Virus record (IMG/VR): IMGVR_UViG_3300017788_003684
Coordinates: 1-35,017 of that record
From: a virus
Strand: one strand, 5' to 3'
DNA length: 35,017 nt
The position numbers were made by a program, and so were the translations under genes. The notes under the pieces were generated by a model, which made no database searches, was not told the origin of the DNA, and saw nothing but the letters and a program-made list of their open reading frames with translations. Below are positions 1 through 35,017 of this stretch, one piece after another (the first letter of the stretch is position 1; every line of letters begins with the position of its first letter).

Positions 1-635
1 CCCATATTATTTGTCAATATGGCTTGTGCCAATCCATAATCATTACCCGCAGGATCTTGGCGGTCTCCAAAAAAATGGATGGGTTCGTGCTCAACCAATC
101 GCTCGACGATCTGATCTTTGCCAGTTCCTCGAGCGTATATGTCTATGCCTGTTTCTCCTGCCACCGTGGCTTCTACTTCTTTCCACACAGAATTGATCCA
201 TGCGGCCATTATTTCTCTTTCTCGATATTTTTGATCCCACTCGTGATATGCGCGGCGCTGTCCTGGCGTGGCATTGCGTCCCACTGTGCTGAAGTTGCAC
301 AGGCCCACTCGATGTTCAATGTGTCGTCCGGTTTTTTCCGGACAGCGGCTGGCGATTATTTTGGCCTTTAGGATCCATTCTAAATCATGAGGTATGTGCC
401 ACGCACTCTTGTAAACTTCGCGACCATGATCAAACACATGATTGCCTGCACAGTTGTAGACGTAGGCATCTTTCCAAAAATTAAATCCTACTTGTTCTTG
501 TGTTTTTTCGGGATCGCTGCCGGTGATTAGACGAAAATTAAATCTGCAGTCGTACTTCAGCCAGCGTTTGAATTCTGGATCTATCTGCCCTCGGCTGGGT
601 GTTAGGGTGCCATCGACATCGAACAGTAGTAGCAT
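1..635 (-). CDS. Eukaryotic-type phosphomannomutase (HAD superfamily), 3' end cut by window
   Basis: Probable phosphomannomutase converting mannose-6-phosphate to mannose-1-phosphate for GDP-mannose and sugar-nucleotide synthesis. The frame is open from ATG at 635 to the window edge, giving 211 residues; family members are about 245. Visible motifs are FDVDGTLTPSRG at residues 5-16 (HAD nucleophile D6, acid/base D8), ITGSD at 37-41, VGRNATPGQR at 118-127 (the substrate-binding GR segment of PMM1/PMM2) and HFFGDRQDPAGNDYG at 187-201 (metal-binding Asp motif). This order matches the eukaryotic PMM family rather than bacterial ManB/AlgC. It lies 31 bases after the fibre-like gene on the same strand. 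A role in capsule or glycan modification is inference. A generic HAD sugar phosphatase is the alternative, but the cap-domain match argues for PMM. Confidence 0.8.
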   Translation of the reverse strand, partial: MLLLFDVDGTLTPSRGQIDPEFKRWLKYDCRFNFRLITGSDPEKTQEQVGFNFWKDAYVYNCAGNHVFDHGREVYKSAWHIPHDLEWILKAKIIASRCPEKTGRHIEHRVGLCNFSTVGRNATPGQRRAYHEWDQKYREREIMAAWINSVWKEVEATVAGETGIDIYARGTGKDQIVERLVEHEPIHFFGDRQDPAGNDYGLAQAILTNNM

Positions 636-643
636 GTGCTGAG

Positions 644-670
644 TTTATATGCTAAAGAAATATTTGTCAA
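644..670 (-). promoter_or_regulatory. Weak sigma-70-like promoter before the phosphomannomutase gene
   Basis: On the minus strand a perfect TTGACA (670-665) is followed after 15 bases by TATAAA (649-644), then 8 bases to the ATG at 635. The spacer is shorter than the preferred 17, and the -35 lies inside the end of the upstream gene, so this is tentative. If used, the leader would be almost absent. Confidence 0.3.
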
Positions 671-1929
671 CCAAGAGTGCCAAAACGGCTCCAGGCACCT
701 CCGCCCAAACTGATCCAACCCGCCGGTCCACCGGGCACCGGATTGTTGTTAAATCGCACTGCTCCCTTGGTCGCAGCATCTTTGGGTGTTCCGTCGCTGG
801 TTCCAATTTCTATCTGTTTGATAAAAAGTTTTTGGACGCTGACACTGCCATCAGAATTTAATGCTAGATTGTCTTTCCGGTTTGCGCTGAGCAACAGGCT
901 CTGCTCTCTAGGAGTGCCGAACCATGCTATATCCCGCTGACGTTTGCCAAAACCAATCTCTACTTCCTCGTCCCACACGCTCAAAGCGTGCCCAGGTTCC
1001 AAGGTGTTCACTCCCACCCGCTTGTTACCCACATACAGGGTTTGGCTCAGCAAGGCTTCACCAGCTGTCTGCAGATCTCGCACGAGACCCAGCTTGGTGA
1101 TGTTGGTATCAGTTACTCCAGGATTGAGTTTGCCTCCATCAATTATAGCAGAACCATTGAGACTGATCTTTGAAAGATCCAATCCGTGTTCACGTATGCG
1201 CTCGAATATGTCGTTGTTGTAGGCTTCAAAAACGTCTGGACCGATAGCAGCTCGTGTGGCCGCTACAGTGTTCTGGATTATGCGTTGGAAGAATTCTCCG
1301 TCCATTGGCACATCGCCTTTGATATGAAGATCTCCTTCAATCACTGTCTGGCCTTTGACCTCGAGTCCTAGACTTACTATCTTGTTTTCGATCACTACTC
1401 CAGCATCTAACAAAGTCATTTGCACGCTGGTGCTTTTATCTTCAATGCCATTGCTGTTGAAATTTTGTATGATCCCACCTTTGATGTTATTGCCTGTCAA
1501 TCGCAGGCCCTGGGGATCAATAGCCTCACCAGGTATGCTGCCTTTAGGAAATGCAAACGTGGCCAATTTCTTGCTGATTTCAGTAAGCACTATTTCTCTC
1601 ACCACGTGGTTTACATCTACCTCTTGATACAGTTTATTTTTCACATGCTCAGATGCCAATCTTCGCGCTTCTGTTTCAAAATTATTGATCACTAGATCTG
1701 ACACTTCATCCAGCCGCTGTTGCACACGGCTCTGATCCACATCCATGTTCCCAAGCAGATTGTCCAGCTTGGCACTAGCCAACCAGTTGAGTTTTTTCTC
1801 ATAGTCTATGTTGTCCAGGCGCTGTTGCAAGGCCTGTGCGACCAGATTGTCTATCCTGGTGTTGAGCCTGGTCTCGATGTCTCGGACCAGGTTGTTAACT
1901 ATTGTATCTACTTGATTGGTTATGTCCAT
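667..1929 (-). CDS. Fibre-like virion structural protein
   Basis: A 420-residue protein without a confident family match. The N-terminal 120 residues are strongly heptad-like and charged (several IxxxL/VxxL patterns), suggesting a trimeric coiled coil. The middle (about 150-270) carries repeating short beta elements such as GLEVKGQTVIEGDLHIKGDV, typical of phage fibre shafts. The C-terminal part (about 310-420) has KRVGVNTLEPGHALSVWD, a form often seen before chaperone or receptor-binding ends, and finishes in a Gly/Trp-rich segment. The layout suggests a tail fibre or fibre-associated protein. Its start overlaps the upstream gene by 35 bases, so translational coupling is likely. Specific fibre identity is not assigned. 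Confidence 0.6.
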   Translation of the reverse strand: MDITNQVDTIVNNLVRDIETRLNTRIDNLVAQALQQRLDNIDYEKKLNWLASAKLDNLLGNMDVDQSRVQQRLDEVSDLVINNFETEARRLASEHVKNKLYQEVDVNHVVREIVLTEISKKLATFAFPKGSIPGEAIDPQGLRLTGNNIKGGIIQNFNSNGIEDKSTSVQMTLLDAGVVIENKIVSLGLEVKGQTVIEGDLHIKGDVPMDGEFFQRIIQNTVAATRAAIGPDVFEAYNNDIFERIREHGLDLSKISLNGSAIIDGGKLNPGVTDTNITKLGLVRDLQTAGEALLSQTLYVGNKRVGVNTLEPGHALSVWDEEVEIGFGKRQRDIAWFGTPREQSLLLSANRKDNLALNSDGSVSVQKLFIKQIEIGTSDGTPKDAATKGAVRFNNNPVPGGPAGWISLGGGAWSRFGTLG

Positions 1930-2659
1930 TTTTTGAGAATCTCATTGAAATCACATGTTCATAGTTTTTCTTGATCAGGCTCTTGTACATGATGCTCTTG
2001 TGTATCAAGAAATCACTGGCACCTGCGTCAAGACTAAACTTGGCACATTGTTTGAAAAACATCTGCCGGCATTGGAATCCGATAAAACTACGCAGTTTAT
2101 CATTCTGTATTTCATACACATTCCTTTGCCATGCGTTACGGTCCTGCAGATCATAGTCATGGAATTCTAAATATATAGCATCAGCTTCTTCGCCTTTGAC
2201 CACGCTGGGTATGCTGAACTCCCGATCTTTGAAACTTTGGTTTTTATAGTCACGTAATGTAGTTATCACTGTTCCACGAGACAGGCTACACAATTTGGCC
2301 AGCATGGCCTGTTGCTCTAGTTCGCTGGCAGCAAAAGTTAGAAACTCATCAAAAGCTATCACAGTATCAAATTGATCTTCTGTTGCCAGCGCATGATCCC
2401 AGCTGAGATATTTGATCTTGGGGTCATGCTGTCGAAGATAATCCAAAACGTCATCTCCCACCTGCGTTACAGTTATCTGCAGGTTTTTATAACCAAGGAT
2501 AGCAGGATTAAATCCCACAAATAACAGGCGTTCGGGCCGGAATCTGTGATGAGCGTTAACTGATTCTATAATTTCTTTCTTGCGTTTGATCACTTCTTCT
2601 TGTTTGTTGCTGAGCAAAAAGGCGTCAAAAGAAATTTGTGAGTAATCGATAAAGTACAT
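1895..2659 (-). CDS. Rossmann-fold, methyltransferase-like protein
   Basis: A 254-residue protein. Residues 43-50 read RLLFVGFN, followed by ITVTQVGDD, a pattern like strand 1/strand 2 of class I SAM-dependent methyltransferases although the glycine motif is degenerate. FDTVIAFDEFLTF near residue 120 resembles motif IV, and a strand-rich region with GTVITTLRDY follows. Substrate unknown. A canonical T4-type late promoter lies 31-38 bases upstream of the ATG, and an AGGA Shine-Dalgarno precedes the start. Late expression next to a fibre gene suggests a role in virion assembly or modification, which is inference. A catalytically dead methyltransferase fold is possible. Confidence 0.5.
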   Translation of the reverse strand: MYFIDYSQISFDAFLLSNKQEEVIKRKKEIIESVNAHHRFRPERLLFVGFNPAILGYKNLQITVTQVGDDVLDYLRQHDPKIKYLSWDHALATEDQFDTVIAFDEFLTFAASELEQQAMLAKLCSLSRGTVITTLRDYKNQSFKDREFSIPSVVKGEEADAIYLEFHDYDLQDRNAWQRNVYEIQNDKLRSFIGFQCRQMFFKQCAKFSLDAGASDFLIHKSIMYKSLIKKNYEHVISMRFSKNGHNQSSRYNS

Positions 2660-2689
2660 TATTATTATTATCCTACAGGATTGTCAATA

Positions 2690-2697
2690 TATTTATA
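2690..2697 (-). promoter_or_regulatory. T4-type late promoter (TATAAATA), minus strand
   Basis: The plus strand reads TATTTATA, so the minus strand carries the exact T4 late promoter octamer TATAAATA. It lies about 31 bases before the ATG at 2659 and faces the methyltransferase-like and fibre genes. In T4, gp55 with gp33 and gp45 recognise this element; this phage's equivalents are outside the window. Confidence 0.75.
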
Positions 2698-2723
2698 GGC
2701 GCGGCCCAAAATCATCTGCTGTA

Positions 2724-2731
2724 TATAAATA
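2724..2731 (+). promoter_or_regulatory. T4-type late promoter (TATAAATA), plus strand
   Basis: An exact TATAAATA octamer 29 bases before the ATG at 2761, with an AAAAAAAGGAG Shine-Dalgarno between. It is divergent to the minus-strand copy at 2690-2697, only 26 bases away, and should drive the three small membrane-protein genes at 2761-3610. Confidence 0.8.
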
Positions 2732-2760
2732 GATTATAAGATCAAAAAAAGGAGCGTTCA

Positions 2761-3042
2761 ATGCAAGACATTTTCAAACTCATAGGTGATCTAGGATTCC
2801 CTATAGCAGTGGCCTTGGCTGGCGGCTATTTTGTGTATCTCACTATCAAGCTTCTCCTACAAGGAGTACTGGGATCTATCAAAGGCATGGCAGGCATTAT
2901 CATTGCCTTAGACAATCGTGTAAAAACCATGAACCACGACGTGGTACGAATCGATACTATCGTAAGCAATGCTCTCGGCCTAAGGCCTGATGTGGATCGT
3001 ATCGCACGGGCCGACGGCAAAAATGATGCCCGGAGGGACTGA
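2761..3042 (+). CDS. Small membrane protein, YvrJ-like (holin candidate)
   Basis: A 93-residue protein with one clear hydrophobic segment at about residues 12-40 (FPIAVALAGGYFVYLTIKLL and onward) and a polar helical C-terminal region. The N-terminal DLGFPIAVALAGGYF resembles the YvrJ-like family of very small membrane proteins (FPIA signature). The third gene of this cluster shares the same N-terminal pattern (GFPI, then GY), so the two look like diverged paralogues. It is first in a plus-strand late operon with a strong Shine-Dalgarno. Late expression, size and topology fit a holin or lysis regulator, but no diagnostic motif proves that. Confidence 0.6.
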   Translation: MQDIFKLIGDLGFPIAVALAGGYFVYLTIKLLLQGVLGSIKGMAGIIIALDNRVKTMNHDVVRIDTIVSNALGLRPDVDRIARADGKNDARRD

Positions 3043-3043
3043 C

Positions 3044-3241
3044 ATGAACAAGTATCAACGTTGGTGGGATAATCTCAATCCGCAGATGCAAGAATATCTC
3101 AAGCGCCAACCCATATGGCACGATAGAGACTTGTACAAGGCTATGGCGATAGGAGCTGTGTTGGGATTTGTAGTAGGATTCTTACTGGGAGTTGAGTGGG
3201 CTTGGCGTCCTGAAACAACCATTCGTTATTTGATAGGTTAA
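3044..3241 (+). CDS. Small single-span membrane protein
   Basis: A 65-residue protein starting at ATG 3044, one base after the stop of the preceding gene, with GGAGG-type Shine-Dalgarno (CGGAGGGAC) inside the end of that gene. I prefer this start to an upstream in-frame GTG at 2990 because of the ribosome site. Residues 1-30 are polar with several Trp and Tyr; residues 33-51 form one glycine-rich membrane helix (AIGAVLGFVVGFLLGVEW). Function unknown. It lies between two related membrane-protein genes in a probable late operon and may work with them as holin, antiholin or spanin-like partner. Confidence 0.65.
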   Translation: MNKYQRWWDNLNPQMQEYLKRQPIWHDRDLYKAMAIGAVLGFVVGFLLGVEWAWRPETTIRYLIG

Positions 3242-3250
3242 GGCAAAAAG

Positions 3251-3610
3251 ATGGATGTGGTAGAAATAATCAACAAATACGGATTCCCTATAGTTATGGC
3301 TGTAGGGATGGGTTATATCATCAAGTATGTATGGGAATGGAGCACCAAGGAAGTTAAACCTGTGATCAGCGAAGCCAACACTGTATTGATAGCCTTGATC
3401 GACCGCATACGCATGTTAGACAACGATCTCATACGTCTCAATCAAAAGGTCAACACCGTGCTACACTTGAGAGGCAAAATGATTGAAAGTGATCGTGTGA
3501 TGGAAACTGTCAAGGTCGAGAGAGAAGCTGCAAAACAATTTGACAAAGCTGTGCGCATGGATGATAAGAAAACCGAGGACGATCATACCGCTGCTGCCGG
3601 TGAAGGATAA
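3251..3610 (+). CDS. Small membrane protein, YvrJ-like paralogue
   Basis: A 119-residue protein whose N-terminus (IINKYGFPIVMAVGMGYIIK) parallels the 93-residue protein at 2761-3042. The membrane helix is at about residues 10-30. It is followed by an amphipathic region with ALIDRIRMLDNDLIRLNQKV, matching the paralogue's region around ALDNRVKTMNHDVVRID, and a charged tail. The shared plan is: short N-terminus, membrane helix, then a coiled-coil-like helix that could oligomerise. It is last in the plus-strand late operon, followed by the hairpin-rich element at 3615-3679. Holin-like or signalling roles remain inference. Confidence 0.6.
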   Translation: MDVVEIINKYGFPIVMAVGMGYIIKYVWEWSTKEVKPVISEANTVLIALIDRIRMLDNDLIRLNQKVNTVLHLRGKMIESDRVMETVKVEREAAKQFDKAVRMDDKKTEDDHTAAAGEG

Positions 3611-3614
3611 GAAT

Positions 3615-3679
3615 ACCCTTAGGACCGTAACTTAGTTACGAGGGTGCCCGGCTGCTGGGCGTAGGAATCGATTCGCTAC
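3615..3679. other. Three consecutive hairpins between convergent genes
   Basis: The gap between the plus-strand membrane operon and the minus-strand peptidase gene folds as three adjacent hairpins. Hairpin 1: ACCCT 3615-3619 with AGGGT 3641-3645 and, inside, CGTAAC 3626-3631 with GTTACG 3635-3640 around a TTA triloop, with a 6-base bulge. Hairpin 2: GCCCGG 3646-3651 with CTGGGC 3655-3660. Hairpin 3: GTAG 3661-3664 with CTAC 3676-3679 plus an inner GAA/TTC. No U-tract follows, so it is not a classic intrinsic terminator. It may be a processing or 3'-end protection element, or a small structured RNA. Confidence 0.45.
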
Positions 3680-3702
3680 CGTGAACTACAAAGTGAGCAA
3701 CA

Positions 3703-4479
3703 TCAATCATCTTCTTTAAGATCACTTATAAATTCTGCTTCTGGTATGCGAGTGCGTGTGTTCTCGCTACCTAGCACTATCACTATACGATCACCGTGTT
3801 CGGTGTCTAGTAACAGCACTATGCAGCCTCCGGCTGGGTTGGTAAATCCAGTTTTTCCTATCAGCACTCGTTTGGTATTTTTAACCACCATTGGATTGGT
3901 GTTGTTGAATATGAGCCAGTACTTGTTCATGCGCACACGCAGTTGCGATTTTTGACTGCTGTCAATGATCACACCATACGCTCTAGCTGCTTTGATCAAA
4001 CTAATGAGATCTCTTGCAGTGCTGACATTGTTGTTGTCAAGCCCGGTTGGATCAGTAAATCTCGTGCTGGTCATACCTAGTGCCTGCGCTTTGGCATTCA
4101 TGGCTGAGATACAGGCAGCAAGTCCTCGAGGATAGTGCTCGCACAAGGTAAGGCTGGCCCGATTGTCGCTTTTGACCATGCTCATTTCGATTAGTGTGCG
4201 TCTGGTCAGTTTTGTCTTGGCTGGTAGTCGGTTGGATAGTTTGCGTGACAGCTCTATGTATTCGTCAAGATCCTGTCGGGCATCCATCACTACCATGACA
4301 GTCATCATCTTGGTTATACTGGCTATGGGACGAACTGCATCTATGTCCTCGCCGCGTATTATTTGTCCTTGAAGGTCTGACACAAGCCAAGACTTGGCAC
4401 TGACGGATTTGCCGTGGACATCTTGCCAATTACCGAATAAGGCAAGAAATACCAATGGATAAACAATTTTATGTACCAA
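3703..4479 (-). CDS. Serine D,D-peptidase of the PBP7 (S11) family
   Basis: A secreted penicillin-binding-protein-like D-alanyl-D-alanine endo/carboxypeptidase that would cut peptidoglycan cross-links in the periplasm. Of 258 residues, 1-23 form a signal peptide. All three active-site motifs are intact: SITK at 54-57 (nucleophile Ser54, Lys57), SDN at 104-106 and KTG at 209-211. The length is close to that of S11 enzymes without the C-terminal membrane-anchor domain, i.e. PbpG-like. The start is TTG at 4479: the codon before it is a stop, and GAGG lies seven bases upstream. It follows the CHASE2-cyclase gene by 41 bases. It may remodel the wall to let curli components assemble, or assist lysis; both are inferences. 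Confidence 0.85.
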   Translation of the reverse strand: MVHKIVYPLVFLALFGNWQDVHGKSVSAKSWLVSDLQGQIIRGEDIDAVRPIASITKMMTVMVVMDARQDLDEYIELSRKLSNRLPAKTKLTRRTLIEMSMVKSDNRASLTLCEHYPRGLAACISAMNAKAQALGMTSTRFTDPTGLDNNNVSTARDLISLIKAARAYGVIIDSSQKSQLRVRMNKYWLIFNNTNPMVVKNTKRVLIGKTGFTNPAGGCIVLLLDTEHGDRIVIVLGSENTRTRIPEAEFISDLKEDD

Positions 4480-4520
4480 TCAAACACCTCATGAACAGGA
4501 TAGAACGGCATGTGCTTCTC

Positions 4521-6584
4521 TTACTTGCTTGTGGCTCTGTAAATGCCATCCCAGTCGCGAGGTAGTTTGGCTTTTTTCATTTCTTCACAGCGATCGATCC
4601 AGAGTTCATAATAATGATCCATCTGTCCATCAAACTCTCCTTTGAGTTCGTGGCATAGATCGATAGCAGTTTGGAATTTTTGAGCTTGATACTCTTTCAA
4701 CATGTCGTTGTGTACTTGTTGCGCCAGCAGATATTCTGTCATAGCACCTGCATCTGTATGTAACGGAGTATAAATGTTGAGTCCGATAGTTTTGCCCTTG
4801 ACTGCGATGCAATCCAGTTCTAGGCATAGAAAATCATCTTTGACCATTTCGTAAGTGTCGGGTCCGATAATTATCAGTACCCCGTATCCTTTGGTTTGTC
4901 CTTCTAGTCGTGCTGCCACTGACACAGGATCGCCCAGCACATCGTACCCCATTTTGCCCTCGGAGCCAATGTTACCTACCAAGATCTTGCCAGTGTTTAC
5001 ACCGGCGCCCAATCCTACTGGGGGTTTACCGATGCTCGCAAGACGCTGATTGAATCCATCCACAGCTTTGATCATCTCCATGGTAGTTTTCACAGCCCTG
5101 TAGGCATGACGGTCATCGTCCAGCGGAGCGCCATGGATGTGCAAGCTGGCATCGCCGATGAACTTGATCAAGCAGCCGTCGTTTACAAATATAGGCTGGC
5201 TAATTGCTGTCATGTATTCATTCATGATCTTGGTGAAGCCTTCTACATCTTGCCCGTACTTTTCGCCTAGGCCGGTAAAGTTGCGCATGTCTGTCATGAT
5301 AACAGATAACACTTTTTCTTCTCCACCTAGTTTGATTAGATCTGGGTTTTTCTGCAGTCTCTCTACTATGATAGGATTCACATAGCTGCCAAACTGCTTT
5401 TTGATCTGTTGCTTCTGCAGGAATTCATTTACAAACTTAATACCATAAGCATGAAGCATAACCAAAATAAGACCTACAGTTGGAGCAGTCGCGTCCACCA
5501 GCCATAAGCTATTGCTATATGCGAAGCTACATAAAGGCCAAATAATACCAATACCAACAACACCTGCAATAATACCAACATAAGTGTACCTTGTTAAAAA
5601 CAGTAAAATCACGCCAAACGCGGCCAGTAACAAAATTTCAGCTCCGTCAGCCCAGTCGGGACGTTGTATGGTCACTCCGTTGAACATGGTACCAATTACC
5701 GCGGCTTGTGCATCGTTAGGAAACATCGCTCCTATACTGGTAGGTAAAGGATTTGAAATACCAGCTGCGGTAGGACCCACAAGGACTAGTGCGCCTTGTA
5801 GGTCTGCAGGCAAGTTTGTTATACTATAAGCGTGTGACTTTTGTGACCAGTCAATCCAGATGCGACCAAGGTTGTCAGTGGCAATTGGTCCAAATTTTGG
5901 CACACGCATTTTTTCCACACCTAATTCATTGAGCTTGACCTGGAACGTGCTATCGCCTGCCGCCACACGCAATACCTCCATGCTGAGACTGGGATACAAT
6001 TGATCATTTACGCTGAAGATCAAAGGCAAGCGCCGGTTTACACCGTCTATTTCAGGTAAGGTGTGTGTGCCACCGATGCCAGCGGCGGCATTTTCTATCA
6101 AAGGAATGTTAGCTATCAATCCTGGATATGTGATGATACGATCCTGGAATTCAGGACCTAGTACTGCGGAACCGGGATTGCGAGGAACGTTCTTGATTTT
6201 GTCCCCGGGCACATTGGCGATGACCACAGGGTACTTCTGCATGACTGCTGCCAAGGCTGAATCTCCTCCAAGCCTATCAGCATCGGGCATGAGCGCATTC
6301 AACACTACGAGACCTGCGCCGCGCTGGTACAAGTCTTCGATCATGCGAGCATAGACATCTCGCTTGAAAGGCCACTGACCATATTTGTCTAGTGCAGCTT
6401 CGTCGATGTTGGCTGTAACGATGTTGTTTTGTGTGGATTCTTTTGACTGTATCAAGGTATCAAAGTAGCGTAATCTCACGCTTTCGAGAAACGCAGGATC
6501 GTTCATGCGCAGACCTAAAATTACAGCTAGAGTAGCCAATGCCAGCCACGGGCTTAACAACAGGGTTTTGAGTTTTTTGTTCAT
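4521..6584 (-). CDS. CHASE2-domain class III adenylate cyclase, membrane bound
   Basis: Predicted receptor cyclase making cAMP from ATP in the host cytoplasm. The ATG at 6584 gives 687 residues. Residues 1-27 are an N-terminal membrane anchor; about 30-305 is a periplasmic CHASE2 sensor (RYFDTLIQ, then TANIDEAALDKYGQWPFKR); three membrane helices lie between about 315 and 382; the catalytic domain is about 425-610. Metal-binding Asp432 (MTDMRNFT) and Asp478 (FIGDAS), adenine-selecting Lys474 and Asp548, and Arg559 of VAARLEG are present. The usual transition-state Asn is Ser555 here, a substitution that may lower activity. The C-terminal 70 residues are helical, TPR-like. An in-frame TTG 33 bases upstream is less likely because it falls inside the preceding gene. 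Confidence 0.88.
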   Translation of the reverse strand: MNKKLKTLLLSPWLALATLAVILGLRMNDPAFLESVRLRYFDTLIQSKESTQNNIVTANIDEAALDKYGQWPFKRDVYARMIEDLYQRGAGLVVLNALMPDADRLGGDSALAAVMQKYPVVIANVPGDKIKNVPRNPGSAVLGPEFQDRIITYPGLIANIPLIENAAAGIGGTHTLPEIDGVNRRLPLIFSVNDQLYPSLSMEVLRVAAGDSTFQVKLNELGVEKMRVPKFGPIATDNLGRIWIDWSQKSHAYSITNLPADLQGALVLVGPTAAGISNPLPTSIGAMFPNDAQAAVIGTMFNGVTIQRPDWADGAEILLLAAFGVILLFLTRYTYVGIIAGVVGIGIIWPLCSFAYSNSLWLVDATAPTVGLILVMLHAYGIKFVNEFLQKQQIKKQFGSYVNPIIVERLQKNPDLIKLGGEEKVLSVIMTDMRNFTGLGEKYGQDVEGFTKIMNEYMTAISQPIFVNDGCLIKFIGDASLHIHGAPLDDDRHAYRAVKTTMEMIKAVDGFNQRLASIGKPPVGLGAGVNTGKILVGNIGSEGKMGYDVLGDPVSVAARLEGQTKGYGVLIIIGPDTYEMVKDDFLCLELDCIAVKGKTIGLNIYTPLHTDAGAMTEYLLAQQVHNDMLKEYQAQKFQTAIDLCHELKGEFDGQMDHYYELWIDRCEEMKKAKLPRDWDGIYRATSK

Positions 6585-6588
6585 AAGA

Positions 6589-7410
6589 TTATTTATTGAA
6601 GGGTAAAAGTGGTTCAATAATTGATTTTAGATCTGGATCCTGCCATATAAAGTATCTATCTATAGAAATCATACTGATATTTTGATCTGCTACAGCCAGG
6701 GTCAATTGATCAATGTCCAAACGTGTAACATGTTGGTTGTGAAAGAAATTTTTATAAGGGACCACAAGGCAACCTGAATCCGACAATGGATCTATAGTCT
6801 GTAGGAATAAATCATAAACAATGAATTCGCTTGGCCATTCAAAAGATAAAAACCATTTGTTGAACATGATAACACCGCCAAAATGTTCAAACATCTGTAG
6901 TATGATACCTGCATCAAAATGATAAGGGGTAAGCACTGTTCTAAACTCAAAACTACTGTTCAATCCTAGCTTTTCTATGCAGGCAGTATAAAAAGGAAAA
7001 AATGACAGCCAGTGCTCGCAATTCTCTCCGTCCATTGGCCATCTTTTTTGTTTATACAACGGATTAAAATCAATTGGTCTGACAAACCAATTTTTTGAAT
7101 CAAGAACAATATAAGAGCCAGACGTTTTTAGAGCAAAAACCAATTTGAAAATTTGTTGTGTGTGCCAGCCCGGTTTGTGTATGGGTAAAATGAAATCATC
7201 ATAAAAATCTTCATAGGTGTATATTTTGAATTCTATCTCAGCCAAAAGAAGCCTACAGTTTTCATCAAACCATTTTAGCCAGGGCCTTGGATTTAATTCA
7301 TTAACAATAATGTTTAGTTTGTTGTTTACAGAATATCTAGATAGACTCCGACACTGTAATAGAAATTCCCACCTATCTCTATCACACGTTACGGTTAATA
7401 ATTGATTCAT
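6589..7410 (-). CDS. Putative glycosyltransferase-like protein (DUF6492-like)
   Basis: A 273-residue cytoplasmic protein without signal peptide. The central YIVLDSKNWFVRP (about residues 100-112) resembles the strand-D-x-D region of GT-A-type and DUF6492 phage/bacterial proteins, with the first aspartate kept. Aromatic residues are frequent (WPMDGENCEHWLSFFPFY; FNKWFLSFEWPSEF), as in glycan-handling enzymes. It is more AT-rich than its neighbours, suggesting separate acquisition. It ends four bases before the cyclase ATG. A role in glycosylating secreted curlin-like proteins or surface glycans is possible but unproven. Confidence 0.45.
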   Translation of the reverse strand: MNQLLTVTCDRDRWEFLLQCRSLSRYSVNNKLNIIVNELNPRPWLKWFDENCRLLLAEIEFKIYTYEDFYDDFILPIHKPGWHTQQIFKLVFALKTSGSYIVLDSKNWFVRPIDFNPLYKQKRWPMDGENCEHWLSFFPFYTACIEKLGLNSSFEFRTVLTPYHFDAGIILQMFEHFGGVIMFNKWFLSFEWPSEFIVYDLFLQTIDPLSDSGCLVVPYKNFFHNQHVTRLDIDQLTLAVADQNISMISIDRYFIWQDPDLKSIIEPLLPFNK

Positions 7411-7420
7411 TCTCTACAAC

Positions 7421-7756
7421 TTAGATAGGTTTCCCGACGTACATCAGGGATTCTTTGCCTATGCCTAACACACAGGCCATACTTTTGTTGAACTGTACTA
7501 TTGTCCACAGTCCAGTTTTTTCGTTAAGAAAGAGAGCGTATCCTGAATCGTTTTGTGCGTCTTTACCTGTCCACACAGGTTTTTCCTTGTGCTTGTTACC
7601 GAGAGAATCAAACACTTTTTCAGGCTTATCACAAACAGTAGGCTTATCAAGTACAGTAGGATTATCAAGTACAGTAGGCTTATCAAGTTGAAACGACTGG
7701 GCGTTGGCTATAGAGCCTGTCAGGGCAAATAGGAACGCCATGATCACATTGCGCAT
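7421..7756 (-). CDS. Small secreted protein with hexapeptide repeats
   Basis: A 111-residue protein with a signal peptide cut after about residue 19 (TGSIANA, then QS). Residues 24-45 contain LDKPTV, LDNPTV, LDKPTV and a diverged CDKPEKV, encoded by nearly identical 18-base units. The rest is a compact domain with GYALFLNEKTGLWTIVQF and a second Cys in SMACVLGIG, which could pair with the Cys in the repeat. A good Shine-Dalgarno (AAGGAG) precedes the ATG and an AATAAATA late-promoter variant lies just upstream. It sits between the PA14/curlin protein and the glycosyltransferase-like gene, so it is probably part of the same envelope programme. Function unknown. Confidence 0.65.
   Translation of the reverse strand: MRNVIMAFLFALTGSIANAQSFQLDKPTVLDNPTVLDKPTVCDKPEKVFDSLGNKHKEKPVWTGKDAQNDSGYALFLNEKTGLWTIVQFNKSMACVLGIGKESLMYVGKPI
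7635..7688. repeat. Three tandem 18-base repeats in the small secreted protein gene
   Basis: Three head-to-tail copies of acagtaggcttatcaagt (plus-strand sense) at 7635-7652, 7653-7670 and 7671-7688; the middle copy differs at one base. They encode the LDKPTV hexapeptides in frame, so copy number can change without breaking the gene. A partial copy lies just to the left. Confidence 0.9.
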
Positions 7757-7777
7757 CTGTGGCTCCTTGTAAAATTG

Positions 7778-7785
7778 TATTTATT
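7778..7785 (-). promoter_or_regulatory. Possible T4-type late promoter variant (AATAAATA)
   Basis: The minus strand reads AATAAATA, one mismatch from the TATAAATA late consensus, 22 bases before the ATG at 7756 and followed by an AAGGAG ribosome site. It overlaps the stop codon of the upstream gene, so the match may be chance. Confidence 0.35.
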
Positions 7786-10093
7786 GTCTTACTGTGGTTG
7801 TGCAGCCAGCTGGATTGGTGCAGCTCTGCTGTATAGTAAAGTTCATTCCACCAGATTGCAGTAGGTCTAGGGCAGCCGCCCCTCCAGAGTTTACTAGATC
7901 TATATTGGCTTTGTTCTGCTGAGCGCCTTCTTGTACTACAGTAACACTGTGATTGTTGCCTGTCAGTCGGTTGGTCAGCTGATGTTGTCCGCCGTCTTTT
8001 TGTACAACGTCAACGGTGTTGTTGTTTCCATTCACGGTGTTGAACATGATCTTGTTGCCATTGTCAGTCTGTCTAGCCGTGACGTTGTTTTGATTGCCAT
8101 TGATAGTGGTTTCTTGATAATGGCTGCCTAGCGTCACGTTGCTCTGTTGCGTGACTACATTATTTTGAAACCCATTAATATCTACCGCTTGATAATGAGC
8201 ATTGGTGCCTGTTTGCACACCTGTGTTGGTTCTGGCTTGCCCCACTTCAAGAGTGTTTCCATCGCCTGATATCCTCATCTGTATTTCGTTCTGACCTGGT
8301 GCGGTAGTTCCTTGTCTGACAGTCACAGTGTTATCAGATCCAATGACTCGAGCAGTTGACTCACCTATACCTGTTACTAGGTTGCTGTTTCCCACTTGTT
8401 CTATATAGATGTTATTGTTGGCGCCATTGACATCTATACCTATGCTATTGGCCGACGGTCTTGGCCCGGCTCCTGTCCAGTTGTTAATCCTAGACTGCTG
8501 GTCAGGAGTGAGATTGGTAGCGGCTGCAGATCCACTGGTGATGATTTGATTTCCAGGAGCATTGGTCTGAGTGATAGTGCCGCCTTCTATCGTAGGGCCT
8601 AGGGTCACAGCAGTGCCCGACACGTTGACTACACTGGTATTAGAATAAGAAACACCCGAGGTATCAATGGTGAACGAAGATATGTTTCCGGTGGTAAACG
8701 CAGAATTGGTTACTGTGCGTATACCGTCACCGTAGTCCCAGTAGAACTGATGACCTACTCCACCAAGCACATTCCAGTACCAAGCCTCGAGGCTGTAGGT
8801 TTGCCCTGCTACCACGTCCATCCAACCGTTGCTGGTATAACCCCAGATCACCTGCCAGGTATATGTACTATTTTGATTTATTATGGTCTGTCCATTTATA
8901 CGTAATACAAATCCATCGTCTGTATTATTGTAAAAATAGATACGATAGACAGTTCCTGCAGGACGAGCTGTGGTAACGGGAGCGGTGATGGTTCCGGTGT
9001 ACTGTATCACTGTTCCATCATTGTAGTCAAACCAGCTGCCGTCGTTGTTAGGAAGACGTGCATTGGTCTGGAGATACATGCCGTTGCCAGTTATCCCGCT
9101 GTTCACAGGGTTTCCGTAATCAGTTGAATTTGTAGAAGGTGTTCGATAGCTGAAAGGTATCTTTACACAGCCCAGCCAACCGCAACTGTAATTGTGGATA
9201 TCGTATCGCCAAACTTTGAAGTTGAGTCCGGTCTGAACAGACTGCGTGGTAGCAATCACAGCTCCATTGGATTCTACGAAAGTAGCACTGCCGTCAGCTG
9301 GAGTAACAGTGTTTATAGGGGTATTGTATGTGGTCAACACACCATTTTGCACCTTGTTGGTTGTCACGGTGCTAGCAACCTTTGTCTGATACAGTGACTC
9401 TGAACCATTGCTCGAAGTGCTGGTTCCATCGCTGTAGGATGTGGTCGTCACCGGGGTGCGATATACATAAGTGGTATTGCCGCTGTTTACTGTACGAGTG
9501 GTGTATGTTACTGATGTTCCTGTCACAGTAGGAGTTGATGGTGCCGAAACAGTTTGACCAGCGGCCAATGGAGTGGTGGAACCTGTTGACGAAAATGTAT
9601 TAACTTGGGCGATAGTTGGATTCAGCGTACCTGTCCAGGTATAACCGCTGGTTCCAGTCAGACCGTAGTTGGTGCTGAACAACTGACCTGTGTTGTTGTC
9701 GTTTCCTACAAAGAAAAACAGAGATTTTCCACTGCTGTCAGTTCCCATGTTGATGATGCGACCGGTTCCGATAACACCAGCTACTGAACCGTTGCTGTTG
9801 TAAACCTTTGCTTCGTAGGGATTAGTAGCATTGCCGGTCATGTTAAACTGTACATACTGCCCTGTCTGCCAGTTCCACTGTCCGTTGAACCATGGTATTT
9901 GGTACATCGTTCCTGGTTGCGTGCTGTAGATCTGGCAGGTGTTGGTGTACATGCAGGCACTGACATTCCACTGGCTGTCAGCTATCTGGCTTCGTCCAAA
10001 TTTTAGATCGGTGAAGGTGGTCGCGAACACCTTGGTGCATGATGCTATCATGACAAAAAATGCAAAAAAAAGCATGGTAGGCAAACGCATCAT
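7781..10093 (-). CDS. Secreted PA14 and curlin-repeat protein
   Basis: A 770-residue exported protein. The N-terminus is a signal peptide with IASC at 16-19, matching a lipobox, so it may be a lipoprotein (signal peptidase I cleavage after VFA is the alternative). About 30-290 is Ser/Thr/Asn-rich. About 290-465 is PA14-like (IYFYNNTDDGFVLRINGQ, then HQFYWDYGDG), a beta fold that binds carbohydrate in many adhesins. About 560-755 carries curlin-like repeats with alternating N-x-V-x-x-x-Q units (NNNIYIEQVGNSN, SDNTVTVRQG, NGNQNNVTARQ, NGNNNTVDVVQ). The end has two Cys (SCTNPAGC). It overlaps the FecR gene by four bases (ATGA), so it is translationally coupled. It probably uses the neighbouring CsgG pore and may nucleate or anchor fibres to a surface glycan. 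Confidence 0.75.
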   Translation of the reverse strand: MMRLPTMLFFAFFVMIASCTKVFATTFTDLKFGRSQIADSQWNVSACMYTNTCQIYSTQPGTMYQIPWFNGQWNWQTGQYVQFNMTGNATNPYEAKVYNSNGSVAGVIGTGRIINMGTDSSGKSLFFFVGNDNNTGQLFSTNYGLTGTSGYTWTGTLNPTIAQVNTFSSTGSTTPLAAGQTVSAPSTPTVTGTSVTYTTRTVNSGNTTYVYRTPVTTTSYSDGTSTSSNGSESLYQTKVASTVTTNKVQNGVLTTYNTPINTVTPADGSATFVESNGAVIATTQSVQTGLNFKVWRYDIHNYSCGWLGCVKIPFSYRTPSTNSTDYGNPVNSGITGNGMYLQTNARLPNNDGSWFDYNDGTVIQYTGTITAPVTTARPAGTVYRIYFYNNTDDGFVLRINGQTIINQNSTYTWQVIWGYTSNGWMDVVAGQTYSLEAWYWNVLGGVGHQFYWDYGDGIRTVTNSAFTTGNISSFTIDTSGVSYSNTSVVNVSGTAVTLGPTIEGGTITQTNAPGNQIITSGSAAATNLTPDQQSRINNWTGAGPRPSANSIGIDVNGANNNIYIEQVGNSNLVTGIGESTARVIGSDNTVTVRQGTTAPGQNEIQMRISGDGNTLEVGQARTNTGVQTGTNAHYQAVDINGFQNNVVTQQSNVTLGSHYQETTINGNQNNVTARQTDNGNKIMFNTVNGNNNTVDVVQKDGGQHQLTNRLTGNNHSVTVVQEGAQQNKANIDLVNSGGAAALDLLQSGGMNFTIQQSCTNPAGCTTTVRQ

Positions 10094-11199
10094 CGCTGTA
10101 TCAAGGTAATGGTTGTATTACCTCCCTGGTTCACACGGTTCTTGAATTCAATATTGTTTTGTACCTGTATCAGAAGACTGTTTTGCGTCTGCGGAGTGGT
10201 CACGCACTGTACATCACTGCCGTTGTCTCTACACAAGGTAACCACAGGATCGTCCTTGGTCACTACAATTCCACTGGCTTTTTTGTAGTCTGGCAACATT
10301 TGATCTACTTCTTCAAGAAAATTTTCATCTAGGCTGTTACCAATCATGTCAAAAATTCCTGCTAGATAGTTGTTATCTAGGAAGTTACGGCTCAGTCTAT
10401 CCTGGAACATCTGCAGCATCTGGACTTCTAATGCATTGTCTAATCCATCAAATTTCAAGAAATCTCGATCCAACAGATTGTTCGACGATCTTGTTTCTGC
10501 TGCGGCCTGCTGTATCTCCTTGGGGGGCGCCAAGATCAAAAGGTTACTGATAGCTTCTTCGCTGAGTGACAGTACAACTGGTCTCAGTGGAGCTAGACTT
10601 CTTTGTGTGACCCGTGTGGCTTGGAACGGTTGATTGAGGATTACCTGGCCAGCATCGCTGGTGACAACGATCTCTCCGATAACACAGTTGGCTTCTATAT
10701 CACGACGTGTGCGAGTGGGACGATCATCGCGGCAGCTGGGCAACAAGATAAAAGTGCTGGCGCCTATCTCATCCACAGTTGCAGTAAAGTCTGTGCCTCG
10801 TACACTCACTGTGGCTGTAGGCGTATTGATAGCCACCTGCTGTGGGTTGTTCTTAGCTATTTGACCACTGGCATAGCGCACCGTGCCCATGGCCATATTA
10901 AGTGCCACTTTGCCAGTGCCTTTTTTAGGATCGTAGACGAAATCATCAATTACCAGCCGGCTGTTTTCGTTTACCTGCACCCGGGTGTTATCCTGGAAAG
11001 TTATTCCTACCTTGCCCGCAGCAGTTCTCACGGCATCGTTCATCTGGATCGCGGTGCCTTTTTTGCCATCCACGGTGGTTTTTTGCCGTTGTATAGAAGG
11101 CGGTGCATGCAATTGTTCGGTTATGGTACCTATACCGGCCCAGCTGGGTGCCGAAGGCAGCAACAGAGTGCATGACAGTATGATCCATATGCTCTTCAT
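10090..11199 (-). CDS. Periplasmic FecR-domain protein with curlin-like C-terminal end
   Basis: A 369-residue protein with a signal peptide ending near residue 21 (PSAPSWA). Residues about 44-160 form a FecR domain (DAVRTAAGKVGITFQDNTRV, then VAINTPTATVSVRGTDF), a beta-rich periplasmic module used in envelope signalling. The middle is helical. The end reads VNQGGNTTITLIQR, similar to the end of the adjacent curlin (GNTNSFTIIQRN), so the protein may also be a pore client or fibre partner. It lies 13 bases after the curlin gene and overlaps the next gene by four bases. FecR-domain proteins are often encoded beside CHASE2 cyclases in bacteria; one follows four genes downstream here. The transmembrane FecR anti-sigma architecture is absent. 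Confidence 0.82.
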   Translation of the reverse strand: MKSIWIILSCTLLLPSAPSWAGIGTITEQLHAPPSIQRQKTTVDGKKGTAIQMNDAVRTAAGKVGITFQDNTRVQVNENSRLVIDDFVYDPKKGTGKVALNMAMGTVRYASGQIAKNNPQQVAINTPTATVSVRGTDFTATVDEIGASTFILLPSCRDDRPTRTRRDIEANCVIGEIVVTSDAGQVILNQPFQATRVTQRSLAPLRPVVLSLSEEAISNLLILAPPKEIQQAAAETRSSNNLLDRDFLKFDGLDNALEVQMLQMFQDRLSRNFLDNNYLAGIFDMIGNSLDENFLEEVDQMLPDYKKASGIVVTKDDPVVTLCRDNGSDVQCVTTPQTQNSLLIQVQNNIEFKNRVNQGGNTTITLIQR

Positions 11200-11212
11200 T
11201 GCGGCCCCTTGG

Positions 11213-11992
11213 TCAGTTCCGCTGTATGATAGTGAAACTGTTGGTATTGCCCACGCTCCGGATGTTGGTAGTCATGTCAATGGATCCATTCTGTGTGATA
11301 TTTACACTGTTGCCGGACCCAGCAAGGTCCACTCTGGCCATGTGTCCGTTGATGCCAGCAGCGCCTTGCTGCGTGATAGAGATAGTGTTGCTGGCGCCTA
11401 CTGTCACGATGTCAACAGTGCCTTTGTCACTGGTTAAGTCCAGCGTAGTGCTGTTACCGCCACCACCGGTTTGATTCACAGTAACCAAAGTATTATTAGC
11501 ATCTACGGTAGCTGCTATGCTGTTGTTGTTGCCTCCGCTCTGTGTCACTGTCATGGAATTTCCACTGCCTTTCATGTTGACATTGGTGTTGGCGTTATCT
11601 CCTGCCTGTATGATGTCAATGGTGTTGGCCAGGCTAGATTTTGTTCCAGCATTGTTCATGTCAATGGTAGCTGTAGCATTGTTACCAGTTACTGAATAGT
11701 TGATTTCGCTGCCGATACCACCAGCTGTTCCGGTTACAGCGCCAAGATTAAGAGTGTTTCCGCTACCAGTCTGTGTGATATCTACGGTGAGTCCATCGCC
11801 GTGTAATTTTGAAGGTGTGGTGTTTCCTGCCGCACCCACTCCTCGTATGTAGTTGCTGACACCATCTTGCGTCATAGTTATCGTGGCATTGTCGCCGCTT
11901 TGGTCTATATAGATACTGTTGTCCGCAGCCAGAACTGGCGCAGTCAGCATCATTGTGAATATCATCACAGCAATTTTATTATTTTTATACAT
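11213..11992 (-). CDS. Curlin-like amyloid subunit (CsgA/CsgB family)
   Basis: A 259-residue secreted protein with a signal peptide ending at about residue 22 (TAPVLA, then AD). The mature part is almost entirely curlin-type repeats of about 20-23 residues with Asn, Gln, Gly and Ser at regular positions: SIYIDQSGDNATITMTQDG, LTVDITQTGSGNT, TIDIIQAGDNANTNV, SMTVTQSGGNNNS, NTISITQQG, SVNITQNG, and the last SFTIIQRN. There are more repeats than the five of E. coli CsgA. It lies directly downstream of csgG, which should export it. Major versus minor (nucleator) subunit cannot be decided. The Arg near the C-terminus, and the two curlin proteins in one operon, recall the CsgA/CsgB division. Confidence 0.85.
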   Translation of the reverse strand: MYKNNKIAVMIFTMMLTAPVLAADNSIYIDQSGDNATITMTQDGVSNYIRGVGAAGNTTPSKLHGDGLTVDITQTGSGNTLNLGAVTGTAGGIGSEINYSVTGNNATATIDMNNAGTKSSLANTIDIIQAGDNANTNVNMKGSGNSMTVTQSGGNNNSIAATVDANNTLVTVNQTGGGGNSTTLDLTSDKGTVDIVTVGASNTISITQQGAAGINGHMARVDLAGSGNSVNITQNGSIDMTTNIRSVGNTNSFTIIQRN

Positions 11993-12003
11993 TTTGCTGC
12001 TCT

Positions 12004-12026
12004 AGTCGTTTACGACTGGCTCCTTT
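12004..12026 (-). promoter_or_regulatory. Split ribosome-binding site with hairpin before the curlin gene
   Basis: On the minus strand AAAGGAG (12026-12020) is 27 bases from the curlin ATG (11992), too far for normal use. A hairpin AGTCG-TAAA-CGACT (12017-12004) lies between them and would bring the two closer if folded, leaving about 13 unpaired bases. T4 gene 38 is a known example of such a split site. A weak AGAG nearer the ATG is the alternative. Confidence 0.4.
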
Positions 12027-12035
12027 GTTGTTTGT

Positions 12036-13286
12036 TTAATTTTTCTCCTTCTTATCTTGATGTTGCTGTGGTGTGCTAGAAAGAACGGTAACTAGCACCC
12101 ACCCTTTACGGTTGCCTATAACAGAGGCGACCTCTACCCAATTGCCATTTACAGAACGAACTTCAAATTCTGTATCAGGTGGTAATTGCCATGTGCGTTG
12201 ACTTTTTTTATCAGCTTGCCTGTACACATAGCTTAGTTTTTTCAACCAAACACGATCACCAGGAACTAATCCTTTGGACTGTTTGGGCTCTATCGCAGCA
12301 GGTGCAACCGTTACATTTTCTTTTTGTACTGGTTGATCAACTGCTCCAGATCCTGCCGATGGCTGCGGAGCAGGTTTTGGTTCTGGCTTATCTCCTGATC
12401 CAACCGGCTCTGACACTGGCTCAGCGGGCTGGGCTGCCGCGGGTATTTCTTTTCTGGGGCTTTCGGGTGCGGTGTTCTCCTGAACCAACTCATTTTTCTT
12501 TTCCTCCTTAAAACCCCAGATGCCTTTGCGCTGACCTTCCTTGATCAGTTCTACCACTGCTGCTTCAGTGGCTGACTTTACTGCGTAGGTACCTGGCTCA
12601 TTTATAGTCATACCTGCTTCAGCTTCAAATGCTCTGGTTCCTGCATCAAAAAATTTCAGTGCGCTCATGCTGTCAGCACTGCTCAGTATGGTTTTCTGAA
12701 CCGTGACCGCTGCCAACACCTTTCCTGTTTGCACGCTAACTGCTCGTATGCTCACGGTAACGATGTCCTCGCTGTACTGCGTTTGCGCACCTATGCCTAA
12801 CCAACGTGCTCCTGCACCACCACTCTTGGTTGAACTGTCGTAACCTATCACACCACCTTCGATGATGATGCCTGCAAACTGCATGGGCATGAGTGGCTTG
12901 GCGTTAGGACCTTCGTAGGCTTCACGCATCTGTCGTATGATGGTTCTTTCTTTGGTGAGATTGTCGATACCCACACGCTCGACCACTTCAAACCACTGTC
13001 CGCGACCAACATCTTGCAAGGCCTTGATTAGGAATGCTTCTGCTCCTTGTGTTACTGCTGTACTTAAACTTGCGATGTTTGCTGTTGGTCTACGCTGACC
13101 TGTTTTGTCTTGGAAACTATAAACTGCCACCGAAACAGGTTTTCCGCTGGCAGGGGCAGGTATGGTATCAAACTCTTTCTGCAACATACTGGTTGCTACC
13201 ACAGGTTGTTCTATGCGAGCACTGTGCGTGACCGCGCAACCGGATAACGACATAACCACTGCCAGGGCGATTATGGTTTGCTTCAT
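12036..13286 (-). CDS. csgG: CsgG curli-secretion pore lipoprotein with C-terminal SH3-like domain
   Basis: Outer-membrane lipoprotein forming the nonameric channel that exports unfolded curlin. The ATG at 13286 (two bases after the csgF stop) gives 416 residues; E. coli CsgG has 277. LSGC at 14-17 is the lipobox (lipidated Cys17). Residues about 50-265 match CsgG closely: YSFQDKTGQ, STAVTQGAEAFLIKAL, IIEGGVIGYDSS, SGGAGARWLGIGAQTQY and VTVQKTILS. A Pro/Glu-rich linker (about 265-338) leads to an SH3-like domain at about 341-404 (GDRVWLKKLSYVYR, NGNWVEV, GNRKGWV), which in related proteins binds peptidoglycan. The constriction loop (residues 67-75) lacks the bulky aromatics of E. coli. An in-frame upstream extension overlapping csgF has no signal peptide and was not used. 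Confidence 0.92.
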   Translation of the reverse strand: MKQTIIALAVVMSLSGCAVTHSARIEQPVVATSMLQKEFDTIPAPASGKPVSVAVYSFQDKTGQRRPTANIASLSTAVTQGAEAFLIKALQDVGRGQWFEVVERVGIDNLTKERTIIRQMREAYEGPNAKPLMPMQFAGIIIEGGVIGYDSSTKSGGAGARWLGIGAQTQYSEDIVTVSIRAVSVQTGKVLAAVTVQKTILSSADSMSALKFFDAGTRAFEAEAGMTINEPGTYAVKSATEAAVVELIKEGQRKGIWGFKEEKKNELVQENTAPESPRKEIPAAAQPAEPVSEPVGSGDKPEPKPAPQPSAGSGAVDQPVQKENVTVAPAAIEPKQSKGLVPGDRVWLKKLSYVYRQADKKSQRTWQLPPDTEFEVRSVNGNWVEVASVIGNRKGWVLVTVLSSTPQQHQDKKEKN

Positions 13287-13288
13287 GA

Positions 13289-13780
13289 TCACAACCCCGG
13301 TATCTGGAACTGTGCTAGTGGAATGGTTATGGTAGTTGAATTTCCGCCTTGTGTTACAGTCATCTGTATGTTGGCACCATCTTTGTACCAACTGACTCCT
13401 GTCAGTGTGGCACCGGTGGCTAGATCTTTTTCCATCACAAAGGTTCCTGCGCAAGGGTCATTGACCGTGGCGCAGTTACCGTTGGCAAACATGGCAGTGG
13501 CCAAATTCTGACTGAACTGTGCATATATGCGGCTCTCCAAGTTGTTCATAAACTTGGCGATGTTGGTATTTTTCTTGTCTGCCGCTTCCTTGTCTAGTGC
13601 TGCTTGTATCTTGTCAGCACGCTCTTTTTCACGAGTCCTTTCTTGATTTTCTATAGTCAACACATGACTGGAATAGCCCATACCGTTGAATGCCGGGCTT
13701 TTGAATTGATAGTCAGGAAGAGGTGCCGCTACAGCACCAGCGGCAGCAGAAATGAATAATGTGGTTATAATTTTTTTCAT
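13289..13780 (-). CDS. csgF: CsgF-like curli assembly factor
   Basis: A 163-residue secreted protein; E. coli CsgF is 138. The signal peptide ends at about residue 18 (GAVAA). The start of the mature protein, PDYQFKSPAFNGMGYSSHVL, corresponds to the CsgF N-terminus (FQFRNPNFGG type) that inserts into the CsgG channel and forms a second constriction. A charged helix (about 45-75) and a beta-rich C-terminal part (GTFVMEKDL; IQMTVTQGGNSTTITIPL) follow in family order. Two Cys in NCATVNDPC could form a disulfide absent from the enteric protein. AAGGAG stands ten bases before the ATG. It is followed after two bases by csgG, so the two are coupled. No csgE, csgC or csgD homologue is visible. Confidence 0.82.
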   Translation of the reverse strand: MKKIITTLFISAAAGAVAAPLPDYQFKSPAFNGMGYSSHVLTIENQERTREKERADKIQAALDKEAADKKNTNIAKFMNNLESRIYAQFSQNLATAMFANGNCATVNDPCAGTFVMEKDLATGATLTGVSWYKDGANIQMTVTQGGNSTTITIPLAQFQIPGL

Positions 13781-13831
13781 GATCCACTGCTCCTTGTTAA
13801 TATTTAAGGCGAGCGGATCCGAAATTTTCTA

Positions 13832-14173
13832 CTATGAGAAACTTTTTCCTAGAACAAGGATTGTGGATTTTGTAGTGACAATTCTTTGCTTGATTTCGTG
13901 ATAAAAACTATCCAGTTCTCCACCAAATTTACCCATCATTTGATCCACAAGGATCAAACCAGTGGCGCAATCATTGTCTTTGATACACTGTATCAGCTGT
14001 TCATGCAGGGAGATGTTTTTTTGTAATTCGCTCATTTCCTGAACGATTTTTTCTACCGGTAGAACACAAAAGGCTGGCACAGGTCCATCAGGATGCGGCA
14101 TGGTATCCAGCTCCAACACAGTATACTTTTGTCTCAATTCATCAGCTACAGGTTGTGTCAGTACTATGTGCAT
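13832..14173 (-). CDS. Hypothetical phage protein
   Basis: A 113-residue soluble protein without signal peptide. The first 45 residues look beta-rich (IVLTQPVADELRQKY, VLELDTMPHPDGPVPAF), the remainder helical (VEKIVQEMSELQKNISLHEQ), with two Cys near CIKDNDC. No family recognised. It starts one base after the stop of the small coiled-coil gene, in a run of minus-strand genes going from the exonuclease toward csgF, from which it is separated by 51 bases. A housekeeping phage role is as likely as a link to the envelope operon. Confidence 0.6.
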   Translation of the reverse strand: MHIVLTQPVADELRQKYTVLELDTMPHPDGPVPAFCVLPVEKIVQEMSELQKNISLHEQLIQCIKDNDCATGLILVDQMMGKFGGELDSFYHEIKQRIVTTKSTILVLGKSFS

Positions 14174-14174
14174 G

Positions 14175-14381
14175 TTACCACCTTTGGCTTTGTTCTTTGA
14201 ATGCGGCCAAACGCTGTGCCTTGTGCTGATCTGCTTGAGAACTGTCGGCCGGCTGCTGCGATTGCACTGCTTTCATATATTCTAAATCTGTTTTGATCTG
14301 TTCAATATCTTCCATAAGAAACATGATCTTGGTATCCAAGGCCTTGATCAGGCTGGTCAATTCGTCTATTTTGTTTTCCAA
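14175..14381 (-). CDS. Small coiled-coil protein, TTG start
   Basis: A 68-residue protein with a strong heptad pattern over residues 1-40 (IDELTSLIKALDTKIMFLME) and a Gln/Ala-rich tail ending QSQRW. The TTG start at 14381 is supported by AGGAG nine bases upstream and by the tight junction, two bases, with the preceding exonuclease gene. There is no in-frame ATG nearby. Function unknown; the coiled coil suggests an oligomerising accessory factor. Confidence 0.6.
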   Translation of the reverse strand: MENKIDELTSLIKALDTKIMFLMEDIEQIKTDLEYMKAVQSQQPADSSQADQHKAQRLAAFKEQSQRW

Positions 14382-14383
14382 AG

Positions 14384-14941
14384 TTATTGGCTCCTGTTTT
14401 CATAGCGTTGGTTTACAACCTTGGCCTTTTTATAGACTTCTTGCACTCCAATAGACTGATAGTAACAATCCATGAGCGCATTATGAGCGGCCTTGCGATC
14501 TTTCTCTCGAGGATCACCATGCACTCCAAACAAGGTACGGCTGTCACGGATCTGCCAGAACTGCCAAGGTGTAGGCTTGATCAGCTGACGATAGAGATTT
14601 TCTAAGATCACAATGTCAAATGCTGGTCCTTGACACCAGATATTATCGATACCCACCAAGAAACGATTGAGGTCTCGAGTCATGGTTTCTAGGCTCACAC
14701 GATCGGCTGTGCCTAGTGCTTCTTCTCGCACTTCTTGGCTTTGTTTACCCCACCATGCCAAAGTTTCTTCTTGCACATGCCGACCCAGAACCAACTGTTC
14801 GTCAACATCAACTCTAAGATACAGTCCTGACTCGGCATCAACGTCATCCCCCCAAGGATCGAATTTAACAGCGCCAATGGTGAGGATCACGCTCTCTGGG
14901 CGGGTACTTAGAGTTTCAAGATCCAGCATCACATCTGGCAT
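14384..14941 (-). CDS. dexA: 3'-5' exonuclease, DexA / Rv2179c-like
   Basis: A DEDD-superfamily nuclease of 185 residues. DLE at 7-9 supplies Asp7 and Glu9, FDIVIL provides Asp109, and AHNALMD provides His153 and Asp158, so the DEDDh catalytic set is complete. The short strand-turn MLDLETLSTRPESVILTIGA matches phage DexA and Rv2179c-type proteins. T4 DexA is somewhat longer (227). Probable role: degradation of single-stranded DNA or RNA ends during host takeover and replication. GAGGA precedes the ATG. It heads a three-gene run with tiny gaps. Whether RNA or DNA is the main substrate cannot be told. Confidence 0.8.
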   Translation of the reverse strand: MPDVMLDLETLSTRPESVILTIGAVKFDPWGDDVDAESGLYLRVDVDEQLVLGRHVQEETLAWWGKQSQEVREEALGTADRVSLETMTRDLNRFLVGIDNIWCQGPAFDIVILENLYRQLIKPTPWQFWQIRDSRTLFGVHGDPREKDRKAAHNALMDCYYQSIGVQEVYKKAKVVNQRYENRSQ

Positions 14942-14957
14942 TATTTTCCTCTTTCTT

Positions 14958-14965
14958 CATAAATA
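14958..14965 (+). promoter_or_regulatory. Possible late promoter variant (CATAAATA) before the HNH gene
   Basis: CATAAATA, one mismatch from TATAAATA, 17 bases before the ATG of the HNH gene, with AAAGGAA as ribosome site. Promoter activity is uncertain, but it would explain how a gene opposite to its neighbours is expressed. Confidence 0.4.
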
Positions 14966-14982
14966 TTCTAAAGGAACATATT

Positions 14983-15585
14983 ATGTTTATCAAAAACAAA
15001 TATTCTAAATGGTATTTTAGCATAGTTACAACTGCAAAGTCAAGACAATCAATTAACTATTATACCGAAAAACACCATATACTTCCAAAAAGTCTGGGCG
15101 GGACTGACTCTATAGATAATCTAGTCGAACTAACTGGCAAGGAACATTTTATATGTCATTTACTACTAACTAAAATGACTGTCCATGAGCATCGAGCCAA
15201 AATGGTATATGCAGCATGGCGTATGGCTGTTCCCGGTCGCAATGAACAAAAAAGGCATAGGGTGTCATCTCGTATGTATGAATCAATAAAAATGCAAAGG
15301 GCTGAATACCTCAAATCTCTTAAGGGCGAACAGCATCCAAATTTTGGCAGAAAGACTGGTCGAACATCTGCAAACTTTACTGATGAATGGAAGAAAAATC
15401 TTTCTGATGCTTGTAAAGGACGAACTCCATGGAATCAAGGTGTAACACATTCTGAAAAAACTAAAAAATTACAATCAGATTTAGCAAAAAACAGACCGAA
15501 GCAAAAGTGTCCGCATTGTTGTAATATAATCGCCGGCCCATCTAATTTCAAACGATGGCACGGCGATAATTGTAAATCTCGTTAG
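14983..15585 (+). CDS. Free-standing HNH homing endonuclease with NUMOD3-like motifs
   Basis: A 200-residue selfish nuclease. EKHHILPKSLGGTDSIDNLV at residues 29-48 is an HNH core (His31/His32, Asn46), followed by KEHFICHLLL, the typical continuation in T4 Mob/GIY-associated HNH proteins. GEQHPNFGRKTG (about 115-126) and TPWNQGVTHSEKTKK (about 149-163) are NUMOD3-type DNA-binding motifs. The C-terminus has a CPHC Cys pair with a further HGDNC, a zinc-finger-like end. It is on the opposite strand to both neighbours, is AT-rich, and overlaps the clpS stop by four bases, all signs of invasion. Confidence 0.88.
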   Translation: MFIKNKYSKWYFSIVTTAKSRQSINYYTEKHHILPKSLGGTDSIDNLVELTGKEHFICHLLLTKMTVHEHRAKMVYAAWRMAVPGRNEQKRHRVSSRMYESIKMQRAEYLKSLKGEQHPNFGRKTGRTSANFTDEWKKNLSDACKGRTPWNQGVTHSEKTKKLQSDLAKNRPKQKCPHCCNIIAGPSNFKRWHGDNCKSR

Positions 15586-15908
15586 CCGTCTACCTCAAGT
15601 TTGATTTGCAAGGGGAATCCGTTGTTGCGAGCCAGTACTGTGGCTTCTATGCCTTTTTGTTCTGCTATCTCAAACGGATATACTGCTACCACACCCGAAC
15701 CTTCTTCATGAATCTGCACTGTCTTGGCGTGTGCTGTTTCTTCATCGTATCTAAATATGCTTTTAAGGCATTCGATGATGAATTCCATAGTAGTCGATTC
15801 GTCGTTGACGAAGATCACTTTGAACATCCTGGGCTCTTGAATGTTGAGCTTAGGATCATGTTTCAAAGCTGTGTCGTTGCGCGGTTTGATAGCAGTATCA
15901 GTTGACAT
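15582..15908 (-). CDS. clpS: ClpS-like N-degron adaptor
   Basis: A 108-residue protein matching ClpS over residues 27-108 (PRMFKVIFVNDESTTMEFII, then VQIHEEGSGVVAVYPFEIAE). The N-degron pocket residues known from E. coli are kept: Asn35, Asp36, Met41 and His67; the second Asp is Glu37. ClpS delivers proteins with bulky N-terminal residues to ClpAP. A phage copy could redirect or block host N-degron proteolysis. GGAGG lies before the ATG. It follows hsp20 after 50 bases with a hairpin between them and belongs to a block with hsp20, bS21 and clpX. The N-terminal 26 residues are a variable tail, as in the family. Confidence 0.9.
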   Translation of the reverse strand: MSTDTAIKPRNDTALKHDPKLNIQEPRMFKVIFVNDESTTMEFIIECLKSIFRYDEETAHAKTVQIHEEGSGVVAVYPFEIAEQKGIEATVLARNNGFPLQIKLEVDG

Positions 15909-15929
15909 ATTACCCTCCAGTTCGATTAA

Positions 15930-15951
15930 CAGGCTATGTTGCCATAGCCTG
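15930..15951 (-). other. Perfect hairpin with GNRA loop between hsp20 and clpS
   Basis: CAGGCTATG (15951-15943) pairs with CATAGCCTG (15938-15930) around GCAA on the minus strand: a perfect nine-pair stem with a GNRA tetraloop. No U-tract follows, so it is more likely an mRNA processing or stability element than a strong terminator. Confidence 0.6.
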
Positions 15952-15958
15952 TATTATA

Positions 15959-16411
15959 CTACTTGGAGTAAGTGATAGCAACCTTCTTGGGCTTCTGAGT
16001 CTCAGGAACTTTGTGCTCGAGAGTGATGGTAAGGATGCCGTCCGATACTGTGGCACCCACAATCTCTACGTTTTCGTTCAACGGAAAACTTCTTTCAAAG
16101 TTCCTAGTGGCCAATCCACGATGCAGATACTGCCAGTCACTGTCATCTTCTCGCTGGCGATGTCCACGCACGGTCAGGACGTTCTGACCGTAACCATTGG
16201 TCACTGTTTCGATGTCCAGCTCGTTTTCCAAGAAACCTGCCACTGCCATCTCGATGATGTAGCGATTGTCTCCTGTACGGATGATATTGTGTGGCGGATA
16301 GTTGTCCTGTTTGGACATCTGGAAAGACCTGTTGATTTCTTCGAACAGTTGTTCGAATCCTACAAAGTTGCGATGCAGTGTGGGTAGATCTAGGGTTAGA
16401 TAAGTAGTCAT
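15959..16411 (-). CDS. Hsp20 small heat-shock protein
   Basis: A 150-residue holdase chaperone. The alpha-crystallin domain spans about residues 45-135, with YIIEMAVAGFLENELDIETV, the LTVRGHR strand, ATRNFERSFPLNENVEI and the terminal G-x-L-T-I motif (DGILTITLEH), followed by a short tail containing VAI (I-x-I-like). It suits protection of unfolded proteins during phage assembly; Hsp20 is common in T4-type phages of aquatic bacteria. The start at ATG 16411 is chosen over an extended frame because AAGGAG stands just before it and family similarity begins there. An exact TATAAATA late promoter is 60 bases upstream. Confidence 0.93.
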   Translation of the reverse strand: MTTYLTLDLPTLHRNFVGFEQLFEEINRSFQMSKQDNYPPHNIIRTGDNRYIIEMAVAGFLENELDIETVTNGYGQNVLTVRGHRQREDDSDWQYLHRGLATRNFERSFPLNENVEIVGATVSDGILTITLEHKVPETQKPKKVAITYSK

Positions 16412-16413
16412 TT

Positions 16414-16465
16414 TATTTTCTCCTTTAAGCAAAATATGACTGGTAAGACCCCGTAGGCATCTTAC
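16414..16465 (-). promoter_or_regulatory. Structured hsp20 leader
   Basis: Expected late transcription starts near 16465, exactly at a hairpin GTAAGA...TCTTAC (16465-16443). Nearer the ATG, TATTTT (16436-16431) can pair with AAAATA (16419-16414), putting the AAAGGAG ribosome site in an 11-base loop. The second stem has only six A-U pairs and would melt easily, which is why a thermosensor role comes to mind, but it may be incidental. Confidence 0.35.
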
Positions 16466-16470
16466 ACGTA

Positions 16471-16478
16471 TATTTATA
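16471..16478 (-). promoter_or_regulatory. T4-type late promoter (TATAAATA) for hsp20
   Basis: The plus strand reads TATTTATA, giving exact TATAAATA on the minus strand, in a noncoding gap between bS21 and hsp20, 60 bases before the hsp20 ATG. It should drive hsp20 and clpS late in infection. Confidence 0.7.
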
Positions 16479-16515
16479 CTTGATTTACCAGATACTGTCA
16501 AATAATTTGGACAGT

Positions 16516-16755
16516 TTAATAATTTTTTGGAGGCAAGCTCTCGCTGGCTATTTTTTTCTGCCAGCGGCGCCGTGCAGCATTTTTGGCCTTCTTCCTGGCG
16601 GTGGTTGGTTTTTCATAAAACTCGCGCTCGCGCAGTTCCTGCAAGAGACCACTTTCCTGCACTTTCTTTTTGAATTTGCGCAAGGCTTTTTCCACTTGGT
16701 CGTTGACTACTTCTACACGCAATCCGTTTAGCGTGTTTGGTTGTTTATATCTCAT
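16516..16755 (-). CDS. rpsU: Ribosomal protein bS21 homologue
   Basis: A 79-residue basic protein matching bS21: VEVVNDQVEKALRKFKKKVQ, then the family signature LREREFYEKPTTARKKAKNA. bS21 sits near the anti-Shine-Dalgarno region of the 30S subunit and helps initiation. A phage copy may enter host ribosomes and bias initiation toward phage mRNAs (inference; phage bS21 genes are known from aquatic phages). The ATG lies inside the end of clpX: the two genes overlap by 11 bases (ATGAGATATAA), with GAGGAGA in clpX as ribosome site, so output is coupled to ClpX. Length is near that of host proteins, with an N-terminal extension of a few residues. Confidence 0.92.
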   Translation of the reverse strand: MRYKQPNTLNGLRVEVVNDQVEKALRKFKKKVQESGLLQELREREFYEKPTTARKKAKNAARRRWQKKIASESLPPKNY

Positions 16756-17959
16756 TTGTCTCCTCTGAGGTTGTTTGTGTAATTATCATCTGTTCCGTGA
16801 GCTGTAGTTGTTTTATGCCGTTTTTTTTCAGCTCGCTTATGCCGTACAAAAATGGCAAGGTCACCTGTTCCAGCACTGTTTTCAGGCCGCGGGCACCCAT
16901 GCCTAGATCCAGAGCTTTCTGCGCAATGGCCATTACAGCCGCATCTTCAAAGTCCAGTGTGATACCGTCGGTTTGGAAATAGTATTTCATCTGCGATAAC
17001 AGATTGTTTTTTGGTTCTATCAGCACTCTCACAAGGTCTTCTACCCCCAACGGATCCAGTTCCACACTTACAGGAAAACGTCCGATAAATTCTGGGATCA
17101 TTCCATACCGCATGAGGTCCTCTGGAATCACTTGAGGCGAGCTGTTCGCCACACTGTTGTTTTTGGTAAAGCCTATGCTTCCACCGTTGCACCTGTTATC
17201 GATTATCTTTTTTAATCCATCAAACGCTCCGCCGGCCATGAACAAAATATTACTAGTGTCTACTTCTATAGTTTCCATAGCCGGATGTTTTTTGTTGCCA
17301 TTGATAGTCACACGACATTTGGTACCTTCGACCATCTTAAGCAAAGCCTGTTGCACACCTTCACCACCTACGTCTCTATGTAGGCTTGCGCTTTCGCTTT
17401 TGCGACCGATCTTGTCTATCTCGTCGATAAAAATTATACCTTGCTGGCATCGTGTTACATCATTGTCTGCTTCACTGAGCAACCGTCCAATGAGGCTTTC
17501 TACATCTTCACCTACGTAGCCAGCCTGCGTGAGAGTGGTAGCATCTGCTATCACGAACGGCACATTGAGATATCTAGCTACTGTTTTTGCTAATAGAGTT
17601 TTCCCGCTGCCACTGGGACCAAACATCAAGAGATTGCTTTTTTCCATTTCAATTTTAGGACGGAAAAAAACTCGTTTGTAATGATTAACAACAGCCACGC
17701 TAAGAGTTATTTTGGCCGTGGTTTGCCCCACAACATACTGATCGAGATGTCTCTTGATCTTGATGGGATCCAATGCGCGATTGATCTTGCGGTCAGCCTT
17801 GATGTTTTCTATGCGTTCTTGATCCAGGATACTGCTGCACAGTTCTATGCATTCATTGCATATGGCAGCATCGTTGGCCACTATGAGTTTGTTCACTTCA
17901 TTGCGATCTTTGCCGCAGAAATCGCAACTCATGTGCCTTATGCTTGCTACATTATCCAT
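16745..17959 (-). CDS. clpX: ClpX unfoldase, apparently intact
   Basis: A AAA+ unfoldase of 404 residues; E. coli ClpX has 424. The zinc-binding domain keeps Cys12, Cys15, Cys34 and Cys37. Walker A is GPSGSGKT at 114-121, pore loop GYVG at 147-150, Walker B IIFIDEID at 175-182, sensor-2 GARG at 355-358. The substrate-gating RKH loop reads KKH (223-225). The IGF ClpP-docking tripeptide is present at 262-264, so the protein should be able to work with host ClpP. RDVGGEGVQQALLKMVEGT is nearly identical to cellular ClpX. It begins within the end of the 119-residue gene (8-base overlap) and overlaps bS21. Role inferred: redirecting or accelerating ATP-dependent proteolysis in the infected cell. 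Confidence 0.95.
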   Translation of the reverse strand: MDNVASIRHMSCDFCGKDRNEVNKLIVANDAAICNECIELCSSILDQERIENIKADRKINRALDPIKIKRHLDQYVVGQTTAKITLSVAVVNHYKRVFFRPKIEMEKSNLLMFGPSGSGKTLLAKTVARYLNVPFVIADATTLTQAGYVGEDVESLIGRLLSEADNDVTRCQQGIIFIDEIDKIGRKSESASLHRDVGGEGVQQALLKMVEGTKCRVTINGNKKHPAMETIEVDTSNILFMAGGAFDGLKKIIDNRCNGGSIGFTKNNSVANSSPQVIPEDLMRYGMIPEFIGRFPVSVELDPLGVEDLVRVLIEPKNNLLSQMKYYFQTDGITLDFEDAAVMAIAQKALDLGMGARGLKTVLEQVTLPFLYGISELKKNGIKQLQLTEQMIITQTTSEETNEI

Positions 17960-18311
17960 AAGTTTTCACAAAGTAGTCGATGGGCAAGTTTACTTTCCTG
18001 TTGTTGCCCAGGAAGTTCATGTCGCCATAATACCAGGTTTTTTCGGCTTTGATCATTTGTTTTTTGATGTGGTCCACAGCACTGGGGGCCATATTAACCA
18101 CGATGGTGTTTGCTAGATTCATGGCCTGCAGCAGCCATTCTTCGTCTAACATGATATCACTGTAGATGTATACGTTGACACTTACCGGTGCTGTCTTGCA
18201 CCATAGTGCAATGCTTTCTACATCTACCCAGTCTGCGTCTACTACCAGTATGCTGGGCAAGTCATTGTGGACAAAATCTGGCGGTGTTATAAAATTGCTA
18301 AAGTGTTCCAT
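17952..18311 (-). CDS. Hypothetical phage protein
   Basis: A 119-residue soluble protein. A beta-alpha pattern is visible: SILVVDADWVDVESIALWC, then VSVNVYIYSDIMLDEEWLLQ, TIVVNMAPS, and a C-terminal segment rich in Tyr and Asn (KTWYYGDMNFLGNN). The D-A-D near residue 27 recalls response-regulator or P-loop-less Rossmann folds, but there is no secure assignment. It overlaps the coiled-coil membrane gene by 14 bases and clpX by 8, so all are probably co-transcribed. Its tight linkage to clpX may mean it is an adaptor or substrate factor, which is speculation. Confidence 0.65.
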   Translation of the reverse strand: MEHFSNFITPPDFVHNDLPSILVVDADWVDVESIALWCKTAPVSVNVYIYSDIMLDEEWLLQAMNLANTIVVNMAPSAVDHIKKQMIKAEKTWYYGDMNFLGNNRKVNLPIDYFVKTYG

Positions 18312-20211
18312 TGTTATTGCGCAGATAGCTTTCTACTTCGGCTTTTTCAGTTTCGTTGAGGTCATCGATATCATATTCTCCGCTGCGGATTTTTTGTATA
18401 AGATGCTCGATGTATGCAGCATTGTAGGCCAGTCTATCTGTGCTGTTTTTATCTATCTCTATCCATTTGCTGCCATTGAATTTATACAGCCTGCTGGGCA
18501 AATAATCCACACGGAGAAAAACATCGCTCTTGTTGGGGGTCGGCGGAAATGCGCTACCAAACCCAGCATCACCTGCAGGAATCTGTATGTCATCTGTGGC
18601 TGCAACATACTTGGTGAAATACCGCTGCTCGTAGCCTAGACTGGGATCATAGTCGGGTTCCCGGGCCGGTTCTGTTATAGGAGTATCTTCAACCGGTATC
18701 TCCTCGGCCGCGGATATCTCCTCCACTATGATCTGTGGTGGAGGAATCTGTGCCAGAGCTTCATTGAGACGTTGATTGCGATCTTGCGCCAGGGCAACTG
18801 CGGCTTGGAGATCCAGTTGTAGGCTTTCTATCAAAGCTGCCAAGGAATCGATCTCTTGTTGCTTGGTTTGAACATCGATACCAAGTCTGGTCACAGTGTT
18901 GTTTACATCGGTCAGTTGCCGAGAAAGATTCTGCTTGTCTTGGGCGAGATTGATCTTGTCGACTGTGGTAGCATCAAATGCTGTCTTGAGATCTGATTTG
19001 ACTTGTTCTGCCTGCGCCAGTTGTGCCTCGAGATCGGCTTTTAGTGCTTCGGCAGCGGCCACACGAGACTCCAGCACTGTAAATTCTTCTGCTAGAGTTT
19101 CAAGCATGAGTTTCTGCTGTTCTATCTGATCGTGCAGTTCTCTATCATCGTCGGCTGCTTGTTTGGCCTGTTCCGCGATGGCATCTACGTCTATTTCTGA
19201 TTCTAGCTCGGCCAACATGGCGTTGGCTTCTTGTGCTCGGCGTTCGGCTTCATCTGCATCTATGGCCTTGGCTATCATATGACCGCGCCATAAGAACTTT
19301 TCCAACTCTTCTTGTTCTTTGGCTTCACGCTCTTCTTCAGTCAGCGGATGTTCTTCCGGCGGGATTTCGTCTTGAGATTGTTTAGACGGTTCATTAGGTT
19401 TGGTTTCTTCTTCATCATGCACCCAACCGCCGCGGCCTTTGCGGGCCCATTCCAGCTGTTTGTTAGCAGCCAAGATCAAGGTCAGGGCCAAGGGATCAAA
19501 AACGATAACAATAAGGATGATCACCCATCGTACTGCCTGTTCCAAGAGATTCTGATCGGGGTTGTCCCCATAGATCAAGGCCGCGATGTACTTGATGGGT
19601 CCAACTTCGGCTTCGATCTTGCGGAACTCTGCTGCCAAGGGCGCTCGTTCTTCTTGTAGCTTGACTATGCGGGCCTGGCTCTGCTCAATTGTCTGCGTGA
19701 GAGCAGCTCGTTCTCGTGCCTGCTGTTTGCGAACCTGCAGGGCTCGTTCGGCTGACGATATCACGCGGCCGTTCACTTCGCGATCGGGCGCGGCACTGAT
19801 GTCTGTCACAGCTCGGTCTAGCTGGGTGAGCAAGGTTCTAGCGTTGTTGATAGTGTCTCGCTCGTTGGTTATCTTTTCATCAAACAACAACAATCGTGCC
19901 TGGCTGTCGCCGCTGACGATGTTTTGGTCCAGATGAGCCTTGCTGAGGAATCCAAAAATACCCATGGATGTGAGCAACATGAGCGCAGCCACAGCTGGGA
20001 TGAGATAGACTTTGAATTTCAGGCCAGCCCGTTCCCAATTGTTGTGCAGCCATACCGTGGCAACTATCTTGCCTGCTTCCAGCGCACCGCCCATGATCAT
20101 CACAGGGATAGCTGCTGCTGCAAAAATGGCTATGAGGCCAGTGATAGCGTACCAAGCTGCGATTGCCGAAATTAAAACAGCAATGGTTAGAATCAAGTAT
20201 CCAAAGATCAT
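18298..20211 (-). CDS. Large membrane protein with long coiled coil
   Basis: A 637-residue protein. Hydrophobic helices lie at about residues 4-22, 24-45, 68-90 and 228-250; the first two and third enclose GGALEAGKIVATVWLHNNW. A helical region (100-210) separates helix 3 from helix 4 (VFDPLALTLILAANKQLEWA). Then come an acidic linker (PNEPSKQSQDEIPPEEHP), a long coiled coil (about 330-500) and a C-terminal domain with FLRVDYLPSRLYKFNGSKWIEID. The combination of multi-span membrane part and cytoplasmic coiled coil resembles conserved proteins of T4-like aquatic phages, but I do not know a function. Possibilities include membrane anchoring of replication or assembly sites, or DNA ejection. Confidence 0.65.
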   Translation of the reverse strand: MIFGYLILTIAVLISAIAAWYAITGLIAIFAAAAIPVMIMGGALEAGKIVATVWLHNNWERAGLKFKVYLIPAVAALMLLTSMGIFGFLSKAHLDQNIVSGDSQARLLLFDEKITNERDTINNARTLLTQLDRAVTDISAAPDREVNGRVISSAERALQVRKQQARERAALTQTIEQSQARIVKLQEERAPLAAEFRKIEAEVGPIKYIAALIYGDNPDQNLLEQAVRWVIILIVIVFDPLALTLILAANKQLEWARKGRGGWVHDEEETKPNEPSKQSQDEIPPEEHPLTEEEREAKEQEELEKFLWRGHMIAKAIDADEAERRAQEANAMLAELESEIDVDAIAEQAKQAADDDRELHDQIEQQKLMLETLAEEFTVLESRVAAAEALKADLEAQLAQAEQVKSDLKTAFDATTVDKINLAQDKQNLSRQLTDVNNTVTRLGIDVQTKQQEIDSLAALIESLQLDLQAAVALAQDRNQRLNEALAQIPPPQIIVEEISAAEEIPVEDTPITEPAREPDYDPSLGYEQRYFTKYVAATDDIQIPAGDAGFGSAFPPTPNKSDVFLRVDYLPSRLYKFNGSKWIEIDKNSTDRLAYNAAYIEHLIQKIRSGEYDIDDLNETEKAEVESYLRNNNGTL

Positions 20212-20292
20212 ATGATATTTATTAACGGGTGTAATACCCTATTGTACTTTATTTTACTCTCTACTGCAACACAATTGGTTGATCAGGTGTAA

Positions 20293-20628
20293 TCAATAGT
20301 TCGTATTTTTGTTGTGATCTGCCAGTGTATGTGGCTGGTGGCGGCATGGCCGGTTGGTGCTCTCGTTAGCCAAGTGCGAGACAGAACCTCCTCCCGATGC
20401 CAGTGTGTCCCAGTCTCGGGTGTCATCACCGTATCTCAAGGTGCTGTCAAACAGAGTATGTGGATTGCTGACACGAAAGCGACCGAACGCATCCGTGGCA
20501 GTGGGGTTGAACTGCGTTCTCAGCACAGGCTGGCCCATACCGTTGTAGTCCATGGCCATTGTCAAATCATTGGTATTCGGTTCGTAGCTATGAAAGTAAT
20601 TGGTTGAGTTGAAATTTAGATTTGGCAC
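20293..20628 (-). pseudogene. Truncated virion structural protein (N-terminal remnant)
   Basis: A 111-residue frame with LRTQFNPTATDAFGRFRVSN and PHTLFDSTLRYGDD, a signature at the start of much longer phage structural proteins (GRFRVS, then TLFDS). After LANESTNR the sequence loses family character and stops. An overlapping frame, from ATG 20347 to a stop at 20261-20263, remains open and reads MPPPATYTGRSQQKYELL and on for ten more residues. So either the gene has decayed by deletion and frameshift, or two frames share this stretch. It follows the PA14 virion protein by three bases. Confidence 0.55.
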
Positions 20629-20631
20629 GGT

Positions 20632-21309
20632 TTACAATCCATTGGTTATGGGATTATAGAAAATCCTGCCGGTGAACACCGAAGTCTTCGTGATGGTGGG
20701 TGTTGAAAAACTTGTAGCGTGTGATCCAGGCCCTCCACCATTGCCTGTCTGTATCCTTATAGCGTAGCGTACTCCAGCGGTCAACGCTATGGTGCCGCTG
20801 CGTTCTTGGGCTGCGTGACTGCCACCGTTATCGACTATGGCATTGCCTATGGTAAATCCAGAAACTGCGGTTAAGCCAATCCATAGATAACTACCATCAT
20901 CGCTGTTGGTAAAAAAAGTGTAGGTTTCTGTAGTAGCGGGAACGAAATATCCTAACCATTGGACGCTGGTGTTTTCTGGGGTGGCTGCTATGGCTAATGT
21001 TGAATCTGCCGTGGCCGCTGTCTGTGTGGCCGTAGCGAACCAGTTGACATCTTCACCATGATAGCCAGTGTATGTTCTACGGTATAGACCTGCAGCCAGT
21101 TCCACCCAAGGACGGCCTTGGACTAATCCACCTGTGTTGGGATTTTCATCTGGGGCGACTAGATTGCCGTTGTAGGGATTGGGCAACTGTGTAATGTCAT
21201 AGATGAACCTAGCGTTGCCGTCCGCTGCTCTCTTGGTGGCAGCAAGATCGAGTTTTGCAATCTGTTTAAGTTCTTTCGTTGCCAGCGTACTGATTCCGTT
21301 GGCACTCAT
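20632..21309 (-). CDS. PA14/GLEYA-like virion structural protein
   Basis: A 225-residue protein without signal peptide. The N-terminus (MSANGISTLATKELKQIAKL) is of a type repeated among T4-like aquatic phage structural proteins. Residues about 75-215 form a PA14/GLEYA-like beta domain: VQWLGYFVPATTETYTFFTN, SDDGSYLWIG and TAGVRYAIRIQTGNGGG, a fold that often binds sugars. It probably belongs to the tail or fibre and may contact host glycans. It starts one base after the stop of the 101-residue gene and ends three bases before the broken structural gene. A second PA14-like domain occurs in the window, in the secreted protein at 7781-10093. Confidence 0.7.
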   Translation of the reverse strand: MSANGISTLATKELKQIAKLDLAATKRAADGNARFIYDITQLPNPYNGNLVAPDENPNTGGLVQGRPWVELAAGLYRRTYTGYHGEDVNWFATATQTAATADSTLAIAATPENTSVQWLGYFVPATTETYTFFTNSDDGSYLWIGLTAVSGFTIGNAIVDNGGSHAAQERSGTIALTAGVRYAIRIQTGNGGGPGSHATSFSTPTITKTSVFTGRIFYNPITNGL

Positions 21310-21310
21310 A

Positions 21311-21616
21311 TTATGCTCCCAGTCCAGGATATAGACTCACGCTGTCTGAACGCATGTCACTAGGATGTTTGCTACGATGAACATCATCCCCAGCAGCCAA
21401 TACTGCGTCAATTGGGGCAATCATTTCTTCTGGGCTGTTGCTATACTCTGTGTCACCAGAACCCAGTAATCCAGCTATCTGTCGCATGCGTATCAATTCA
21501 GCATCATCTGTTACAGAATTTGGTTGCGCACTCACCGTTATTGCCACAGACGGCTCTACTTGCTCAGCCGAATCTACCAAGTCTAACACATTGCGAATAA
21601 TATCGGTTATTTTCAT
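21311..21616 (-). CDS. Hypothetical phage protein, virion-linked
   Basis: A 101-residue acidic protein. The N-terminus forms an amphipathic helix (MKITDIIRNVLDLVDSAEQ), the middle has a short helix (AELIRMRQIAGLL) and the end contains GDDVHRSKHPSDMRSDSVSL, a basic-acidic segment. No enzyme motif. Its position directly before the PA14 virion protein gene and a late-promoter-like element upstream suggest a structural or assembly role. No family recognised. Confidence 0.6.
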   Translation of the reverse strand: MKITDIIRNVLDLVDSAEQVEPSVAITVSAQPNSVTDDAELIRMRQIAGLLGSGDTEYSNSPEEMIAPIDAVLAAGDDVHRSKHPSDMRSDSVSLYPGLGA

Positions 21617-21634
21617 AATAGTTCCTAGATAGAG

Positions 21635-21642
21635 TATTTATT
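21635..21642 (-). promoter_or_regulatory. Possible late promoter variant (AATAAATA)
   Basis: The minus strand reads AATAAATA, one mismatch from TATAAATA, 19 bases before the ATG at 21616, with AGGA as ribosome site. It partly overlaps the -35 of the divergent early promoter at 21641-21669, so early and late transcription could exclude each other here. Confidence 0.45.
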
Positions 21643-21669
21643 GACTTTGAGCGGTGTTGTGTGTATACT
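21641..21669 (+). promoter_or_regulatory. Consensus sigma-70 promoter, leaderless arrangement
   Basis: TTGACT (21641-21646), a 17-base spacer, and TATACT (21664-21669). Exactly six bases later comes the ATG at 21676, so the expected start of transcription is the A of the start codon. The mRNA should be leaderless. Confidence 0.75.
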
Positions 21670-21675
21670 AACTCT

Positions 21676-22245
21676 ATGGATATACAAATACTTCCCAAAC
21701 TGCTAGAATCAGCTGAGATTGCTTGTCCGAGCTCACGAAACCAACGAGCCTACGCTGATCTGATCGAGGAAAGTGCCTGCGGCACAGCCAAAGCACAGTT
21801 TGCCAGTCAGTTTAAGGAATCGCGCTCGGTCAAAAGCACCGAAGACTTTGCACTGATCGAAAACGGCAAGACCATCTATATAGATGTCAAAACTCGCCAG
21901 CTGGGCACGGACCTCAACATGCCCAACATGATCAGTGTGGATAAGTTAAACAAACTGCTGGACGACCCAAACACAGAACTCTATTACTGGATGATTGACT
22001 ATGCGGTACAGGAGGATGGTGCTGCCCGTATCAAACACACCGAACTGCGGGCTGTATGGGATCTACCCTGGGCTGCTCTTGCCATACAAAATCTCGGGCT
22101 AGGACAGTTGCAGATCGCCAATTGGTCAGCGATAGATCAACCGGGCATGGGCAGAGATGCTTGGCATGCCCAACTCAAGTTGGAGATGCGGGCGTTTTAC
22201 ACCCGCCAGGCCCAGAAATTCCTGGATCTAGCCAGCAAAATCTAG
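21676..22245 (+). CDS. PD-(D/E)XK-fold nuclease-like protein
   Basis: A 189-residue protein from ATG 21676. EDFALIENGKTIYIDVKT (residues 56-73) matches the PD-(D/E)XK core: Asp57, a beta hairpin, then Asp70-x-Lys72. Conserved helices (LIEESACGTAKAQFASQFKE) precede it and the C-terminal half is helical with several Trp. It is an early gene read by its own consensus promoter, and is followed by a terminator. Early nucleases of this type may degrade host DNA or act in recombination; specificity is unknown. An upstream GTG at 21661 lies within the -10 region, so it is not a credible start. Confidence 0.65.
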   Translation: MDIQILPKLLESAEIACPSSRNQRAYADLIEESACGTAKAQFASQFKESRSVKSTEDFALIENGKTIYIDVKTRQLGTDLNMPNMISVDKLNKLLDDPNTELYYWMIDYAVQEDGAARIKHTELRAVWDLPWAALAIQNLGLGQLQIANWSAIDQPGMGRDAWHAQLKLEMRAFYTRQAQKFLDLASKI

Positions 22246-22254
22246 CTCAAAAAA

Positions 22255-22279
22255 TGTTGCAAAAAAGCAACACTTTTTT
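22255..22279 (+). terminator. Intrinsic terminator after the early nuclease-like gene
   Basis: TGTTGC (22255-22260), an A6 loop, GCAACA (22267-22272), then a run of six T (22274-22279). It lies ten bases after the gene's stop codon. The stem is short (six pairs), but the U-tract is good. Confidence 0.75.
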
Positions 22280-22338
22280 GCCCCGAAAACCCAGCAAAAT
22301 CAACAGGTTAGCAAGCACTAACTTAGCTGTAACAACGG

Positions 22339-22367
22339 TTGACCGTTTTGGCCCATTTTGCTATAAT
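22339..22367 (+). promoter_or_regulatory. Consensus sigma-70 promoter, leaderless arrangement
   Basis: TTGACC (22339-22344), 17-base spacer, TATAAT (22362-22367), then exactly six bases to ATG 22374. It has the same geometry as the promoter at 21641-21669, so a leaderless mRNA is expected again. It should drive the early operon 22374-23365. Confidence 0.85.
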
Positions 22368-22373
22368 ATTAGC

Positions 22374-22688
22374 ATGAGAGTTAGAAAACGTCGCCAAGAT
22401 ACCAACCATGCTGTTTACTGTATAACCAATACAGTGACAGGTGCCCAATACATCGGCATCACAGTGTGCGGTGGCAATGTCCGCCGCGCCCTGAAGATCC
22501 GCATCCAAAAACACATCCGTCGTGCTGTTACAGAAAACAAGGACTGGGAATTGTGTAAGAGCATCCGTGAACACGGTACGCTTGCACACACTTATGGCCT
22601 TGTTGAAATCGTGCGTGGGCGCAAGCCGGCTCATGCTCGTGAGCGCGAACTGATCCGTCAATACCAACCCCAACTCAACACTCACTAA
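22374..22688 (+). CDS. GIY-YIG-like nuclease-domain protein
   Basis: A 104-residue basic protein from ATG 22374, which sits exactly at the predicted transcription start; a longer frame to the left would cross the terminator and promoter. Residues 14-29 (AVYCITNTVTGAQYIG) match the GIY-YIG core (VYxIT...YIG), followed by KIRIQKHIRR, and ARERELIRQYQP near the end recalls the E-x2-L/I-I of the fold. The protein is short and lacks a DNA-binding extension, so it may be a nicking or repair enzyme rather than a homing endonuclease. It is first in a run of four small early genes, the others having normal Shine-Dalgarno sites. Confidence 0.7.
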   Translation: MRVRKRRQDTNHAVYCITNTVTGAQYIGITVCGGNVRRALKIRIQKHIRRAVTENKDWELCKSIREHGTLAHTYGLVEIVRGRKPAHARERELIRQYQPQLNTH

Positions 22689-22698
22689 GGAGATACGC

Positions 22699-22926
22699 AT
22701 GATTGACTCAATGGCAATCGCAGAAAAATTCACCCGTCACGGTGGCGCATTTGACCGTGGCTCAGCCGACAGCTACTATCATCGTGAACGCAGGCCGCAC
22801 TACTTCCTAGGCGGCACTTACCAAAGCGAAGAAATCATTCCAGCCGAAGGCTCGGTAGAATGGGAAGCCTATCAAGCAGGCTATGACTACAACGAGCAGT
22901 ATGGTGACAAGAAGAACTGGGACTAA
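22699..22926 (+). CDS. Small early phage protein
   Basis: A 75-residue acidic/aromatic protein (HGGAFDRGSADSYYHRERRP, then WEAYQAGYDYNEQYGDKKNW). The FDRGSADSYY stretch is a pattern seen in conserved small phage proteins of unknown function. AAGGAGATACGC precedes the ATG. Second in the early operon. Many Tyr, Asp and Gly suggest a compact binding protein that could inhibit a host factor, which is only inference. Confidence 0.75.
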   Translation: MIDSMAIAEKFTRHGGAFDRGSADSYYHRERRPHYFLGGTYQSEEIIPAEGSVEWEAYQAGYDYNEQYGDKKNWD

Positions 22927-22934
22927 AGGAGAAA

Positions 22935-23138
22935 ATGATGGAATTGAATGGACGCTTGGTAGAAGTCGATGGCGTGGAGGACGTGGACAGCCGTGACTAT
23001 CCAGATTTTTGTGATGCACACTTTGTAGGTGCTCGCTTTGTGGATACCGGTGAAGAGCTCTCAGACGCAGAGTACGAAGAGCTCAGCGACAAGTATGCTG
23101 ATGTGCTGTGGGAAATGGCATACGAAAGTTTACATTAA
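22935..23138 (+). CDS. Small acidic early phage protein
   Basis: A 67-residue strongly acidic protein (EVDGVEDVDSRDYPDFCDAH; LSDAEYEELSDKYADVLWEM). The first half may form a small beta domain, the second a helix pair. AAAGGAG is followed by ATGATG, so either ATG may start it. Function unknown. The charge would suit DNA mimicry or binding of a basic host protein, but nothing specific supports that. Confidence 0.75.
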   Translation: MMELNGRLVEVDGVEDVDSRDYPDFCDAHFVGARFVDTGEELSDAEYEELSDKYADVLWEMAYESLH

Positions 23139-23149
23139 GGAGAACAGCA

Positions 23150-23365
23150 ATGAACATCCAGCTAGAAGGGCTTACTCCCAAACAAGTGGCCTTGTGCGAC
23201 ATCATGTGGACTATAAACAGTTATGAAGGTGTGCAAGATTTCATACGCACCTTGCCCCGGGCGGATCAGTGTACCTGTCGGACCTTGATCGAGCTCATGC
23301 AGTTGGCATTCGCTGATGAAATCACCAGCGTGGATGAAGCGCAAGAGGTGCTGTCTAGATTCTAG
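23150..23365 (+). CDS. Small helical early phage protein
   Basis: A 71-residue protein from ATG 23150, chosen over an in-frame upstream GTG because AAGGAGAACAGCA gives a good ribosome site right before it. Predicted all-helical (TPKQVALCDIMWTINSYEGV, then RTLIELMQLAFADEI), with two Cys in CTC. Last gene of the early operon, followed by a strong terminator. No family recognised. Confidence 0.7.
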   Translation: MNIQLEGLTPKQVALCDIMWTINSYEGVQDFIRTLPRADQCTCRTLIELMQLAFADEITSVDEAQEVLSRF

Positions 23366-23385
23366 CTTGTTTGGTGAAAGTCTTT

Positions 23386-23412
23386 AATCCCGCCCGGTGC
23401 GGGATTTTTTTT
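23386..23412 (+). terminator. Strong intrinsic terminator ending the early operon
   Basis: AATCCCGC (23386-23393), loop CCGGT, GCGGGATT (23399-23406), within a run of eight T (23405-23412). It ends the plus-strand early genes and separates them from the convergent minus-strand gene that stops at 23415. Confidence 0.95.
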
Positions 23413-23414
23413 GG

Positions 23415-23654
23415 CTAATGCATGGTTCCGTCTGTGTCAAAATCCAACATGTTGATGTCTTTGATACCGAGCAGTTTGAGTATCTTCTTTACCACCGGTG
23501 GTGGGTCTAGATGAAATTCATTGGGAGTAAGAATGTGTTTGATCTCACCATCTGGACCAATGATGAATCCATAGTCATTCTCTCCCACCAGATCGTCTAG
23601 CGTTTCTGTTTCTTCCTGTCCCGGCGTTGGATTTTCTTGAATTTTGTTGGTCAT
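23415..23654 (-). CDS. Hypothetical phage protein
   Basis: A 79-residue acidic protein (DDLVGENDYGFIIGPDGEIK, then PPPVVKKILKLLGIKDINML). It looks like a short beta hairpin followed by a helix. Its start overlaps the upstream gene by 80 bases in another frame, but GGAGG stands nine bases before the ATG, so the start seems real. Function unknown. Confidence 0.65.
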   Translation of the reverse strand: MTNKIQENPTPGQEETETLDDLVGENDYGFIIGPDGEIKHILTPNEFHLDPPPVVKKILKLLGIKDINMLDFDTDGTMH

Positions 23655-24276
23655 TGTAATCAGCCTCCAGCCGACGCAAGTATTTACTAATATGTTGTTG
23701 TAATTTTATTACAACAGATTGATCTGTGTCAAATGTGCTTGTGTATACTCGATACATCACCACATGTTCCAGCTCTTTACAATTTATATCAAACTTTCCA
23801 TGCCAGCCAGCCAGCTCGGCAGCTATACTAAACGCATAAGCTTCGATCTCGTCCCGGCTGCCCAAATACTGTTGTTCTTGTTTTTTTCCTGGATGTAGAT
23901 CTCGGCTACGGTATTCTCTGCTTGGTCGATATCGTCTCTTGCGATGCTGAGCTCGATGCAACAGTTCGTGCCCCACGCATTCCGCTGTTTCAAAACACAA
24001 CCTCTGCCACTGTTCTCGACCAAGAGCAATGTGCTGTTGATCGGAACTGTATAACAAGGAGATTTCTATGCAAGGATCTCCCATTTGATCATCGTGTGGA
24101 TCATAGTGGCCACATACGCACACTTGACCAATTTTCACGCTATTATCGCGACGGGTGCGGATGCGTATGCCAGGATCCTTTATTGCCGTTCTCAGCTGGG
24201 CTGTAAGTTGGCTGGGTGTAATGGGCCCTTGATGTCTCGGGATTTGTTTCAAGGCATACATCAAGGGCACAAACAT
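23575..24276 (-). CDS. Zincin-like metallopeptidase with HELLH motif
   Basis: A 233-residue protein. ECVGHELLHRAQHRKRRY places His103, Glu104 and His107 in an HExxH zinc motif. The preceding region contains CVCGHYDPHDDQMGDPCIE, and the following KKQEQQYLGSRDEIEAYAFS provides a candidate third ligand (Glu in RDEIEAYA), an order found in small phage metallopeptidase-like proteins of unknown target. The last 30 residues are low-complexity Asn/Arg/Gly and lie in the part overlapped by the next gene. It starts one base after the stop of the membrane-protein gene. No signal peptide, so a cytoplasmic action is expected. Confidence 0.65.
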   Translation of the reverse strand: MFVPLMYALKQIPRHQGPITPSQLTAQLRTAIKDPGIRIRTRRDNSVKIGQVCVCGHYDPHDDQMGDPCIEISLLYSSDQQHIALGREQWQRLCFETAECVGHELLHRAQHRKRRYRPSREYRSRDLHPGKKQEQQYLGSRDEIEAYAFSIAAELAGWHGKFDINCKELEHVVMYRVYTSTFDTDQSVVIKLQQHISKYLRRLEADYNDQQNSRKSNAGTGRNRNARRSGGRE

Positions 24277-24277
24277 G

Positions 24278-24619
24278 CTACTTGAATATCATGAGAGCCA
24301 TGAGCACAGCTTGAATTGCAAAACCCAAACCAATGGTGATGATGTTCAAGCCGTCTTTTAGGATGGTAGCCCTGGCAAACAATAGCAACAGGCCGGCCCA
24401 CATGAACAAAACCATGTCCACTGGTGGCATCCGGTCAGTGAGTCCAGCGGCTGTGGCTATCAGTGTGGGAATGGTTGCCAGATGGATCAATATGGCTGCA
24501 AACCAACCCAAGGTATCTGCACTGAGGCGTGTAAAATTTTCTACAAACCAGGATTGGACCCCGGTCCTTAAACCATCATAATCGATATGCCCCTGCTCAT
24601 CTCTTAATCTGAATTTCAT
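24278..24619 (-). CDS. Small multi-span membrane protein
   Basis: A 113-residue protein with three hydrophobic helices: about 38-60 (GWFAAILIHLATIPTLIATA), 68-84 (VDMVLFMWAGLLLLFARA) and 93-112 (IITIGLGFAIQAVLMALMIF). The N-terminus is polar. It lies ten bases after the stop of the SleB-like hydrolase gene. Small, three-span and next to a wall hydrolase, it is a second candidate holin in this window. Confidence 0.7.
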   Translation of the reverse strand: MKFRLRDEQGHIDYDGLRTGVQSWFVENFTRLSADTLGWFAAILIHLATIPTLIATAAGLTDRMPPVDMVLFMWAGLLLLFARATILKDGLNIITIGLGFAIQAVLMALMIFK

Positions 24620-24629
24620 TTGATTTCCT

Positions 24630-25214
24630 TTATATGGCTTTCTTGTCGCTGTAAAAAATATGCCGTCCTATTACTGCTATTTTTTCCAAACCCCATCTCG
24701 GGCTCACATAATCTGCATGATAAAACAGTGCGTTTTCAAGACTGGGCAGGCGGAAACCTTCCAACAGTACTTTTTTAGCCACTATCATGCTTTCTTGATA
24801 AGCTACGGGATTGACCGGTTTACGTGTTCCGGCATTTTCGCAGTACCATGAAAACTGGCAGATCACCTTGTCATAGATCAATCCTTTTTGGAATATTACT
24901 CCACACACATCGGCAGGAAATTTTCCTGACTCCACTCGATTTAGAGTGACTTGTGCTACTGCAACTTTGCCTTCGAATGGTTCGAATCCTGCTTCGTAAT
25001 AGATGTTTTGAGCTAGACATTTGAGCTCACGCTCTCTGTCTGCGGCTGTGGCCACTGTGATGACACTAGAGTTTTGAACTCTAAGGTAGTCCATTTTGGC
25101 TGAGGTAACTTTGGTCACCATCATGAGTGCCAACACTATTCCTGTAAACACCAGGACGGTGTATGCCAGTGCTCCTGTAAACGAACGAGTCGTTCCCTGG
25201 GCGAGATCAGTCAT
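24630..25214 (-). CDS. SleB/CwlJ-type cell-wall hydrolase with membrane anchor
   Basis: Probable endolysin-type peptidoglycan hydrolase of 194 residues. A hydrophobic segment at about 15-37 is a signal-anchor (SAR-type possible: many Ala, Gly and Thr). The hydrolase_2 domain covers residues 62-190: CLAQNIYYEAGFEPFEGKVA contains the catalytic Glu74, followed by VTLNRVESGKFPADVCGVIF, CQFSWYC, and ALFYHADYVSP, the standard SleB order. SleB enzymes are lytic transglycosylases. AAGGAG precedes the ATG, and a good sigma-70 promoter lies upstream at 25283-25311. A three-span membrane protein follows. Lysis is the likely role. Confidence 0.88.
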   Translation of the reverse strand: MTDLAQGTTRSFTGALAYTVLVFTGIVLALMMVTKVTSAKMDYLRVQNSSVITVATAADRERELKCLAQNIYYEAGFEPFEGKVAVAQVTLNRVESGKFPADVCGVIFQKGLIYDKVICQFSWYCENAGTRKPVNPVAYQESMIVAKKVLLEGFRLPSLENALFYHADYVSPRWGLEKIAVIGRHIFYSDKKAI

Positions 25215-25264
25215 AATTTTCTCCTTTCAAAAGTCAAGATTGTTGAATCGGTAGTTCTATTTAC

Positions 25265-25304
25265 AACCCAACTATCTTACTAATAATATACTATAAGTTG
25301 GGTT
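25265..25304. promoter_or_regulatory. Nine-base dyad flanking the hydrolase promoter
   Basis: AACCCAACT (25265-25273) and AGTTGGGTT (25296-25304) are exact inverse copies separated by 22 bases. On the minus strand one arm lies in the promoter spacer and the other just after the expected start, as in operators. It might instead form a long-loop hairpin. Confidence 0.5.
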
Positions 25305-25311
25305 TTGTCAA
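25283..25311 (-). promoter_or_regulatory. Sigma-70 promoter for the SleB-like hydrolase
   Basis: On the minus strand: perfect TTGACA (25311-25306), 17-base spacer, TATTAT (25288-25283). It reads toward the ATG at 25214, giving a leader of about 60 bases. This is the best minus-strand host-type promoter in the window. The 178-base gap around it also contains a small GGGT/ACCC hairpin near 25360. Confidence 0.75.
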
Positions 25312-25392
25312 TGGTAACTATGGTAAATGGAAATAAACAGATGGTTTAATGGCGGTTCTATTGGGTTTTTACCCCATTAAATGCGTTGTTTA

Positions 25393-27507
25393 TTAGACCA
25401 GTCCAGCCTGTTGTGCCACACGGGCTCGTGTGCCTTCGACTAGACCTACCACATTTTCAAAGAAATGTCTCTGATAACCGTAATAGGCATTGACGAACAA
25501 CAGCTCTTCGATTTGATTTACACCGAGACCTTTTTCACGACCATAACTGGCTATCAGCAACTGCTGTTCGGTAGTAAGCCCGAAACCAAATCTTGCCCGG
25601 CGTTTGGCCGCTTCATCATCTAAATCTACACTGGGTATTTTCATGCCTACTTTGGCTAGAGTCTGTGCGTTACGTGCTTCTGCCTGCATGGCCAGTATGG
25701 CCTGCCCGCCCTGGGTAGCTGGATTGGCTATGGCCTGCAGAATTCCAGTGAAACCGGTAGCATCGGCAATGGCACTTGCTATCTGGCCCACGAACTGGAA
25801 TACTGCTTTGAGTCCGCCGGAAAACTTGAACCAGCCCTCAGGAAACGCTGCTGCCTGCACCAATCCTGCCTGCGTGGCTGCTTTGGTCGCGACTGTAGAT
25901 CCAGGACTTCCCAAACTGGCCGCTGCCGAAGCTATTGCCTCACTGATGGCAATGGCCGCTGTGACTAATACTTGAATCGTGGTGTATATACCATATCCGG
26001 TAGCGATGGCGTTGGTAATTTCAGAAACCAGTTGCAATGCGCTGTCCAGGATACTTTTATTAGCTTCTTCTACAGCCTGTCTCACCACCGGATCAGGACT
26101 GGTCTTGACAGCTTCTAAGGCAGCGATAAGATTGTTTTCAGCGGTATTGTTCAGCGGGTCTGCTGGATCTTCATGCAGTTCGTAAAACTCTAGGGCCACG
26201 ATAAGTGCCTGTCCTTCAGCGGTATTTTCCAACCGATCATTGGCAGCACTGAGACGTTGATACGCTTCTGTATGTGCGAATCCCGCAGCGGTTCCCAGGA
26301 AATCAAACATGGTAGCATCTCCAAACAATCCACTACCTGCGCCCAGATACGGAGCCAAGTTGGCCATGTCGCTGGGAAAACTGGGATTGTCAATGAGACC
26401 TATGTCCGGTAAATCCAAGTCATCTAGCACGTCAGCTATCTGTTCCCACGTGGCTCGATTCTTGATTCCCAGGCTAGCTATCTGTTGTCCAAAGTTTACC
26501 AACGTACCGTAGGGTATGTTGTCCAATGCGTCTTGTCCTATCAGTAGGTCTCCTCTACAGAGATCTGCCGCTGTGAGTATGCTGGCACGCACAAAAGGCA
26601 CCGCGCTGGTGCGCTGTATGATAATTTCTAGTTCTTTGCCCTGTATGGTCTTGAGCGCTTCCAATAAGATTAAGGGGTTGGCACCACGAACATCGTCTTC
26701 GTCGTCGATAAACACTCCTTGGTCCAACAGCGGCTGGCGCAGTCCCACTGCATCGGCTATGCCTTGATTCTGGAGGCTCAGCACCAGACCATTGGGAGTT
26801 CCAATAAGATCGACTTCGTTAGGCTCCCACAAAGTGCCTAGGCGGCGCATGGCATCTGTAACTACTGACAAGCCACGGCGGATTTGATCACCTGATATGT
26901 TTATGCCAGCAGCCCTTAATCTAGCTCCAGCCACGGTGTTATCTGCGTTGGGTCCTAGCCGTGCTGTGACGCCGCCGGATATAAGGTCTGTGAACGTTTT
27001 GCAAGCAGTAAGCAGATTGCTTACCGATCTCAGTGCACCGAACACATCAGCGATGCCCGATGAAGTGAATGAAGCTTGAGAATGGACTTGAGCACGGAAA
27101 GCATTTTCAAGAAATCTCATAGGAGAAGTTATGATTTCGTTGGCTCGTTGAATAGCACTGCCTACTATGTCATTGGGATTGATTCCGGCATTCTGCGCCG
27201 CCTGCGTGATCACGCCTAAACCTACCATGAGAGCGAAACCAGGTACATTGTTTCGTGCAGCATTGACCAACACCACGCTGGTACTGGCAGCATTTACTAT
27301 GCGTGTGAGCTTGCCACAGATGCGCGAAACACTCTGCAAGCTGTTGGCCGCTGCTGTGAAATTGGTATTAGGTACGAAAACATTTGGATCGGTCAGTAGA
27401 GCCCAAAAGCCTTTGGCTTTGGCCGCTGTGACTTCCTGTTTTCTTGGAGGTTCCGGATATGGAGCCTCAGCTAGGAAGGTGGTTCCTATTTCAACTTTGC
27501 TAGACAT
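25393..27507 (-). CDS. Large virion structural protein
   Basis: A 704-residue Ala-rich protein. The N-terminus has EVTAAKAKGFWALLTDPNVF. The middle includes YGTLVNFGQQIASLGIKNRA and TWEQIADVLDDLDLPDIGLI, and hydrophobic helical stretches occur around residues 505-560 (LVTAAIAISEAIASAAASLG). The C-terminus (about 630-704) is charged and helical with FGLTTEQQLLIASYGREKGL. Such size and composition fit a tail-associated structural or assembly protein of T4-like aquatic phages, but I cannot assign a gp number. A perfect hairpin lies just before its ATG. No protease or lysozyme motif was seen. Confidence 0.55.
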   Translation of the reverse strand: MSSKVEIGTTFLAEAPYPEPPRKQEVTAAKAKGFWALLTDPNVFVPNTNFTAAANSLQSVSRICGKLTRIVNAASTSVVLVNAARNNVPGFALMVGLGVITQAAQNAGINPNDIVGSAIQRANEIITSPMRFLENAFRAQVHSQASFTSSGIADVFGALRSVSNLLTACKTFTDLISGGVTARLGPNADNTVAGARLRAAGINISGDQIRRGLSVVTDAMRRLGTLWEPNEVDLIGTPNGLVLSLQNQGIADAVGLRQPLLDQGVFIDDEDDVRGANPLILLEALKTIQGKELEIIIQRTSAVPFVRASILTAADLCRGDLLIGQDALDNIPYGTLVNFGQQIASLGIKNRATWEQIADVLDDLDLPDIGLIDNPSFPSDMANLAPYLGAGSGLFGDATMFDFLGTAAGFAHTEAYQRLSAANDRLENTAEGQALIVALEFYELHEDPADPLNNTAENNLIAALEAVKTSPDPVVRQAVEEANKSILDSALQLVSEITNAIATGYGIYTTIQVLVTAAIAISEAIASAAASLGSPGSTVATKAATQAGLVQAAAFPEGWFKFSGGLKAVFQFVGQIASAIADATGFTGILQAIANPATQGGQAILAMQAEARNAQTLAKVGMKIPSVDLDDEAAKRRARFGFGLTTEQQLLIASYGREKGLGVNQIEELLFVNAYYGYQRHFFENVVGLVEGTRARVAQQAGLV

Positions 27508-27513
27508 GCTTGT

Positions 27514-27532
27514 ACTTATCTCTTAGATAAGT
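27514..27532. other. Perfect hairpin just upstream of the structural gene start
   Basis: ACTTATCT (27514-27521), a three-base loop, AGATAAGT (27525-27532). It ends six bases before the ATG of the minus-strand structural gene, in the place where a ribosome site is expected; no strong Shine-Dalgarno is visible. It may act in translation control or in ending upstream transcripts. Confidence 0.6.
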
Positions 27533-27539
27533 TGGGCTA

Positions 27540-27860
27540 TTAAACGCCTGTTACCAGACTACCACCGTTGACCGGTTGTATGCCTGTGGTTACCTGTATG
27601 TAGTAATTCTGCACTTCTTTCACTGTGGGAGCATGCAACAGCACATGGTTCTTGTGCAAGGTGACCTTGATATCTGTGTCAGCTGTAAACAGGCTGGCGA
27701 TCAGCATGATTCCTTTTTGGCTGGGTACCACTGTACAAGGACGTTCGATAACAAAGTCTTGGGCAGAATCCTCCAGCACTTTGGCCACTATCTCATCACC
27801 GTTGACCAGTTTGAAAGTTGCGATATCACCTGTATCGTAACCGGATTTTTGTAATAGCAT
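27540..27860 (-). CDS. Small Sm-like beta-barrel phage protein
   Basis: A 106-residue protein. GDIATFKLVNGDEIVAKVLE and IERPCTVVPSQKGIMLIASL look like strands of an Sm/LSm-type barrel, a pattern common in small T4-like phage proteins. The rest is helical then beta. AAGGA precedes the ATG. It sits between grx and the large structural gene, with two-base and 32-base gaps. Function unknown; RNA binding is a guess based only on the strand pattern. Confidence 0.55.
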   Translation of the reverse strand: MLLQKSGYDTGDIATFKLVNGDEIVAKVLEDSAQDFVIERPCTVVPSQKGIMLIASLFTADTDIKVTLHKNHVLLHAPTVKEVQNYYIQVTTGIQPVNGGSLVTGV

Positions 27861-27862
27861 GT

Positions 27863-28108
27863 TTATCCTTTGAGAGAGTCAAAAAAGGCAGTGTCCTGTT
27901 TTGCCAGGCCCTGGTATCCGCCTTCTACTAATAGATCACCATTTTTATAGATCTGCGGGACTGTTCTATGTCCCTGAGCAAGTATGAATTCCTTTGCGTC
28001 TTGATCTTCGTCTATCTTGATTTCTTCAAACTGCACACCTTTGTTTTTTAGCAGGTTCTTGGCCTGTACACAAAAAGGGCAATTGTTTTTTGAGTATACC
28101 ACAATCAT
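27863..28108 (-). CDS. Glutaredoxin
   Basis: An 81-residue redox protein that would reduce ribonucleotide reductase. The active site is CPFC at residues 10-13, with cis-Pro51 (TVPQIY) and GG (EGGYQG) as the glutathione-binding end. The ATG at 28108, one base after the nrdB stop, begins directly with the first strand (MIVVYSKNNCPFC); an upstream ATG at 28147 would add 13 residues overlapping nrdB and is less likely. Linkage nrdA-nrdB-glutaredoxin matches its expected job as electron donor. Confidence 0.93.
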   Translation of the reverse strand: MIVVYSKNNCPFCVQAKNLLKNKGVQFEEIKIDEDQDAKEFILAQGHRTVPQIYKNGDLLVEGGYQGLAKQDTAFFDSLKG

Positions 28109-28109
28109 T

Positions 28110-29234
28110 TTATAAGCTGAATCCTTTGAAAGTATCCACGGTAACATCCTGCTTGGTCCCGCCGATCACATAAGTAGTTATCTCTGTTTCCTGTGGGGCC
28201 ACTTGAACTTCTGCTCCAGCTATCCATTTTTGTGTCCATGGCAGAGGATTTGAGCCGGTCTTGATACCGCACTTGAGTCCTACATTGTTCATTCGTTTGC
28301 AGGTCAACCAGTCCACATAGTCGCAGAGCAGTTGCCGGTTGAGACCAATCATGCTGCCATCTTTGAACAAGTATTCGGCCCAGCGTTTTTCTTGTTCAGC
28401 AGCTTGTAGGAACATGTGTTCGCATTGCTGTAGTGTTTCTTCTTTGATACGAGCAAAGTCTGGATCGTCCTGCGGCAGCAGCTTGATCAAGGTCTGTGTG
28501 CTGGCCAGATGCACATTCTCGTCGCGGCAGATCAGTTTGATGATTTTAGCATTGCCTTCCATTTTCTTCAATTCAGCAAACGCCCAGGAACAGGCAAAGC
28601 TCACATAAAATCTTATGCCTTCTAGAGCATTCACAGAATTTATACACAACCAAAGTTTTTTCTTGAGTTCGTAAGTGTCAACGGTTATTTTTTCTCCATT
28701 GACCACATGATCGCCTGCGCCCAAGGCTTGATAACGGATGCTGTAGTCAATGAGGTCATCATAATAACTGCTGATGTCTCGAGCGCAATCTACGATAGGC
28801 TGTATCTCCATCAGTTCGTCGAATATCACACTGGGATCGCTGTAGACATTACGAATGATGTGAGTATAACTGCGACTATGCACTGTTTCGTTAAAGGTCC
28901 AAGTGGCTATCCAGGTTTCCAATTCAGGCAAGCTGCATAATGGTCCAAAGGCCACGCTGGGCGCTCGACCTTGCACGCTGTCAAGCAAGATCTGCCGCTT
29001 GAGATTGCTGGTGAAGATATGTTGTTCAAAAGGTGTGAGTTCTTTGAAATCCTTGCTGTCGTGCCCTACGTCAATTTCTTCTGGGCGCCAGAAAAATCCC
29101 AACTGTTTGTCAGTGAGCTTGTCAAACTGTCTATACTTGAGAGTATCATAGCGTTGTATGCCAACCCCACCTGCAGGGTCTAAAAATGCCAAACTGTCAA
29201 CGTGAGATTTTTTACTTAGATTGAATACCGACAT
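28110..29234 (-). CDS. nrdB: Ribonucleotide reductase class Ia, beta subunit
   Basis: The radical-generating small subunit, 374 residues, of a class Ia enzyme making deoxynucleotides. Diiron and radical residues align with E. coli: Asp85, Glu116, His119 and radical Tyr123 (FNETVHSRSYTH). ISSYYDDLIDYSIRYQ and the later CRDENVHLASTQ carry the remaining metal ligands (Glu and His). The C-terminus (DTFKGFSL) is the tail that docks into NrdA. AGGA precedes the ATG. It follows nrdA by 21 bases. Intact and probably functional in aerobic conditions. Confidence 0.97.
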   Translation of the reverse strand: MSVFNLSKKSHVDSLAFLDPAGGVGIQRYDTLKYRQFDKLTDKQLGFFWRPEEIDVGHDSKDFKELTPFEQHIFTSNLKRQILLDSVQGRAPSVAFGPLCSLPELETWIATWTFNETVHSRSYTHIIRNVYSDPSVIFDELMEIQPIVDCARDISSYYDDLIDYSIRYQALGAGDHVVNGEKITVDTYELKKKLWLCINSVNALEGIRFYVSFACSWAFAELKKMEGNAKIIKLICRDENVHLASTQTLIKLLPQDDPDFARIKEETLQQCEHMFLQAAEQEKRWAEYLFKDGSMIGLNRQLLCDYVDWLTCKRMNNVGLKCGIKTGSNPLPWTQKWIAGAEVQVAPQETEITTYVIGGTKQDVTVDTFKGFSL

Positions 29235-29255
29235 GGTGTCTTCCTATTTTTATTA

Positions 29256-31556
29256 TTAAATTACACAGCTTTCGCAATCGGCTTCATCAATGGCCTCAAG
29301 CGGAAGGGCGTCTTTACTGATCAGTTTGTCAACATCTATTTCGCCTTGTCCGTCATAAGTGTTGAAATAATACAATTGCTTGCCACCGTATTTGTAAAAC
29401 TGTATCAGGTGGCGCAACATCTCGCTCATGGGGATTTTTTCATCGTCGTAGAATTGAGGATTGTAACTGGTGTTGACTGAGATTCCTTGGTCGATGTATT
29501 TTTGAAGAACAGCACAGATGTTCATGTAGCCTTCTGGACTGCGCTGATTCCACAGGAGTTCATAGCGGTTCTTCAGGCGACGATATTCAGGCACCACCTG
29601 CCGGAGCACACCATCTTTGCTCTGCTTCACGCTCACATAGCTGCGTGGTGGCTCGATACCATTGGTGGCATTGGATATCTGCGCCGAAGTTTCTGCCGGC
29701 ATCAAGGCCATCAAGGTAGCGTTACGCATGCCGGTAGTAAGTATCTGCTCACGCAGACTACGCCAGGACATGCGCTCTTGATGTGGTACCAGCTCATCTA
29801 CATCTTTCTTTCGTGTGTCAATAGGCAACTGTCCATCTGCATACTTGAGGTCTTGCCAACGTTCGCAAGGACCTTGTTCTCTGGCGAGATCAGCTGATGC
29901 CTTGATCAAGTAATAGCTCCAGGCTTCTGCATACTCATCTACCAATGGCAGGGCACGTGGGTCCGAATAACTCACGTCGTTCTTGGCCAGCCAATAGGCA
30001 AAGTTGATGATGCCGATGCCTAAAGGACGGAACTCACGTGTGGCTAACTCAGCTGCCCGGACTGGATACTGTTGATAACTTAACAGTGCATCCAACCCTC
30101 TCACTGCTAACCGGCACATTTTCTCAAAGTCATGTGGGCCTTTTACATTGCCCCAATTGATCGCTGATAGAGTACACAGAGCGATCCTACCATCCTCGTC
30201 GTTGACATCGTTCAATGGCACAGTTGGTAAGTCAATCTCACAGCACAAATTACTCATGCGCACAGGCGCACGATCCACTTTGAATGGACTGTGTGTGTTG
30301 GCATGATCCACGTTTTGTAAATAAACGCGGCCGGTATCTTTTCTCTCTTGCATGAAACGACTGAACAGATCAGCTGCTTTGATTTTTTTCTTTCTCAGCT
30401 TGGTATTGCGCTCAGCGGTTTCGTACAGCTCCTTGAATCTATCTGCATCAGTAAAAAATGCATCGTACAGCTCGGGCACATCTTTGGGACTGAACAGCGT
30501 GATGTCCCCGTTTTGGAGCAATCGCTCGTACATCACGCGATTAAACTGCACTCCATAATCCATGTGTCGCACACGATTGTCTTCGGTGCCTTTGTTGTTT
30601 TTCAGCACCAGCATGTCTTCTACTTCAAGATGCCAGAGCGGATAATACAGGGTGGCAGCGCCATTGCGCACTCCACCTTGGCTACAGCTTCGTGTAGCCG
30701 CTTGGAACAGCTTGAAGAAGGGCACAACGCCGGTATGATAAGCATCACCATTGCGGATTGGTGAACCTAGAGCACGTATGCGTCCGGCACCTATGCCGAT
30801 GCCAGCTTTCTGGCTCACGTATTTGACCACTGCGCTGGTAGTGGCATTGATCGAATCTAGGCTGTCATCCGTCTCAATCAGCACACAACTGCTGAATTGT
30901 TTTTGTGGAGTCCGTACTCCGGCCATTACCGGAGTAGGCAAGCTGATGTCATGATTGCTGATGGCATCATAATAGTCGCGCACCCAGCGCAGGCGTGTTT
31001 CTTGGGGGTAGTGTTGGAACAGGGTGGCTGCGATCAACATATAGGCCACTTGTGGTGTTTCGTATATCTCACTGGTCACACGATTTTGGACTAGATACTT
31101 GCCGCGCCACTGCTCCATGGCAGCATAGGTGAAGTTTTCATCGCGCCGATGTTCAATGTCCCTGTTTAATGTGTTCCATTCTTCAATTGAATAAGCGGCG
31201 AGAAGGCCTCCATCGTAAAATCCACGCTCTACGTTTCTACGAACGAGGTCCAGCAGGTGCCACGGCTCATAGTCTCCATAGACTTGTTTGCGCAAGTGGT
31301 ATACTATCAGCCTGCCGGCCACGTATTGATAGTTGGGTGTTTCTTCTGTGATCAAATCTGCCGCGGCTTTGATCAGTGTTTCTTGTATTTCTGCTGTACG
31401 GATACCGTTGAAAAACTGTATATGGCTTTTGATTTCTACTTCTGAGGCGCTGACTCCTGTGATGCCTTCTGTGGCCCAGAACACCACACGATGTAGTTTT
31501 TCTAGATCTAGCGGCTCTCTGTCGCCGTTTCTTTTTGTAACTGTAATCTGACTCAT
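29256..31556 (-). CDS. nrdA: Ribonucleotide reductase class Ia, alpha subunit
   Basis: The catalytic subunit, 766 residues, similar in length to E. coli NrdA. An ATP-cone occupies about residues 3-95 (TVTKRNGDREPLDLEKLHRV), so allosteric activity control is likely. Active-site residues: Cys224 (FSSC), Asn436, Cys438 and Glu440 (SNLCCEI), and Cys461 (LCTLSAIN); the C-terminal CESC (761-764) accepts electrons from glutaredoxin. The ATG at 31556 is preferred over the in-frame TTG at 31574 because GAGGA lies just before it and the family begins there. The upstream gene's stop overlaps that TTG. Confidence 0.97.
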   Translation of the reverse strand: MSQITVTKRNGDREPLDLEKLHRVVFWATEGITGVSASEVEIKSHIQFFNGIRTAEIQETLIKAAADLITEETPNYQYVAGRLIVYHLRKQVYGDYEPWHLLDLVRRNVERGFYDGGLLAAYSIEEWNTLNRDIEHRRDENFTYAAMEQWRGKYLVQNRVTSEIYETPQVAYMLIAATLFQHYPQETRLRWVRDYYDAISNHDISLPTPVMAGVRTPQKQFSSCVLIETDDSLDSINATTSAVVKYVSQKAGIGIGAGRIRALGSPIRNGDAYHTGVVPFFKLFQAATRSCSQGGVRNGAATLYYPLWHLEVEDMLVLKNNKGTEDNRVRHMDYGVQFNRVMYERLLQNGDITLFSPKDVPELYDAFFTDADRFKELYETAERNTKLRKKKIKAADLFSRFMQERKDTGRVYLQNVDHANTHSPFKVDRAPVRMSNLCCEIDLPTVPLNDVNDEDGRIALCTLSAINWGNVKGPHDFEKMCRLAVRGLDALLSYQQYPVRAAELATREFRPLGIGIINFAYWLAKNDVSYSDPRALPLVDEYAEAWSYYLIKASADLAREQGPCERWQDLKYADGQLPIDTRKKDVDELVPHQERMSWRSLREQILTTGMRNATLMALMPAETSAQISNATNGIEPPRSYVSVKQSKDGVLRQVVPEYRRLKNRYELLWNQRSPEGYMNICAVLQKYIDQGISVNTSYNPQFYDDEKIPMSEMLRHLIQFYKYGGKQLYYFNTYDGQGEIDVDKLISKDALPLEAIDEADCESCVI

Positions 31557-31570
31557 TGATTCCTCTAACT

Positions 31571-32017
31571 TCAATAGCGGTCCAGCCTCAAATCCACGCT
31601 GGTATACTCGATAATTTGTTCTAGCTCGTTTGGTATTGATTTCTTATTTACATGCTGCTCGGGTTCTAAATTAAGAACATATTTTCCTTGATCGATCCAT
31701 ACTAAATTATACAAGGTGGCCTGTTTGACATGCCGATAAACACGCACATTATACTCATGATCTCGATGTTGGCTTAGATGTAGAGTATACAGCATGCCCA
31801 AACTTTTTGCAAGATCGCAGTAGCAATTCTCGGTAATCATGGTCCAGGGATCTGGCCAAGATTCAGGATTGTTGTGTTCGAGGTGGAAGGGAATGAATGG
31901 TGTTTTATTCCATAGCGCAGCCGTGGCATCTAGTGCTTGCTCAAAAGGCAAAGCACCAATTTCCTCGCGAAAATTTTTCCAACGAGCCAGTCGTTCCGAA
32001 ACAGACAGCCGCCACAT
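31571..32017 (-). CDS. Conserved hypothetical protein next to nrdA
   Basis: A 148-residue protein with LARWKNFREEIGALPFEQAL and the Trp/Pro-rich FHLEHNNPESWPDPWTMITE, then CYCDLAKSLGMLYTLHLSQH. The WPDPW...YCDLAK(S/A)LGMLYT block looks like a conserved module in T4-like phages of aquatic bacteria. Cys and His residues close to Asp might be catalytic, e.g. transglutaminase-like, but that is speculative. It is followed directly by nrdA and preceded after seven bases by the tail-fibre gene. Confidence 0.65.
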   Translation of the reverse strand: MWRLSVSERLARWKNFREEIGALPFEQALDATAALWNKTPFIPFHLEHNNPESWPDPWTMITENCYCDLAKSLGMLYTLHLSQHRDHEYNVRVYRHVKQATLYNLVWIDQGKYVLNLEPEQHVNKKSIPNELEQIIEYTSVDLRLDRY

Positions 32018-32024
32018 GGATTAC

Positions 32025-33650
32025 TTATCGGCTGCGTAGGTTTGTGATAGAATAAGTTAAGTTGCCGGTGCTACCAGCGGTGCTGGTGTATACCAGCCTG
32101 GCCACAGTGCTGCTTTCACTGACCACTGCAAACGTTACTCCGGTGGGACCTGGATAGATAAAGTTGGTAGCGTTGGGATATTCTACATATTCATCTATGT
32201 ACTGTAGATCGGAACCGCTGCGCACTATGTCGATCTTGCCACTACGATAGGCTCCTGCCGCCTCGCGCTGCAGAAAATATGTCACGGTAGCTGAGGTTGT
32301 TTGTCCATTGAACAACACACCAGTGTTGGCTGCTGTTTGTGCTGCCGATAGTGTAATCAGCCTGGCTGGACTGGTGGTCATCATGCCAAGACTGATACCG
32401 GTATTGGCATCAAAGTTCATGCTGACCGTGCCGCTGGCCTGGTTCACGCGAGGCTGTGTCACATGATCAGCATCTGAACGCTCAAAAAAGTCGCCCACAC
32501 TGTAATTGCCGCTACCAGTGAACGAGATCACCGGATATGCCACATTGGCGCTGGGACCAGTGTATACTGTACCTACGTCGCCAAAATAATTTTGAGAGCT
32601 CATCACTGACGTTATCACCTGGCTGTTGGCAGCTACTACATTGATAGCTACTCTCGCGATCTGATCAAACGTGCTAGATATCACTTTGATATTTTTTGTA
32701 CTGACTGCCGTGGCGGTAGAATCTACTACCAAGGCCTGGCTCAGCTGGCGAAAGTTGCAACCAATAAATTTTACATTGCTGGCGTTTAGAACCACGCCTT
32801 GTGTGCAGTTATAAAAGTCACAGTCGAGGAAATTGACATCTCTCACATAGCCGGCCGCACTGAGAGGGCGGGCATAAACAGCATTTTGCGATGTCAACAG
32901 GTGTGTGCTGGGATTGTTCTGGCTGCCCTTGAACGTCACGCCTACAAATTCCACACGCTCGGTGGTATCTAGGCGAATCAAGTCTTGGTTAGACAGGTGC
33001 TCAATGTTGAGATCCTGTAAAGAGATGTCTTGCGCTACGGTAGCACTGCCGGTACCATATGCAGCATCGATTTTGTTTTCACTGTCCTTTAGCTGGAACA
33101 CAGGATAAAGGTTCGAACTCTGCCTGATGATAGTACGTCCTTTGCCTTCGCCTTGCAAAGTGATATAACTGGGTAGTTTAAGGCTCACAGTGATCAAGTA
33201 TATCCCTGCAGGTACATGTATAACACGACGCAGTCTGGGCGTGGTCAGCGCAAAATTACCGAACAGCACTTCGTCGATGGCACGTTGCAGGGCAGCAGTA
33301 TCGTTGGTGTTACCGTCGCCCGTGGCACCAAAATCTCGAACGTTTACATAGTCGTCTAGTTTCTGTTGCAGCGTGCGAGTGATGGGTTGGTCTGTGGTAG
33401 GACCTGTGCGGCTGGTGTAGCCAGACTGGCTGCCTCGGAAGGTGTAGGCATCACTGATGTTCAGCAGATCAGAATACTGTGTAAGTATTTCCGTGACACC
33501 GATTTCGGGCGCACCTTCTGCGATGGTGCCGTTGCCTATGTACAGTTTGCGGCTATCCAGCGCCCAGCCCAGCTCGGCACTGGCCAATTGTGGTAGATCC
33601 TGTTGCAGTCCTTTGCGGTGCTGGATCCTCGAGATTTGAATAACGGCCAT
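32025..33650 (-). CDS. Tail fibre/spike with pectate-lyase-like beta helix
   Basis: A 541-residue receptor-binding type protein. The N-terminal 45 residues (RIQHRKGLQQDLPQLASAEL, then LYIGNG) match the particle-attachment domain found in many phage fibres. VNVRDFGATGDGNTNDTAAL at 102-121 is the classic start of a pectate-lyase-3 beta helix, and the repeated strand-turn units (SLQDLNIEHLS, VEFVGVTFKGSQ, VRDVNFLDCDFYN, NVKFIGCNFRQ) continue the helix to about residue 370. The C-terminal part is beta-rich and likely trimerises. It may cleave or bind a host surface polysaccharide. No catalytic residue can be named. Confidence 0.85.
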   Translation of the reverse strand: MAVIQISRIQHRKGLQQDLPQLASAELGWALDSRKLYIGNGTIAEGAPEIGVTEILTQYSDLLNISDAYTFRGSQSGYTSRTGPTTDQPITRTLQQKLDDYVNVRDFGATGDGNTNDTAALQRAIDEVLFGNFALTTPRLRRVIHVPAGIYLITVSLKLPSYITLQGEGKGRTIIRQSSNLYPVFQLKDSENKIDAAYGTGSATVAQDISLQDLNIEHLSNQDLIRLDTTERVEFVGVTFKGSQNNPSTHLLTSQNAVYARPLSAAGYVRDVNFLDCDFYNCTQGVVLNASNVKFIGCNFRQLSQALVVDSTATAVSTKNIKVISSTFDQIARVAINVVAANSQVITSVMSSQNYFGDVGTVYTGPSANVAYPVISFTGSGNYSVGDFFERSDADHVTQPRVNQASGTVSMNFDANTGISLGMMTTSPARLITLSAAQTAANTGVLFNGQTTSATVTYFLQREAAGAYRSGKIDIVRSGSDLQYIDEYVEYPNATNFIYPGPTGVTFAVVSESSTVARLVYTSTAGSTGNLTYSITNLRSR

Positions 33651-33677
33651 TTGCTAAAAACCTTTGTTATTAGGTAT

Positions 33678-34388
33678 TTAGCTCATCAGGTAGTATAGCT
33701 CAACTCGCTTGAGCCACTCATCCCGCCAGTGGGCGAATTCCGTGCCATCCACGGTAAATTCCTGGTATTCTGGCACGCTATAGGTGCCATCTTCCAGCTG
33801 TTTTGGCTGTGCGCACATCAAGATAACACCATCCTGTATGTTGGTACCATGTGTGTCGTTGTGTGCTTCTGCGTAAGCTGCCAGCTGCATGAAATAGTCG
33901 CCGATCCACTCGCGTTTTTTGGGTTTGTTAGTCTGCTTGAAATCCATTATGGCTGGTTTGCCTTTCCACACACCCACGCAGTCTGTAGTGCCTGCATATA
34001 ACCCACTATAATAAACAGGTACTTCTGAACCCCAGAATTCGTCCACATGTGTCAAACCCCGTAGTATCACTTCTGCTGCCATGAACCATGAAGGGTGTGC
34101 ATAAGGATTGGTGGGCAAGGGTTTCATGTCATCTTGAAGAATATAGCTTTCAAGATAGGCATGCATGCGTGTGCCTCGGTTGGCAGCTTCTGTGGTGATC
34201 TGTTGCGCACGCTCCACACCCACACGATTCCGCCACTCTTGCAGTTTTTGTTTTGCTTCTTCTGGCTTGGTTCGATCCAAAATAGTTGTTACTGAGGGTA
34301 CCTTGCTACCATCAGGCAGGCAGTAGTGTCGCTTGCCCTCTACTGTGGTCCTGTCTAGTGGTTTGTAGTCATATCGTTGAGTTATCAT
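33678..34388 (-). CDS. RecB-type PD-(D/E)XK exonuclease
   Basis: A 236-residue nuclease. The catalytic order of the RecB/AddAB/Cas4-type family is visible: His76 (RGTRMHAYLE), Asp136 (YAGTTDCVG), Asp149-x-Lys151 (AIMDFKQ) and the later Q-x3-Y motif at 168-172 (FMQLAAYAEA). The N-terminal PSVTTILDRTKP also fits these phage exonucleases. It would process DNA ends in recombination-dependent replication, as is common in T4-like aquatic phages. It starts directly after the IscA stop; its neighbours are unrelated in function. No helicase domain is attached. Confidence 0.88.
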   Translation of the reverse strand: MITQRYDYKPLDRTTVEGKRHYCLPDGSKVPSVTTILDRTKPEEAKQKLQEWRNRVGVERAQQITTEAANRGTRMHAYLESYILQDDMKPLPTNPYAHPSWFMAAEVILRGLTHVDEFWGSEVPVYYSGLYAGTTDCVGVWKGKPAIMDFKQTNKPKKREWIGDYFMQLAAYAEAHNDTHGTNIQDGVILMCAQPKQLEDGTYSVPEYQEFTVDGTEFAHWRDEWLKRVELYYLMS

Positions 34389-34715
34389 TTATACTCGAAA
34401 ACTTTCTCCGCACCCGCACTCACCTTTGGAATTGGGATTGGTAAATTGGAACCCTTCATTGAGTCCTTGCCGTACATAGTCAACTTCTAGCCCGGTGATG
34501 TACACATGATCTCGACCCGCCACCCATACCGTAGCGCCATGGCTTTCATACTTGAACCAATCCCGGGTGACCGGCACTGTGTCCATGAATTCTAGCACAT
34601 AAGCCAGGCCCGAGCAACCGGTGGTCTTCACGCCAATGCGTATGCCCACGCCGCGCCCGCGGCGCTCAATATGTTGCTTGACTTTTTCGGCTGCTCGTTC
34701 GGTCAGTGTTATCAT
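34389..34715 (-). CDS. iscA: IscA-type Fe-S assembly protein
   Basis: A 108-residue A-type carrier closely resembling cellular IscA over its length (VKTTGCSGLAYVLEFMDTVP; GLNEGFQFTNPNSKGECGCG). The three Cys that bind the cluster are Cys34, Cys100 and Cys102. The family trims to about 107 residues, so it is complete. It may help maintain Fe-S proteins, or supply iron to phage enzymes, during infection; which client is unknown (NrdB uses a non-heme diiron site, not an Fe-S cluster). The start overlaps the stop of the upstream gene by four bases. Confidence 0.95.
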   Translation of the reverse strand: MITLTERAAEKVKQHIERRGRGVGIRIGVKTTGCSGLAYVLEFMDTVPVTRDWFKYESHGATVWVAGRDHVYITGLEVDYVRQGLNEGFQFTNPNSKGECGCGESFRV

Positions 34716-35017
34716 GTGTGCCAGATCTCATCAAAACCTTCTTGTTCGGTAGGCTCTTCCCAATCAGCCAGCATCTTTTCCAGTAACTGGTCGGGAATCT
34801 CCTTGCCCGGCCTGCTGAGCAAGCGGCGGCGCAGCTCTGTTGGCTCCGGTGTGGGAAAAACTATGGCTATCATGCGGTAGCCAGGCAACATGCGGAACTT
34901 TCTCGCACGGCTGGCTATGGTAGTAGATGTTTGATCCCATACGATATCTTGCTCGGCATCTCTCACACGGTTCACTTGCTTGACCATGCGATCTATCGCT
35001 CGCGGCATGTAACCCTC
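34712..35017 (-). CDS. P-loop kinase-like protein, 5' end cut by window
   Basis: Only the C-terminal 101 residues are inside the window; the frame runs on upstream past an internal Met (35008) without a stop. DIVWDQTSTTIASRARKFRM and YRMIAIVFPTPEPTELRRRL, then RPGKEIPDQLLEKM, are typical of the second half of AAA_33/polynucleotide-kinase-like phage proteins (D-Q-T, R, then v-f-tp, R, R). The Walker A motif would lie outside. It overlaps the iscA start by four bases (ATGA), so they are translationally coupled. Substrate unknown. Confidence 0.65.
   Translation of the reverse strand, partial: EGYMPRAIDRMVKQVNRVRDAEQDIVWDQTSTTIASRARKFRMLPGYRMIAIVFPTPEPTELRRRLLSRPGKEIPDQLLEKMLADWEEPTEQEGFDEIWHT

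What the first reader, a model, noticed from the sequence alone, without database searches (positions are those of the whole stretch)
4521..6584. A phage-encoded CHASE2 receptor adenylate cyclase
A full-length sensor cyclase with both metal Asp residues, the Lys/Asp adenine selectors and the catalytic Arg is unusual on a phage genome. The transition-state Asn is Ser555, so activity may be low but is not excluded. It implies that the phage may control host cAMP level in answer to a periplasmic signal.
Basis: partly seen in the sequence, partly recalled or inferred. Interest (0 to 1): 0.82.

Follow-up and report, generated by a model that had tools for sequence, protein, structure and literature searches.

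The report
Phage receptor cyclase with swapped catalytic cassette
Many aquatic phages carry, in an operon for curli amyloid secretion, a membrane sensor fused to an adenylate cyclase, and in over half of those examined (including this one) the enzyme half has a rebuilt active site seen only in phages and swapped between phages under the same sensor.

Summary
TM1, a CHASE2 domain and further TM segments precede a class III cyclase, with all catalytic residues except Asn (Ser555). The window is phage DNA.

It is not rare. Relatives occur in at least 585 IMG/VR stretches and in isolates Melnitz and HTVC008M. In 111 of 129 loci with enough upstream sequence, csgF, csgG, curlin and fecR precede it, as here. 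That module, cyclase included, was published for pelagiphages in 2022, although the text never mentions CHASE2.

What appears new concerns Ser555. Of 241 homologues, 139 have Ser and 102 Asn. Ser always comes with Asp548, His482, His484, Ile473 and Gly440. None of 89 bacterial cyclases examined has this set. The Ser type is one derived phage clade in the cyclase domain, but scattered on the CHASE2 tree (15 changes; AU p about 2e-61). Residues 393-610 therefore move between phages as a cassette. dN/dS of 0.02-0.07 argues against decay.

Most likely it is an active adenylate cyclase signalling from the periplasm to a host cAMP receptor. Activity, signal and effector are inferred, not shown.

The parts
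4521..6584 (-). CHASE2 receptor class III cyclase (687 aa from ATG 6584; a TTG at 6617 would give 698 aa)
   Evidence: Pfam CHASE2 1.4e-38 and Guanylate_cyc 2.6e-15; phrog_35576 4.6e-192; AF2 pLDDT 92.1
5649..6503 (-). CHASE2 sensor domain, residues 28-312, predicted periplasmic (TM1 at 5-27; hydrophobic segments 311-357 and 359-378 follow)
   Evidence: hydropathy, AF2 model pLDDT 91.1 with no clear PDB match
4755..5408 (-). exchangeable catalytic cassette, residues about 393-610 (linker helix plus cyclase domain), Ser type
   Evidence: S/N state: 1 change on trees of 393-421, 422-500 and 501-610, against 15 (CHASE2), 14 (TM) and 10 (C-tail); AU test p 2e-61
4920..4922 (-). codon of Ser555, the transition-state position (Asn in bacterial homologues)
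4941..4943 (-). codon of Asp548, adenine-selector position (Ser or Thr in bacterial CHASE2 cyclases)
5133..5141 (-). codons 482-484 (His-x-His), invariant in the Ser type, Ala-x-Trp/Phe in nearly all others
5289..5291 (-). codon of metal-binding Asp432
   Evidence: invariant in 241/241
5151..5153 (-). codon of metal-binding Asp478
   Evidence: invariant in 241/241
13289..13780 (-). csgF (type VIII secretion)
   Evidence: Pfam CsgF 6.5e-08
12036..13286 (-). csgG outer-membrane secretion channel (likely start ATG 13286; the ORF is open to 13454)
   Evidence: Pfam CsgG 4e-50; start and LSGC lipobox-like sequence
11213..11992 (-). curlin-repeat protein
   Evidence: Pfam Curlin_rpt 2e-12
10090..11199 (-). 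FecR-domain protein with signal-peptide-like N-terminus
   Evidence: Pfam FecR 1e-11; phrog_37870 7e-119
7781..10093 (-). large second curlin-like protein (770 aa)
   Evidence: same operon place as the second curlin gene of Melnitz and HTVC008M; no Pfam family of its own
7421..7756 (-). small predicted secreted protein, found in 15 of the loci
6589..7410 (-). gene ending 5 bases before the cyclase ATG (it overlaps the TTG form), weak DUF6492 match; found in only 3 loci
   Evidence: (4e-4, below cut-off)
3703..4479 (-). D-Ala-D-Ala carboxypeptidase-like (S11) gene directly downstream; present in 25 of 218 loci
   Evidence: Pfam 8.7e-44

Best explanation
The gene encodes an inner-membrane receptor adenylate cyclase that is the signalling end of a phage curli (type VIII secretion)/FecR operon. 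Its periplasmic CHASE2 domain probably reads the state of the outer-membrane CsgG/CsgF channel, the curlins or FecR, or a ligand they pass on. Through the transmembrane helices this drives dimeric class III cyclase domains to make cAMP, which acts on a host cAMP receptor, since none was found in the 19 phage records tested. The catalytic domain is a phage-only Ser-type cassette (Lys474, Asp548, Ser555, Arg559, His482, His484) that arose once in phages and has been exchanged among them beneath the conserved sensor. Shown: domains, conserved residues, operon context, restriction of the Ser type to phage DNA in these samples, cassette exchange, purifying selection. Inferred: cyclase activity, cAMP as product, the signal, the host effector, the benefit.
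For: Domains and fold. Asp432, Lys474, Asp478 and Arg559 invariant in 241 homologues. csgF+csgG+curlin+fecR upstream on the same strand in 111 of 129 loci with at least 7 kb upstream, and in six of nine exceptions examined the curli genes lie nearby on the opposite strand. Ser-type residues fixed together in 136 phage sequences, none in 60 plus 29 bacterial ones. Cassette exchange: 1 versus 15, 14 and 10 changes, AU p 2e-61. dN/dS of Ser-type cyclase domains 0.018-0.067. Precedents: Ma1120 with Lys/Asp/Ala/Arg is active and restoring Asn cripples it (PMC4215837); S. meliloti CHASE2 cyclases raise cAMP on a protein signal sensed through an outer-membrane beta-barrel, read by the CRP-family regulator Clr (PMC13001267). 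No cNMP-binding domain in 19 phage records.
Against: No biochemical data are known to me for any Ser-type member. Asn-to-Ser could lower activity strongly. No ligand is known for CHASE2 here. The host of this phage is unknown, so whether it has a cAMP receptor is unknown. FecR was found beside only 4 of 41 bacterial CHASE2 cyclases, so a FecR-CHASE2 relay is not general. Bacterial sampling covered Pseudomonadota only.
Confidence: 0.6

Rival explanations
1. The Ser-type domain is a pseudo-cyclase: it still binds ATP and metal and changes shape, but serves as a nucleotide-gated regulator or dimerisation part rather than as an enzyme.
For: The transition-state Asn is replaced in every member of the clade, along with neighbouring active-site positions.
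Against: Both metal Asp, Lys474, Asp548 and Arg559 are invariant. dN/dS is lower than in the sensor domain in all four pairs compared. Ma1120 shows that a class III cyclase lacking this Asn can be active.
Confidence: 0.15
2. The Ser-type cassette makes another or a mixed product (for example cGMP or a pyrimidine cyclic nucleotide) or has strongly changed kinetics, and phages exchange cassettes to change output or to avoid host control.
For: Coordinated change of positions at or near the nucleotide site (440, 473, 480, 482, 484, 548, 555) and repeated exchange of the whole domain under a conserved sensor.
Against: Lys plus Asp at the two selector positions is the standard adenine pair (as in Ma1120). 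No measurement exists.
Confidence: 0.15
3. The gene is a passenger of the curli operon picked up from an alphaproteobacterium, with little effect during infection.
For: Some curli-bearing podophages lack the cyclase ('frequently', not always, present; PMC9599517).
Against: Present in hundreds of divergent phages with strong purifying selection and invariant catalytic residues. In the five bacterial curli loci examined no CHASE2 cyclase or FecR was found, so the association is kept by phages.
Confidence: 0.07
4. The region is host DNA or an assembly chimera.
For: The family is common in Alphaproteobacteria (234 of 386 genomes).
Against: Virus record; phage genes elsewhere in the same contig; same operon in two complete isolate phage genomes and hundreds of viral contigs; the phage cyclases form a group apart from the bacterial ones in the first tree, though with weak support once more bacterial sequences are added.
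Confidence: 0.01

Closest known systems
T8SS (curli)-FecR-adenylate cyclase module of pelagiphages (PMC9599517; HTVC008M)
   Same: csgF, csgG, curlin, fecR, second curlin and cyclase in the same order
   Different: The window's cyclase is only 35.5% identical to that of HTVC008M and the window's GC is about 46%; it has the Ser-type cassette and extra genes (S11 peptidase, DUF6492-like). CHASE2 is not mentioned in that paper's text (0 occurrences).
Methylophilales phage Melnitz cyclase (QZI95054; PMC9004378)
   Same: CHASE2 plus Ser-type cyclase at the end of a curli/FecR operon
   Different: 40.6% identical. The paper's text does not mention the cyclase (0 occurrences).
Alphaproteobacterial CHASE2 adenylate/guanylate cyclases, such as S. 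meliloti CyaD1, CyaD2 and CyaK (PMC13001267)
   Same: Bacterial CHASE2 cyclases match the phage profile over most of its length
   Different: All bacterial homologues examined have Asn555, and nearly all the rest of the Asn-type set (Ser/Thr548, Ala482, Trp/Phe484); none was found in the five bacterial curli loci examined. The S. meliloti proteins themselves were not compared.
Ma1120, class III adenylyl cyclase of Mycobacterium avium (PMC4215837)
   Same: Lys and Asp selectors, a non-Asn residue (Ala164) at the transition-state position, Arg kept; the spacing Asp +7 and +11 is the same
   Different: Only distantly related by sequence; Ala rather than Ser; the His-x-His motif was not compared

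Membership tests
Class III nucleotidyl cyclase | Guanylate_cyc (PF00211) domain and class III fold | tested here: met
   E 2.6e-15 above cut-off; 3r5g Z 27.4, rmsd 1.6 over 190 residues
Class III nucleotidyl cyclase | Two metal-binding Asp | tested here: met
   Asp432 and Asp478, 241/241
Class III nucleotidyl cyclase | Adenine-selecting Lys and Asp (or Thr/Ser) | tested here: met
   Lys474 and Asp548
Class III nucleotidyl cyclase | Transition-state Asn-Arg pair (not strictly required: Ma1120 has Ala-Arg) | tested here: inconclusive
   Arg559 met; Asn replaced by Ser555
Class III nucleotidyl cyclase | Cyclase activity as a dimer | not testable with these tools
   needs an assay
CHASE2 receptor | CHASE2 (PF05226) domain after an N-terminal TM and followed by further TMs | tested here: met
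   E 1.4e-38; TM1 5-27 and hydrophobic 311-357, 359-378
CHASE2 receptor | Ligand-dependent signalling | not testable with these tools
   ligand unknown
Phage T8SS/FecR/cyclase module | csgF, csgG, curlin and fecR next to the cyclase in one operon | tested here: met
   all present on the minus strand, gaps of 43 bp or less or overlaps; 111 of 129 relatives
Phage T8SS/FecR/cyclase module | Histidine kinase ahead of csgF (podophage version) | tested here: inconclusive
   The gene before csgF (13832-14173) has no PHROGs match; no kinase was seen among the further upstream genes scanned

The most novel reading that the evidence does not exclude
Phages have evolved a class III cyclase active site not seen in the cellular genomes sampled (Asp548/Ser555 with His-x-His) and keep it and the ancestral bacterial-type site as interchangeable output cassettes beneath one conserved periplasmic sensor. 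Exchanging the cassette changes what or how much signal an infected cell makes, perhaps to avoid host control or defence.
Probability: 0.3. Interest if true: 0.8.

Novelty: new variant of a known kind. Interest (0 to 1): 0.58.

Why it matters
If the Ser-type enzyme is active, hundreds of aquatic phages install their own trans-envelope second-messenger receptor together with an amyloid secretion system. That would be a defined route for phages to reset host cAMP from an outside signal. The two natural cassettes under nearly the same sensor (for example L006 and L030, 80% identical in CHASE2 and 50% in the cyclase) are a ready experiment on what the output of such a receptor does for a phage, and two cultured phages (Melnitz, Ser type; HTVC008M, Asn type) make it testable.

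Tried and rejected
Rare or single-case phage gene: rejected. Host DNA: rejected. Ser555 as decay of one protein: rejected. Ser type present in cells: the only hits were MAG contigs L244-L246. L244 and L245 come from one bin with coverage 64 and 5.4 and carry the phage-type curli operon; L246 carries phage head-protease genes, and L245 a phage-type endonuclease. I first took Asp552 for the adenine selector; the canonical Y-D-x-x-G motif shows that it is Asp548 (Asp552 is also invariant). Phage-encoded cAMP receptor (PF00027): none in 19 records. Ser motif outside CHASE2 proteins: none among the complete ORFs examined, 75 of 75 being full-length. Solved structure for the CHASE2 domain: no clear match (best Z 4.6). 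The large second curlin gene of the window has no PA14 match itself and no similarity to the GLEYA/PA14 protein. Promoter and terminator scans were near chance level. The NrdA search only showed that the phage resembles large proteobacterial phages. No literature on Ser at this position was found in the library. Host not identified.

Full report
CHECK OF THE OBSERVATION. The reading frame lies on the minus strand. From ATG 6584 to the stop at 4521 it encodes 687 aa (698 if TTG 6617 is used). Pfam gives CHASE2 (E 1.4e-38) and Guanylate_cyc (E 2.6e-15), both above cut-off. Hydropathy gives one TM at 5-27 and hydrophobic segments at 311-357 and 359-378, so CHASE2 (28-312) is predicted to be periplasmic and the cyclase (420-610) cytoplasmic. 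AlphaFold2 on 88 phage sequences gave mean pLDDT 92.1, and the catalytic domain matches class III cyclases (3r5g, Z 27.4). Numbering from ATG 6584, the site has Asp432 and Asp478 (metal), Lys474 and Asp548 (adenine selectors), Arg559, and Ser555 at the Asn position.

THE WINDOW IS PHAGE DNA. The record is an IMG/VR virus contig of 35,017 bases. It carries a class I ribonucleotide reductase pair, exonucleases, homing endonucleases, an endolysin, a tail spike, virion proteins and a ClpX-like ATPase.

THE OPERON. On the same strand as the cyclase and with gaps of 43 bp or less or overlaps lie csgF, csgG, a curlin-repeat gene, a FecR gene, a large second curlin-like gene, a small predicted secreted protein, a gene with a weak DUF6492 match, the cyclase and an S11 peptidase. 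The isolate phages Melnitz (Methylophilales) and HTVC008M (Pelagibacter) have csgF-csgG-curlin-fecR-second curlin-cyclase in the same order (in HTVC008M the fecR and second-curlin genes are annotated as hypothetical and were recognised by similarity and by Pfam). Scans of IMG/VR found 442, 135 and at least 585 stretches encoding relatives (overlapping sets). Among 129 loci with at least 7 kb upstream, 111 have all four of csgF, csgG, curlin and fecR upstream on the same strand. Nine of the exceptions were examined: in six the curli genes lie nearby on the opposite strand.

WHAT WAS KNOWN. Curli genes in pelagimyophages were reported in 2020 (PMC7029224). The link to FecR, a histidine kinase and an adenylate cyclase was reported in 2022, with an alphaproteobacterial origin (PMC9599517). 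The Melnitz paper treats CsgGF as a possible lysis-timing pore and does not mention the cyclase (PMC9004378). The word CHASE2 has no occurrence in the 2022 pelagiphage paper. So the gene as such is a member of a described module.

TWO CATALYTIC TYPES. In 241 full-length homologues, Asp432, Lys474, Asp478 and Arg559 never vary, but position 555 is Ser in 139 and Asn in 102. After setting aside the three Ser-type MAG contigs, all 136 Ser-type phage proteins also have Gly440, Ile473, Ser480, His482, His484 and Asp548. The 102 Asn-type proteins have Ser440, Asp473, Ala482 (100 of 102), Trp or Phe484 and Ser or Thr548. Bacterial CHASE2 cyclases, matched in 234 of 386 alphaproteobacterial genomes (profile E of 1e-30 or less), are Asn type: 60 of 60 from the first sample and 29 of 29 best matches from a second sample across Pseudomonadota have Asn555. 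A general class III helix motif with Ser (TCN codons only) was in 1 of 150 genomes, against 93 of 150 with Asn. The exception each time is one MAG (Water_Bin34) whose two matching contigs have coverage 64 and 5.4 and the phage-type operon, so it is probably misbinned phage DNA. All 75 complete Ser-motif ORFs examined are full CHASE2 cyclases.

THE CASSETTE MOVES. On the tree of the cyclase domain the Ser type is one clade (support 0.998), and its sister is a group of 18 phage Asn-type sequences (0.998), so it most likely arose within phages. On the CHASE2 tree the Ser/Asn state changes 15 times, and the data reject Ser-type monophyly (log-likelihood difference 602, AU p 2e-61). By block, the changes are 15 (CHASE2, 20-325), 14 (326-392), 1 (393-421), 1 (422-500), 1 (501-610) and 10 (C-tail 611-687). 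Pairs such as L006/L030 are 80% identical in CHASE2 and 50% in the cyclase. L012/L047 are 75%, 55% and, in the C-tail, 81%. Conserved stretches at about 390-398 (KQQIKKQF) and 595-607 flank the exchanged part and could serve as crossover points; this last step is inference. Even a close pair (L084 and Melnitz) shows dS 0.45 in CHASE2 and about 2 in the cyclase.

IS THE SER TYPE ACTIVE? dN/dS in Ser-type cyclase domains is 0.018-0.067 in the four pairs computed, so the domain is under strong constraint (two of the four cyclase dS values are near saturation, and the script stopped on an error before the remaining pairs, so no Asn-type value was obtained). Ma1120 of M. avium has Lys101, Asp157, Ala164, Arg168 at the same spacing, is an active adenylyl cyclase, and loses most activity when Ala164 is changed to Asn (PMC4215837). 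The pairing of Asp at the selector with a non-Asn residue recurs here. This makes activity likely but does not show it.

HOW IT MAY WORK. In S. meliloti, CHASE2 cyclases raise cAMP in answer to an outside protein sensed through the outer-membrane barrel NsrA, and the CRP-family regulator Clr responds (PMC13001267). FecR proteins are, from general knowledge, periplasmic relays from outer-membrane receptors. The phage operon supplies an outer-membrane barrel (CsgG with CsgF), curlins, a FecR protein and a CHASE2 cyclase, so a trans-envelope relay is the most economical model. No cNMP-binding domain was found in the 19 phage records tested, some of which are fragments, so the effector is probably of the host. 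FecR was detected next to only 4 of 41 bacterial CHASE2 cyclases, and five alphaproteobacterial curli loci have neither FecR nor CHASE2 cyclase by these profiles. The phage module therefore looks like an assembly of parts that cells mostly keep apart.

LIMITS. No activity, signal or effector was measured. Bacterial sampling is limited to Pseudomonadota. The Ser-codon search omitted AGY codons. The host of this phage is unknown.

Noticed in passing
L003:10638-11963 (HTVC008M): The second curlin gene of HTVC008M carries a PA14 domain (2.7e-6, above cut-off) plus curlin repeats: possibly an amyloid subunit with a carbohydrate-binding adhesin.
   Followed up: partly
L002:12125-12844 and 13903-14919 (Melnitz): Melnitz has two curlin-repeat genes in GenBank although the paper states that fibre genes are absent; this bears on its pinholin model.
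   Followed up: partly
window 5649-6503: The AlphaFold2 model of the CHASE2 domain is confident (pLDDT 91) yet has no clear match in the PDB (best Z 4.6).
   Followed up: yes
window 2761-3042 and 3251-3610 (+): Two tandem small membrane proteins of the same PHROG (18771), one with a weak holin match, on the strand opposite to the operon.
   Followed up: partly
window 16745-17959 (-): ClpX-like AAA ATPase with a C4 zinc finger on a phage genome.
   Followed up: no
window 32025-33650 (-): Tail spike with an Mtd_N domain and a pectate-lyase-like domain; no reverse transcriptase was noted in the window.
   Followed up: no
window 20632-21309 (-): GLEYA/PA14 adhesin-like domain protein.
   Followed up: no
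window 3703-4479 (-): S11 D-Ala-D-Ala carboxypeptidase-like gene right after the cyclase, kept there in 25 of 218 loci.
   Followed up: partly
L244, L245: Two contigs of one Rhodobacteraceae MAG (coverage 64 and 5.4) carry phage-type curli/cyclase operons and look like misbinned phage DNA.
   Followed up: yes
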